Below are positions 1 to 44,949 of a stretch of DNA of 44,949 bases, piece after piece. A program made the position numbers and the translations under genes. Below the pieces are notes generated by a model, which saw nothing but the letters and a program-made list of their open reading frames with translations, did not search any database and was not told where the DNA came from. Positions within the stretch are counted from its first letter, which is position 1, and every line of letters starts with the position of its first letter. The DNA comes from a virus. The stretch lies in IMG/VR virus record IMGVR_UViG_3300033049_000035, positions 1-44,949 of that record, one strand, 5' to 3'.

Positions 1-794
1 GGGTCACATATCACATAAGGGTCTAATTGTGTTCCACTACCAGTAGCATTAGATGGTAAATTTGCGATTTCTATAATTGGTGGAATCGAATCGATAAATT
101 CTATAGTAACAGGATACGAATCTCCAACACATCCATCAGCATTTACAACTGTAACGGTGTACGTTCCTGAAGTATCAATCACTAAGTTTTGTGTATTACC
201 TATGATGTTACCACCCTCATCTTCCCACTGATAGGTTAAGAATCCTTCCTCGGCTTCGAACGTTACGGTTTCTCCTTCACATAAATAAATTGGGTCGGGT
301 AAGTCTTCGTTAGCTGGTAGTGGGTCGAAAGTACCATTAATGATTTGCGTAGAGTTAACCATCACGTTAGGGTCAGCATCTGCGGTTGCGGTTACCGTGG
401 CGTCTAATTCTATTTCACACCCATTTGCATCGGTTATAGTAACTGTGTAAGTGTTTGGTATTAAACCTGTTGCAGTTGCTGAGGTTTGGCCGTTACTCCA
501 ATTATATAAGTATGGTTCGGTTCCACCGTATGCAGTCACCACAATAATACCATCTGCTGGAGGGGTTTGACCTTCAAAACAAGTAATGTTGAATATCTGA
601 GTGGTAGCATTGAACTGGACACATTGATTACCCGATGATATAAATGGTAAATCAATGAAAGTACCCATATCGTCAAGTGTTTGCGTCAAAGGTACTTTCA
701 TGAAAATAAAATCAGCAACAATAGTTCCGAATAACAATCCCTCATCACGAGTTTTCAATTCTTCTAATGATATTTTACGTCTAAGTTTCTTCAT
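1..794 (-). CDS. Partial tail fibre/adhesin-like protein with SprB-type and Ig/PKD-like repeats (3' end outside window)
   Basis: An ATG at 794 overlaps the stop of the upstream gene (TAATG) and the frame stays open to the left edge, giving 264 codons without a stop. After a basic start (MKKLRRKISLEEL), roughly residues 70-140 read as a canonical SprB-type repeat: GGTEPYLYNWSNG, then NTYTVTITDANGCE. Residues about 150-235 form an Ig/PKD-like repeat (LCEGETVTFEA, YQWEDEGG, GTYTVTVVNADGC). These repeats are known from secreted Bacteroidota adhesins, including the gliding-motility protein SprB; in a phage tail cluster they most likely build an extended fibre or receptor-binding arm. It is the last of a run of four translationally close structural genes. 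The role as a fibre is inference; the repeat identity is fairly clear by eye. Confidence 0.8.
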   Translation of the reverse strand, partial: MKKLRRKISLEELKTRDEGLLFGTIVADFIFMKVPLTQTLDDMGTFIDLPFISSGNQCVQFNATTQIFNITCFEGQTPPADGIIVVTAYGGTEPYLYNWSNGQTSATATGLIPNTYTVTITDANGCEIELDATVTATADADPNVMVNSTQIINGTFDPLPANEDLPDPIYLCEGETVTFEAEEGFLTYQWEDEGGNIIGNTQNLVIDTSGTYTVTVVNADGCVGDSYPVTIEFIDSIPPIIEIANLPSNATGSGTQLDPYVICD

Positions 795-1654
795 TATGCT
801 ACTTTCACCTCATATAAGTTTACCGTATAACTAGTTGGGTCTGATAATACATTATTTGAGTAGTTATTATCTATCGCATAGAAATAGCCAGTATCATCTC
901 TAATTAATTCATACTTCGTATGTAGTTGGTCAATCAATTCATCAATTTGTAATTGGTCTTGGAGTGGCAGATAAACAAACGGTTCGGTCATTAAATTTGT
1001 TGTCTTACCATTCTTAGCATTATTGAATGATGCCCTCATGTATAAATATTTAGGGTCATTAGAATCAACCTCATCCTTAAAATGGTAGATAAAGTACCCC
1101 TCACCAAACACCTCATTATTCCCCAAAGGATTGCTCATGTTGAACGAAACTGGTTTATCAGATACTGGATATAGCTGTGAATTAGTTTGTATGTCAGAGA
1201 GCCTTATATCGGGCTGTATAATAATATATGATATTAATCGTTGGTCGGTAACTATATCAGTATCATAAAAATCTAATCGTATAAATGAATTCTTGAAATT
1301 TGACTTCCTGAATTTAAGGTCACCATCCGTAAATCCTATTTGACCAAAACTGGTTGAAGCGTATGGTGAAGGGGGGTTATAATAATCATTATTAGCATCA
1401 TCCCAGAAATGACAATTATATGCCACGGTAGGTATTGCTCGTAATATTGTAGCACCAGTATAACTCGGAGTGAACCTTGCCTTCTCATAATCAATGATTG
1501 GGTTAGTCGCTTTCTCCACTTCAACGTCCACAAACTTTCGCTCAATTATTTCCGCTTGGTCTACCAATTGGAACGTCATGTCTAATGGAATGTTAAGGGT
1601 ACTGGCAGTTGCCGCTTCCCCTATTCTAAACTTATATCTATCAACAGAATTCAT
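794..1654 (-). CDS. Putative baseplate/tail-periphery structural protein, 286 aa
   Basis: Function not recognised. The protein is soluble-looking, without membrane segments, and rich in aromatic residues and Asn/Asp like other phage structural proteins. Its start (NSVDRYKFRI) resembles that of the preceding 604-aa protein (SVDRLKYRL), so the two may share an N-terminal attachment region or come from an old duplication. The ATG at 1654 is the only sensible start; a short AT-rich gap of 28 bases separates it from the upstream gene. It overlaps the downstream adhesin-like gene by one base (TAATG), which implies translational coupling. Its position downstream of gp6, where T4 has gp7 to gp12, suggests a wedge or fibre-connector component. 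That is inference from context only. Confidence 0.75.
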   Translation of the reverse strand: MNSVDRYKFRIGEAATASTLNIPLDMTFQLVDQAEIIERKFVDVEVEKATNPIIDYEKARFTPSYTGATILRAIPTVAYNCHFWDDANNDYYNPPSPYASTSFGQIGFTDGDLKFRKSNFKNSFIRLDFYDTDIVTDQRLISYIIIQPDIRLSDIQTNSQLYPVSDKPVSFNMSNPLGNNEVFGEGYFIYHFKDEVDSNDPKYLYMRASFNNAKNGKTTNLMTEPFVYLPLQDQLQIDELIDQLHTKYELIRDDTGYFYAIDNNYSNNVLSDPTSYTVNLYEVKVA

Positions 1655-1682
1655 TTTATTTATTTATACTTCAATAAAGTTT

Positions 1683-3497
1683 TTAGCAAGCTTCATCTGC
1701 TCTCTTCACTTCAAATCTATCTGTTATACCTGCTCCTATAATATCGTATGGTGCAAATTGTAATTGGGTTTGGTTTGGGTTTGGTGCGCCATCATCTAAA
1801 TACCCATAATAAAGGTCATATTGACCATATGGGTCTTGCCTTCTTAATGAAAAACAATAATTATGATACAAATAATGAGAACCGTTTAAATATGGATAAT
1901 TAAGCGTTTCAAATTGACCATCATTAACACCTATATCCAATAGGTCTCTCCATAACCACCTACCATCACCCAAATCTTCAGCGTAATCTGGGATACCATA
2001 AGTGTTAGCGTCACCTTGTTCAATATAATTAGAGAAATCTCGTATCTTTATCTGTTTATGAGGGTAATAATAATACCCCTCTTGTCTTGGTTTATTTAAG
2101 TTAGGAATATATACTACTTGTGGTGCTATTCTATTCTCAGTATTGAACCTGTGTCCCACTATCGATAATACATGTTCAATTTGTTCAAATCGATTGTATT
2201 CCACAATATCACCATGATAGTAATCGTCATTGATGTTGGCATTAGGATTTAGTGGGTCTGGACTATTGAATGGGTGTTGTGGAGTAATTGGTGCGTCTGG
2301 AGCATCGTGAAATCGTTTAACATTAGGTATTAACGGGTTAAGAGAACCAGCTACAAATCCAAGCTCGAATCCAACTTGTATAGGAGTGAAGAATTGTGCT
2401 TGTGTCTTAATGACCGTCACAAATAATTCACTTAATGGTCTACCAAGATTATCTGTCAAATCTTTAACCTCAATATCCTCATTTACAATGAATTGTGCAA
2501 CCTCATCGTTGTATATTGTGTGTGAAAATGCTGTTGGGTATACTTCATAATCATCGTTCTCGATTACACCATTATTTATACTGACATTGACCGTTCTTAC
2601 TTTCTTGAGTAGTCTTATATAATATCTAGATTCTTCACCGTTGATTAACCTTCTAAGTCTAGCGTCAGTAACGCTAACCATTTGAATGAACGGTATCGCT
2701 ACCGAAAAATAGTGTTCTTTATTATCACCATTATCCTCACCTATTCTCATCACACGATAGTCACCATCTAATGTTACGGGGTCTAATCCAAGTAATCTAA
2801 CTCTATCCCCTTGTACTAAATTATGAGCTGTTGCTGTGGCAAAATTAACCACTGGCCTATCACCCACGTTAGCAATTGCGAAACTAACTATTTTAAGTCC
2901 ATTTCCATTAACAACGTCACTCACCAAATAATGTGTAGTATCAGCCGACCAAGGATATGTTATCGTCAAATCCCAATTATTCCCTATAATTGGGTCAGCA
3001 TAGAATGAAAATCTTCTCTTTTGTGGCTCCATTGTTGTAAAGTCACAAGCTCCACTGGTTACGATTTCTGGATTATAATATCCGAACCACCCATTTTGTT
3101 CTTTAAGATGTTTACTATACGACTCTTCAAATGTTAACGGTAAATCCGTTACATCATTTATCGCATTTGGATTATTAGGATTTGGAATAGTGATAATATT
3201 ATCACCATATGGGTCTACTTTAAATCTAGTTTCGTTGAATATTTCCCAACTGTAATTACCATCAACATTGAACAATACATTACTCATAATTGGTTTTATG
3301 GTGCCGACTAGTCGGTACGTGGTGGTTGATTGACGCTCCTTATTGAATATCTCGCTGGTATCCACCACCTTATTAATATCATTTGTAGGTAATAGACGTT
3401 CCGTCCCCTCAAGGGCTACATTAAGGAATGTATCCGTATTTACACTGGTTTGTGAATTTGTACTATGTAACCTATATTTAAGCCTATCAACTGACAT
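1683..3497 (-). CDS. Putative baseplate wedge/tail-periphery structural protein, 604 aa
   Basis: Function not recognised. It starts SVDRLKYRL, like the 286-aa protein that follows. The sequence is beta-rich with repeated short hydrophobic strands and many Asn, Asp and Tyr residues, as in virion structural proteins; no signal peptide or membrane segment is visible. It lies in the left structural cluster gp6 - (endonuclease) - membrane protein - 1279 aa - 604 aa - 286 aa - adhesin. The gene is preceded by a 65-base gap with a promoter-like ATATTTATC at 3518-3526. In T4 the equivalent stretch encodes wedge proteins gp7 and gp8 and the pin proteins gp9 to gp11, so a peripheral baseplate role is plausible but not shown by any motif. 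Confidence 0.75.
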   Translation of the reverse strand: MSVDRLKYRLHSTNSQTSVNTDTFLNVALEGTERLLPTNDINKVVDTSEIFNKERQSTTTYRLVGTIKPIMSNVLFNVDGNYSWEIFNETRFKVDPYGDNIITIPNPNNPNAINDVTDLPLTFEESYSKHLKEQNGWFGYYNPEIVTSGACDFTTMEPQKRRFSFYADPIIGNNWDLTITYPWSADTTHYLVSDVVNGNGLKIVSFAIANVGDRPVVNFATATAHNLVQGDRVRLLGLDPVTLDGDYRVMRIGEDNGDNKEHYFSVAIPFIQMVSVTDARLRRLINGEESRYYIRLLKKVRTVNVSINNGVIENDDYEVYPTAFSHTIYNDEVAQFIVNEDIEVKDLTDNLGRPLSELFVTVIKTQAQFFTPIQVGFELGFVAGSLNPLIPNVKRFHDAPDAPITPQHPFNSPDPLNPNANINDDYYHGDIVEYNRFEQIEHVLSIVGHRFNTENRIAPQVVYIPNLNKPRQEGYYYYPHKQIKIRDFSNYIEQGDANTYGIPDYAEDLGDGRWLWRDLLDIGVNDGQFETLNYPYLNGSHYLYHNYCFSLRRQDPYGQYDLYYGYLDDGAPNPNQTQLQFAPYDIIGAGITDRFEVKRADEAC

Positions 3498-3517
3498 GTG
3501 AGTTCTCTATCTTTAGA

Positions 3518-3526
3518 GATAAATAT
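3518..3526 (-). promoter_or_regulatory. Late-promoter-like motif ATATTTATC upstream of the 604-aa gene
   Basis: On the coding strand the motif ATATTTATC lies 21 bases before the ATG at 3497. It is one of about a dozen related octamers found ahead of genes here. A short inverted repeat (CTCTA/TAGAG, 3506-3519) sits between it and the start. Promoter activity is inferred from recurrence only. Confidence 0.4.
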
Positions 3527-3562
3527 AGCTCACGGATTTTATTTTTCAATAGAAGTCAGATA

Positions 3563-6500
3563 TTAAGGTGGGTTAATCGTTACGGTTATAGGGTTTGATG
3601 GGCACCCGTCACCAACAAAGTAAACATCGTAGTCACCATCGACTAAGTTATTGAACGTTACTTGGTTCGTTCCACCCAATTCTGGTTGACCATTCAAATA
3701 CCAAGTATAATTATTATATTCGGGGTAAGGTGGGGATGTGGGTAAGGTTATAATAAAACTACCATTGCCTCCACCACCACTTTCATGTGTGATACTTGTG
3801 ACATCTCCATTAACTAATACTGGTGGGTCTTGGTCATATAATATGTAATTATGTACAATTGATTGGCCACCACTATCAGTAATAGTTACAACATATAACC
3901 CATCGACTAATCCCGTATGTGTGAATCCTGTTACATCGTAATTTGCTGGTCCTTCGACAACTACCTGATATGGTGGCGTTCCTCCAGAAGGTGTAATATT
4001 AAGATATCCATTAGCTAAACCTGTACATGTTGGGTTACCAGCTCCGAGTATTACTAATGGCTCTGTCACACCATTAACCCCAAATGTAAGTGCTGGTGGT
4101 TCAGTTATTTCTATTTGACCACAAAGTGATGTTGCACCTAAACTATCTGTTACGGTAACATTATATATTCCTACACCATAACCACCGAATACCTCACTAG
4201 GGCCATTGACATTAGTATAGTTGTCTACAGCCGTTGTGCTCGTATTTTCTATGTCTACAACGAATTGTCCCATACCACCCGTAATAAATACGTTAATAAA
4301 CGCATCATCATTTCCAAATGTTGCAAAACTTCCAGATGTGAAACAATTAAGCACAATTGGGTCTTGTACTACGAACGTTGTCGTTACCGATAGACCACCA
4401 CCATCAGTTACGGTTAAAGTGTACGTTCCACCTATTAAGCCATCAATATCAGGACTGTTAGGGTCTTCAATTATATGGACATCCCCATTAGGGTATGTCC
4501 AAGTGTATGTGAATGGTGCAGTACCACCAACAATTGTAATATCAATTTCACCATCAGGGTTGTTAATATCTATATTATTCTGTACATTACCGATAATAAC
4601 AAAATCTGGTTTATCATCAATTAGACACGGAGCAAAATATTTCTCCTTCATTTTTTGTATTGCGGTAGAAGCCCTATTAAGACCAAAATAAAAATAGAAT
4701 GAATCCTTAGTTTCGTAGCCAGAAGCTTGCTTATACGTTTGCTGATTACTGGTTCCATACCTGAAAATATTATAATCAGTCATACCTATTTGATTACCAC
4801 AGGTTGGGTTACCATTCCAATCAGCATCTACCAACGTTGGGTCAGAATTAGTTGTATTAAGGTCATAATTATTCATCCAAGCAAATATATTTCTACCGAA
4901 TCGATAGTCAATATCGTTATTGGTTAGTTTATGGTCAACAGGTGTTATAGTACCATTTATATCTCTATATTGGTCTAACCCCACACCAAATTCACATTGT
5001 CTCCTTAAATTACCACATTGTTGGGCATATGATTGTTCATAATTAATACAATTTACATCAATAAATAATGAATCTTCTACTAAACTACTGACGCTATCAA
5101 TACCATCCACAAATTCTAAATTCATATTTAAGTTAGTAGGGTCAGGAAAATATTCGGCCAATAATGGTGGCATATTGTAGGTTGTAGTAGGAAATATGTC
5201 GAATACATATGGTAGTCCTTTCCAATGACATTTAACACTAGAGCCTAAAGTCACAATATCGGTAGCCAATATATGTCTACCAATAGTCCTACTATAGGGG
5301 GCATAGTACAATGTACCATCATTCTTTTCTATGATGCCTTCAATCATTCTGTTAGAACTAGTTTGTTTAATACCATGAAGGTTACCACTATCACAGCCCT
5401 CACCACAAGTCCAAATCATATATGTATCATCATAACAGTCATTATCATACGGAATATCTGGATTATTGTTCACACCGCCACCGCCACATGACCACTCACA
5501 AAATCTCTCCTCACCACCATCTTCCACTTCATCTCTATATTTGAATAGTGGTGAATATAAAGCACCATTAACCCAATCATTATAGAAATCAAACTTAAGT
5601 AGATTTTCAGATTCTAATAAACTTAATGCTACGCATTGTGTATAACCTGCATCACCCAATGGTTCGGTCTCATTCCAATCGTTATCAGGGTCTGACCCCA
5701 CACATGCAGTATTACCGTTACCATTACCACCTGCGGCCTCGCAACCCCAGCAATTACCAGTAAGATTAGCATCAGATTGACAATGTAGGCATCCTGGAGC
5801 GAACCTCCTATTATCACACTTAAGCGTCACACAAGATACGTAAGCAATTGAGCTACCGCCAAAAAAATTAATAAAACCATTGATTACGTTAATAATAAAA
5901 TTAATTGGCACGATTATCAATAAGTTAATCATAATAAGAATACCTGCCAACGCCAACACAAGCCCACAAATGAACTGGAATAATGAACTGGATTCAACAT
6001 TTAAATGGTTAAACGGATAGGGGGTATATTTACCTCTAGCACTATCAACATCTTTAATACCAACAAATGTTCTTACCTGATTATTGCTTGGTGTTTGAGT
6101 GTGTTCATATCTAGGTACAAATTGTTTAATCGTGTATATTGTATTCCATTCTAAAGTATGATACTGAGACACATGAGTCTCAGAACCAAAATGGAAATCA
6201 ACTCCAGGACTTCCATTTGGATATTCTGGAGTTGGTGCTCCAACATTTAATTGTTCTGGATTATGTGGCACTAAAAATTTACCCCTAGTTCTTAATCTAC
6301 CTTCACCACCAGTTATATCCATTCCTATTCGGAAACGAACATTTGACTTAGTTGGTAACCCCTTTCTAGGGTCGTCTGACGGCACTAAATCACCATATTC
6401 GTCAGTTATTCTATAATCCAGATTCATTGGAATTTGGTAAGCCCACGTTCCATCTTTATCAATTACTTGTCCACCCTTTACATCATATCGTTCTACGGCA

Positions 6501-7402
6501 CCCTCTACGGTTTGTCTAATCATTTCAATCTTACCACTTCCAGTGGTTTGACCATTTAGAATTCCAATACTCTTACGCGCGTGACACTTCAAATTTATGG
6601 AATTTTCTTCATTATCTCCGAATATTGAACCCATGAATATTGCGTGTGGAATTACATTAACTTGAAGGTCAATATCCCTTCTAGTAATCATTACATTACA
6701 ATTATCTTCATCTCCCCAGAATGGTTCTACATTAACACCGACAGGAGACCTGTTTATGATGTTATTCATAGAGTCCATATTATCTTCTCTTCTGAACTTA
6801 GTTGTTGAATCAAAATTCTCTTCAGATGAACCTCTACGAATATAATCATATGGTTTTTGACTAATAACCCCTATGTCAGACATATCAGCCTCAACATACA
6901 TAATATGAGCGCCAGATGGTACACCAAAAATCATATAATCACCAGCTTCATTGGTTGTGGTTGTGAATTTATAATATTCACAATATATGTCCAACATATC
7001 ATCATTGTCTAAGAATTGTCGTTTGTCTGGGAATGTACCTACTGGTGTGAAACAATCATTATTAGTATCATTACCACTTGGTAACAGGTTGTATCGGATA
7101 CCATCTATGTCGGTATCAGCAATCGTCTCAAATGGGTATAGTCCAGAAATTTCTGGGTCTAATTGGTCAATGTCAGAAACAGGAACAAATACACTTACCT
7201 TAGCATTAGGGACACCAAAACCATTGTTTACTATGACTCTACCCACTATAGCACCATAATCAGAGCAGAACTTTGTGTAAAGTTCTTTCTGAGAAATTTT
7301 AAGTGATAATATCTCTACAAAGTCAAAATCTTGTTCGAGATTAATCTTTATGAAATTATCGTCCCCATTAGGTGTTGTACGTATTCTTATTGATTTAGCC
7401 AT
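3563..7402 (-). CDS. Large baseplate/tail-periphery protein with carboxypeptidase-regulatory-like, hydrophobic, Cys-rich and SprB-repeat regions, 1279 aa
   Basis: A multidomain structural protein. About residues 50-180 look like a carboxypeptidase-regulatory-like beta fold (GRVIVNNGFGVPNAKVSVFVP and later NEAGDYMIFGVPSGAHIMYVEAD). About 475-515 is a long hydrophobic stretch (FICGLVLALAGILIMINLL, then IIVPINFIINVINGFINFFGG) that could span a membrane once or twice. About 520-680 is rich in Cys, including CLHC, CWGC, CEWSC and CGEGC. From about 930 to the end there are four SprB/PKD-like repeats; the first has GGTAPFTYTW and GGTYTLTVTDGGG, the third GGTPPYQVVV and GLYVVTITDSGG. Its start overlaps the end of the upstream 112-aa membrane protein by eight bases. 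By position it could replace T4 gp7 (about 1030 aa), but no gp7 similarity is visible. Host-surface contact is inferred from the repeats. Confidence 0.85.
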   Translation of the reverse strand: MAKSIRIRTTPNGDDNFIKINLEQDFDFVEILSLKISQKELYTKFCSDYGAIVGRVIVNNGFGVPNAKVSVFVPVSDIDQLDPEISGLYPFETIADTDIDGIRYNLLPSGNDTNNDCFTPVGTFPDKRQFLDNDDMLDIYCEYYKFTTTTNEAGDYMIFGVPSGAHIMYVEADMSDIGVISQKPYDYIRRGSSEENFDSTTKFRREDNMDSMNNIINRSPVGVNVEPFWGDEDNCNVMITRRDIDLQVNVIPHAIFMGSIFGDNEENSINLKCHARKSIGILNGQTTGSGKIEMIRQTVEGAVERYDVKGGQVIDKDGTWAYQIPMNLDYRITDEYGDLVPSDDPRKGLPTKSNVRFRIGMDITGGEGRLRTRGKFLVPHNPEQLNVGAPTPEYPNGSPGVDFHFGSETHVSQYHTLEWNTIYTIKQFVPRYEHTQTPSNNQVRTFVGIKDVDSARGKYTPYPFNHLNVESSSLFQFICGLVLALAGILIMINLLIIVPINFIINVINGFINFFGGSSIAYVSCVTLKCDNRRFAPGCLHCQSDANLTGNCWGCEAAGGNGNGNTACVGSDPDNDWNETEPLGDAGYTQCVALSLLESENLLKFDFYNDWVNGALYSPLFKYRDEVEDGGEERFCEWSCGGGGVNNNPDIPYDNDCYDDTYMIWTCGEGCDSGNLHGIKQTSSNRMIEGIIEKNDGTLYYAPYSRTIGRHILATDIVTLGSSVKCHWKGLPYVFDIFPTTTYNMPPLLAEYFPDPTNLNMNLEFVDGIDSVSSLVEDSLFIDVNCINYEQSYAQQCGNLRRQCEFGVGLDQYRDINGTITPVDHKLTNNDIDYRFGRNIFAWMNNYDLNTTNSDPTLVDADWNGNPTCGNQIGMTDYNIFRYGTSNQQTYKQASGYETKDSFYFYFGLNRASTAIQKMKEKYFAPCLIDDKPDFVIIGNVQNNIDINNPDGEIDITIVGGTAPFTYTWTYPNGDVHIIEDPNSPDIDGLIGGTYTLTVTDGGGLSVTTTFVVQDPIVLNCFTSGSFATFGNDDAFINVFITGGMGQFVVDIENTSTTAVDNYTNVNGPSEVFGGYGVGIYNVTVTDSLGATSLCGQIEITEPPALTFGVNGVTEPLVILGAGNPTCTGLANGYLNITPSGGTPPYQVVVEGPANYDVTGFTHTGLVDGLYVVTITDSGGQSIVHNYILYDQDPPVLVNGDVTSITHESGGGGNGSFIITLPTSPPYPEYNNYTWYLNGQPELGGTNQVTFNNLVDGDYDVYFVGDGCPSNPITVTINPP

Positions 7403-7733
7403 GTTCCTCTACTACTGTCTCAACTATAGTTTCAAGTACCTCAGCACTATCCAAATCTAACGCTTCTAGTTCGTCTTCCTTTTTATTACGCATATCTATT
7501 GCGGTTCTAAGTAAAACTCTTAACGTCATCATAACATCTAGTTTTTGATTCTTAATAATGGCAAAATATAGAGCTACCGCAATAAATGGTAGCATAAGTG
7601 GAGATAGTATAGTTATCGTTAAAAACAATCCCCACTTAGCCACGGTATTACCGTTTACACTCCAGTCAAATTCTTTCTTATTTCGAACTATTGGGTCTTT
7701 CGTCTTAATATTTGATTTGCATTCACATCCCAT
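7395..7733 (-). CDS. Small membrane protein, 112 aa, unknown function
   Basis: The N-terminus is polar with two Cys residues (MGCECKS). A hydrophobic block at about residues 34-60 (WGLFLTITILSPLMLPFIAVALYFAII) could form one long or two short transmembrane helices, and the C-terminal third is acidic (DELEALDLDSAEVLETIVETVVEE). No signal-peptide cleavage site is evident. The stop overlaps the start of the 1279-aa structural gene by eight bases, which implies coupled translation. The 1279-aa protein itself has a hydrophobic segment, so the two may act together at the host membrane or during assembly; this is inference. I do not recognise the family. Confidence 0.7.
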   Translation of the reverse strand: MGCECKSNIKTKDPIVRNKKEFDWSVNGNTVAKWGLFLTITILSPLMLPFIAVALYFAIIKNQKLDVMMTLRVLLRTAIDMRNKKEDELEALDLDSAEVLETIVETVVEEHG

Positions 7734-7770
7734 AACTTTTTCTTTTAAATATACTATTATTAATTCCTAA

Positions 7771-8667
7771 TTAAAGGTTAATTGGTTTTAACTCTTCTAA
7801 TGTTATAGAACAATTACTACCTTTACTTAAATTATCCTCCCACGGTATAAACTCTAAATTATTTATATTTCCGATTATTTCTGGTTCCACCCCCTGTTTG
7901 AAGCCCTCGAATATTGAGAATTTATGGTCTAGGTGATATGCACCATCAACACCCGTCAATCCACGCTTATCTGAATTATCTAAAGTATGTATGGACTGCT
8001 TATTAGTTTCATTAATAACCGAATTCCAATATTTTCTAAATTCTGGTAATATTTTAACATAATCATCGTAGTTAATACCCAACCCATGTTTATCTTCCGT
8101 TCTAACCACACTAAACTTATGTAACCTAGTATTAATCGTAGTATACGGGATATTTAAGGTTTTAGATATTACTAACATAGAACAACCATCTAAATACATC
8201 CCTAACATTTCAATATCATTTTCATGTTCATAATTATATTCATTATCTCTAGGTATTCCATTATCTTCCAATATATTAAGTATCGAACTCTTGGCATATC
8301 CTAGGTCTTTAGCAATCGCATAGGATGATTCGCCATTACAATAACGCTCAATTATTACACCCACAGGTAATGATGTACCCCTTAATTTACCCTTCTTAGC
8401 CTCACTTATAGTCCTAGTAATACCCATTTTCTTTAGTATTCTTTGTGGTACTGTAGACGAAGTACTCAACGCTTTACCTATCTCCGTTGTCGACATACCA
8501 CTTAAAATATACATATCCTTAATCTTTATATACTTAGCTTCACGTTCCTTAATTTTTAACAAACTAATTTCAGTAAATGTGGTACCACAATTAAGACATT
8601 GGTATCGCTGTCGCTGTTTAACCTTACCGAATTTTTGTACTCTACTATCACATTTTATACAATCCAT
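7771..8667 (-). CDS. HNH-type homing endonuclease with zinc ribbon and HTH repeats, 298 aa
   Basis: Residues 1-35 form a zinc ribbon (CIKC, then CLNC) of the type found in transposases and phage endonucleases. The middle has several helix-turn-helix-like segments: MYILSGMSTTEIGKAL, YCNGESSYAIAKDLG and MYLDGCSMLVISKTLNIPYT. The C-terminus carries a degenerate HNH nuclease core (HLDHKFSIFEGF, then NNLEFIPWEDNLSKGSN). Such proteins are site-specific mobile endonucleases. It is a free-standing gene between gp6 and the 112-aa membrane gene, with small gaps on both sides and its own ATATTTATA motif at 8684-8692. The downstream gap (7734-7770) holds no terminator. I saw no duplicated coding tail at either border, unlike the ribonucleotide reductase locus. 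Confidence 0.85.
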   Translation of the reverse strand: MDCIKCDSRVQKFGKVKQRQRYQCLNCGTTFTEISLLKIKEREAKYIKIKDMYILSGMSTTEIGKALSTSSTVPQRILKKMGITRTISEAKKGKLRGTSLPVGVIIERYCNGESSYAIAKDLGYAKSSILNILEDNGIPRDNEYNYEHENDIEMLGMYLDGCSMLVISKTLNIPYTTINTRLHKFSVVRTEDKHGLGINYDDYVKILPEFRKYWNSVINETNKQSIHTLDNSDKRGLTGVDGAYHLDHKFSIFEGFKQGVEPEIIGNINNLEFIPWEDNLSKGSNCSITLEELKPINL

Positions 8668-8683
8668 TAATCACTCGTTTAAT

Positions 8684-8692
8684 TATAAATAT
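8684..8692 (-). promoter_or_regulatory. Late-promoter-like motif ATATTTATA upstream of the HNH gene
   Basis: Exact ATATTTATA on the coding strand, 17 bases before the ATG at 8667, in the 59-base gap after gp6. It belongs to the recurring motif set; activity is inferred. Confidence 0.4.
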
Positions 8693-8726
8693 GTAGCTAA
8701 ATACAAAAACAACATTTATGTTTGAA

Positions 8727-10547
8727 TTAGTTCGTCTTGACACGAACCTTCACGTCCACGTTTGGACTCTTAATTTCAAACATACTGATAGGGTCACCAA
8801 TCAAAGCGTAGTTTTCCGACAAGTCCAACTCTCTGGTACTTTCTATAATTAATGGTTGTGGGCTTTCATTAAGTGAATACCCATCACCTACTGGATTGAA
8901 TACTTTCAACTCTAATACATTTAACACGCCACCAACATTATTAATTACTTCAATCAACGGACTCATGTAGATGTTCTCACCCATATCCCATTCGTTAATA
9001 TCGAAATACTCTCGTATCTTACTAATAACTTCAGATAATATCTGACTTTCAGCAAATTGCTTGTCAACGTATAGCCCAACTTCGAATTGTAGATTAATGA
9101 TTTTACCATTATTGACTTCAACGTAATCATTAATCATCCTATAGTCAGCTAAATAATTAGCGATATTGGTTCTTAATGTACTAGTAGATTGGTTGGTCAA
9201 TGCTCCGTCACTTCCTAATGATAGTATATAAATACTAATTTTATTTTGTTGTTCTAAAATTCCGCTTCTAAATGGTACTCCAAATTCTCCTGGCATTAGG
9301 GCTATTCTAGTTTTATAATCCTTTAAGGTTACAGCTCTATTTTGTGCTGCGAAATTATATCTAACTAAATTTCTTAGTTCTGATATTGAAGGTTCATCCT
9401 TCCCACCAAGAGCTGGTAATGGGTTATTAACAGTTAATGAAGCCCTTACCGAACCATTTACGGAAGGGTCAACACCATTTACAGACATATTGACATTGTT
9501 TACAGTAGTGATTACGTTAGGTCCTATATTGGTTGCCGAACCTCCACCTACTCTATAACTTATAAACATCGTGCTGCTTGGGTTTAATGTTGTACCAAGA
9601 CTAAGATTATTAATAAAGTCACCAATTCTACCCACCAATGCATCATCCACATCAAAATCACATAGCGAACCAATATCTTGTGACCCACCGCCAAATATAA
9701 TTTTAGTGAACCCTAAGTCGGTGTATTCTCGTATAAATCGTTGGTTTACTCTTAACCATCTACCCACTTGTACTGAAGGGTTGTCAGAAGAAATTGAATT
9801 GTCGGGAATGAAAATCTTATCTTCTGCCAACGCATCCATTTCATACCATCTTAGGTCTTCATCTAAGAATTGGTCGATGTTAGGTGTAATTGTAAAATTA
9901 GTACCTTCCATTGTGATAATTGAATTAATCGATATAACGTCATTGTCAGGCAAAACTAATTCGAAGAATGGTCTTACATCATTATCCGTAATAACTCGCT
10001 TAAACGTTTTAGTAACGCCATTAATAACCATTTCTCGCTTAGTCAGAGTATAATTTACTATTAGTCCTGTGCTATCTATATTTGGAATAATAATTCTGTT
10101 AGGGATTCCACCTATTGTGAATGGTGAAGAAAAATCAATATCATTAAGAGACTCAAACACTTTACCTGCACCAGATACTTGAGCACCTCGCCTTATAATA
10201 GGAGAATATGATAAGTCGAAGGTATCCCCATTTACTGGAACTATAACACTAAAATCGACAATTGTGACTGAAGGTCTACGTCCTGGAACCTTTAACCCGA
10301 ACGTTCGGGCTAAACTAAGTAAGCTGGAACGTTCTTGCGCATAATCTATTTGTGTCTCTTGGAACATTCTATCGGTTTGGAATGATAGCATGTCACCAAC
10401 AGCAGCATTTAATTCCAACAACATCATACCAACTGAGGCATCATTGAAGTCATTGAATATATCTGGGTAATATTGTCTTACATAATTTACTAACTCTGTT
10501 CGAATATCCGCAAAGTTACGAGCAAAATAAGGTATTTTTCTAGCCAT
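8727..10547 (-). CDS. 6: Baseplate wedge protein, T4 gp6-like (baseplate J family)
   Basis: The 606-aa product opens IPYFARNFADIRTELVNYVRQYYPDIFNDFNDASVGMMLLELNAAVGDMLSFQTDR in overall pattern, the signature N-terminus of T4 gp6 and marine relatives (T4 gp6 is about 660 aa). Residues near 385-440 (SELRNLVRYNFAAQNRAVTL, DYKTRIALMPGEFG) match the conserved core of the baseplate J/gp6 family. gp6 dimers form the inner ring of the wedge and drive baseplate opening on contraction. It lies downstream of gp25 and the ribonucleotide reductase locus rather than directly beside gp25 as gp53 and gp6 do in T4. An ATATTTATT motif lies 18 bases before the ATG. High confidence from the N-terminal and core patterns. 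Confidence 0.95.
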   Translation of the reverse strand: MARKIPYFARNFADIRTELVNYVRQYYPDIFNDFNDASVGMMLLELNAAVGDMLSFQTDRMFQETQIDYAQERSSLLSLARTFGLKVPGRRPSVTIVDFSVIVPVNGDTFDLSYSPIIRRGAQVSGAGKVFESLNDIDFSSPFTIGGIPNRIIIPNIDSTGLIVNYTLTKREMVINGVTKTFKRVITDNDVRPFFELVLPDNDVISINSIITMEGTNFTITPNIDQFLDEDLRWYEMDALAEDKIFIPDNSISSDNPSVQVGRWLRVNQRFIREYTDLGFTKIIFGGGSQDIGSLCDFDVDDALVGRIGDFINNLSLGTTLNPSSTMFISYRVGGGSATNIGPNVITTVNNVNMSVNGVDPSVNGSVRASLTVNNPLPALGGKDEPSISELRNLVRYNFAAQNRAVTLKDYKTRIALMPGEFGVPFRSGILEQQNKISIYILSLGSDGALTNQSTSTLRTNIANYLADYRMINDYVEVNNGKIINLQFEVGLYVDKQFAESQILSEVISKIREYFDINEWDMGENIYMSPLIEVINNVGGVLNVLELKVFNPVGDGYSLNESPQPLIIESTRELDLSENYALIGDPISMFEIKSPNVDVKVRVKTN

Positions 10548-10564
10548 AGTGTTTTTCTCTTACT

Positions 10565-10573
10565 AATAAATAT
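10565..10573 (-). promoter_or_regulatory. Late-promoter-like motif ATATTTATT upstream of gp6
   Basis: Coding-strand ATATTTATT, 18 bases before the gp6 ATG and downstream of the terminator at 10665-10692. A second exact copy, ATATTTATA, is at 10692-10700. A promoter is expected here because the terminator would cut gp6 off from upstream transcription. Confidence 0.45.
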
Positions 10574-10664
10574 AATTTAACTCGTAATTTGAAAAACTAA
10601 ATGGTTATATATGATTTTAAGTTTAGAATTCGTAGTGGATTGTCGTTAAATGATGTAAGATATA
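10574..10664. other. Intergenic spacer upstream of gp6
   Basis: An AT-rich stretch between the terminator and the gp6 promoter-like motif. On the plus strand a 31-codon frame starts at 10602 and runs through the terminator. I treat it as chance. No other structure was seen. Confidence 0.4.
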
Positions 10665-10692
10665 AAAAAAGAGGTCTAATGACCTCTTTTTT
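10665..10692 (-). terminator. Rho-independent terminator after the ribonucleotide reductase/HNH locus
   Basis: Perfect 12-base arms AAAAAAGAGGTC (10665-10676) and GACCTCTTTTTT (10681-10692) with a four-base loop. The coding-strand product ends in a run of T. It lies directly after the orphan reductase tail at 10710-10742, so it was probably the original terminator of the reductase gene. The symmetric T/A runs mean it may work in both directions. Confidence 0.85.
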
Positions 10693-10709
10693 ATAAATAT
10701 AATAGTAAA

Positions 10710-10742
10710 TTATAGTGATGTGATTTCGCATTGGCCGCCACT
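10710..10742 (-). pseudogene. Orphan C-terminal tail of class II ribonucleotide reductase (SGGQCEITSL-stop)
   Basis: Read on the minus strand, 10742 to 10710 encodes S-G-G-Q-C-E-I-T-S-L-stop. The intact reductase gene ends S-G-G-S-C-E-L-T-S-L-stop at 11708-11676. The two tails agree at 8 of 10 residues, but 14 of 33 bases differ, mostly at synonymous positions; even Ser is AGT in one and TCA in the other. The orphan has no start codon, and an in-frame TAG lies two codons upstream. It includes the equivalent of the second redox-active tail Cys. It reads as the former 3' end of the reductase gene, displaced by the HNH element. Confidence 0.8.
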
Positions 10743-11574
10743 AAACTATCATCCCACTACTAACAACTGTAACTGATGTACAGTTATAATTTTTTTCACC
10801 ATCTACAGATTCATAATAGATATTACAAGTTAAACTATTATGGTTATCCTCCTTTACAGTTATCTTACACTCAAAATCTAAGTGTCGGTCTAACTCTAAT
10901 TGAAACTTATCCTTAATGTCGATTGGTTCGAAGATGTTATTCAGCATGAAATCATTAGTAACCATTTTGACCAGCTTACCTCTAATTGTAGGTTCAACAA
11001 ACACTATATCATCCTTCTCCAACTCATCAACTTCGGCAATACGTTTACAAACGGTTACAAAATGTTCTTGGGTGTAGGTGCGTTTCATCATATTGACATC
11101 TTTATGTACCCACTGAACGTTTCCATCAATATATCCCTCAGATGAATCTATTCTATCCAATGATGCCGTCCAAGCCTTATCTTTACCATATGTGGGAAAC
11201 TTAAGCTCTATTCCAGATAACTTACATTTACGTCCTTGCTCTAAAAATAAATTCCAAGCGTATTCTTTATCGATAGTTAACGCAATCTTACTTCTACCTT
11301 TAGCACCCTCAGCACTTCTTACTATATGTCCATACCAAAAATCGGCAGATAGTTCACCGACACCACCCCACAGAGGGTTATCGTTACCTCGTTTATTTTG
11401 TTTGCACCCACAAGACTTACTATTACCCTGTCGAAGGTGAGTACCTAACACATTGGCCGTATTACCGCACTCACATTCGCATGTATACCTTATATGACCA
11501 TTCCTAGTTTTAGAGTGTTCCGACAACACTTTTAATTTACCGTATTTCTTACCTACCATTTCTATTTTCTTCAT
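10741..11574 (-). CDS. HNH homing endonuclease, 277 aa, inserted at the 3' end of the reductase gene
   Basis: About residues 9-58 form a zinc-binding domain common in phage HNH enzymes (YGKLKVLSE, CECECGN, then NSKSCGC). The HNH core follows at about 125-185: CKLSGIELKF, ASLDRIDSSEGYIDGNVQWVHKDVNMMKR. The remaining 90 residues are not recognised and may be the DNA-recognition part. Its TAG stop (10743-10741) uses the first two bases of the orphan reductase tail, so the gene ends exactly at the junction with that tail. The 101-base leader contains an inverted repeat ATTTACAT/ATGTAAAT. Its role is probably to spread itself and the linked recoded reductase tail. Confidence 0.88.
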   Translation of the reverse strand: MKKIEMVGKKYGKLKVLSEHSKTRNGHIRYTCECECGNTANVLGTHLRQGNSKSCGCKQNKRGNDNPLWGGVGELSADFWYGHIVRSAEGAKGRSKIALTIDKEYAWNLFLEQGRKCKLSGIELKFPTYGKDKAWTASLDRIDSSEGYIDGNVQWVHKDVNMMKRTYTQEHFVTVCKRIAEVDELEKDDIVFVEPTIRGKLVKMVTNDFMLNNIFEPIDIKDKFQLELDRHLDFECKITVKEDNHNSLTCNIYYESVDGEKNYNCTSVTVVSSGMIV

Positions 11575-11708
11575 GATTTCATATTTACATCATCATTATA
11601 CATGTAAATAGTGTGCAATGACATAAAAAGATAAAAAAAATAGGCCACTCATTAATATAATATGTAACTTGTTGATTACAAACTGGTTAGCTCACAACTT
11701 CCGCCACT
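10743..11708 (-). mobile_element. HNH homing element carrying a recoded reductase 3' end (about 966 bp)
   Basis: The proposed element starts at the coding-strand AGTGGCGG at 11708-11701, inside the reductase gene, and ends just before the second AGTGGCGG at 10742-10735. It holds ten reductase codons plus the stop, a 101-base leader and the HNH gene. Removing it and joining TGC (11711-11709) to AGTGGCGGCC (from 10742) restores an uninterrupted reductase frame with both tail cysteines. Both junctions share the 8-base direct repeat AGTGGCGG. A group I intron is an alternative, but the bases at the borders (C before the 5' border, TTT at the 3' end) do not fit the usual U and G. Confidence 0.7.
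11590..11612 (-). repeat. Inverted repeat in the HNH leader
   Basis: Arms ATTTACAT and ATGTAAAT (8 bp, perfect) with a short loop, about 15 bases upstream of the HNH ATG at 11574. There is no T run, so this is not a terminator. It could hide or expose the start region of the endonuclease mRNA, since homing endonuclease expression is often restrained by leader structure; that part is inference. Confidence 0.45.
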
Positions 11709-13895
11709 GCAAGCAACGGCAGAAAATTTGTTAATATCAACGTACTCTGGTTTTATCTTTTCCAAGATAGGAGCAACATCTAAGTTTCTGATTGAGTTAT
11801 TAGTCTTCATCCATTTATGAGCCAAATGTACATCCTTAACGCAGAACGTCAATTCTTGTACATCAGCAAAATGCTTCTTACCGAACTTCTTAGCTTTACT
11901 AATCCAATCTTTCTTCAATAGAACTGATTGTCGCGTACCTTCGATTGGTAATTCATCATTCAACAAATAGTCACATGCTTTCCATAGGTTATTTTCGAAT
12001 AAGTGTAAAGCATCTACAATTAATCCTGAAACAAACATTGAGGCATGGCCATACTTCTCAATAATTTCGTCCACTTCCAACACTTCTGTAAATGGTGCTT
12101 GGTTGAATATTTTATCACCATGATTAGCCATTAAACTAATTCCTGAGAACCATTTCTTATTATCCCAGATATATTCTTTTACTTCTTCCCAATCATCCAC
12201 AGTAATAGTGTTAGATACGTTATGTCTAACTTCTGGAATAATACATAGGTTTTCGTTAGTACCTGTTTCAACCCAATGTTGTTGAACCAATTTAACATAT
12301 TCTAATTGTTTTACACCTAAACAATCCTCTTTAAGTATGGTTTTTTTATCTGCTTTCATCGGTACGAATAATGCATAATCAGCATTAGTTGACGACCATA
12401 CAGATTCCTCAATAAGGTCGGGGTATTTATTGTTTAAATACTGAGCAATCTCCTCTTCCTTATTGATTTGCATGATTCTAAAAGAATTCTTAGAGTGAGC
12501 TGGATGAATACCTGAAGTAGTTTCTAATAGAACTGAGGCATTTCCACTTGGCTTAACACATGTAGTTCTTGCCGCCTTATTAATTCCAATCATCTTAGCA
12601 ACTATTGCATTGATTTCCTTAATCATGTTTGCTCCGTTCTCCAAAATCTCTGGGTCAAATAAAATCTTAGGGTTATTCATGAATCCAGTGATTGAGCAGC
12701 CAATAAGGGCTTCCCTATCACAAATCTCTTTACTCTCTGATGTTAAATATTTGAAGTCCGTGTACGATGCTTGTAGCGTACCAATAAAGGCTGACGCAAC
12801 ACAAGATTTATAGAACGTTTCTTCATCATTACACATACCACCGTTAATTTCAGTTAAGTTACATACTTGCCACCCACTTCTACCATCTTCAGTTCTTGGT
12901 ACCATACCTATCTCTACACATGGATTATACACCACTTCATGTGTTTCAGAGAATACAAAACCTGGCTCTCCGAACTCTTTTGTAGATTTGAAAATGGCAT
13001 CAAATGCCATTTTTTCAATTTCGTCTCTAATAAGGACAACTGAGTTATTAGAACGTGCTCTTTGAGGATTATCTGCCAACCAATTACCTGTCTTAGCATT
13101 CATCATCTCTTTATCATCATGACTGAATAGTGCAATAGTAGCTGAACGTCTAACACCTCCACTAAGAACGGCATCAGAACAATGCATCAACACATCATAA
13201 GCTACAACTGGTCTCCATCGTTTTGGTTCATCCGTAACTACGCTCTCTAGAAGTCTTTCTATTCTCTCAAGAGACTGCTTCAAGCCTTCATGTCCAGGAG
13301 CCTTAAATCCACCTGAAATCAAAGCACCTTTAGGTCTTATTTTAGAGTAGTCAAAGTGAACTACGCTGTTCTCGTACTCTGGAAACGTATGGTCGGTATC
13401 ATAATATGATGATAACAATACGCCAACTGCGTCTGCCCATCCTTCTATAGAGTCCTCAATAACATATGTTTTAGTTCCGTTAGTACGCTTAGAGATTGTA
13501 GGCATTTTTGCCACATGCTCCTTCATAAACGACACTCCAACACCACAACCACATAAAAGCATATACATTCCTTCTTGGAATACTCTGGCTCTATCACAAT
13601 ACGATACCGTACAATTATACATCTTAGCATTATGCTTCATAATTGGCTTCCCACTAAATTGTAGTGAGCGTTGTGATGCTAATACCAATTTATCTTTATA
13701 GGCTTCAACAGCTTCGTCAAAAAAATCCACAAATTGTGGATTAGTAAATGCCTTTTTAAACTTTGGGTTTTGGCGATGCATATCCATCACCATTTCAACC
13801 TTCTCTCCCCATGTCTGTTTTCGTTCAAGTATCTCATTATATTTCGAATAATCGTTATAGAATTTAATATCAGACAGAATCTTTGTTCCTTTCAT
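11676..13895 (-). CDS. nrdJ: Adenosylcobalamin-dependent (class II) ribonucleotide reductase, monomeric RTPR type
   Basis: The enzyme reduces ribonucleotides to deoxyribonucleotides using coenzyme B12 and supplies phage DNA synthesis. The 739-aa length matches the monomeric Lactobacillus enzyme. Visible landmarks are the conserved early cysteine in MYNCTVSYC (about residue 94), GCGVGVSF, LSGGVRRSA, the active-site NPCVEIG (about 327, radical cysteine), CNLTEIN (about 346, partner cysteine) and the PSGNAS loop. The C-terminal redox pair is C-SGGS-C (residues 729 and 734). It is oxygen-independent but needs cobalamin from the host or medium. The last ten codons lie in what looks like an inserted HNH element, and the former tail survives at 10710-10742. 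It sits between gp25 and gp6, among late genes. Confidence 0.95.
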   Translation of the reverse strand: MKGTKILSDIKFYNDYSKYNEILERKQTWGEKVEMVMDMHRQNPKFKKAFTNPQFVDFFDEAVEAYKDKLVLASQRSLQFSGKPIMKHNAKMYNCTVSYCDRARVFQEGMYMLLCGCGVGVSFMKEHVAKMPTISKRTNGTKTYVIEDSIEGWADAVGVLLSSYYDTDHTFPEYENSVVHFDYSKIRPKGALISGGFKAPGHEGLKQSLERIERLLESVVTDEPKRWRPVVAYDVLMHCSDAVLSGGVRRSATIALFSHDDKEMMNAKTGNWLADNPQRARSNNSVVLIRDEIEKMAFDAIFKSTKEFGEPGFVFSETHEVVYNPCVEIGMVPRTEDGRSGWQVCNLTEINGGMCNDEETFYKSCVASAFIGTLQASYTDFKYLTSESKEICDREALIGCSITGFMNNPKILFDPEILENGANMIKEINAIVAKMIGINKAARTTCVKPSGNASVLLETTSGIHPAHSKNSFRIMQINKEEEIAQYLNNKYPDLIEESVWSSTNADYALFVPMKADKKTILKEDCLGVKQLEYVKLVQQHWVETGTNENLCIIPEVRHNVSNTITVDDWEEVKEYIWDNKKWFSGISLMANHGDKIFNQAPFTEVLEVDEIIEKYGHASMFVSGLIVDALHLFENNLWKACDYLLNDELPIEGTRQSVLLKKDWISKAKKFGKKHFADVQELTFCVKDVHLAHKWMKTNNSIRNLDVAPILEKIKPEYVDINKFSAVACSGGSCELTSL

Positions 13896-13926
13896 TAATT
13901 TTTGTTTTTAAAAAATATTATCTTGC

Positions 13927-13957
13927 ACAATATGGTATCTGCTTTCGCTCATATTGT
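13927..13957 (-). promoter_or_regulatory. Inverted repeat in the reductase leader
   Basis: Arms ACAATATG (13927-13934) and CATATTGT (13950-13957), with TTG/CAA extending the stem around one unpaired base; the loop is 15 bases. It lies 32 bases upstream of the reductase ATG, in the 87-base gap after gp25. A weak promoter candidate (TTG, 20 bases, TACCATAT) overlaps it. Either an operator or an mRNA stem is possible. Confidence 0.35.
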
Positions 13958-13982
13958 CAAGAAATGCGTAACTAAACGCTTA

Positions 13983-14384
13983 TTATAAATTGATTATCAC
14001 AAAGTTTTGTTCAGTGAAAACGTCTTCCGTTATACTGTAGTCAATCCTAATGGTAGCTCTATGCTCTGAATTAGGGTCTTGTTCCACAACAACCTCATCA
14101 ACAATTAGATTAGGAATATATTTTTTTACGGTTTCCTTAAGGTCTAACTTAATCTCAGAAAAAGTTTTAGCATCACTTGGCTCAAATATGTATAACATTA
14201 GGTCTGTACCGAAATCTGGCATATATAATCTTTGACCTTTTCTCGTTAAAATTAAGTGCATTAAATCGGCTTTCACCGCAGTCGAATCAGTCTTAGTTAA
14301 ATCTAAGAAGAACCCTTCAACACTATCCTTAAACGGATAATTAATATTTATGAATTTACCTTGAGCCACTTTGTGTATTATCAC
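13983..14384 (-). CDS. 25: Baseplate wedge protein, T4 gp25-like (GPW/gp25 family)
   Basis: The 133-aa length equals T4 gp25 (132). The diagnostic core is ILTRKGQRLYMPDFGTDLMLYIFEP, seen as TRKGQR, PDFGTDL and LYIFEP at about residues 47-70, followed by a C-terminal beta strand pattern (ATIRIDYSI). gp25 links wedge ring proteins to the first sheath ring and primes sheath assembly. The frame is preceded directly by TAA, and no ATG exists before the core. Start is therefore GTG at 14384 or, less likely, GTG at 14369. The promoter-like CTATTTATT at 14388-14396 lies only four bases before the first GTG, which may favour the second. Neighbours are the helicase upstream and the reductase downstream. 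Confidence 0.93.
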   Translation of the reverse strand: MIIHKVAQGKFININYPFKDSVEGFFLDLTKTDSTAVKADLMHLILTRKGQRLYMPDFGTDLMLYIFEPSDAKTFSEIKLDLKETVKKYIPNLIVDEVVVEQDPNSEHRATIRIDYSITEDVFTEQNFVIINL

Positions 14385-14387
14385 TTA

Positions 14388-14396
14388 ATAAATAGG
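14388..14396 (-). promoter_or_regulatory. Late-promoter-like motif CTATTTATT upstream of gp25
   Basis: Coding-strand CTATTTATT in the 44-base gap between helicase stop and gp25 start. It is a one-base variant of the commoner ATATTTATT. If active it would give a very short or leaderless gp25 transcript. Confidence 0.35.
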
Positions 14397-14428
14397 TCTA
14401 TAGCCAATTAAAAGACCAAGACTCTTAT

Positions 14429-15910
14429 CTAAGAATTGTTATTGGACTCAGTATCAGTTACTTCCTCAGTAAGATTATTTTCAACAATTTTAGTTTCTTC
14501 CTTAGCGGCTTTTTCTGCGGCTCTAGCTTCACGTCTTTTATTAGCTTCATCCAGCACAGCATTTATCATGACTTGCTGATTAGCTTCTTCCACGTCATGT
14601 CTCTCCATAAAGGTCTGAACATCATTCCTTTCAGTTATATCTATTTGAATTGTCGCGTTATTAAACGTACAGTCTGGGAACGTTATACCATCCTTTCCAA
14701 ATCTAGACTTTAGAATCGCCAAAGTTGCAGTATCATTATCCTTTTGTGGCATAGTTTTAGCAACACTTACAATGAAGTGGCCAATCATACCTTTCTTGAT
14801 AGAGCCAGCCATTTGGTCAGCCTCCACTACTTCAGCTTTAATCGAGCTTCTATTACCTTGTATGGCAGTCCACCCCACCATGTCAAAATCTGACAGCATG
14901 GTCTCAAATTGTCTCATAACACTACCTTCACCTATATTAGCGTCAGCATAGTTCTTACTAGGTTGTACACAATCGATATAATCCAACAGAATTACGTCTG
15001 GTCTGAAACCTTGTGATATTTTCTTCTTGATGTATTGTCGTATCTTGGGAATAGTGGTATCATCACTAGAAAATTTAGCCAAACGTATCTCACCCTTTTG
15101 CGCCTCCTTTCGTGCTACCAAGTCAATAATTTCTTCTTTATGATTAGGTAAGTCATTAAGTTCATATCCAGTCCAACAAGAATAGTGTTTACGTTGAATC
15201 ACTTTGGGTAAATCCTCAAAAAATATTTGAAGCACATTTAAGTCTTGCTCCATTGCCGTATTCGCAATTTTCGTAAGAAAAGTGGTTTTACCTACACCGA
15301 ATGGTGCCAATATAATACCAAGTTCTGCTCGGCCTAATCCACCATTCATAAGGTCATCTAATCCTTTGATACCTGTCGGTACTGGTTGCCTAAAGTCGTC
15401 AGCTAATACAGCCTCCACATTGGAGGTGACACTAATGTCTAAGTCCCCATTAGAACCTGCTTGTAACGCCTTCTGAATGATTTCCACACACTCTTCATAA
15501 GAATCTAAGTCCCCAACGTCAATAATCCTCTGTATCTCTCTTACGGACTTACTAAGCTCTTGCTGTTTACAGAACTTCATAGCTTCCTCTTGAATGAAGG
15601 TAGCGTCATTTGTATTTACATCTTGAACTCTAGTTATCTCCGCGATAGCGAATTTACGTGTAGTTTCACTCTTAATATTAGCGGAAGCTCTAGCTTTTAA
15701 ACTTTCAAAATCTGGGATAGCTTCATGTTTCTCATATGCATTCTTGATGATTACCATGACATTTCTTAGATGTTCCGTACTAAAATAGTTCGGGTCTAAA
15801 ATCTCAATAATGGTCTCGGCATATTTCCTATCAACCAAAATTTGGTTGAGTAGTCTCCTCTGGTAATCTATATCAAGATAACCAAAGTCTGTGTTGTTGT
15901 TGCCACCCAT
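14429..15910 (-). CDS. 41: Replicative DNA helicase, T4 gp41/DnaB-like
   Basis: A hexameric 5'-3' helicase for the phage replisome. The N-terminal all-helical domain (YQRRLLNQILVDRKY, FSTEHLRNVM) is followed by a RecA-type motor. Visible motor elements are the gp41-style TGIKGLDDLMNGGLGR, Walker A APFGVGKTT at residues 202-210, Walker B ILLDYID at about 300, and a sensor-like AIQGNRSS. The C-terminus is a long charged tail (KRREARAAEKAAKEE) ending in Asn/Ser. Length of 493 aa is close to T4 gp41 (475). It is separated from the 172-aa unknown gene by three bases and belongs to the block gp32 - uvsX - RNase H - unknown - gp41. No primase or clamp-loader gene is in the window. Confidence 0.93.
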   Translation of the reverse strand: MGGNNNTDFGYLDIDYQRRLLNQILVDRKYAETIIEILDPNYFSTEHLRNVMVIIKNAYEKHEAIPDFESLKARASANIKSETTRKFAIAEITRVQDVNTNDATFIQEEAMKFCKQQELSKSVREIQRIIDVGDLDSYEECVEIIQKALQAGSNGDLDISVTSNVEAVLADDFRQPVPTGIKGLDDLMNGGLGRAELGIILAPFGVGKTTFLTKIANTAMEQDLNVLQIFFEDLPKVIQRKHYSCWTGYELNDLPNHKEEIIDLVARKEAQKGEIRLAKFSSDDTTIPKIRQYIKKKISQGFRPDVILLDYIDCVQPSKNYADANIGEGSVMRQFETMLSDFDMVGWTAIQGNRSSIKAEVVEADQMAGSIKKGMIGHFIVSVAKTMPQKDNDTATLAILKSRFGKDGITFPDCTFNNATIQIDITERNDVQTFMERHDVEEANQQVMINAVLDEANKRREARAAEKAAKEETKIVENNLTEEVTDTESNNNS

Positions 15911-15913
15911 AAA

Positions 15914-16432
15914 TTAATCTTCTATTGGCATTGACATGTATGCTCTCACTGTGGAGAATATTTCTGGGATTATTCCCTTCACAATAACTTTCCCGTTACT
16001 GTCAGTTTTTCCTTTTATATTAATATCATAACGAACCTTAGTCGGGAAGTAGTTACCACTAAATGCACTCTTAGCCACTAATCGGCCATCGCATCGTAAT
16101 TCAAAACCAATGATGTCTTCGTTCTCAAACACATTTCGTCTATCTATATCTTCTGGAATTTGTTTCTCGTAAGACTTATAATTTCTCCATAAGTAATTAA
16201 TAGAACGTTCCTTAAGGTAATTAGGGATTAATCCTAAACTACCCATAACACCATTGTTACTCATTCCAGTTAACTCATCCATCATACCCTTAACATCATA
16301 TAATTCTTCTTTGTCGTGGTCGTTAATAGGAAAATATCTCTGACATATGATGTGGTCATTGATGGTTAGTTTAAATTCGAACTTATTGTCGTCTCTCCTA
16401 TCTTTTTTGTTGTTGTAATAATCTTTATTCAT
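15914..16432 (-). CDS. Unknown protein in the replication operon, 172 aa
   Basis: Function not recognised. The start is very polar (NKDYYNNKKDRRDDNK), followed by KFEFKLTINDHIICQRYF. The middle is helical (YLKERSINYLWRNYKSYEKQIPEDI), and the end is beta-rich (GFELRCDGRLVAKSAF, VRYDINIKG). The ATG overlaps the RNase H stop by four bases (ATGA) and the helicase start follows after three bases, so it is tightly coupled to both. In T4 the neighbours of rnh and 41 include the helicase loader gp59 and the RNA-polymerase co-activator gp33. Either analogous role is conceivable, but I see no sequence support. Confidence 0.75.
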   Translation of the reverse strand: MNKDYYNNKKDRRDDNKFEFKLTINDHIICQRYFPINDHDKEELYDVKGMMDELTGMSNNGVMGSLGLIPNYLKERSINYLWRNYKSYEKQIPEDIDRRNVFENEDIIGFELRCDGRLVAKSAFSGNYFPTKVRYDINIKGKTDSNGKVIVKGIIPEIFSTVRAYMSMPIED

Positions 16433-17496
16433 GATTCTAATTGTTGTTTGTTTGTCATCCTCTTCTCCCTATCAATTAATTTTTTGAATGGAAGAAAGTA
16501 ATCCGTCATATAATACTCTGATAATAATTGGTCTACTCCATCTCTTTCCATCATCTTATAGACGTTCTTAATATCTCTGTCTTCACTAAGAGGTTCTTCA
16601 ATCATTTCAAAGAAATCCTCTACTCCACTTTTAGTTAACATTGGCTGTGTGAGATTCACCAATCTATCATTTACTGCGTATATAGCTTTACCTTGTACCC
16701 CTTCGGTTATACTTTCCAAGATATTAGTCAACGCCTTAAGGGGCTTCTTCTTCTCAGTTGCTCTTTCGTCTTGGATGCGTTGTGCTTCTTCCAGTATCTC
16801 TTTTAATGTACATTTTCGTTCTGTTAACATTGGAAAGTACTTTAATAATGTTGGCTCTTTAACGCCCTTAATTCCAACTATACTATCTGAGTTATCGCCA
16901 GCTATTTGCTTAATCAGTGCTACATTCTCATACTGATGTTTGAAGTAATCGTTGTAGTTCTTTACAGTTACATACTCCTTCTTATCACATAGATATATCT
17001 TAATGTCATCCGTTATTAGTTGACATATATCCCTGTCGCTGGTACAGATAGTAATGTGTTCATTTTTTAATTTAGATAGGCAATAAAACGCAATGAAATC
17101 ATCGGCTTCGATAACCTCATCAGTTAGTTGTCTTATTGATAAATCATGTAGATAGCCCTTGACAATAAATTGTTGTAACTTCTCATTCATGTCGTCAGGT
17201 TCGGTTCCATTTTCGTAGTCCTTACCTCTAGCAATCTTATAATCGCTATATATCTCCCATCTCAGTTTACCACTAAAGTTACCGTCCCAAAAGACATAGA
17301 CTTTATGGAATACGTCTTTCAGTAATAACTTCTTTAAAACCGTAACAAATTGGTATATACCACCTACGTGGTCACCGTTATTGTTAAGAGCATCTGGACT
17401 TCCTAAATACCCTCGCTTAAAAAGAGCATTTCCATCCACTAATAGTGTGTTTAGTTTTTCAACCTGTACACCGTTCCTCGGTGGCAATTTTCGCAT
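16429..17496 (-). CDS. rnh: RNase H / 5'-3' flap exonuclease, T4 Rnh-like
   Basis: FEN-family nuclease that removes RNA primers and flaps from lagging-strand DNA. Metal-binding acidic motifs of the family are visible in order: LLVDGNALF (about residue 18), VYVFWDGN (about 84), VIEADDFIAFY (about 150), CTSDRDICQLI (about 170), and AGDNSDSIVGIKGV (about 215), which is the helix-hairpin-helix DNA-binding region. Length of 355 aa is somewhat longer than T4 RNase H (305). It starts 17 bases after the UvsX stop and overlaps the next gene by four bases, so it is part of one operon with UvsX and the helicase. Confidence 0.92.
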   Translation of the reverse strand: MRKLPPRNGVQVEKLNTLLVDGNALFKRGYLGSPDALNNNGDHVGGIYQFVTVLKKLLLKDVFHKVYVFWDGNFSGKLRWEIYSDYKIARGKDYENGTEPDDMNEKLQQFIVKGYLHDLSIRQLTDEVIEADDFIAFYCLSKLKNEHITICTSDRDICQLITDDIKIYLCDKKEYVTVKNYNDYFKHQYENVALIKQIAGDNSDSIVGIKGVKEPTLLKYFPMLTERKCTLKEILEEAQRIQDERATEKKKPLKALTNILESITEGVQGKAIYAVNDRLVNLTQPMLTKSGVEDFFEMIEEPLSEDRDIKNVYKMMERDGVDQLLSEYYMTDYFLPFKKLIDREKRMTNKQQLES

Positions 17497-17513
17497 TGCA
17501 TTGTTTTATATGG

Positions 17514-18662
17514 TTAAACATCTTCGTCTTGTATTTCAATCATTACATTCTCCTCAAAATCTGGGTCTTGGTCTGGAGCCTCAATAGTATTGAACGTTAA
17601 TTCAGCATCAGAACCTACCCCCAATAATTTTTGGAAGTACGCTTTGTTCTCAATCTTATATTTTGCCAAATCGTCTGGATGAACAAACCCATGAGGCGTA
17701 GAGCAAATAGTGGCTTTCTTATTAGAAACACCATTGATTTGATTCTTAATAACCTCAATAGCAGTTTCAACGCCAAAATTCATAACTTGACCATCTGCTT
17801 GGACTTCTTTTCTCTTCGCACTTGAAGTGGTTTTACCGCCAGTGTGTACGATAAATCGATTGTAGAATCTCCATGCTTCTCCACCTGCTTGTTTCACAAT
17901 TGGGTGCATGTTTGAATTATCTAACCATACCTTATTTACTGAGGTTATACTCATATTATAAGGAAAATCAATTCTTCTTGTTCTTGTAATTTTCTTGAAA
18001 AATGATTGGAATGCTCTCTTCATAATACCTGCATTCCATTGGTTATTGCCAACCTTAGACATTACACTGGCAAAGCAATCTACGGTTCCTACTGAATCCC
18101 ATACGAACAATATGTCTCGTTCCAATTCCCCTAATAATACCTTATCTGCGAAGTCATTGAATAGTCTCGCAACATCTTCAATGACGGCAACCGTTCTCAA
18201 TGGCTTAGTAGTCATCTTACCTGCTTTATAATCGAACTTCTCATACATAGAAACTAAATCATAATCTTGGAAGAATAAAAAGTCTCCTTTAATATCCTCT
18301 TCTCCATTAGCATTAATAAACTCTTCAAATTCAATACCAACACTTTTAGCGTAATCCCATGACCAGTTTCCTTCCGTATCAACAATAATTGGGAATGTAC
18401 CGACCTTTTGCGCAGCTACTACAGCTTCGTACATTGCGGTAGACTTACCTGTATCACTAAACCCAATAAATTGAGAACCGAACCCAATTGGTATTCCTGG
18501 TACTCCTAATGCTTTATTATACCCATCTGAGAACTTAAGCCAAGTAATTGGCTTCATTTTCTGTGATGTTTCATCAATACCCATTTCTTTCTTAAAGGTG
18601 GTTGGGTCGTAAGGGTTTTTTTTAGTCTTCTTAGTTGCGTTTTTTTTAGTTGGTCTAGCCAT
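17514..18662 (-). CDS. uvsX: UvsX-like RecA family recombinase
   Basis: Strand-exchange protein for recombination-dependent replication and repair. A basic Lys-rich start (MARPTKKNATKKTKKNP) precedes the RecA core: Walker A GFSDTGKST at residues 67-75, the conserved VDTEGNWSWDYAKSVG, and Walker B FVWDSVGTVD at about 180. The end is acidic (PDQDPDFEENVMIEIQDEDV), as in T4 UvsX. The 382-aa length agrees with T4 UvsX (391). A terminator lies between the gp32-like gene and this one, so expression may depend on read-through. No motif of the TATCTTTG or ATATTTATA type was found in the 70-base gap. Confidence 0.94.
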   Translation of the reverse strand: MARPTKKNATKKTKKNPYDPTTFKKEMGIDETSQKMKPITWLKFSDGYNKALGVPGIPIGFGSQFIGFSDTGKSTAMYEAVVAAQKVGTFPIIVDTEGNWSWDYAKSVGIEFEEFINANGEEDIKGDFLFFQDYDLVSMYEKFDYKAGKMTTKPLRTVAVIEDVARLFNDFADKVLLGELERDILFVWDSVGTVDCFASVMSKVGNNQWNAGIMKRAFQSFFKKITRTRRIDFPYNMSITSVNKVWLDNSNMHPIVKQAGGEAWRFYNRFIVHTGGKTTSSAKRKEVQADGQVMNFGVETAIEVIKNQINGVSNKKATICSTPHGFVHPDDLAKYKIENKAYFQKLLGVGSDAELTFNTIEAPDQDPDFEENVMIEIQDEDV

Positions 18663-18680
18663 GTGTGTTAAAGTTTTTAG

Positions 18681-18714
18681 AAAAAAAGAGTGGCAATCAA
18701 GCCACTCTTTTTTT
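18681..18714 (-). terminator. Rho-independent terminator between gp32-like gene and uvsX
   Basis: Perfect 14-base arms AAAAAAAGAGTGGC (18681-18694) and GCCACTCTTTTTTT (18701-18714), with a six-base loop and T runs on both strands. It would cap the gp32 transcript, as expected for a protein needed in large excess over UvsX. Confidence 0.9.
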
Positions 18715-18732
18715 GATTATCGGGAGTACCAT

Positions 18733-19680
18733 TTAGAATGGTAGGTCATCGTCCACGATTGTTGTTGTTGTTGATGTAGGAGCCTCTACGGTTGCTACTG
18801 GTGCAGCTTCTGTTTTAGTTTCCGTTGCCGTACTAGGTGCCACTAATGTGTTTGGTACTACCAAATCATCGTTTGCGTTACCGCCTACTGTCAGCTCAGA
18901 TTCTAATCCAGCATTGTTGTTAGCTACTGGTCGTTCTTCCATAGTATTCTTGTCTACCCACTTTGAGGCTTCTTTGTCATAATATGGTATTCCACCTCTA
19001 ACAACGATTTCAAGATATTCATAAGTTCTTATACTATAAACATCTCTCCATGTCTTCTTATCGCCCAACCAAAGTGTCTTAAGGTCAGCGTTTTCAGTAA
19101 TTACACTTTCAGTCAACGGAACTACTCCTTGAACAGTTGGGAATCCTTTGTCGTTTCTTGCGATGTTGACAATTAAATCCATTCCTGTATCAGGATTTGC
19201 GATGTCTCTCTTCAACGCTTTATATAGGCTGTAGATTTTATCGTAAGTACCTTCTTTCTTGTAGTTTTCAGCGAATCTCCAGAACTTAGGTCCATCTTGC
19301 TCGTTCTCTCTGTCAATAACTTTCGTTACGAAGAATTTACGAGAGTTATACTGCTTCGCTTTTTCCTTGTCGGTGTCTTTTCCAGTCTTAAGTAAGATTG
19401 CTCTTGCCTCGCAGAATGGACAGTCGTCTTCCTCATCATTATACTTCAAGCAAGGGAAGGTTTTCCATTGGTTGTCTAGTTTGAAACGATGACCATGCAT
19501 GATTGCAAATGGTGTTGATTCTCCTTCAAGTGCTGGAAGAATTCTAATAGTCTTCTCACCTGAGTCGATACCGTCTTTAAGATGTGTTGTGAAATAATTT
19601 TTCAGGTCGTACTTGTTGTTTGACCTTGGCTTAGTAGTCTCGTCATACTGAGCCAATAATGCTTCTAATTGTTTATCCAT
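18733..19680 (-). CDS. 32: Single-stranded DNA-binding protein, T4 gp32-like, with bacterial SSB-type C-terminal tip
   Basis: Cooperative ssDNA-binding protein of the replisome. The zinc site is seen as H64, C77, C87 and C90 (HGHRF, FPCLKY, CPFC). These are, as I recall, the same residue numbers as in T4 gp32. The N-terminal basic segment (KYDLKNYFTTHLKDG) precedes an OB-fold core with IRILPALEG, YNSRKFFVTKV and LYKALKRDI. The C-terminal third is Thr/Ala-rich and disordered and ends DDDLPF. That ending is close to the bacterial SSB tip (DDDIPF) rather than the T4 gp32 ending. Length of 315 aa equals T4 (301) within reason. It has an own promoter (19839-19869), a repeat-bearing leader and a terminator. 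Confidence 0.94.
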   Translation of the reverse strand: MDKQLEALLAQYDETTKPRSNNKYDLKNYFTTHLKDGIDSGEKTIRILPALEGESTPFAIMHGHRFKLDNQWKTFPCLKYNDEEDDCPFCEARAILLKTGKDTDKEKAKQYNSRKFFVTKVIDRENEQDGPKFWRFAENYKKEGTYDKIYSLYKALKRDIANPDTGMDLIVNIARNDKGFPTVQGVVPLTESVITENADLKTLWLGDKKTWRDVYSIRTYEYLEIVVRGGIPYYDKEASKWVDKNTMEERPVANNNAGLESELTVGGNANDDLVVPNTLVAPSTATETKTEAAPVATVEAPTSTTTTIVDDDLPF

Positions 19681-19690
19681 GATGTTGTTG

Positions 19691-19733
19691 TTTTGTACGT
19701 TGTTTAATGTTAATGTACGTTGTTTATTATTTA
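19691..19733 (-). promoter_or_regulatory. Direct repeats in the gp32-like leader, possible autoregulatory operator
   Basis: The coding strand just before the ATG holds two copies of TAAACAACGTACA in an A/C-rich, apparently unstructured stretch ending AAAACAACAACATC. In T4, gp32 represses its own translation by binding cooperatively to an unstructured A/U-rich leader next to its start. The same logic is possible here. The repeat is seen directly; its role is inference. Confidence 0.5.
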
Positions 19734-19745
19734 TGTTCGAACTAT

Positions 19746-19754
19746 TATAAATAT
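19746..19754 (-). promoter_or_regulatory. Second promoter-like motif ATATTTATA in the gp32-like leader
   Basis: Exact ATATTTATA on the coding strand, 66 bases before the ATG. It is preceded by TTGAC with a 19-base spacing to TATATTTA, so it could also be read as a weak host-type promoter. Two promoters would let gp32 be made both early and late. Confidence 0.45.
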
Positions 19755-19838
19755 AGTAAACTACCTCTAAAAGTCAAGTAAAACCCTAACTTTTTTCAAT
19801 TAATTTCTAACAATATTTTAGTTTGAATTTAACTGTTA

Positions 19839-19869
19839 CAAAGATACACAATTAATTTGGATTTGTCAA
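19839..19869 (-). promoter_or_regulatory. Bacteroidota-type promoter of the gp32-like gene (TTG-N20-TATCTTTG)
   Basis: Coding strand: TTG at 19869-19867, 20 bases, then TATCTTTG at 19846-19839, a full match to the TAnnTTTG box used by the primary sigma factor of Bacteroidota. It lies just downstream of the terminator at 19884-19905. The transcript would have a leader of about 150 bases. Confidence 0.75.
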
Positions 19870-19883
19870 GCGCCTAACGAAAA

Positions 19884-19905
19884 AAAGTGGGAAAAATCCC
19901 ACTTT
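19884..19905 (-). terminator. Rho-independent terminator after the acidic 253-aa gene
   Basis: Arms AAAGTGGGA (19884-19892) and TCCCACTTT (19897-19905) with an AAAA loop. On the coding strand the stem is followed by a run of seven T. It separates the acidic-protein operon from the gp32-like gene. Confidence 0.88.
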
Positions 19906-19929
19906 CTAACTCGTATAACATTATACTTT

Positions 19930-20691
19930 CTACTGTTCTATGTCTTCCTCATCATAATCCGCAGTGAAGCTCTTCCTAATTTCATTAGGTGAGTAATTAT
20001 CAACATCACTTTGCTTCAATACATATTCTTTCTTTTGACCATTGATGTTCTCTTCAGGTCTTGCCACTTTATCTTCGTTGTCCAACCAATAATCACTCAA
20101 TTTTAAATTATAAGGGTAAGAGTCTAAAGACCTCATTTCAATTTGTTCTTCAGGTGTTGGGTTACGTCTTTCAATATCAAGCTCTAAGTCGGTAACTTTA
20201 CCACCTAATGCTTCTATATTTGCACTAAGACCATCCATCTTAGATAGTTGTCCTTGCAGCGCATTAAATTGATTGATGAGGTTGGCCACGTTAGCGTTTG
20301 TCTCATCAGCCGTCATCTTAGCTTCTTCTGTACTATTTACCAAGTCGGTAACATCTAATTCCACTTCGTCTTCGGCTGGTGCTTCTGGCATTGGTTCATC
20401 TGGTATTGGTTCATCTGGTATCGGCATTTCTTCCTCACCACCAAACTCGTCTTCGGCTGGTATTGGTTCATCCTCAATACCCAAATCAGCTTCAATATTG
20501 TCTACTTCACCGCCCAAATCCACATCTCCTTCTGGAGCATCTTCACCACCTTCTGGTTCGTCAACATCCAATTCGGCTTCAACATCCTCATCATCTTCGT
20601 TTACAATAAACGAATATTCAGTAAGGAACATCATCTTCTTAGCAGATTCAGCAATAAGCGTATCTAATTCTTCTTGTGTTTTTTTAGCCAT
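19930..20691 (-). CDS. Very acidic protein with coiled coil, 253 aa, unknown
   Basis: Residues about 30-120 are almost entirely acidic plus Pro/Gly, with tandem IPDEP units (PIPDEPIPDEPMPEAP) encoded by a 15-bp DNA repeat. Residues about 125-185 look like a coiled coil (ANVANLINQFNALQGQL, ANIEALGGKVTDLELDIE). The C-terminus is a compact-looking segment (SYPYNLKLSDYWLDNEDK, then YVLKQSDVDNYSPNEI). I do not recognise the family. The composition resembles scaffolds, DNA mimics or disordered virion proteins. Its start overlaps the stop of the 60-aa gene by one base and a strong terminator follows, so the two form a short operon placed next to gp32. Confidence 0.8.
   Translation of the reverse strand: MAKKTQEELDTLIAESAKKMMFLTEYSFIVNEDDEDVEAELDVDEPEGGEDAPEGDVDLGGEVDNIEADLGIEDEPIPAEDEFGGEEEMPIPDEPIPDEPMPEAPAEDEVELDVTDLVNSTEEAKMTADETNANVANLINQFNALQGQLSKMDGLSANIEALGGKVTDLELDIERRNPTPEEQIEMRSLDSYPYNLKLSDYWLDNEDKVARPEENINGQKKEYVLKQSDVDNYSPNEIRKSFTADYDEEDIEQ
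20384..20424. repeat. Tandem 15-bp repeat, about 2.7 copies
   Basis: On the plus strand the unit TCTGG(C/T)ATTGGTTCA occurs at 20384-20398 and 20399-20413, with a partial third copy to 20424. It encodes the IPDEP units of the acidic protein and probably varies in copy number between relatives by slippage. Confidence 0.8.
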
Positions 20692-20873
20692 TACGTTAAT
20701 AGTTGTCTTCCATCGTCAGTTATCACCTTCTTGGTTCTAACCACCTCGATAAGGCTTTTATCATTCTTAATAATGCAAACATCATCCTTGCATTCAAGAG
20801 TCTGCGTGTTGTCGTTGGTTTCCTTTAGGAAATCATCCAACTTGTCTAAGTCTATTTTCTTGTCTTCAGCCAT
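20691..20873 (-). CDS. Small protein, 60 aa, unknown
   Basis: Charged small protein (MAEDKKIDLDKLDDFLKET) with two Cys residues five apart (LECKDDVCII) and a short beta-like end (IEVVRTKKVITDDGRQLL). Not recognised. It is the first gene of a two-gene unit with the acidic 253-aa protein (TAATG overlap) and is preceded by ATATTTATA at 20905-20913. A role as partner or cofactor of the acidic protein is possible from the coupling only. Confidence 0.6.
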   Translation of the reverse strand: MAEDKKIDLDKLDDFLKETNDNTQTLECKDDVCIIKNDKSLIEVVRTKKVITDDGRQLLT

Positions 20874-20904
20874 GTTAAAAGAGTTTATTCAATCTTATTA
20901 TACA

Positions 20905-20913
20905 TATAAATAT
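20905..20913 (-). promoter_or_regulatory. Late-promoter-like motif ATATTTATA upstream of the 60-aa gene
   Basis: Exact ATATTTATA on the coding strand, 32 bases before the ATG at 20873, in a 47-base gap. This spacing is comfortable for a promoter with a short leader. Confidence 0.45.
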
Positions 20914-20920
20914 CGGAAAA

Positions 20921-21328
20921 TCAACTAAAAACTCGGTCTATGTCGTTTATTATCAGTTTTTCACCATCAGACATAATCATCATATTTTGGTATTTAGACC
21001 AATCTACACTTATACTTGAGTGATTTATGTTTCCAGATAAGTCTGGATTTTCGAATTCTATTAGCTTATTCAGCCCATTAATCGTATATAACGCATCACC
21101 CTTTTTATGTATCAACAAAGCATTAGGAAATACCTTACCGAAGTTCACTTTTTCATCTTGGTTGATAGAATAACGATAAGTCATTATGAACTTGTCAGGC
21201 TCTGACAAGTTATCATATAAGAATACCTCTCTACGCTTCAATCCAACTCTACCATTTAAAAAACCATAGAACCACTCAATATTATCTGAGTCTACGAATG
21301 AAGCTAATAATACTTGTTTATGTGACAT
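20921..21328 (-). CDS. Unknown protein, 135 aa
   Basis: Not recognised. Beta-rich, mixed charge, no membrane segment (VLLASFVDSDNIEWFYGFLNG, PNALLIHKKGDALYTINGL, NMMIMSDGEKLIINDIDRVF). The start overlaps the stop of the 201-aa gene by eleven bases, so the two are probably co-translated. The pair lies between the hub gene and the acidic-protein operon and is likely expressed early from the promoter at 21928-21958. Confidence 0.65.
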   Translation of the reverse strand: MSHKQVLLASFVDSDNIEWFYGFLNGRVGLKRREVFLYDNLSEPDKFIMTYRYSINQDEKVNFGKVFPNALLIHKKGDALYTINGLNKLIEFENPDLSGNINHSSISVDWSKYQNMMIMSDGEKLIINDIDRVFS

Positions 21329-21923
21329 AATTAATTATAGAATATAGATATGGAATGTATCGTTCTTGATTATCAAATCGTTCCATATAATCTTTATATT
21401 CTATAATTATGTCCTCCTCAGTAAGAAAGACGCTTGAAATCTCTTTTAATTTAGATACCATTGTATCCCTATCTATACCTAAATATTCATAAAACATTAT
21501 GTTGATACCATAAACCTTCCCATTAACACCCATATACATCATATCCTTGTTGTGATATGTAATTAGATTTCCACCACTTTTAATACTTTCAAACTTAATC
21601 TTATGGTCGGCCATAGTAGTCATGAGAGGGTCTACAAACTCATATTTAAACCCATCTAATAGTTTATCATAACAATACTGTTTGAAGTTCTCCACGTCCT
21701 CCATATGGTATTTACGTTGCTCCGTTTTTGTAAATGTCCAAAATGTACCATCACTCAATACTCTATCTAAAATATCTGTTTCGTCATCGGAAATATCATC
21801 GGCCAATGACATTCCAATAATAAGTTTTGGTAAGTCTGGAAATGATTTACTATCTTCATAGTTACCACATGGGAAATTATCTCCCATATCATAATCATCG
21901 CTTATAATAAATCCTAGATACAT
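21318..21923 (-). CDS. Unknown protein, 201 aa, likely early gene with leaderless mRNA
   Basis: Not recognised. The N-terminal half is acidic (ISDDYDMGDNFPCG, LADDISDDETDIL), the middle is Lys/Phe/Tyr-rich (FKQYCYDKLLDGFKYEFVD) and the end is helical with many Tyr (IIIEYKDYMERFDNQERYIPYLYSI). The only ATG at the start, at 21923, lies four bases past a perfect TATCTTTG box, so the transcript probably begins at or very near the start codon. It overlaps the following 135-aa gene. An early, host-directed role is inferred from the promoter alone. Confidence 0.7.
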   Translation of the reverse strand: MYLGFIISDDYDMGDNFPCGNYEDSKSFPDLPKLIIGMSLADDISDDETDILDRVLSDGTFWTFTKTEQRKYHMEDVENFKQYCYDKLLDGFKYEFVDPLMTTMADHKIKFESIKSGGNLITYHNKDMMYMGVNGKVYGINIMFYEYLGIDRDTMVSKLKEISSVFLTEEDIIIEYKDYMERFDNQERYIPYLYSIINYVT

Positions 21924-21927
21924 AGTG

Positions 21928-21958
21928 CAAAGATACTATTTTTTTCTGACGATTTCAA
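21928..21958 (-). promoter_or_regulatory. Bacteroidota-type promoter upstream of the 201-aa gene (TTG-N20-TATCTTTG)
   Basis: Coding strand: TTG at 21958-21956, 20 bases, then TATCTTTG at 21935-21928. The start codon at 21923 follows after only four bases. Full match to the host-type -33/-7 pattern. Confidence 0.72.
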
Positions 21959-21961
21959 TTG

Positions 21962-24900
21962 TTATACAAGATAAGTTTCAATAGGTGGGGTTGCTTGGGA
22001 TAAGGCAATAGCATCAGCTAAGTTACCACTACCTTCTGTACCTCCAGAATCCCACCACGATATATGGAAGTGTTTACCACTGGCATTAACCGTAGGGTTA
22101 GAATATTCGTCTAAGAATCTAAACTTATTATTATTACCAGCAGCATAACCTTGTAATATCGTCTTAATATTAGCAACATCATTAGTAGATGAAGGTGAAA
22201 TTACAAAATCGATAGCTCTCCCTTTTCTGTGTCTACTATCAATAGTTTTATGGAATAGGTCGTTACCGCCAGTTACTGTAATCATCAAATTAGGGTACTT
22301 AAATTTTATTGTACTGAATACTGATGATGATGCATTAGCCATAGATTGAGTGATGTCACCGTTATTGTCTAACTCACTACCTTTCTCCTTGTAACCTAAT
22401 TCTTTTAATACTCGTCTAAGTCTATCAGCGTTTGATACCACATAAGAAGGTTGTAATTGATGTATAATCATATCAATAATACCCTGCCAAGCTGCCACCC
22501 ATTGCTTGAATACAATCTTATCTGATTCTGTAGTACCACATTTCAATCCGCCACCTCTAGTGTTCAATTCCTTAATCGGTGGATTATTCTTCATGTTGTT
22601 GGCCGTACCAACTAACTTACCATTTTCAGGGTTACAAAGTAATTCTGTCGGGTTTGATTTGATAGTACTGTAACCACCTCTACCTTGTTGGTGAGATAAG
22701 TATATGTCAATAATATTTTTAGTGGTTATTGTAGATGGGTCTCCAACTCTTAGATTCTGAATGGCATAATATGCACCACCTAATGCTGATATGAAATCAT
22801 CATACATAGAATTTTTATTATTGTTGTTACTCGATTTAAAGGAACTCCATTGGTTGCCTTTTACGGCTGGAGGTAGAATAAGTTTCTTATTGGTGGAATC
22901 AGTTGTCGCACCAAATGTTAATCCCAAGTCAAATACTTTAGCCTCAATTTTATTCTTAACGTCTATCGATGCTGGTCTACCGAATTGCATCAGCCCAAGG
23001 AATCCTGAATTGTTAGGTGCTCCTCTCTTCACTGTCCTATCTTGACCTACGGTTGATTCAATTACAGACATAGTTTTAAGTACAATTAATGGCACTTTAG
23101 TTATCTTAGAAACCTCTTCCAGTACGTCAGTATACGTTAACGCTATATCGTTACGTTTAGTATTAGAAGGTTTATTGAAGTATGCATTACTGAAGCTTCT
23201 ACCTTGTACATAACCCAACTTGTAATAATTCCTAGTACTTTCATCCAATGTATCATCTGGATATACGATTTCAGTATCACCAGAAACTGGTTTAGGTTTA
23301 TTATCATAATTTGTTTCGTCCAATGAGTATTCCAATGATTCTGCGCCATCAATTTCCCCAAGTAATTCTGTAATTTCAAATATACTATCAACCTTTGGTG
23401 GTTTAACGTCTCTAACCCTAACCCCCTTGAACTTAGTGGTCATGTGGTTAGGCTTAATTTTGTGACTAGTGTTAATAATAAGATATGCTCCACGGAACAT
23501 GGGTATATTATTCAACTGAAAGTACATCATTGGTTGAATCAATGGCATTCCAAGTGCCTCTACTTCAGCACTGTATGACCTAGTTTGGTATACATTAAAT
23601 AAGTTTTGACCAACATATGTAGACTTATTCTTATCACCAGATTTGCTAATATCATCGATGATGTGTAAACCTTCATCCGTTTCGGTGAATTCCTTTTGGT
23701 CTAACTTAATATCTTTAAAGTAGTTTTGATTTTGTTGTGCATAATTAACAGCAAATACTGGTAGAGACAATCCACCAGTTTTACTATCTGCCGATAAGTT
23801 ATAGTCAATATTTTTCAGCGTAACTCCTTGTCTTCCAGATAAATCCAAACCATCATCTGGATAATCAGCATCAGACCCCAAATCTAAGTGTTTTGATAAT
23901 TGACCAGCGTATACACACACAAAGCTAGGTCCTGCCGATAAGTTAGCACCATTACTTGCAATATCCTTGTACGAATAAGGTTCAAAAATTTCTCTCATCC
24001 CATCAATTGTTTTGAAATTAACAAACGTTGGTAAAGGTATGAAATTGAAGTTATTATCAGCCAGTATTCTGTTAATATAATCGAAAAATGATTGGTTATA
24101 GTTACTGGAAATCATATCTGATATAATCTTAGGATTAAGTAAGAAATCGTCTCCAATATCAGTGTAAGCTGCATTTAAAAAAAAGAACGTATCAATTAGT
24201 CCAACCGCAGGTCTTCCATCAGCAGCAGCCAAATTAGTACTAGCATCAGATATTTGACATGAAAGGAATAAATTATTTTGGTCATTATTACTACCTAACC
24301 ATTTGTTATTCAATGCCGATATATGACGATATAAATTCAGTTTAATCGCTTTATTGGATGAGCTTTGGAAAACCTTGTTCTTGATAGATTGTTCGTCCTT
24401 AACTATTGCCTTATGCTTTTCGTGTAAGTCTTTATATTCTTGTCCTATCAAAGCCAAGTAATCGTTAGCCTTAGTAACGTCAATTGTAATTGCCTCAGTA
24501 GTAGCTGTAGATGTGTTAGGTCTAAACGTATATGGATTATAGTTCATAATAACTGACCTCTTCAGCATCAAGTCTACTACTCGTCTATTAACTGGAGTAT
24601 CTTCGACCATATCTAAATTATACCATACTGGTTCAACACCTTTATTATATTCGTCACAATCTAAATCTTTACCAAACGAAAATATCTTAGGAGTTGCTCT
24701 ATGATAGTTCAAATTACCCAAACTTGGGTTGACTAAGGCATTTGTACCCATAGGTGAATCTCCATTAATTACACAAATATCTGGGTCAGTGATATTGTTT
24801 CGTCCTGTATTAACCCAATCATTCATGAATGCAGCGTCACTATTAGTCCCAACGGCTGTTATCTCTTGACCTACTGGAGTTATATATGTTTCCAATCCTT

Positions 24901-27900
24901 CTTTAATCACAAGCCACTCATTCTCCACGAACAATAAGAACTTATTCAAGAACTCTTCTTTTACTTGTTCTGGCATGTGCATTATAGTATCCTCTATTGC
25001 TCTATACGTTGCCGTATCACCTTCATCACCACAAAGAAGCATGGTGGGTCCTTGGAGGGCTGGAGATGTTAGAACACCAGTGGCATACCATAATTCTTTA
25101 GTTGTTGGCCACGTTTTAACAGTAGGTACTGGGCTTATTATATTACCATTATATTGTATTTTAGTAATAATAGGGTCTTTAGCATTGTCTATAAAATATT
25201 TATCTCGCCATAATAGACTACCAATCCAATATATCCAAGATGAAGGTACCGATACGAATCCAGAATTAGATGCTAACGTTCCAAGAATTGTTCTACCTTG
25301 CGTACTAGTATTTGTGAATATTGGTGTTTTCATTCCAACCATTGGGAATGTATTGACAAATAAAAATGCCTTAGATAAATCCTCCTCTTCAGATGCTGCT
25401 TGTGCATAATATAGAGCACTACCAAATAGTGATTGGGTTGTGATTTCCGAACCACTTCCTTTTTTATCTGCAAACCCAAATTCCACTCTATCTACCACTA
25501 TACCAGTTGTACCAGTAACTAACGCATCATTAATTAAGCTTTTATTTTCACCAACATTTAACTTAGATAGATTGTTCGTGTCTCCAGACCTAACATCGAC
25601 AAGACCAGACGCTCTTCTCAACATAGTACCAGTTCTATCTTCAACATTATTAGAGATATTACTGTCCATATAAAATGCAGGCATCATTAATGAATTCCCA
25701 ACGTCATTTTTAATATTATCAAGATTTGAGTTTGGGTACCCACCACCAGCTTTAACCTCAAAGAATTCAGTAACACCAAACTTAGTATCAAGAGGGTTTA
25801 ACCCTTTAATAGGTGCATCCTCTTTAAGACCATTTTCAATATTACCTTGCTCTGCTCTTGTTCCTGGCTCATACTTCTTATCGTAGTCCTCCTTCAACTT
25901 TATTATATCATCCAAAGGCATACTAAAGGCGTAATTCAAATATTCTTTACGGTCTAATATTTTAACATACTTAGCACCGTCATCCACTTTAATAGTGTCT
26001 ATATTCCCATTAATGTAATTACCAGTAAACAGTGTTGTATTACCCAAAGACTTAAGCTCTGCATCGGATTTAAGCTTTCCAGCAGTATAAAAACTTTGAC
26101 CGTCAAAGTCACCATTTATAGGAATATACGCTCGTTTATTATCGGAAATGTATTTGTATTGATAGTTACCACTAATTTCTGTCATATATGGTATAGCTGA
26201 AGTACCACCAGTATAGTTATTAATATTATTAGAACCTTTCTTGAAGTGTTCTATAATTGCATTACTAGTAGAATAATTAGTAGCTATGGTATCCCTCAAA
26301 ACCATTTCTCTAGTACCATAATACAAGTTATTAGCCTCAATCTTTGCCATGTATTGGATTAGTTCAGTGTCAATACTATCATTGGCCGTACCCAAATACA
26401 AGAACGTTCTATACATAAGTTTACGTAGTAAATCATCTTCATGTTTTACTAAACCTTCCCTGTATGGATTAGTGGTTTGCCCTCCTACTTGAGAGGCTTT
26501 TGTGTCTATAGGTGTTAGGGCAAACCAATCAATATCAGTATTCAGCCTCAATGTCTCTGCGGTCAAGTCAGATTGTTTCGATTTTATGAACGCATTTAGT
26601 AAGTCTTCTATAAATGCAACTTCATTAACATCACTAGCTAACACCCTATCCCCCAAATATGTTTCCTCACCAAATTCATTATTAAATTCTGGGAAGGCGT
26701 ATATGGTACTATTACTCGGCACACTTAAATTATTTCGACCCAAATTAGTTAAAGAGTCGTGTCTAGGTGTATTACTTGGCTCTTCTGCATCTGACGCTAC
26801 TTGTTGAATTGTCATCATTAGCGCTTCACAGTGTACTGTTAGGATTCTAAAAATATTTCTGATTGATGGGTTGAAATTGCCACTAAGTTTAGCAACGTTC
26901 CTCAATTTAACCGCCAAATCCGATTTGGTCTGGACTTCTAATTCTTTATTTCTATTGTTAATTCTATTGAATTCCTTGCTAGCATTGAATAGGTCATAAA
27001 GGGTAAATTTAGCATTATCATCAGGTATACCACTTTCAAATCTAACAACTAAGTTATTTGCGTGATTGGTATCGTCACCAGAGCCTCCTTTTCCACTTAG
27101 GTTATAATCATCACTATCATCAAAATCTTGGTATGTATCAATTCTATCATTAAAAGCAGTTACAATTACATGGAATTTTTCCTTTGTAATACTAGTAGAT
27201 TTAATTACCTTTTTAAGCTCATCTACCTTTTTATCTACTTCTTCATTATATGAACTAACTAAGTTTTTAACTTCATCTCCATCTGTCATAACCGCCAACC
27301 ACGTTTCTCCATCAGAAATCAATTGTTTAGAGTCACCTATTTGAGCTTGCTTGAAAAAGTCGGATTGTAATCCTTTAATTTGAGCTAAAATATTGTTAGC
27401 TTTATTTATTCCCAATAACTTTTTATAGGTCGGGTCAGTTTGTTTAAATTTTTTTATTTCTTCGTTGAACTTTGAAATGCTTGCAAGCATTTCATCGATT
27501 GTAATAATTGGGCTGTTAATTGTTCCATCAGAACTAATAGTTTCGAATCTTGTTTTTAACAATTGAAATTTTTCACCACCTATCGTAGTATAAGGAATAG
27601 CCTTAAGGTAACCCATAAGAATATCTGTTAACATAGCATATGTATATCCTATGAACTCCGCTTCAATTTCGAAATTACCAGTCTTAGAGTTAAATTCACC
27701 ATTCCACTTGGTCATATGAAGACAATACATTACTGCTTTACCATAATACCCTTTAACCTTCAAACGGAATATTGGGTATGGTAATTCGAAGAAAACATTA
27801 TACTTTGAGCTTGTACCTCTGGTCAATGCTCCACCACGAATGTCAGTGAACTTGATTTTAACTAATGGAGCGTAAGAAGTGTTGAATCCTATATCTATAT

Positions 27901-28216
27901 CGGTCATTCCGAAGCCCTCTAAGCTATCATCACTAGGTTTAATGAAAGTAGTACCAATTTCAGTATAACTTGTCGTTAGTGAGCGTTTTCCACCATTACC
28001 CAATGGGCTTCCTTCCAAAAATGAAATGGAGCCACTATTATTGCCCGTGGTTTTAACACCACCGCCACCAGTAATTGTTGACCTCGCTTTACTATCTGTG
28101 GTTAATTCAACCAAGATACTCAAATCCTCTGGATTTATATATTCTTGACCATCAGGGTTAGGGTCGATATATAATGTTCTCCCCCTATCTGTTACTGGTT
28201 TCTTATGATTACCCAT
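21962..28216 (-). CDS. Giant baseplate hub/spike protein with C-terminal transglycosylase and M15-type peptidase domains, 2084 aa
   Basis: The N-terminal 200 residues look like a hub core (FFELPYPIFRLKVKGYYGK, CLHMTKWNGEF, FEIEAEFIGYTYAML). A long helical and coiled region (about 220-400) and a large unrecognised middle follow. At about 1690-1830 there is a lytic-transglycosylase-like domain: a catalytic Glu in KTMSVIES, then GFLGLMQFG, and later LSHQQGRGGY. At about 1975-2065 a Zn-peptidase of the M15/Hedgehog-like fold is seen as SRHRKGRAIDF and GKHFHISWW, giving the H...D and H-x-H ligands. This would be a tail-borne cell-wall-cutting enzyme replacing T4 gp5 lysozyme, possibly fused to gp27-like hub functions. 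It overlaps the LysM-like 105-aa gene by eight bases. Confidence 0.88.
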   Translation of the reverse strand: MGNHKKPVTDRGRTLYIDPNPDGQEYINPEDLSILVELTTDSKARSTITGGGGVKTTGNNSGSISFLEGSPLGNGGKRSLTTSYTEIGTTFIKPSDDSLEGFGMTDIDIGFNTSYAPLVKIKFTDIRGGALTRGTSSKYNVFFELPYPIFRLKVKGYYGKAVMYCLHMTKWNGEFNSKTGNFEIEAEFIGYTYAMLTDILMGYLKAIPYTTIGGEKFQLLKTRFETISSDGTINSPIITIDEMLASISKFNEEIKKFKQTDPTYKKLLGINKANNILAQIKGLQSDFFKQAQIGDSKQLISDGETWLAVMTDGDEVKNLVSSYNEEVDKKVDELKKVIKSTSITKEKFHVIVTAFNDRIDTYQDFDDSDDYNLSGKGGSGDDTNHANNLVVRFESGIPDDNAKFTLYDLFNASKEFNRINNRNKELEVQTKSDLAVKLRNVAKLSGNFNPSIRNIFRILTVHCEALMMTIQQVASDAEEPSNTPRHDSLTNLGRNNLSVPSNSTIYAFPEFNNEFGEETYLGDRVLASDVNEVAFIEDLLNAFIKSKQSDLTAETLRLNTDIDWFALTPIDTKASQVGGQTTNPYREGLVKHEDDLLRKLMYRTFLYLGTANDSIDTELIQYMAKIEANNLYYGTREMVLRDTIATNYSTSNAIIEHFKKGSNNINNYTGGTSAIPYMTEISGNYQYKYISDNKRAYIPINGDFDGQSFYTAGKLKSDAELKSLGNTTLFTGNYINGNIDTIKVDDGAKYVKILDRKEYLNYAFSMPLDDIIKLKEDYDKKYEPGTRAEQGNIENGLKEDAPIKGLNPLDTKFGVTEFFEVKAGGGYPNSNLDNIKNDVGNSLMMPAFYMDSNISNNVEDRTGTMLRRASGLVDVRSGDTNNLSKLNVGENKSLINDALVTGTTGIVVDRVEFGFADKKGSGSEITTQSLFGSALYYAQAASEEEDLSKAFLFVNTFPMVGMKTPIFTNTSTQGRTILGTLASNSGFVSVPSSWIYWIGSLLWRDKYFIDNAKDPIITKIQYNGNIISPVPTVKTWPTTKELWYATGVLTSPALQGPTMLLCGDEGDTATYRAIEDTIMHMPEQVKEEFLNKFLLFVENEWLVIKEGLETYITPVGQEITAVGTNSDAAFMNDWVNTGRNNITDPDICVINGDSPMGTNALVNPSLGNLNYHRATPKIFSFGKDLDCDEYNKGVEPVWYNLDMVEDTPVNRRVVDLMLKRSVIMNYNPYTFRPNTSTATTEAITIDVTKANDYLALIGQEYKDLHEKHKAIVKDEQSIKNKVFQSSSNKAIKLNLYRHISALNNKWLGSNNDQNNLFLSCQISDASTNLAAADGRPAVGLIDTFFFLNAAYTDIGDDFLLNPKIISDMISSNYNQSFFDYINRILADNNFNFIPLPTFVNFKTIDGMREIFEPYSYKDIASNGANLSAGPSFVCVYAGQLSKHLDLGSDADYPDDGLDLSGRQGVTLKNIDYNLSADSKTGGLSLPVFAVNYAQQNQNYFKDIKLDQKEFTETDEGLHIIDDISKSGDKNKSTYVGQNLFNVYQTRSYSAEVEALGMPLIQPMMYFQLNNIPMFRGAYLIINTSHKIKPNHMTTKFKGVRVRDVKPPKVDSIFEITELLGEIDGAESLEYSLDETNYDNKPKPVSGDTEIVYPDDTLDESTRNYYKLGYVQGRSFSNAYFNKPSNTKRNDIALTYTDVLEEVSKITKVPLIVLKTMSVIESTVGQDRTVKRGAPNNSGFLGLMQFGRPASIDVKNKIEAKVFDLGLTFGATTDSTNKKLILPPAVKGNQWSSFKSSNNNNKNSMYDDFISALGGAYYAIQNLRVGDPSTITTKNIIDIYLSHQQGRGGYSTIKSNPTELLCNPENGKLVGTANNMKNNPPIKELNTRGGGLKCGTTESDKIVFKQWVAAWQGIIDMIIHQLQPSYVVSNADRLRRVLKELGYKEKGSELDNNGDITQSMANASSSVFSTIKFKYPNLMITVTGGNDLFHKTIDSRHRKGRAIDFVISPSSTNDVANIKTILQGYAAGNNNKFRFLDEYSNPTVNASGKHFHISWWDSGGTEGSGNLADAIALSQATPPIETYLV

Positions 28217-28526
28217 ATAAGTTCTTATATTCTTCTACTGCATTCACGTACCGTTCTACCGCACTATTGTATGGGAATGGTACTCTTATAACATCTCGGT
28301 CTTTAATATCGAACTCCATACCACCATATTGGGGGTTTGCAAGCATAATAAGGAAACCATGATATGGGTTATTATAATACTGTTGACTCACTTTGTCAAG
28401 TCTTGTCTCTCCAAGTTTGTAAATTACTTGTTTATCACTACTCAGAACAGGTAGTTGAAGTCCAGGAATTGGTTTAACTGAACCATTAGTTCTAAATTCT
28501 GCGTATCTATCAAAATATTCTGCCAT
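28209..28526 (-). CDS. LysM-like baseplate protein (gp53/gpX-like), 105 aa
   Basis: A LysM-like core at about residues 35-80 has the order KLGETRLDKVSQQYYNNP, GFLIMLANPQYGG, DIKDRDVIRVPFP, typical of small tail proteins such as P2 gpX and of the LysM part of T4-like gp53. Such proteins glue the hub or wedge to the tube. The gene lies six bases after the 1339-aa gene and overlaps the 2084-aa hub gene, forming one transcription unit of baseplate proteins. The fold assignment is by pattern; whether it is functionally gp53 is open. Confidence 0.7.
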   Translation of the reverse strand: MAEYFDRYAEFRTNGSVKPIPGLQLPVLSSDKQVIYKLGETRLDKVSQQYYNNPYHGFLIMLANPQYGGMEFDIKDRDVIRVPFPYNSAVERYVNAVEEYKNLYG

Positions 28527-28532
28527 TAGCTT

Positions 28533-31500
28533 TTAACAATTATTATTAATCACATCATCTAAGAGTGCATTGTAATTTTCATCAGTTATTAAATCACCTG
28601 CCACCACGCCACCACAGTTAACTTGGGATACCGTGTATGTAATACTTTTATTAATATTTACCGAGCCAGAAGAAAGTTTAAGTCTAAAGGTTGCATGTTC
28701 ATCACCATCCATAGCTAATAACATTTGTCTCCAAGAATTGCCACTTTCAATAGAGGCAACGTTATTGGTTATTGAAATCTGACCTGTTGCAACATCAATA
28801 TATGCAGAATTATAATACACCTGCAACTTAGCATTATACGGTTTAGTCAAGTTAGTGAGGTTTGCACCTAGGACACATTTTATATACCCATTACTTAGAG
28901 TTTGAAGTGTCATCAAACTCGCATCCAATACTTGCTTATCTACTGTATCTCCAGTGCCACCATCCGAAACTGGTGGATTTGTCCCTGCACCTCCAGTAGT
29001 ACCATCTACATCATCAGCAAGACTTACTTGGTTAACATCTGGGTCATTCGTATTATTACTAATACCCGATTGCTGTTTTTTTGCAGGTGGAAATGGAGTA
29101 TTAGGGAATTCTCCCTCAACATATTCTCGACCCGAATCATTAGATACTTTGATACTATCAGCTCTTGGGTCATAAACCTGAGCATTTGCAAAGTAGTTGA
29201 AGCTAACTGCGTTTTGTAATTTATTAATAGGTCCTTGTAGACTTGAACCTCCAAGAAACGCGAAGTTAAGGTCAACAGTACATATCATTGGTTGGACACC
29301 TACACCCTCTGGGTTTAAGTCCCAAACTAATGGTTCATAACTGAAGTTTAATGTATCAATTACAATTTTAGTATGATAGAAATCACCGATTCTTAAAATA
29401 CAAACTGGTGGCCTACCGAATGCTAAATTATCTGGTTTACTCAAATCATTCCCACTGAACTCATCTGTTTCTGTAAAGTGAGTAGGTCCTTGTCTTGTAC
29501 ACTGTTGTAGGAAGGTTAATCTTGAGTTAAATCCTTCGGGTGTAATTGAATGAAAGCTTGGATGGAAGAAATGAATCTTCTCAGCTAAACTATCATAAAC
29601 GAATTTATCATTCTCTTGTAGTTTTTGAAAGAATCCAATCTCATTATAAAATCTCGCTTTTAATCTATCCGTAAATTCAATTTCAGCAGCATCATCAACT
29701 ACTGTTTTCTTACTTGGGTTTAATTCCTCTGCCAATTTAGCATCCCATTCAAATTTAATCGTTACTTTTCTACCAGCCTTTGCCGCATCATATTGAAGTA
29801 TGTCTGGGTCTGCTGGGAAATTAGGGTCTGGTGAAGGAACCATGGCAGGACCCAACACGCCTGTAGTACCGCCATTGACGATTCTTTTATTTACAATAGG
29901 GTCATTTGGGTCTAATATTTCGTCTTTGAACCAGTCATATACTGCACCTAATCTATCAGATTTAGTTTGGTCACTTTCTAAATTATTACCATATACCGTA
30001 AGTGTAATTTTACACGCTGGACACTCATTTCTAAGTGAATTTTGTAATTCTGTAGTGAGGTCAGAATTTATTTCAAAATTATACCCATAATTGGTATTGT
30101 CATCTATTGTATAACCACCGTCAGATTCGTAAAATATCAAACCAAAGTTTTCCCCTTCTGGGTCATCCTCAATTTCATCCCCATTATCATCCAAACCATT
30201 CTCATATCCTAAACTCATTAACTCAGACATAGTTAGAGTTTTATCGTATGGAAAATATACACTGAATTTAGATGGTTCTGGTTGTGGTACATCGTTTACC
30301 TCTTGGATAATTGAATTTTTAGCCAATTCCACTGTATTTAATTCGTCTGGACTTAAGTTACCAGATACTCTTGGGTCTAAATCTTTTGCACCAGCAAAGA
30401 ATGAATTAATAATATCATTATGTTCACCTTTAAGACTATTCACATAGGCTGGATGGTCAATAATTATTTTGAATTGAAGATTACCTGTTCTTTCAGTATT
30501 ATTATACGTATATATTGGCTCACCTCTACCAATGAAATCCGTCTTCTCCCAATTTATATTAGTATTATCCACAAAATTCATTTCATATGGTGGAAACCAC
30601 ATAATTCTACCACGTTTTCCGTTGGTAATGTCTCCAGGTCCTACCTCACTTGGTATTAACTTTGTAAGGTCATCAGCCCAAGCTAAATTTTCAATTGAGA
30701 ACATGAAGTTCCTTATTTTACTATTCTCTTGCTCCGAATAAGCTCCATCTTCACCATCAAATGGTGCAATTCTAACAAATCCATTATCATCCAATACTGA
30801 ACCAACTAAATTTCCTCTCTTATTCACACCAGCATTTGGGTCTAAACCTGAATGCTTTTGTAATTTATCTACACCATCATATCTATCAAACGTAGTCCAA
30901 GTTCTGGAAAACATTTTTGAAGGGTCTGTTTCAATATCTTGACCATTAAACTTTCTTATTGCACTACCTTTTGACATGTAGCTGACTCCTTCAGTAGTAA
31001 CTACTGAACTATTAATTTCAGTTGGGAGTTGTTCAGTATATTTAGTCGTCATAAGATTTATCATCTTACTTGAGTTATTGAATAGTGCTTGCGTTTTGGA
31101 CAATAACGTTTTCTTTTGGAAGTTAGCACCTCTGGTCGTCATAGGCACTTTTGGGTCGTTCCACGCAAATGGAACGCCTGCCCCACCACCTTGCTGCGAG
31201 TCTAAGGTGGTTTTAAGGTCTTCTAAACCAATAAAACCAGAATTAGCTATCATACCACCCCTTTGGTAATTACTTTGCGATATTGGATTATTCTCGCTTC
31301 CGTGAAGTAAGTCAATTACACCACCCACATTATCAGAAAAAGCATAAATATTCGGATTAATACCACCATTTGGATTTTTAGGGTCAATAAATCCTGGAGC
31401 ATAACCACTCTTCGTAGCATTACTATTACGTAGGCTGGCCTGAAGGTTTGCGAATAACGCTAATACTTGACCCCTACCAGAGTTGTCAATTTGGCTATTC

Positions 31501-32552
31501 CCTCTTGTTATGTTTGGTACAGGGTTTTCAGCCTGAAATATAGATGAGCTTCGTTCGAATAGACTTACTGGCGCTTTTACACCTAAAATCTTTTCAGTAT
31601 AATTGAGTAGTTTTCCACCACCACCTTTACCTACAGTAATCGAATAGTTAGGCACTATAATACTATTACCCATCATTACACTTAAAGGGTTCATATTAAT
31701 ATTACCAAGAGTCTCTTCATATAGATTAGCCCCCACATTGGCTTGAATAGCAAATGCTAATTGATTTGCCGCTATTAAACCTAAAGGTGTCTCATTAGAA
31801 TCGATATTTCTATTATTCAAAATACCTTCTATCTCAAAATATGGATTAGGTGAACCTATTTGACTGGTATTAGGTAATACTCCACCTAATAAACCATCAA
31901 TTATACTTGAAGCAGTACTGACTACTCCACCACCTGCAATACCCTTAGTCTCTTCTAAATAATTGGAGTAGTTCTTATTGGTTACAACAGGACTTGTTAT
32001 AATATCTTTCAATAATTGAGCGTCAAAATCAAGATATTTAGACTTGGTTGTTAGACTCTTTCTATATTCTTCAGATTGTTTTAGATTTTTATTCGCATCA
32101 TCTTCTGAATATGGTTGAGGTACGGTATTTGAATCTAATGGTTGATAAGTTTTGATGTCAATTACTTCGGTAGTACCCAAAGAATTCTTGTATTTATTAT
32201 TGATTATTAGCAAATCATTACTTAGACTACTATTTTCTAATAAGTTAGCCTGTTGTACACCATATTTACCCACATTGGACTCTACTGCACTTTGATTGAC
32301 AATTGAGATTTGTGTCATGTCATCAAGTGTCCCTTGGTATTTATTATTTATAATAAGTAAATCTTGGTATAGTGCAGCAGTATCCTCTAAATTTGAGGAA
32401 GCTTGTACACTTTGTGTGGTTTCACCAATTGATGTAAAATTTCCAATATTGTACAGTAATCCAGATAGACCATTTTCAGTAACAGTATCTGAAATAATAT
32501 TTCTGGCAAGAAGTGCCTCTCTTATACTTGGTGATAGCGAATTAATATCCAT
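28533..32552 (-). CDS. Large baseplate/hub structural protein with possible OmpA-like domain, 1339 aa
   Basis: About residues 60-125 contain two copies of DLLIINNKY followed by a similar strand (TQISI, EVIDI). About 640-690 match a tail protein signature (RGRIMWFPPYEMNF, then FIGRGEPIYTYNNTERTGNLQFKI) seen in contractile-tail baseplate proteins. This is interrupted at about 764-930 by an OmpA-like region: FSVYFPYDKTLT, ITLTVYGNN, SDRLGAVYDWFKDEIL, GRKVTIKFEWD. It then resumes with FGRPPVCILRIGDFYHTKIVIDTLNFSYEPLVWD. The C-terminus has a Gly/Thr/Pro linker and a beta domain. It is first in the unit with the LysM and hub genes, directly after the tape measure region. A hub or central wedge location is inferred. 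Confidence 0.85.
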   Translation of the reverse strand: MDINSLSPSIREALLARNIISDTVTENGLSGLLYNIGNFTSIGETTQSVQASSNLEDTAALYQDLLIINNKYQGTLDDMTQISIVNQSAVESNVGKYGVQQANLLENSSLSNDLLIINNKYKNSLGTTEVIDIKTYQPLDSNTVPQPYSEDDANKNLKQSEEYRKSLTTKSKYLDFDAQLLKDIITSPVVTNKNYSNYLEETKGIAGGGVVSTASSIIDGLLGGVLPNTSQIGSPNPYFEIEGILNNRNIDSNETPLGLIAANQLAFAIQANVGANLYEETLGNINMNPLSVMMGNSIIVPNYSITVGKGGGGKLLNYTEKILGVKAPVSLFERSSSIFQAENPVPNITRGNSQIDNSGRGQVLALFANLQASLRNSNATKSGYAPGFIDPKNPNGGINPNIYAFSDNVGGVIDLLHGSENNPISQSNYQRGGMIANSGFIGLEDLKTTLDSQQGGGAGVPFAWNDPKVPMTTRGANFQKKTLLSKTQALFNNSSKMINLMTTKYTEQLPTEINSSVVTTEGVSYMSKGSAIRKFNGQDIETDPSKMFSRTWTTFDRYDGVDKLQKHSGLDPNAGVNKRGNLVGSVLDDNGFVRIAPFDGEDGAYSEQENSKIRNFMFSIENLAWADDLTKLIPSEVGPGDITNGKRGRIMWFPPYEMNFVDNTNINWEKTDFIGRGEPIYTYNNTERTGNLQFKIIIDHPAYVNSLKGEHNDIINSFFAGAKDLDPRVSGNLSPDELNTVELAKNSIIQEVNDVPQPEPSKFSVYFPYDKTLTMSELMSLGYENGLDDNGDEIEDDPEGENFGLIFYESDGGYTIDDNTNYGYNFEINSDLTTELQNSLRNECPACKITLTVYGNNLESDQTKSDRLGAVYDWFKDEILDPNDPIVNKRIVNGGTTGVLGPAMVPSPDPNFPADPDILQYDAAKAGRKVTIKFEWDAKLAEELNPSKKTVVDDAAEIEFTDRLKARFYNEIGFFQKLQENDKFVYDSLAEKIHFFHPSFHSITPEGFNSRLTFLQQCTRQGPTHFTETDEFSGNDLSKPDNLAFGRPPVCILRIGDFYHTKIVIDTLNFSYEPLVWDLNPEGVGVQPMICTVDLNFAFLGGSSLQGPINKLQNAVSFNYFANAQVYDPRADSIKVSNDSGREYVEGEFPNTPFPPAKKQQSGISNNTNDPDVNQVSLADDVDGTTGGAGTNPPVSDGGTGDTVDKQVLDASLMTLQTLSNGYIKCVLGANLTNLTKPYNAKLQVYYNSAYIDVATGQISITNNVASIESGNSWRQMLLAMDGDEHATFRLKLSSGSVNINKSITYTVSQVNCGGVVAGDLITDENYNALLDDVINNNC

Positions 32553-32571
32553 AACAACTCATAGGTTTGTA

Positions 32572-32580
32572 TATAAATAC
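32572..32580 (-). promoter_or_regulatory. Late-promoter-like motif GTATTTATA upstream of the 1339-aa gene
   Basis: Coding-strand GTATTTATA, 20 bases before the ATG at 32552. One base differs from the common ATATTTATA. It would drive the baseplate hub operon. Confidence 0.42.
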
Positions 32581-32640
32581 TAATGGTACGCAAAATTTGT
32601 TGGAAGTAAATGACTATGGTTCAGAAAAACGACACAATAA

Positions 32641-32720
32641 TCTTATATAATATTATATATATAACTATATAATAGATACTACACGTAGTGTTATTTAATA
32701 TTAATCTATATATATATTTT
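32641..32720. other. Extreme AT-rich tract with palindromes, possible DNA unwinding element
   Basis: Eighty bases of nearly pure A/T, with a perfect 16-base palindrome TATATAATATTATATA at 32644-32659 and a small hairpin ACTAC-AC-GTAGT near 32688-32699. It lies directly downstream of the G-rich segment and host-type promoter. This is the arrangement expected for an easily melted origin region. Function is inference. Confidence 0.45.
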
Positions 32721-32775
32721 GCCGTAGGCTTGGTTGCCCTTCGGGTATTCTACCCCCTGTTGTCCCCCAAAGACT
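32721..32775 (-). ncRNA. G-rich structured RNA segment downstream of a host-type promoter
   Basis: A GC-rich island in very AT-rich surroundings. The coding-strand transcript would contain two G5 tracts (GGGGGACAACAGGGGG), a perfect hairpin GGGTA-GAA-TACCC (32755-32743), a GGG, and a mini-stem GCC-TAC-GGC (32729-32721). Transcription could begin near 32773 from the TTACTTTG box at 32786-32779. No coding frame of interest and no T-run terminator follows. It may be a stable RNA, a G-rich R-loop initiation zone, or simply a leader of the 1339-aa gene. Confidence 0.4.
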
Positions 32776-32778
32776 TTA

Positions 32779-32809
32779 CAAAGTAACACATTTATTTTGA
32801 TAAAGTCAA
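32779..32809 (-). promoter_or_regulatory. Bacteroidota-type promoter after the tape measure gene (TTG-N20-TTACTTTG)
   Basis: Coding strand: TTG at 32809-32807, 20 bases, TTACTTTG at 32786-32779 (seven of eight positions of TAnnTTTG by my reading). Sequence after TTG (ACTTTA) equals that of the promoter at 39335-39365. It points to the G-rich segment and not directly to a gene start. Confidence 0.6.
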
Positions 32810-32840
32810 GTAATTTACCAACTAATATCAACTAAATGAT

Positions 32841-35336
32841 TTACATAGGGTTAGGATTTAATTTTCCACCACCAATATCAATTCTGAGCTGCTCTTGTAT
32901 TAACTTTGTGATTTCTCGTATAAAGAAAGGGTCTTTGGCCAAATCAATATTCATATTGTCTCCATTAGGAATGTCAACTTGTATCTTACCTTCAATTTTT
33001 AACTTTCCGAATTCAATTTTCCCAGAGGTAGAACCACCATCTTTAGACGTCTTGACTATATCGTCAATCTTTCCCTTATCGGTAGAGGCTACTAACCCAT
33101 CATTCATTTGTAAGAACTTATCTTGGGGGTTGAATTTTATTATACCATCATTCATGATGTTAGCACCAACATCACCTACTTTATCTCCAATAAAATCCCC
33201 ACCAAGTCCACCTAAAATACCACCAATAATACCACCAATTACGGTACCTACTACGGGAACTACACTACCTATTGCTGCACCTGCGGCAGCACCACCCCAA
33301 GCACCTAAACCAGCGCCAGCACTTCTAGCTACAGTCCTTCCAACATTTTCACCATCACTCATTCCAGCGTCAGCGTTAGTTGTCCATTCATTATACCCAC
33401 TCAAACCAGCAGAGAGTACTCCACCTCCAATAGCCCCACCACCTTTAAGGTTCTTGGCCATATTTTTCCCCATTCCAAGTTTACTTGCCATACCTTTACC
33501 TACACCAGTAGCGCCATTAGGCATCATACCCCCACCTCCACCTGTAACGGTATTAAACCCCATACCAAGCATTTGTCCGTTGGCGAACCATTTACCAGCA
33601 TTGAAGAAAATAGTACCCCCAGCCGCAATAGCTAACGATAGTTTAGGGAATTCTAGTACGAATCCACCAACAGCGCCAATAAATTTACCAATACTCTCAC
33701 CTAAATCCCTAACATTATCTAAGAATTCCGACCCCTTCATTTGTTCTTGGAATTGAATCATAGGTTGAACTAGCCCAGTATTTAATGCCTCTATGAATGG
33801 TAGTGCAATCGTTTTAAATTGCATCAGTAAATTGTCAAACGATTGGTCGAATGTTTGTGATTGTTCAGCTCTATCTTTAAGTGATTTTTGTTCTCTACGA
33901 TATGTCGCCATATCAGCCGCCTTCATATCGCTCAATAATTGTTTCTTACCGTCAAATGTTACCATCCATTCGCCAGAATCTTTGTCGAAATTAGCCATAT
34001 GTGCAATCATCTCTCGGTCTTCATCTTCAACTTTGAAATTGACTTGACCTTTCAACATATTAAACTTAGCTGATTGCTTCGCCATCTCTGCCATATTCTC
34101 AGCACCGACACCCGTAATCTCGCCAATCTCTTTAATTCTATCTAATTGTAGTCCAGTGATATCAAATTCGCCAGTTTTCTTATTAAATTGAGCAAACTCA
34201 GCCGTAGCGTCACCCATATCCTTAGCAAAACCTTCAAAGTCATTTCTAGCCTTGAACATTAAAACAAACGGGTCACCTAATTTGGCCATGTCACCACCCA
34301 TAGTAGCTAATCTAGCGGCCATCTCAACAGCACCTTCAGGTCTGAAAGCTTTATCAGCCATATTAGCTACACCTTCCATATCCATCTTTATTAGTGCGGC
34401 ATATGAAGCCATAGAAGCCATACCTTTCACCCCACCTTTAAAGTGATATTTTTGAGCTAATTTAAGTGTCTTACCTAACTCCTTAATCGCACTGTTTGCA
34501 TTAACCCCCATCTTGTGGGCTATATCAACAGTTTCTTGTATACCATCTCTAGAAGCTTCAACACTAAGTCCAAAATTTTCCATAGCGGCAGCCATGCCTA
34601 CAGCACCGTCCATACCAAGCATAGTACCTTTACCGATTTCTGCCATCGCTTGAAGCTCATCTTCACTCATGATTAATCCACGACCAATTTCATCAGCATA
34701 TCCTCTTTGAGCTATTGCTAAATCACTCACGCTAACACCAAGTTGTTGGGTAGATTGAGACGCATTCATCATATTTTTACCGAAGAACTTAGATTGGTTC
34801 GAAAGGATACCCATAGAAAGCTCTGCCTTCTTAATTTCCTTGGACATCTCAAGGGCTTCAAATCCTTTAACCCAACCGTAGAATTTCTCTGCTAATCCTG
34901 GGAGATTATTCCATACTTGACCCATTTGATTATAGGCAAGTGTCATACCATTAGCTTGGTTGGCTATCTGTGTTTGTGTTGCTAAAGTTGCTTGTGCTGT
35001 TACTAAATTAGTTGCCGTAGCTGCCGCCAATGCTTGGGTTGCAGTTAATTGACCTTCTAATGCGTTACGCCTAGCAATTGCAGTGGTTAAGGCTGCACCA
35101 GTTAACCCATGCTCCTCATCAATTAATGTTTTACGTTGTTCTGTGAGCGTATTTATTTGCTCGGCAAGTTTTATTTCTTGGTCTTTAAGATGCTTTATTC
35201 GGGCTTGTTCTTGACCAATAGCCTTAATACCTTGAAGATACCCTGAGACGCTTTTTTCCATCTTAGCAGTTTGCTCGGCATTCTCCTTGACAATACGACC
35301 AATTTCCCTTAATTCCTCTTTACTATACTTAGCCAT
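32841..35336 (-). CDS. Tail length tape measure protein, 831 aa
   Basis: Sets tail length and is held inside the tube. An N-terminal coiled coil (about 1-130: NAEQTAKMEKSVSGYLQG, LKDQEIKLAEQINTLTEQRKTLID) and Ala/Thr-rich helices precede a long helical middle of the phage tape-measure type, with repeated GMDGAVGMAAAMENFG-like elements. There is a hydrophobic helix at about 575 (GGFVLEFPKLSLAIAAGGTIFF) and a glycine-zipper membrane-active segment at about 680-720 (GAGLGAWGGAAAGAAIG, GTVIGGIIGGILGGLGG). By the usual rule of about 0.15 nm per residue the tail would be near 125 nm. It starts one base overlapping the 429-aa gene (TAATG) and follows the chaperone pair, the normal gene order. Confidence 0.9.
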   Translation of the reverse strand: MAKYSKEELREIGRIVKENAEQTAKMEKSVSGYLQGIKAIGQEQARIKHLKDQEIKLAEQINTLTEQRKTLIDEEHGLTGAALTTAIARRNALEGQLTATQALAAATATNLVTAQATLATQTQIANQANGMTLAYNQMGQVWNNLPGLAEKFYGWVKGFEALEMSKEIKKAELSMGILSNQSKFFGKNMMNASQSTQQLGVSVSDLAIAQRGYADEIGRGLIMSEDELQAMAEIGKGTMLGMDGAVGMAAAMENFGLSVEASRDGIQETVDIAHKMGVNANSAIKELGKTLKLAQKYHFKGGVKGMASMASYAALIKMDMEGVANMADKAFRPEGAVEMAARLATMGGDMAKLGDPFVLMFKARNDFEGFAKDMGDATAEFAQFNKKTGEFDITGLQLDRIKEIGEITGVGAENMAEMAKQSAKFNMLKGQVNFKVEDEDREMIAHMANFDKDSGEWMVTFDGKKQLLSDMKAADMATYRREQKSLKDRAEQSQTFDQSFDNLLMQFKTIALPFIEALNTGLVQPMIQFQEQMKGSEFLDNVRDLGESIGKFIGAVGGFVLEFPKLSLAIAAGGTIFFNAGKWFANGQMLGMGFNTVTGGGGGMMPNGATGVGKGMASKLGMGKNMAKNLKGGGAIGGGVLSAGLSGYNEWTTNADAGMSDGENVGRTVARSAGAGLGAWGGAAAGAAIGSVVPVVGTVIGGIIGGILGGLGGDFIGDKVGDVGANIMNDGIIKFNPQDKFLQMNDGLVASTDKGKIDDIVKTSKDGGSTSGKIEFGKLKIEGKIQVDIPNGDNMNIDLAKDPFFIREITKLIQEQLRIDIGGGKLNPNPM

Positions 35337-36625
35337 TAGCTTCTAATTCTAATTGTTGCTTTAATATTACTCTTATCAACCCCACCTATTGAATTCTCAA
35401 TCTTACCAACTACATTAACTCGGTAGATATTAGTATTCTCTTGGTCTAATAGAAGAACACTCCATCTCTTTTTGTTGGTATTACTACTCACGATGTATGT
35501 CTTACCAGTATCTTTGTCTTTTCTAACTGTACCAACGTGGTCTTTTCCACTTGGTAGAGTAAAATTATTTTTTCGGTCATCAAAATTGAAATTAATATCC
35601 TCTCTGAATATAAACGTAAGTTTTCTACCGTTCTTAATATTTTTGAACTGGTCATTATTGATTTCTTCATCACTATCATTATCCAATCCTTGTGATTTGA
35701 ATTTAGCCAATATTTGATTAGCTGTGGCAATCCCAACTGGTTCTCCAGCATTTATGAATCCCATGAGTTTAGGTTGTTTATAAAAAGTATCTCTAAGTGT
35801 TGGGTTAGACATGATTGTATTTATAATCTCATCTTTAGACATTGTATCGGATAATTCACCACTATCACTAGTTGGGCTAACGTTCTGAATTTTACTATAG
35901 TAGTCCCCCCAATCTGTAACATTTGATAGTGTCATTGGACTACCAGACTCATTGTAGAATATAAAATTCACACCCATTTCTACCATATCTGAAGCTTCTA
36001 AGCTGGAAATATCAAATTTAAATGTAAATATCTGACCCTTTAATGGGTCATAAGTTGCTTTGTTTGAACCATTTGCAGAGATTAATTTAAGCTTTGCTTC
36101 ATCACTAGTCTTTTCTAATACTCTAAATAATATACTGGTACCATCATCGATTTCAAAGTGATATCTATCGTCCACCTTCATAGTATCCAGACCACTTAAT
36201 ACATCAACCAAGTTGAACCCAATGTTATCATCGTCATCGTCTGTTTCTCCACTACCAACCGTATAACTATGTTTTAATTCACCATTAGCATCTAAAACAT
36301 CTACTTTAGTTACATTATTAAACCGAAATCCTTTCTTGTCGCTTGGTGATTCAGTGTCTGTTTTAAATCGTAATAATGAAATATTATTATCATCCAACTT
36401 CTCGCTTTTAGGTAATATATATGTGAATGCGGTGTGTACCGAACCTTTATTCATATTTCTGAGGAATATTGAATTACCATCTTGAAAGGTTACTTGAAAC
36501 ATCATTTCATCGCCACCAGTGGTAAATTTAAGGATATTACCAACAACAAGTTTGCTGAAAATACCTTCAGTTATTTCCTCTAATACTAAATTATTAAATT
36601 GATTTTCGGTTATTTTGATTCTCAT
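35336..36625 (-). CDS. Unknown protein before the tape measure, 429 aa, with leader-like N-terminus
   Basis: Not recognised. The N-terminus RIKITENQFNNLVLEEITEG resembles that of the 124-aa protein downstream of the sheath (VIIRESQLKALV). Two similar beta-rich modules may be present: GNILKFTTGGDEMMFQVTFQDGNSIFLRNM and DDRYHFEIDDGTSILFRVLE share an order of short strands. A helical insert (DEIINTIMSNPTLRDTFYKQ, GIATANQILAKF) precedes a third strand-rich part (GRKLTFIFREDINF). It is translationally coupled to the tape measure. A tail-interior or assembly role is inferred from position. Confidence 0.75.
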   Translation of the reverse strand: MRIKITENQFNNLVLEEITEGIFSKLVVGNILKFTTGGDEMMFQVTFQDGNSIFLRNMNKGSVHTAFTYILPKSEKLDDNNISLLRFKTDTESPSDKKGFRFNNVTKVDVLDANGELKHSYTVGSGETDDDDDNIGFNLVDVLSGLDTMKVDDRYHFEIDDGTSILFRVLEKTSDEAKLKLISANGSNKATYDPLKGQIFTFKFDISSLEASDMVEMGVNFIFYNESGSPMTLSNVTDWGDYYSKIQNVSPTSDSGELSDTMSKDEIINTIMSNPTLRDTFYKQPKLMGFINAGEPVGIATANQILAKFKSQGLDNDSDEEINNDQFKNIKNGRKLTFIFREDINFNFDDRKNNFTLPSGKDHVGTVRKDKDTGKTYIVSSNTNKKRWSVLLLDQENTNIYRVNVVGKIENSIGGVDKSNIKATIRIRS

Positions 36626-36641
36626 CTCTCTATAGTATAAC

Positions 36642-36650
36642 TATAAATAT
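36642..36650 (-). promoter_or_regulatory. Late-promoter-like motif ATATTTATA upstream of the 429-aa gene
   Basis: Exact ATATTTATA on the coding strand, 17 bases before the ATG at 36625, in the 43-base gap after the chaperone reading frames. It would start a unit with the tape measure gene. Confidence 0.45.
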
Positions 36651-36668
36651 CAGTTGAAGGTAAAACAT

Positions 36669-37010
36669 TTAGTTTTGTCCACGAATCATATTACCTAATT
36701 TAGAATTTGGATTCTTTAACTCGGCTTTAAGCATATCGCCACCTACAGATGAAGTTCTTTCTCCCTTACTATTAGTCATAGAATTCTTATGCTGCTCTTC
36801 TTCAATATGCTCTCTTTTAGCACTTTGTTCATTGGTAAGTAGTGTCAATTGGTGACGTCTAGTACTAGTTTTCATAGCCATTACATCCTCCATGGTAAAT
36901 CCTATGTGCTTAACGCACACGTACATCTCTTCCTCGAACCATTTCTGGTATTCAGATGTCAGGCCAAAAAAACTTGAGGTTAAGGGGAAGAAACGTGGTG
37001 ACGGACTCAC
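36669..37010 (-). CDS. Downstream frame of tail assembly chaperone (GT-like extension), reached by frameshift
   Basis: The open frame begins after a TGA at about 37024 and offers only CTG or GTG (37010) as starts, within the end of the 335-aa gene. A start there would give an odd leader (SPSPRFFPLTSSFF). From FFGLTSEYQKWFEEEMYV onward the sequence is protein-like: helical, then KTSTRRHQLTLLTNE and a polar tail ending GNMIRGQN. It lies +1 relative to the upstream frame and becomes accessible at the seven-T run at 36966-36972. It is therefore best read as the C-terminal extension (about 98 residues) of a frameshifted chaperone of about 430 residues, the T part of a G/GT pair. Confidence 0.72.
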   Translation of the reverse strand: MSPSPRFFPLTSSFFGLTSEYQKWFEEEMYVCVKHIGFTMEDVMAMKTSTRRHQLTLLTNEQSAKREHIEEEQHKNSMTNSKGERTSSVGGDMLKAELKNPNSKLGNMIRGQN

Positions 37011-37959
37011 CCCCAGCCGCCTTCACCTCTATTTTAAGGTCAATTCCCGATTCAATTTCATCGATATAAGCTCGAAATGCTTTAATATCGGTTAATCTCA
37101 TATTACTAATATAATCACTTAACCATAATGAATCATCATTACCATCAACAGATTTAATTTGTCTACTAAGAGTTAATGTTGACCTATTATTAATTTCTAT
37201 ACCAGCCTCTTGTTCATCAGACAACGTATTTTCTATAAAACTCTCATCTCCAACCGTTAAAAACTTGAACTTTAGTACGTTACCACTTTTAGGGCATGTG
37301 AACTCAAATAATCCATTTTCGTCTGGTTCAGCTCCAAGAGGAATATATTTCAATTCTGAAAGGTCAACAGTTTCTTCAATTATTTCACCAGTCTTACTCC
37401 AAACAGAAACTGGATACATATTACCAAATGCTGTACCTCTAAGCCAAATCATTATTGCATTCCTATCACCTAAGTGAAGGTCATTATAATTGAAGTTCGG
37501 CTCCAATATGTTTCTAGTCATTAGAATTTCTAAGAAATCACCGCTCTCAATCAAGTTAGGTGATGTAAGTATATTTTCATCTGAACCAGTCATATAGGAA
37601 ACTTTAATTTTATCCTTAAGCCCTTTATATAGTTTTCCCTTTGAGGGTAAAGGAATAAGGTCAAATGGTGAATTCCACTTTGGAGTCATCAAACTACCAT
37701 GTTTTGCTGCCAAGTCTGGGGCGTAAGCCGTTCCAGCCAATGGTGACACTGGTTGCGTTGATGCTACTGCCTCAATCGGTGCAGCTTGAAACTGTTCATT
37801 TTGTTTATTCATTTCTTCCATCTGTATACGGGTATCTTCAATCATTTTTTTGGCTGCAATCATTTCTTCATTTGAAATTCCTGATGCATGTTTTGTAGAC
37901 ACTTCCGCTTCTGCTTGTCCTCCCCCTTTAGGGAAAACTGTTGGTTTTTTTTCTGACAT
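36952..37959 (-). CDS. Tail assembly chaperone (G-like; similar to T4-type baseplate protein gp26 family), 335 aa
   Basis: The first 100 residues are polar and disordered with a coiled stretch (MIAAKKMIEDTRIQMEEMNKQNEQ). The folded part begins FDLIPLPSKGKLYKGLKDKIKV, a start typical of small baseplate/tail proteins of T4-like marine phages (T4 gp26-like family, by memory), and continues YMTGSDENIL, LHLGDRNAIMIWLRGTAFG and FEFTCPKSGNVLKFKFL. The frame ends LKFFWPDI-stop; the overlapping +1 frame continues for 98 codons. Gene order tube - G - G/T - tape measure matches the universal tail chaperone arrangement. A 16-base palindrome (ATTAAAACGTTTTAAT, 37961-37976) lies just before the ATG. Confidence 0.78.
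   Translation of the reverse strand: MSEKKPTVFPKGGGQAEAEVSTKHASGISNEEMIAAKKMIEDTRIQMEEMNKQNEQFQAAPIEAVASTQPVSPLAGTAYAPDLAAKHGSLMTPKWNSPFDLIPLPSKGKLYKGLKDKIKVSYMTGSDENILTSPNLIESGDFLEILMTRNILEPNFNYNDLHLGDRNAIMIWLRGTAFGNMYPVSVWSKTGEIIEETVDLSELKYIPLGAEPDENGLFEFTCPKSGNVLKFKFLTVGDESFIENTLSDEQEAGIEINNRSTLTLSRQIKSVDGNDDSLWLSDYISNMRLTDIKAFRAYIDEIESGIDLKIEVKAAGGESVTTFLPLNLKFFWPDI
36966..36972 (-). other. Programmed frameshift site: run of seven T on the coding strand
   Basis: Coding strand CTC AAG TTT TTT TGG CCT GAC ATC TGA. The zero frame stops four codons after the run. Moving +1 (or -2) on the run gives TTT GGC CTG ACA TCT GAA and opens the 98-codon extension; -1 meets TGA at once. Mu-type phages use -2 and some Listeria phages +1 in the same gene pair, so either direction has precedent. 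Confidence 0.72.
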
Positions 37960-37960
37960 T

Positions 37961-37976
37961 ATTAAAACGTTTTAAT
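37961..37976. repeat. 16-base perfect palindrome before the chaperone gene
   Basis: ATTAAAACGTTTTAAT equals its own reverse complement and fills most of the 28-base gap between the 91-aa stop and the chaperone ATG. It could bind a dimeric regulator; in such AT-rich DNA chance is also possible. Confidence 0.4.
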
Positions 37977-37987
37977 TAAATTGATTA

Positions 37988-38263
37988 TTATTGACCTTCA
38001 CTTTGGTCTTTCATATATTTTACCATTTCTTCGTATAGGTGTTTTGGAATATTTACCATTTCCTGTTCCTTAGACACTGATTTTTGATTGATAGGTTGAA
38101 TAACCTCTTGAGATGCCGTTTCTTCAAACAACGCTTTATGTATCGTTGTTTTAAGTCTAATAGGAAATTGGTTATCCGTATGTTCTATCAGTTGCCTGAT
38201 GTATGGCACATCGAAATTTTCATAAATTTCTGTTTTAGTTAGTTGTACAAATTTGTTGTTCAT
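37988..38263 (-). CDS. Small protein between tube and chaperone genes, 91 aa, unknown
   Basis: Not recognised. The N-terminal half looks helical and folded (VQLTKTEIYENFDVPYIRQLIEHTDNQFPIRLKTTIHKALF), followed by a polar linker (EETASQEVIQPINQKSVSKEQE) and a short C-terminal helix (IPKHLYEEMVKYMKDQ). It lies 28 bases before the chaperone gene and after a strong terminator, preceded by CTATTTATC at 38295-38303. By location it could be a further tail assembly factor, as small genes often sit between tube and chaperone; there is no motif to support this. Confidence 0.7.
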   Translation of the reverse strand: MNNKFVQLTKTEIYENFDVPYIRQLIEHTDNQFPIRLKTTIHKALFEETASQEVIQPINQKSVSKEQEMVNIPKHLYEEMVKYMKDQSEGQ

Positions 38264-38294
38264 GGTAATGACTTTATTGTTGTAATTCTATAAT

Positions 38295-38303
38295 GATAAA
38301 TAG
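38295..38303 (-). promoter_or_regulatory. Late-promoter-like motif CTATTTATC upstream of the 91-aa gene
   Basis: Coding-strand CTATTTATC, 32 bases before the ATG at 38263 and downstream of the terminator at 38342-38397. A promoter is needed here because the terminator precedes it. Confidence 0.42.
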
Positions 38304-38341
38304 TGTGAACTCATTTTTCAAACAAAATCAAAATTTTGACC

Positions 38342-38397
38342 AAAAAAAAATCCCTCACCTAAGTATACGTAAAGCGTATAATTAAGTAAAGGATTTT
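38342..38397 (-). terminator. Long rho-independent terminator after the Vsr-type endonuclease
   Basis: On the coding strand a hairpin of about 20 pairs (including several G-U) is formed by AATCCTTTACTTAATTATAC and GTATACTTAGGTGAGGGATT with a short loop. A run of nine T follows. It isolates the endonuclease gene from the chaperone and tape measure unit. Confidence 0.85.
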
Positions 38398-38421
38398 CAG
38401 TAGTTAATTCTATTTGGTTGA

Positions 38422-39315
38422 CTATATTAACTCTTTTAATTTAATAATTACGTCATTTAGATTATTTTTAATATCGTACTCCCAAAATCTCAGAAGTGTT
38501 ATATTATTATTATCTTCGCACCATTTTGTCTTAATTTTATCCTTATCTAGGTTCTTGAATTGACACTCATATTTCGGTTCTTTGAACTCGGTAACGGGAT
38601 TACAGTGCCAGAAATCCCCATCAACCTCAATTAAAGTATTGGTAGAATATATTTTAAAATCATAATAGGACTTTATTTCTCGGACATAATGTTGTCGTTC
38701 ATAATCTAAACCCTCAACTAACCCTAATGTAATTAATGTACTATTAATAGTTTCTTCTAATTTAGACGTCACCGTGAAATCGTTATCTCTCATCCACACC
38801 ATTCGCCTATGACTTTGTTTTTCCCTCTCCTTTGGGTCTGACCACCTTATTTTTGCCGTTTCGGATAACTTACGTTTATGGTCATCGGATTTCTCGACAC
38901 CGCTTAGAGCCTTAGAGATATTATCACCCCTTTCTGGATTGGATAACATTTTTTCTACATTATTCTTAACTCTGGGGTCTGAGATGTCCAAACCCTTATT
39001 CCAAATAGTAAGCTCTCCCGATTTGTACATTTTCTTCTGGGTTTCGTGCGATTTACGAATGGCTTCTGAATTATGCCCCCAGTTATTATTCACCCTAGAG
39101 GCGTGACCCCTAATATAATCCCTATACCCAGCTTTAATACCCAAATATTTGGTTTCGCCACCGCACCCACATTTACAGGTAGGTTTAATACCATCCAACA
39201 CATAATCAATATATGTGTCTTCGGCTGATACGTTGTGTTTTAATGCTCGATGTCTCCTAACCGAATCTACACTTTTGAATGTCTTATCACATTCCTTACA
39301 TTTAATATTTTCCAT
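38422..39315 (-). CDS. Vsr-like (PD-(D/E)XK, EDxHD-type) homing endonuclease with zinc finger and NUMOD-like modules, 297 aa
   Basis: Residues 5-27 are a C2H2-type zinc finger (CKECDKTF, HRALKH). CKCGCGGETKY follows. The middle carries helix repeats of the NUMOD3 type: SEAIRKSHETQKKMYKSGEL, NISKALSGVEKSDDHKRKLS and AKIRWSDPKEREKQS. The C-terminal nuclease domain (about 185-297) resembles the very-short-patch-repair fold: YYDFKIYSTNTLIEVDGDFWH, then KTKWCEDNNITLLRFWEYDI in pattern. This is the architecture of Vsr-derived free-standing homing endonucleases. It sits between the tube gene and the tail chaperones, with its own host-type promoter and terminator, so it is an independent mobile unit in the tail operon. 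Confidence 0.87.
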   Translation of the reverse strand: MENIKCKECDKTFKSVDSVRRHRALKHNVSAEDTYIDYVLDGIKPTCKCGCGGETKYLGIKAGYRDYIRGHASRVNNNWGHNSEAIRKSHETQKKMYKSGELTIWNKGLDISDPRVKNNVEKMLSNPERGDNISKALSGVEKSDDHKRKLSETAKIRWSDPKEREKQSHRRMVWMRDNDFTVTSKLEETINSTLITLGLVEGLDYERQHYVREIKSYYDFKIYSTNTLIEVDGDFWHCNPVTEFKEPKYECQFKNLDKDKIKTKWCEDNNNITLLRFWEYDIKNNLNDVIIKLKELI

Positions 39316-39334
39316 AAAAAAATCCTTAACTCTA

Positions 39335-39365
39335 CAAAGATACTTATAAATATCTGTAAAGTCAA
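39335..39365 (-). promoter_or_regulatory. Bacteroidota-type promoter of the Vsr-type endonuclease (TTG-N20-TATCTTTG)
   Basis: Coding strand: TTG at 39365-39363, 20 bases, TATCTTTG at 39342-39335; start codon 20 bases further. The spacer itself contains ATATTTATA (39353-39345), so early and late promoters may be overlaid. Confidence 0.75.
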
Positions 39366-39380
39366 GGAAGTATAAGATTT

Positions 39381-39419
39381 GATAGAGCTATACTTCTAAA
39401 AGAGAAGTATAGCTCTATC
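39381..39419 (-). other. Perfect 17-bp hairpin enclosing the tube protein stop codon
   Basis: Arms GATAGAGCTATACTTCT (39381-39397) and AGAAGTATAGCTCTATC (39403-39419) with a five-base loop. The stop codon TAG at 39398-39396 straddles loop and stem. No T run follows, so it is not a classic terminator. It may protect the tube mRNA 3' end or limit read-through into the endonuclease gene. Confidence 0.75.
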
Positions 39420-39884
39420 GAATCGTAGTGTAGTAGTAATATCTGCAATAGCATCATCATCCATACTAAGGTCACCGAAGTTTACATTGGTAAGCATAGT
39501 TCCTTGAAGAACCCACTTCTCAATTACAACACCTGACGGGTCAAGCATTTCTAATTCAATATCTTTCTTGTAACCAGCAGCATAACCTTGTCTTCCTGTA
39601 ACAGATTCAGATTGTAATCTAACCCATTCCATAATAGCTTGAGCTGAGGAAGGACCTATAGCATCTCTAAAGGTAACGTCAATTGATTCCCAAACAAAAC
39701 GACCAATAACCCATGTTGACGTATTCAAGAATGGAATTTCAACTTCGTTCTGTGTAATTGATGGTCGTGAAGATGATGCTAACCACCACTCTTGGATACC
39801 CAATTCTGATGGAAATCGAAGCATCCATCTATTCTTTTTCTTTGGCTCGTAAGGTACGGGCATTTTCATCAGCAAATCAGCCAT
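39396..39884 (-). CDS. 19: Tail tube protein, T4 gp19-like
   Basis: The 162-aa length matches T4 gp19 (163). The N-terminus KKNRWMLRFPSELGIQEWWLASSSRPS is characteristic of gp19-like tubes of T4-related marine phages, continuing PFLNTSTWVIGRFVWESIDVTFRDAIGPSSAQAIMEWVR in pattern. C-terminal strands (WVLQGTMLTNVNFGDLSMDD, TTTLRFDRAILL) complete the tube fold. Hexameric rings of this protein form the inner tube ejected through the contracting sheath. The last codons form a perfect hairpin with the 3' flank. An ATATTTATA motif is 39 bases before the ATG. Confidence 0.95.
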   Translation of the reverse strand: MADLLMKMPVPYEPKKKNRWMLRFPSELGIQEWWLASSSRPSITQNEVEIPFLNTSTWVIGRFVWESIDVTFRDAIGPSSAQAIMEWVRLQSESVTGRQGYAAGYKKDIELEMLDPSGVVIEKWVLQGTMLTNVNFGDLSMDDDAIADITTTLRFDRAILLF

Positions 39885-39922
39885 GTGTATATTCTTTTAA
39901 TTTTTTAGTCGTTAGTCTTGTT

Positions 39923-39931
39923 TATAAATAT
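39923..39931 (-). promoter_or_regulatory. Late-promoter-like motif ATATTTATA upstream of the tube gene
   Basis: Exact ATATTTATA on the coding strand, 39 bases before the tube ATG. It is in the 75-base gap after the 124-aa gene. Confidence 0.48.
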
Positions 39932-39959
39932 GGAGAAACATAAAAAAATCACTACGAAA

Positions 39960-40334
39960 TTAATTGTTATCTACATTTATCACTAATCCACCCTTAACTC
40001 CATTGGTTTCAAAGGCAATATCATCGAATCTTTTTTGTATTTCATACCTATCCCCCTCCAATTTTCCCATCACATCCTTCATTCCCATTCCTTCTAATCC
40101 AGTAACAATGTCAGCTATGTCAGAGCTTTCTAATTTTTTCTTAATCATATTAAGTGTATCAGGAGAGCTTAGAGCATCTTTCGCTACCCTATCGTTGAAA
40201 CCACTAAGCTTTGCCCCTAAAAGAGCAGCAGCGCCCATTAGAACGTCTTGTGCGTCCTCTTTAAGTACCTCTGGTCTAATATAATTAACCAATGCCTTCA
40301 ATTGGCTTTCACGTATGATTACTTTTCGTTTCAT
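39960..40334 (-). CDS. Putative virion-associated protein with leader-like N-terminus, 124 aa
   Basis: Not recognised. It begins KRKVIIRESQLKALVNYIRPEVLKE, similar to the start of the 429-aa protein (IKITENQFNNLV). Helical segments follow (AQDVLMGAAALLGAKLSGF, DTLNMIKKKLESSDIADIVTGLEGM), and the protein ends with a short strand (GGLVINVDN). T4 prohead protease cuts after Leu/Ile-x-Glu; I-R-E and L-K-E occur here near the start, so the leader could be a removable targeting sequence. That is inference. It sits between sheath and tube genes, which are normally adjacent, after the sheath terminator; a weak ATATTTAC lies seven bases before its ATG. Confidence 0.72.
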   Translation of the reverse strand: MKRKVIIRESQLKALVNYIRPEVLKEDAQDVLMGAAALLGAKLSGFNDRVAKDALSSPDTLNMIKKKLESSDIADIVTGLEGMGMKDVMGKLEGDRYEIQKRFDDIAFETNGVKGGLVINVDNN

Positions 40335-40358
40335 TCTATAGTAAATATTGGTTAAAAC

Positions 40359-40390
40359 AAAGAAAACGGCAATTGATTGCCGTTTTCTTT
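40359..40390 (-). terminator. Rho-independent terminator after the sheath gene
   Basis: Perfect 15-base arms AAAGAAAACGGCAAT (40359-40373) and ATTGCCGTTTTCTTT (40376-40390) with a two-base centre. On the coding strand the stem is followed by GTTTTAACC, so the T run is short but the stem itself ends in T. Confidence 0.8.
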
Positions 40391-40424
40391 AATTTTATTG
40401 CCGTTTTCTTTAATTTTATTGCCG
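40376..40424. repeat. Tandem 21-bp repeat derived from the sheath terminator arm
   Basis: ATTGCCGTTTTCTTTAATTTT occurs at 40376-40396 and again at 40397-40417. A third, 7-base partial copy (ATTGCCG) runs to 40424, next to the sheath stop codon. The downstream arm of the terminator can pair with the upstream arm of any copy, giving alternative hairpins. Confidence 0.88.
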
Positions 40425-40425
40425 A

Positions 40426-43293
40426 TTAAATATCATCGAAAGATGCACCTGTGTTCATGATGTTGAACTCAACACAAATGAACTCCAATGCTCTCGTAGG
40501 CTTGATGAAGATTCGTCCACAAAGCTCATTACGGTCTCTTGATTCTGGAGTATCATCCAACTCAACTCGGAAATCAGAAAGTCCCCTCTCAGACCTGATA
40601 TTATCCAAAATAGGATTTACCAGACCAAGGAATTGGTTTCTAACGATATCATCGTTTTGTTCGAATAGTAATCTAATAGATACCGCAGATATTAGTTTTC
40701 TAGCTTGTAGTAACAACCTTCTTACATTAATTCTATCAAGTGCTGATTCTTTAACTTGAAGTGTTTTATTACCCCAAATCTTAATACCGTCAGATGCGAA
40801 TGTTGTAACTGGGTTAATTCGTCCAGCATAAAGAGTGTCTCTATCCTGTAATGTCAACTTAGCCCTAGCCTTGATAGCATCTACGTTACCTCTTTGGATA
40901 CCTGCAACAGCATACCAAGGGAATGCGATGTTGTCGGTCAAGGCGATATTTCGTACTACGTCTCTAGTTACTGGTAAATAAATATAAACATTGTTCTCGG
41001 CATCATTAACTTGAACCCATGGGAAGTAAGTTGCAGTATAACTACTGTCAAATTGGTCTTCTAAAGTCTCAACCACTTCTTCTGCCGTTAATACTAATCC
41101 ACTTGAATCAACATCTGGTGTTGTAACAATATATAGCGAGTCAGCTCTGTCTTGTTCAATCATTTCGATAGTTTCTTCAACCAAGTTGGTATTTTCAAAA
41201 TCGTCAATACCTGGAGTTGCAAACACGTTAATGTTAACAGATTCTGGGTTATTGAATGTCCAAATACCTTCTAAGTAAGCGTAGTAGTCAGATGTAATAC
41301 CATTATCACCGTTAGTCAAAGCTCTATTGGTAAAAGCTCCACTTAGTAGACCTTCAGCTCCTTTGGTACCATTGATACGGTAATTATCTTTATTGGTTCG
41401 TCTATCTCTGTATACATCCCATCCATCATATCCACCGTATGGTGCAAGTGTGAATTTACGAGCGTAAATCTTTTCATAAGCCGTTCCCTCAATATCAGAA
41501 TCCGTTTGGAATGGGCAACACCCTGTATCAAATAGGAATACTGGTGAATATGTATCACCTGAAGAGTTATAAATAACTTCTACACCATCGATAGTGGCTC
41601 CCGTAGCAGCAATATCCATATGGAAACCTTTAGTAATACCAGTCCACATTGCAAGGTCTCCGTCATTAGGAAGTCCCTTATAGTCAAAGAAATCTTGGTC
41701 GATTCCAACGATATTAGAAAGACCTAAATATGCTTTTCTCTTATTCTCAAATGTACCGTATGTTTGCTTGTAGCAAATGTCTGGGAATGTCACACCAGTA
41801 TTAGATACTTGGTGATAATCTCTTTGTGGTACTCCTATGAACCCTGCTGGGAACGTATCACTAGTATCTGAAGTATCATCCAATTCAACTAAAATGTAAC
41901 TAGATTTAGAAGCGAAGTTACCGTCAAGTGTACCGATTCTCTTAGCTATGTAGTTGTTTGAGGTTGGGTCCATCACTAATCGTGAGTACTTCTCAAGTAC
42001 AACTTTGTTGGCGTCAGTATCGTAGAAGCTTCTAACTTCGATATCAAATTCTTTATCGTCTGGCTTAATGTTTGTGATAGAAATCTTAATTGTTCTATTA
42101 GCTGCATCACCATCAGAAATCGTCCAAAGTCTAAACAATCTTAGAAGGTTTGTACCACGAAGTTCTGATACAATATATGGCGTAACCGCAGGTGTATATT
42201 CTTCCAAATAATCTTCAAATGGAACACCAATAGTATAATCAATAAGTGTAAGGTTAATACCGTAAATCTTATCATCATCCACATGCTTATCCATCATATT
42301 TTGGTAAAGTTCCTCTACGTATAGTGCAGTCTTACCATCTTTTTCAGTTCTACCCAATACTTTAGGTAAATAATTTCTCTTTGTTTTATCAAATGAACAA
42401 TTGTAGCTGAATGTACCTAATGTTCTGGCGTTACCTGTAAGAGAGAAATTACCTAATGGGTCACTTGCTGCATCTATTGGTGTTGCACCAAATACCACAT
42501 AGTCATCAACTGTATCAGTTGCTCCTGTTACTTCGAATAAAATATTCTCATAGGACTCGTACTCTCCTCTAGAACGTAACAATGCTACAATCTTATCATC
42601 AACGTCTGTGTACGATGTACCTGTACAAGAAGTAGTTACACCAGAAGTATAACCAGTTGTTGCACCTGAACCTACTATGTTAGTAACATATAGGTTAAAG
42701 GAAGCACCAATAAAAGTATTTCCTACCTTCACATATGTACAAGCAATGCTTGCAGTTGCGCCTGTAGCCGCACTTGAAAGGAATGAAAGGTTTGAAGTCA
42801 ATTGCCCATCAGTAATCAAAGCTTGAACCACTGGGTCAGGGCTTGTATACGCCAACGTCCCACCAGTTGATACTGTGTACTCAATAAGTGGGTCAGATGA
42901 AAATCCTGTGTAAGTTGTACCTGAAGCGGTAACAACGGTACTAGGGTCTAACGCGGCATCTAATGTTATACCCCAAGCTTCACCAGCATCATATCCAGAA
43001 AAACCAAGAATCCTAGTTACAAATAATTGATTTGATTGTGATAGATACGATTTTGCTATGTATGGTAGCTCGTATTTTGGGTAACCAGTATCTTTGAACT
43101 TGGTAGCATTAAGGCCACCGAAGAACGTTTTGAATTCATCGTAATTTGTTACGAATACTGGTTGAAAGGCAGGTCCTTGGGTTGTTTCTCCCACCAAACC
43201 TAGTGTTGTTACACCTACTTGTCGTGTAACAAAGATTAAATCTCTCTCGGAGGTATATACTCCTGGACTAACGAATACTCTATTTTCAGCCAT
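40426..43293 (-). CDS. 18: Tail sheath protein, T4 gp18-like, 955 aa
   Basis: Contractile sheath subunit. The N-terminus FVSPGVYTSERDLIFVTRQVGVTTLGLVGET in pattern and the following QPVFVTNYDEFKTFFGG are diagnostic for gp18. The C-terminal domain is equally clear: GINPVTTFASDGIKIWGNKTL-type motif (seen as NPVTTFASDGIKIWG), VRRLLLQARKLISAVS, RNQFLGLVNPILDNIRSERG and RVELDD. At 955 aa it is much longer than T4 gp18 (659). The excess lies in a Ser/Thr/Gly-rich middle (about 110-240, with ATGATASIAC and VTTSCTGTSY), probably outward-facing domains on the tail surface. A 26-base palindrome and an ATATTTATT motif lie upstream, a terminator downstream. Confidence 0.96.
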   Translation of the reverse strand: MAENRVFVSPGVYTSERDLIFVTRQVGVTTLGLVGETTQGPAFQPVFVTNYDEFKTFFGGLNATKFKDTGYPKYELPYIAKSYLSQSNQLFVTRILGFSGYDAGEAWGITLDAALDPSTVVTASGTTYTGFSSDPLIEYTVSTGGTLAYTSPDPVVQALITDGQLTSNLSFLSSAATGATASIACTYVKVGNTFIGASFNLYVTNIVGSGATTGYTSGVTTSCTGTSYTDVDDKIVALLRSRGEYESYENILFEVTGATDTVDDYVVFGATPIDAASDPLGNFSLTGNARTLGTFSYNCSFDKTKRNYLPKVLGRTEKDGKTALYVEELYQNMMDKHVDDDKIYGINLTLIDYTIGVPFEDYLEEYTPAVTPYIVSELRGTNLLRLFRLWTISDGDAANRTIKISITNIKPDDKEFDIEVRSFYDTDANKVVLEKYSRLVMDPTSNNYIAKRIGTLDGNFASKSSYILVELDDTSDTSDTFPAGFIGVPQRDYHQVSNTGVTFPDICYKQTYGTFENKRKAYLGLSNIVGIDQDFFDYKGLPNDGDLAMWTGITKGFHMDIAATGATIDGVEVIYNSSGDTYSPVFLFDTGCCPFQTDSDIEGTAYEKIYARKFTLAPYGGYDGWDVYRDRRTNKDNYRINGTKGAEGLLSGAFTNRALTNGDNGITSDYYAYLEGIWTFNNPESVNINVFATPGIDDFENTNLVEETIEMIEQDRADSLYIVTTPDVDSSGLVLTAEEVVETLEDQFDSSYTATYFPWVQVNDAENNVYIYLPVTRDVVRNIALTDNIAFPWYAVAGIQRGNVDAIKARAKLTLQDRDTLYAGRINPVTTFASDGIKIWGNKTLQVKESALDRINVRRLLLQARKLISAVSIRLLFEQNDDIVRNQFLGLVNPILDNIRSERGLSDFRVELDDTPESRDRNELCGRIFIKPTRALEFICVEFNIMNTGASFDDI

Positions 43294-43343
43294 TTATCTA
43301 ATTTTTTTGTGCGTGTTTATTATCTTATGTCGATTAACTACTT

Positions 43344-43352
43344 AATAAATAT
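43344..43352 (-). promoter_or_regulatory. Late-promoter-like motif ATATTTATT upstream of the sheath gene
   Basis: Coding-strand ATATTTATT, 51 bases before the sheath ATG, in the 197-base gap. A strong promoter is expected for this highly expressed gene. Confidence 0.45.
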
Positions 43353-43453
43353 GAGGTAATACTCAAAAGATTTGGTATATCATTGATATCTCGCTTATTT
43401 ATTTTCTTTTCACTCCACTTCAAAATACTTTTCCACATTTAATATTATATCAC

Positions 43454-43479
43454 CAACTTTAGTTATATAACTAAAGTTG
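43454..43479. repeat. 26-base perfect palindrome between the 77-aa gene and the sheath gene
   Basis: CAACTTTAGTTAT followed directly by its reverse complement ATAACTAAAGTTG. It lies 11 bases after the stop of the 77-aa gene, without a T run on the coding strand, about 160 bases before the sheath ATG. Candidate operator or processing hairpin. Confidence 0.7.
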
Positions 43480-43490
43480 TATTGTACTGT

Positions 43491-43724
43491 TTAAGGAGTC
43501 CGATAATTAATCTCATATGAGTCCATAACATCAATAACCAACCAATCAGCTTCTATTGTTAATTCAACATCGTCATATTCTGTATATTGCTTAGTTAGAT
43601 TTGGCTGAATGTGTGATGGTTTCCCGATATACTTAATCACCTTCACAGAATTAGTGTTATATTCTTCGATTAATCTCACAGCTTCTGTGAAATCTTCTAT
43701 GTTATTTAATTTAATTAGTCCCAT
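43491..43724 (-). CDS. Small unknown protein, 77 aa
   Basis: Not recognised. A helical N-terminus (NIEDFTEAVRLIEEYN) is followed by a strand-rich part (SVKVIKYIGKP, YDDVELTIEADWLVIDVMDSYEI). I choose the ATG at 43724, which overlaps the stop of the fibre-like gene by ten bases; a TTG 15 bases upstream is possible but less likely. The coupling suggests a fibre assembly helper or capping protein, since such small genes often follow tail fibre genes; this is inference from position only. Confidence 0.65.
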   Translation of the reverse strand: MGLIKLNNIEDFTEAVRLIEEYNTNSVKVIKYIGKPSHIQPNLTKQYTEYDDVELTIEADWLVIDVMDSYEINYRTP

Positions 43725-44949
43725 ATCTGATTTTTCCAATTATTATTATCTGTTATTTCGGTTGTTGTTAACGCTCGTTCCCAGTAAGCAAAGTATCCAA
43801 CATCAAAAGTTGATGGTCTTGTATTAGAGGTTGAGCTAATGTTAGCACGACCAATGCTATTATTAACAGATGTTGGTATAGTGCCAGCAAATGCCGCCCC
43901 ACCGACCAATAGACCATCTCTATATAATTTAAACTTATCATTATTACTAACACCATTACCATCATATACTACTGTTAATTTAAGTGATTCCCCCACAATT
44001 ATACCTGATGGGAAATCTGTAGTGGTATAAGTAACCGTACCCAACACTCCAGCAGTTCTCAGAAAGAACTCTAAACGATTCCCCAACTGTAGATTCATCA
44101 CATAGCTGGATGAGTTTATGTTACCAATCATAGGTCCGTATAATCTCGGATTAAATCCAGAATTTGTTTTTATCAACACGTCAAATGTAAATTGAGTTAT
44201 TGAGGCTGATGGTAATCCAGTAGCATAGAAATTAATTTTACTCTGTTGTTCTAAATCCTTAAACCCATATATTCCTTTATTCATATTCAACCTAATTCTG
44301 TTGGTTGTCGCTATTGCTGAGGCATTATACCCATTACCAGATTGGTCTGCCCATATATCTAATTCACCATTAACTAAGGTCTGCCCAGCGTCAGACCTGT
44401 ACAAACATAATGGGTCTGAAAATGACGATGGATTAACTGGTGAACTTTCTGGTGTACACACAATTGTGGTACCGTATTCAGTACTACCAGTTGTAATTCC
44501 ATCACTATCAACCCAAATATTATCTGCAATTGTATATCCAGTTGATATTGATGGTGTTGTATCAGTAAACCCTGTCCCACTACTTTTTATCGGTGTATCT
44601 GGTAGTGTAAAAGTGCCACCACTTTCATATGTGATAGCCGAATAACTATTAGTTGTGTTAACAATACTAGTAGAATTAAATGGAATACAAGTAGTAGCAG
44701 TAAATCCCACCATCGCAGGTGTTAATACTGGTGAGCCGTCACTATCATAATTGATAATATTCTCTAATGTGTACCCACTGGTTGATGGAACGGACACGCT
44801 GAATGTAGCTCCAGAATTAATAATGTCTGAATTACCAACAATATATGGATTGCCACAATCAGCAGTAGCAATCAATTCTCCAGCCGAGTTACGAATAATT
44901 ACAGCACCTTGTGCTGGTACGATTGGTGGTCTATTTCGTTTTTTTTCTC
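43715..44949 (-). CDS. Partial tail fibre-like protein with tandem beta modules and a LamG/concanavalin-like domain (5' end outside window)
   Basis: The frame is open to the right edge, so the start lies outside; the most upstream visible codons read EKKRNRPPIVPAQGAVIIRNSAGELIA. Two similar modules follow: IVGNSDIINSGATFSVSVP with GYTLENI and DSDGSP, then GTFTLPDTP with GYTIADNI and DSDGIT. Next comes a proline hinge and a C-terminal LamG-like lectin domain of about 200 residues: LYRSDAGQTLVNGELDIWADQSGNG, FTFDVLIKTNSGF, LKLTVVYDGNG, FKLYRDGLLVGG, FDVGYFAYWERALTTTEI. Such C-terminal domains bind sugars, so this is a good candidate receptor-binding protein. It is coupled to the small 77-aa gene. 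Confidence 0.82.
   Translation of the reverse strand, partial: EKKRNRPPIVPAQGAVIIRNSAGELIATADCGNPYIVGNSDIINSGATFSVSVPSTSGYTLENIINYDSDGSPVLTPAMVGFTATTCIPFNSTSIVNTTNSYSAITYESGGTFTLPDTPIKSSGTGFTDTTPSISTGYTIADNIWVDSDGITTGSTEYGTTIVCTPESSPVNPSSFSDPLCLYRSDAGQTLVNGELDIWADQSGNGYNASAIATTNRIRLNMNKGIYGFKDLEQQSKINFYATGLPSASITQFTFDVLIKTNSGFNPRLYGPMIGNINSSSYVMNLQLGNRLEFFLRTAGVLGTVTYTTTDFPSGIIVGESLKLTVVYDGNGVSNNDKFKLYRDGLLVGGAAFAGTIPTSVNNSIGRANISSTSNTRPSTFDVGYFAYWERALTTTEITDNNNWKNQIWD

Follow-up and report, generated by a model that had tools for sequence, protein, structure and literature searches.

The window, the whole stretch of 44,949 nucleotides of viral DNA that was analysed, carries on its minus strand an intact gene for a class II (B12-dependent) ribonucleotide reductase (RNR), followed by an HNH nuclease gene and then by a second version of the RNR C-terminus, here called the orphan tail. 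The features are:

11676..13895, minus strand: class II RNR, the host gene, intact, 739 amino acids, assigned from PHROG 367 and relatives
11676..11708, minus strand: functional tail, SGGSCELTSL and stop, at the RNR 3' end; start of the element if the tail was inserted
11613..11675, minus strand: 3' flank of the functional tail, resembling in alignment the RNR 3' end and terminator of the HNH-less relative L002, with the hairpin damaged
10741..11574, minus strand: HNH nuclease open reading frame, 277 amino acids, with a core (residues 1-180) and an extension (residues 181-277)
10710..10742, minus strand: orphan tail, SGGQCEITSL and stop, whose first two bases finish the HNH stop codon
10664..10688, minus strand: intrinsic-terminator-like hairpin AGAGGTCATTAGACCTCT and T run behind the orphan, resembling the L002 RNR terminator
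10743..11708, minus strand: the putative whole element, 966 bp, made up of replacement tail, flank and HNH gene, as delimited from the insertion model and relatives

The host gene matches the ribonucleotide reductase family PHROG 367 with an E-value of 2.9e-85, a Pfam match to the RNR-II insertion domain falls below the cut-off, and the nearest loci are 83-85% identical to the window RNR at the protein level. Of the two paired C-terminal cysteines, the first has its codon at 11711-11709; the functional tail begins right behind this codon and reads AGT GGC GGA AGT TGT GAG CTA ACC AGT TTG TAA on the minus strand. The orphan reads AGT GGC GGC CAA TGC GAA ATC ACA TCA CTA TAA. An earlier sequence-only reading had described this arrangement of two tails with the HNH gene between them, and it was recovered exactly when the minus strand was read again. 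A recount also gave the same figures, with 14 of 33 bases differing, eight of ten residues kept and the first eight bases identical, and the HNH stop codon (TAG, 10743-10741) does share two bases with the start of the orphan, as had been noticed. The orphan stands above chance, the tail scoring 49 against the downstream region compared with a maximum of 28 among 30 codon shuffles, and some 20 further loci have a similar orphan in the corresponding position. The window orphan is out of frame with the HNH gene, while in most relatives that have one it is in frame. Without the 966-bp element the window reductase would end in the orphan tail.

The HNH protein is similar to the PHROG endonuclease/HNH families (E 4e-21 and 1e-19), and the alignments display HNH-type features, namely conserved Cys pairs and the segment SLDRIDSSKGYxxGNVQWVHKDVNMMK. 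Neither Pfam nor a sequence-profile search of solved structures gave any match to this protein, and the nearest fold to its predicted model is the HNH endonuclease PacI, which is a weak match (E 3e-3). Residues 1-180 constitute the conserved core of the family, and nearly all of 65 related loci match only there. The C-terminal extension, residues 181-277 (11034-10744 of the window), has no match among these loci and is a low-confidence region of the predicted model.

The 65 loci were found using the HNH protein alone as query, and a class II RNR is encoded directly upstream of the HNH gene in about 40 of them even though RNR was not part of the query. When an alignment of the family was used instead, 162 HNH loci were obtained, 101 of which (67 non-redundant) have an RNR upstream. 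The RNRs that precede HNH genes are often only 23-40% identical to that of the window, and the mutual identity of RNRs from HNH-bearing loci goes down to 22-40%. HNH proteins may be up to 72% identical where their RNRs are 39% identical, which fits an element that is specialised for a single motif and moves between RNR lineages. An orphan is lacking in most RNR loci with an HNH gene and beats every shuffle in 17 of the 67 non-redundant ones; a search by CX2-6CE motifs misses truncated remnants (IVDLT-stop in L018, EIK-stop in L050), which were found only via relatives. About 20 orphans are in frame with the HNH gene, whose protein then has a piece of RNR as its C-terminus and terminates at the old stop. 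The RNR stop and the HNH start overlap or adjoin in L018, L020, L022, L025, L031, and L066, where the new tail and the HNH gene together make a compact unit of about 530 bp. Matches of CCGNGC type recur some 70-200 nt behind the HNH gene and were judged to be unrelated.

Three comparisons of filled and empty sites settle, by alignment, the direction of insertion in relatives. The genome of the cultured crAss-like phage PhiCrAssBcn18 equals that of PhiCrAssBcn20 plus an insert of 576 bp, with no mismatches over 317 nt to the left and at least 480 nt to the right. The empty alleles of PhiCrAssBcn20, PhiCrAssBcn1, and crAss001 read TGT AAA GAT TGT / GGG TAT AGT AAA TGT TTA TAA, while the filled one reads TGT AAA GAT TGT / GGC TAC TCA AGG TGC AAT TAA, then the HNH gene, then GGG TAT AGT AAA TGT TTA TAA. 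The insert thus opens with six re-spelled codons and a stop and goes on with the HNH gene, leaving the old tail intact behind it; the orphan equals the empty allele at 21 of 21 bases, and the new tail differs in six of six codons. In the second comparison, between the metagenomic loci L013 (with HNH gene) and L263 (empty), identity is about 97.6% on both sides and 58% in the tail core; here the right junction lies at or just past the old stop and an orphan is absent. In the third, the orphan of L022 shares 34 of 36 bases with the native L170 tail and runs directly into the native L169 flank; the functional L022 tail does not match and is of another type, with CX3C instead of CX4C. In both L022/L169 and PhiCrAssBcn18/20 the insertion occurred right after the Cys codon, exactly and near the gene end, and the native end was kept downstream. 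The earlier claim of an HNH element that enters an essential gene with a recoded tail of its own, the old tail staying behind, is borne out base by base in PhiCrAssBcn18/20, L013/L263, and L022/L169/L170.

The supplied tails also differ from the rest of the gene in how far they have diverged. Measured against the nearest empty gene, the tail core of HNH-bearing genes loses 16 points of identity relative to the gene body, while that of empty genes loses 2 (p = 2e-13). Where functional and orphan tails agree in residue, 75% of the codons are different, compared with 38% in the gene body (p = 1e-11), and between orphans and the nearest empty tails the corresponding figure is 49%. The Glu following the second Cys has been lost in 21 of 72 HNH-bearing genes and in 3 of 195 without HNH, rates that need care in absolute terms since the two sets come from different queries and differ in sampling; the difference holds within the RNR groups rnr13 and rnr22, and weakly in rnrW. 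In relatives the inserted end is more diverged from empty relatives than the native end, which is not the case in the window. The divergence patterns fit escape from the nuclease, which would then spare the re-spelled tail.

In the window itself, the nearest relatives have 78-81% DNA identity and a near-isogenic empty allele was not found, so that insertion there is deduced by homology. The HNH-less L002 (83% identical) carries the functional tail of the window and most of the 60 bases behind it, and the tails of both L002 and L004 are nearer to the functional tail than to the orphan. In the window either tail may therefore be the donor's. The sequence-only reading had named HNH-less relatives that end in the recoded tail and lack the orphan as speaking against insertion, and L002, which ends in the functional type, is partly such a case; PhiCrAssBcn20 and L170 end in tails like the orphans of their filled relatives. 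The window may have received an L002-like end together with the element, or its own end may have been retained and the orphan brought in with the HNH gene. Its layout is identical under either origin.

The anatomy, the exact insertion in relatives, the exchange of tails, the recurrence, and the tail divergence can be read from the sequences themselves, and from them we infer cutting, homing, and immunity. The nuclease would cut RNR genes that lack the element, at a point immediately past the Cys codon, and repair would copy in the element, that is a replacement tail of some 6-12 codons with its stop followed by the HNH gene. The host gene would be complete without splicing, and the recipient's old tail would be left downstream of the HNH gene; in most orphan-bearing relatives the HNH reading frame runs on into this tail and takes its stop. 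The re-spelled tail should escape further cutting. Mutations conferring resistance to cutting would be costly, since the tail carries the catalytic cysteines. We consider it highly probable that the locus holds a homing element whose HNH family enters coding genes, in most cases at the C-terminal cysteine motif of a class II RNR, and makes good the damage it causes.

The alternative that survives best, though it is rather unlikely, is plain co-conversion. A free-standing HNH gene would then lie behind the RNR of a donor, and homing would have dragged in the naturally different donor tail via flanking homology, the tail being donor sequence and not a part tuned for immunity. Co-conversion near free-standing phage endonucleases is known (PMC2988022), and the functional tail of the window and the bases following it resemble HNH-less L002. 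However, the difference between PhiCrAssBcn18 and PhiCrAssBcn20 starts exactly at the insertion codon after 317 identical bases, so that the tail belongs to the insert. The functional tails are moreover more re-spelled than the gene body, and in L022-type loci, where the stop of RNR and the start codon of HNH overlap, the tail and the HNH gene are a single unit.

A self-splicing intron lying at the 3' end of RNR, with an unspliced form that likewise yields a working enzyme, is very improbable. In its favour, splicing the element out would give back the native tail, group I introns are common in RNR genes, and one is present elsewhere in the L075 contig. Yet a search against Rfam gave no intron match at the window element or at the tails of nine related loci, group I and II matches being absent from the window, L419, L411, L023, L028, L047, L013, L006, and the L075 tail. 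The same search detected the L075 intron (126-358, E 1e-20), upstream and far from the tail element, which served as positive control, and low-scoring matches to sRNA families, below gathering scores, were discarded. The intron alternative raised in the sequence-only reading thus found no support, the window and eight of the nine related loci giving no Rfam intron match. In addition, the L022-type inserts of about 530 bp are almost wholly HNH coding and leave little space for a ribozyme. An intein was rejected, as a stop codon follows the functional tail in the window and relatives and there is no open frame into a downstream extein. Least probable of all is that the orphan is left over from an older RNR duplication or arose by chance as a fragment, the HNH gene having landed between the two by accident: the window does have two RNR 3' ends with terminator-like sequences, but this reading is already contradicted in relatives, where empty alleles have a single tail, identical or near-identical to the orphan, joined directly to the RNR body, and where the same layout occurs in diverse RNR lineages and in unrelated genes.

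Several of these other genes show the same kind of duplication. In L047 an HNH relative lies behind an unrelated gene of 257 amino acids, and the end GGPSQSLAF-stop occurs twice (near 4745 and 5528), encoding the same protein with six of nine codons re-spelled. HNH relatives in L049, L052, L062, L063, and L064 are found behind genes of PHROG 7595 (minor-head-like), and the HNH end repeats the KVKW-stop type end of the gene. Pseudomonas phage PA11 (L411) displays an N-terminal mirror image (1469-1498 and 2033-2179), in which the order is a stub MPLKKGKSI-stop, the HNH gene, and a re-spelled start VPLKRGKS joined to the remainder of the gene; in HHBS10_2 and O4 the gene is intact. The ends NKRSV-stop and NQRSV-stop in BSTP12 are suggestive but short. 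A duplicated end was not found in Acinetobacter phage YMC-13-01-C62, where the HNH gene lies behind a MazG-like gene, or in the loci L409, L410, and L412, and on inspection no convincing one was found in cyanophage S-SKS1 (psbA), U1G DNA polymerase I, S-CoN_Ph8, or Anedea. With more reserve than for the element itself, we think it probable that a widespread natural home-and-rescue class exists in phages, in which compact HNH genes invade the C- or N-terminal coding ends of many conserved genes, the terminus being re-spelled under selection against cutting and the element being near-neutral to the host and hard to resist.

The sequence-only reading had pointed to fungal mitochondria, whose mobile ORFs, with their duplicated C-termini, are indeed the nearest parallel in nature (PMC3630166). 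Such ORFs occur in Allomyces atp6 and in Glomus atp6, atp9, cox2, and nad3; an endonuclease ORF that has entered an essential gene close to its 3' end supplies a C-terminus of foreign origin, while the native one stays downstream and matches that of empty relatives, the differences being largely synonymous (PMC3630166). The fungal ORFs differ in that they are mitochondrial, encode LAGLIDADG or GIY-YIG nucleases and have tails of about 50-240 bp (PMC3630166), whereas the phage nuclease is of an HNH family, the tails are of 6-12 codons, the stop is often common with the HNH gene, and one N-terminal case is found. No LAGLIDADG or GIY-YIG nuclease in mitochondrial DNA is involved here, so that the phage elements work like the fungal tail-carrying ORFs without being members of those families.

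Among phages the closest parallels are the free-standing endonucleases of T4 type and the split nrdA of Aeh1. The T4 mob and seg genes likewise encode phage nucleases, free of intron or intein, in the neighbourhood of RNR and further conserved genes, and nrdA and mobE have a similar stop/start overlap, but genes of this type are described as lying between genes or as splitting a gene into two working halves, and a replacement end is not described in the accessible part of the account (PMC2988022). In Aeh1 an HNH homing gene, mobE, lies within the nrdA coding sequence, also without splicing; the enzyme there consists of two polypeptides (cited in PMC2988022 and PMC3653736), whereas the phage element described here completes the gene with the tail it supplies. 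The design is also like that of the HomeR home-and-rescue drive, which cuts an essential gene near its 3' end, inserts there and supplies a re-coded 3' end; HomeR is, however, an engineered Cas9 drive in flies, and the analogy is functional only, with no common descent (PMC7968924). No report of a supplied gene end in a phage was found in the open-access literature searched.

If the mechanism is as proposed, a selfish nuclease gene needs neither intron nor intein to settle in an essential coding motif, because it brings its own repair, and the logic of engineered rescue drives occurs naturally in phages, where mixed infection would put it to the test. As the arrangement recurs in cultured gut phages, it is experimentally accessible. 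It would account for misannotated RNR ends, odd C-terminal motifs in phage RNRs and HNH proteins that end in a piece of a neighbour. It also gives a search rule, a duplicated and re-spelled gene end around a nuclease ORF, which already reaches beyond RNR.

Some minor observations were made at the RNR 3' ends. L041 and L042 (4833-4931) have a second RNR-like tail, CVSGVCEI-stop, which follows the RNR stop and precedes the HNH gene instead of lying downstream of it. L013, L012, L135, L145, and L277 have a small ORF of WGNDVTITYQVLLAFYNQRK type between the HNH gene and the next gene, and this ORF is absent from the empty allele. L002 and L004 both have further genes behind RNR; that of L002 (6603-8282) is a DUF723/restriction-like nuclease gene, and L072 (6155-6907) has a NUMOD3 gene, both nuclease-type genes being on the opposite strand at the RNR 3' end. 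The RNR tail thus looks like a hot spot for several nuclease types. The RNR reading is broken by about 1 kb inside the gene in L004 (5001-8291) and L007, possibly by an intron or intein, and the RNR of KLEP7 is annotated as two genes.

Follow-up and report, generated by a model that had tools for sequence, protein, structure and literature searches.

Does the tail assembly chaperone gene of an environmental T4-related phage give a second, longer product by ribosomal frameshifting, and if it does, in which direction do the ribosomes slip? The question arises from a locus in IMG/VR record IMGVR_UViG_3300033049_000035, whose 44,949 nucleotides are analysed here in full (the window). At this locus, a gene of 335 codons ends just past a run of seven Ts, and another frame carries on for a further 98 codons. 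A sequence-only reading had proposed a programmed +1 or −2 frameshift in a tail assembly chaperone. We conclude that a short and a long chaperone are most probably made by a +1 slip at the T run, with a probability of roughly 0.84. What the sequences themselves hold is both frames, their conservation, the site, the avoidance of a −1 heptamer, and the homology to gp26 and gp51 of T4.

Reading frames at the chaperone locus

The features of the locus are as follows.

36952..37959, minus strand: frame-0 ORF of 335 aa, identified from sequence and family profiles as the short form (TAC-N, lambda G-like), with the T4 gp26-type domain of baseplate hub and tail assembly chaperone proteins (PF12322)
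36962..36975, minus strand: putative shift site AAG_TTT_TTT_TGG_CC (seven Ts at 36972-36966, AAG at 36975-36973)
36952..36954, minus strand: frame-0 stop TGA, four sense codons beyond two Phe codons
36669..36965, minus strand: +1-frame extension of 98 codons and a stop, which would give the long form (TAC-NC) its T-like domain, with homology to the C-terminal part of T4 gp51
37008..37010, minus strand: GTG, in frame and upstream of the site, a candidate start for a separate 113-aa product that we judge unlikely

On its own strand, the 335-aa ORF ends with CTC AAG TTT TTT TGG CCT GAC ATC TGA, where TGG CCT GAC ATC are the sense codons between TTT TTT and the frame-0 stop. Re-reading the sequence showed that the earlier description of a gene stopping four codons past a seven-T run is right, as are its coordinates. 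The +1 frame begins directly after the seven Ts (GGC CTG ACA TCT GAA TAC CAG and onward) and is open from 36965 to 36672, with a stop at 36671-36669. The −1 frame at the site (GTT TTT TTG GCC TGA) closes at once, as had been noted before, and without an open −1 frame the locus is not a canonical −1 site of the form X_XXY_YYZ. We therefore rejected a −1 shift in the window, both because this frame is closed and because the −1 heptamer is avoided in the clade (discussed below).

In the mechanism that we propose, the majority of ribosomes would terminate at the TGA and release the short form (TAC-N, gp26-like). In a minority, with UGG next in the A site, the P-site tRNA-Phe paired to the second UUU would slip from UUU to UUU, one base forward. 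These ribosomes would then read GGC CUG ACA UCU and make the long form (TAC-NC, gp51-like), which would carry a mostly helical C-terminal domain of about 98 residues. Lambda G and GT suggest the function by analogy: the tape measure protein would be coated by the short and the long form alike, and the added domain would bring in tube subunits. (The slippage itself, its efficiency, and the role in assembly are what we infer.)

Genomic neighbourhood

Three other tail genes could be recognized near the locus.

39396..39884, minus strand: tail tube protein, gp19-like (phrog_4542, tail tube, 1.8e-28)
40426..43293, minus strand: tail sheath protein (phrog_23, tail sheath, 2e-56)
32841..35336, minus strand: probable tape measure protein (phrog_794, tail length tape measure, 6.9e-10, residues 528-722)

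The two frames were said to sit between tube and tape measure. They do lie between these genes and on the same strand, but they adjoin neither: toward the tube gene there are a homing-endonuclease-like ORF and a 91-aa ORF, and toward the tape measure gene an ORF of 429 aa. The order tube, chaperone, tape measure is direct in Listeria phage LIS04 and nearly direct in Bacillus phage SP-15.

The ORF of 297 aa between the tail tube and tail chaperone genes (38422-39315, minus strand) carries a C2H2-like finger at its N-terminus and matches families of phage HNH/homing endonucleases (phrog_559 at 3.3e-7 and phrog_9084 at 1.1e-6). By these matches, it is probably a free-standing homing endonuclease. 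The rest of the 45-kb contig is poorly annotated apart from T4-type replication genes, all on the minus strand: a gp32-like ssDNA-binding protein (18733-19680), a RecA-like protein (17514-18662), and a DnaB-like helicase (14429-15910). A 739-aa ORF (11676-13895, minus strand) weakly resembles ribonucleotide reductase, with matches of 1.7e-4 to the B12-dependent insertion domain and 1.2e-3 to the barrel domain.

Identity of the short form and of the extension

The 335-aa protein of the window matches PF12322 with E = 2.6e-4 and 21.2 bits, which is below the cut-off of 24.5. Of the 58 members of the family alignment, 50 match PF12322 (best 5e-20) and 56 match phrog_150 ("baseplate hub"). T4 gp26 and gp51 both match PF12322 as well. 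These matches support the earlier identification of the gene as a tail assembly chaperone related to gp26.

The short form and the +1 extension were modelled as separate parts. The AlphaFold2 model of the short form has a mean pLDDT of 85.6, and a Foldseek search of the PDB with this model gave no significant match. When the model was re-aligned to 991 PDB chains preselected by Foldseek, the top two were the HK97 tail assembly chaperone (2ob9, Z 5.8) and YqbN (3klu, Z 4.9), neither of them with a significant Foldseek E-value. The structural alignment with the HK97 chaperone is suggestive but weak. The HK97 chaperone aligns to residues 93-178 of the model and YqbN to residues 214-301, hinting that the T4-type short form may contain two chaperone-like units in tandem.

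The model of the +1 extension is a helical unit over the first 68 residues, with pLDDT of about 95-98 for residues 1-60. Profile methods were required to place this domain: tblastn against phages with the +1 domain alone found no match, and the window's own +1 domain has no direct match among the phrogs. An HMM of the +1 domains of 65 relatives, built without the window sequence, recovers the window domain at 1.2e-9, the −1 domain of S-PM2 at 3.5e-6, and that of phiM12 at 3e-4. Profile-profile comparison of the +1 domain with the −1-frame domain of the cyanophages and phiM12 gives a probability of 95.5%, and an HMM of the cyanophage domain matches the C-terminal end of T4 gp51 (5.8e-6). Direct matches to phrog_634, "baseplate hub assembly catalyst", were obtained with four of the +1 domains, the strongest at 3.5e-7; T4 gp51 (1.2e-23) and the S-PM2 extension match this family too. 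A structure search of BFVD with the T-like domain returned weak matches only, among them P-HM1 Gp51, the ZZ1 baseplate hub assembly catalyst, and several tail assembly chaperones. By profile comparison, then, the extensions of the +1 lineages are homologous to those of the −1 lineages, and both are gp51-like.

From the family matches, the gp51-related extension, and the sheath, tube, and tape-measure neighbours, with the suggestive but weak alignment to the HK97 chaperone and YqbN, we identify the locus by homology as the tail assembly chaperone gene of a T4-related myophage, of G/GT type and within the gp26/gp51 family.

Conservation among relatives

One relative (L002, 74% identical) keeps the site, the stop, and both frames almost letter for letter. 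More distant relatives found by a DNA-pattern scan (L003-L006, L009, and L010, about 28-31% identical) keep AAGTTTTTTTGGCCT.ACCTCTGAGTATCA. A profile scan of IMG/VR found at least 577 relatives among the first 600 matches listed, and we kept 80: 75 with an open +1 frame, four cut by the contig end, and one deviant (L037, discussed below). Thus, where the contig reaches far enough, the +1 frame stays open for at least 55 codons past the site in 75 of 76 relatives, nearly always at TTTTTTTGGCC; the proteins are mostly 30-45% identical. The site is TTTTTTTGG in 66 of the 80 relatives and TTTTTTTA[CT] in a further nine. The frame-0 stop lies two or four codons past an FF[WY]P motif in most of them.

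The +1 layout also occurs in isolates: Flavobacterium phage immuto, Microcystis phage Mel-JY01, Bacillus phage SP-15, Listeria phage LIS04, Streptococcus phage GXN1, Streptomyces phages BRock and LuckySocke, and Rhodothermus phage RM378. On a comparison that spans about 240 relatives, the slip device is deeply conserved, and its direction (forward in the window, backward in marine T4-like and jumbo relatives) goes with where the T run falls in the reading frame. The sequence-only reading had called for a comparison of homologues, and the T run and the overlap of the frames do prove to be conserved. The retention of the +1 frame is far more than chance would give and also bears out the view that its 98 codons encode genuine protein, and the conservation of frames and site together supports a programmed frameshift in the chaperone gene.

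Two relatives have other layouts. In L042 (about 3690-3900), the frame-0 ORF ends early, and the last part of the short form (PLNYQFF) lies in the +1 frame together with the extension (FFGITPEYK); there, the frame change must lie farther upstream, or else the contig has an indel. In L015 (LR756511.1, a 595-kb phage; about 4780-5052), the frame-0 protein extends well beyond FFFP and is overlapped by a 90-codon frame compatible with a −1 shift.

The public records of seven isolates (L098, L100, L105, L102, L103, L106, and L013) list the extension as a separate short hypothetical protein, and in LIS04 (L099) and GXN1 (L016) it is absent from the annotation. None of the annotated isolate records that we examined joins the extension to the upstream gene.

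Putative slip site and direction of the shift

To describe the site, we used 70 non-redundant loci, thinned to below 80% DNA identity. The core TTTTTTTGGCC is almost fixed and the flanking bases vary; a seven-T run followed by GGCC, ACCC, or ATCC is present in 65 of the 70. The two Phe codons at the site are TTT in 67/69 and 66/68 cases, as compared to 79% elsewhere in these genes. The base just before the run is T in only 2 of 70 loci, as compared to 38% for third-position T generally. Among two-fold degenerate codons before the run, the ratio of T to C is 2:30 against a background of 2594:799 (P = 6e-17, Fisher's exact test, which overstates the number of independent events because the loci share ancestry; the direction of the bias is near-total). 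A T at this position would create U_UUU_UUU, the classic −1 heptamer, and we therefore conclude that the −1 heptamer is avoided in the +1 clade.

In the IMG/VR clade, the codon in the A site is TGG or TAY. Re-pairing of the P-site tRNA after a +1 slip is full at codon positions 1-2 in 66 of the 70 non-redundant sites, and two CTT_T sites could use a slip of the prfB type. As stimulators, neither RNA structure nor a Shine-Dalgarno element stands out. There was no conserved RNA structure near the site (mean z of −0.4 downstream and −1.1 upstream, without a consistent signal), and we dropped this candidate; no Shine-Dalgarno-type stimulator was evident in the aligned upstream positions.

Alternative explanations

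Phage Mu uses a −2 ribosomal shift. A similar shift here would enter the same frame with one additional Phe (KFFFG), and it is the best of the alternatives, although we consider it improbable. A run of seven Ts lets the P-site tRNA re-pair at −2 just as it does at +1 (both are allowed at 65 of 70 sites), and in the window genome itself, a −2 shift, like RNA polymerase slippage on the seven Ts, would lead to nearly the same protein. The relatives distinguish the two directions. In L077 (TTC_TTT_TGG), GXN1 (TTC_TTT_CGT), BRock, LuckySocke, and LR756508, +1 re-pairing is possible and −2 re-pairing would be mismatched in codon positions 1-2, yet the +1 arrangement is kept. At the TTT_CTT_TGG sites of immuto, L056, and L069, re-pairing is imperfect in both directions, but the +1 slip would be the known prfB-type slip on CUU_U. 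With the codon before it, the immuto site is AGC_TTT_CTT_TGG. The sequence-only reading had left +1 and −2 side by side; because −2 re-pairing fails in five lineages that keep the +1 arrangement, we prefer +1.

A second possibility, somewhat less probable still, is that RNA polymerase slips on the seven Ts and yields mixed mRNAs with one U fewer or two more. This would fit the conservation of the seven-T run in most relatives. However, there is no long run in immuto, L056, L069, GXN1, BRock, and LuckySocke (longest run of 3) or in L077 (4), and the frame arrangement is kept in all of these, so the broken runs in several lineages argue against polymerase slippage. Also, polymerase slippage should tolerate longer runs, whereas a T that would extend the run at its 5' end is strongly avoided. 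Finally, the codon register of the run, which should be irrelevant to the polymerase, tracks the frame that is required.

Third, the downstream frame could be a gene in its own right, with the 113-aa ORF translated from its own GTG at 37010 or by termination and reinitiation near the stop. We regard this as very unlikely. The absence of a good start had been claimed for the downstream frame, and this holds for the family better than for the window: in 44 of 80 relatives, the +1 frame upstream of the site (from the last +1-frame stop) contains no ATG, GTG, or TTG, and in 75 of 80 it contains no ATG, but the window does have the GTG at 37010-37008, and L002 has one at the same place. Several database entries for isolates do present the downstream piece as a separate small protein. 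The conserved GLTPEY motif follows the shift site without a gap, so that a later start would truncate the domain, and T4 has the same two parts as one chain, gp51.

Last, the gene could really be a single frame, broken by a mistake in sequencing or assembly or by an inactivating indel of recent date. Homopolymers are classic places for errors, but we rejected this reading as practically excluded because the homologues share the layout, both in 75 of 76 environmental contigs and in the isolates immuto, Mel-JY01, SP-15, LIS04, RM378, and BRock, several of which have no long homopolymer.

A +1 slip by the P-site tRNA at the seven-T run is thus our preferred explanation for the overlapping frames.

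Relatives with the extension in the −1 frame

Homologous loci would shift in the other direction. We compared 80 cyanophage-type and 80 jumbo-phage loci, and 158 of these 160 have an open −1 frame at the same Phe-Phe. All 80 cyanophage-type loci have NNT_TTT_TTC, and in 78 of them the −1 frame is open over an extended stretch. All 80 jumbo-phage loci have an open −1 frame, mostly at NNT_TTT_TT[CT]. Isolates with the −1 layout include S-PM2, HTVC008M, phiM12, CBB, Atu_ph07, and Paride. In S-PM2 the site is CAG_TCT_TTT_TTC_GCA. The base before the run is thus of opposite kind in +1 and −1 loci, and the T run sits in whichever codon register suits the frame required.

The sole frame exception within the +1 clade is L037 (site near 3455-3485). 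Its T run is lost, the site reads gcA_AAT_TTC_TTC_TGG, which contains the canonical −1 heptamer A_AAT_TTC, and the extension is in the −1 frame. From its sequence, L037 is a candidate for a natural reversal of the direction of the shift.

An unrooted tree of 84 short forms, from which the shift site was left out, can be explained with no more than two sign changes, one at a deep split of the −1 from the +1 lineages and the other in L037. T4 gp26 and gp51 cluster beside the cyanophage −1 lineage (SH-aLRT 90 and 95). Because gp26 and gp51 group together, the tree is consistent with loss of slippage in T4 through gene duplication. The C-terminus of T4 gp26 is KEFFELL, with the Phe-Phe still there. 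Exact placements in the tree are unsafe because the branches of T4 gp51, RM378, and RAS14 are long.

We consider the following history probable, if less so than the +1 slip itself. The tail chaperones of the T4 superfamily would have had one ancestral Phe-Phe slip site. A single reversal of sign, far back in the tree, would have come about when the T run moved by one base in codon register (NNT_TTT_TTC for −1 and NNV_TTT_TTT_T for +1). Synonymous codons beside the run would actively suppress slipping the other way. A return to −1, through a new canonical heptamer, has apparently taken place in at least one environmental lineage (L037), and T4 would have dropped slippage by duplication.

Comparison with known systems

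Frameshifted tail chaperones, of which lambda G and GT are the model (Xu, Hendrix and Duda 2004), are covered in the review PMC5009743, which describes G-T frameshifting as conserved in long-tailed phages except T4. In lambda and most other G/GT systems the shift is −1, whereas in the window clade it would be +1, at UUU_UUU_U. T4 gp26 and gp51 belong to the same family as the window's short form (PF12322, phrog_150) and share the C-terminal domain of its extension (phrog_634). In T4, the short and long forms come from two genes, 26 and 51, without a frameshift, as the sequence-only reading had noted; in the window, both would come from one locus.

That reading also saw in the locus a link between T4-type and lambda-type tail assembly. 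The link had already been drawn by Vladimirov, Gautam and Davidson 2022 (Virology 566:9): according to PMC10885494, they reported that T4-like phages have such chaperones, some with a separate short gene and a fused long gene. PMC12846349 credits Vladimirov 2022 with polyT −1 signals in the chaperone genes of T4-like phages.

Other +1 sites offer mechanistic parallels. For HF1-like haloviruses, a +1 shift has been proposed at TTT_CGC in a tail chaperone pair (PMC7230728), and HSTV-2 is mentioned in PMC5009743. These, too, are myovirus chaperone pairs that need +1, with the class of site seen in BRock and GXN1, but they belong to archaeal viruses and are likened here by site class and not by protein homology. 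At the CUU_UGA site of prfB (PMC5009743) and the UUU_CGN sites of influenza PA-X and the amalgaviruses (Firth 2012 and Nibert 2016, as cited in PMC7230728), as would be the case in the window, the P-site tRNA slips +1 onto an overlapping codon. The difference is that prfB requires a stop codon and an internal Shine-Dalgarno sequence, whereas the window clade has a sense codon in the A site (TGG or TAY) and no evident Shine-Dalgarno-like element.

G/GT chaperones and T4-type chaperones were thus known before. In the open-access literature, which was the scope of our search (subscription papers lay outside it), we found no description of a +1 class at TTT_TTT_T[GA], of its insulation from −1 by heptamer avoidance, or of a deep switch in sign.

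Our comparison suggests that +1 slippage is how the tail chaperone is produced in a very large group of environmental myophages, and that current annotation splits or misses the long form, with its C-terminal half listed as a separate "hypothetical protein" or omitted in isolates. Beyond what was first claimed for the locus, the most interesting part is that homologous slip sites of opposite sign are told apart by the register of the run and by synonymous codon choice. In the cyanophage-type phages (S-PM2, HTVC008M), phiM12, and the jumbo phages, pairs of gp26/gp51 type with homologous domains shift at the same Phe-Phe, but by −1 on T_TTT_TT[CT], where the T run lies one base earlier relative to the codons than in the window clade. 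With the same residues, a similar T run, opposite sign, and a different codon register, these sites are a natural experiment on the direction of slipping, and the locus fills the gap between the one-locus G/GT system of the lambda type and the two genes of T4.
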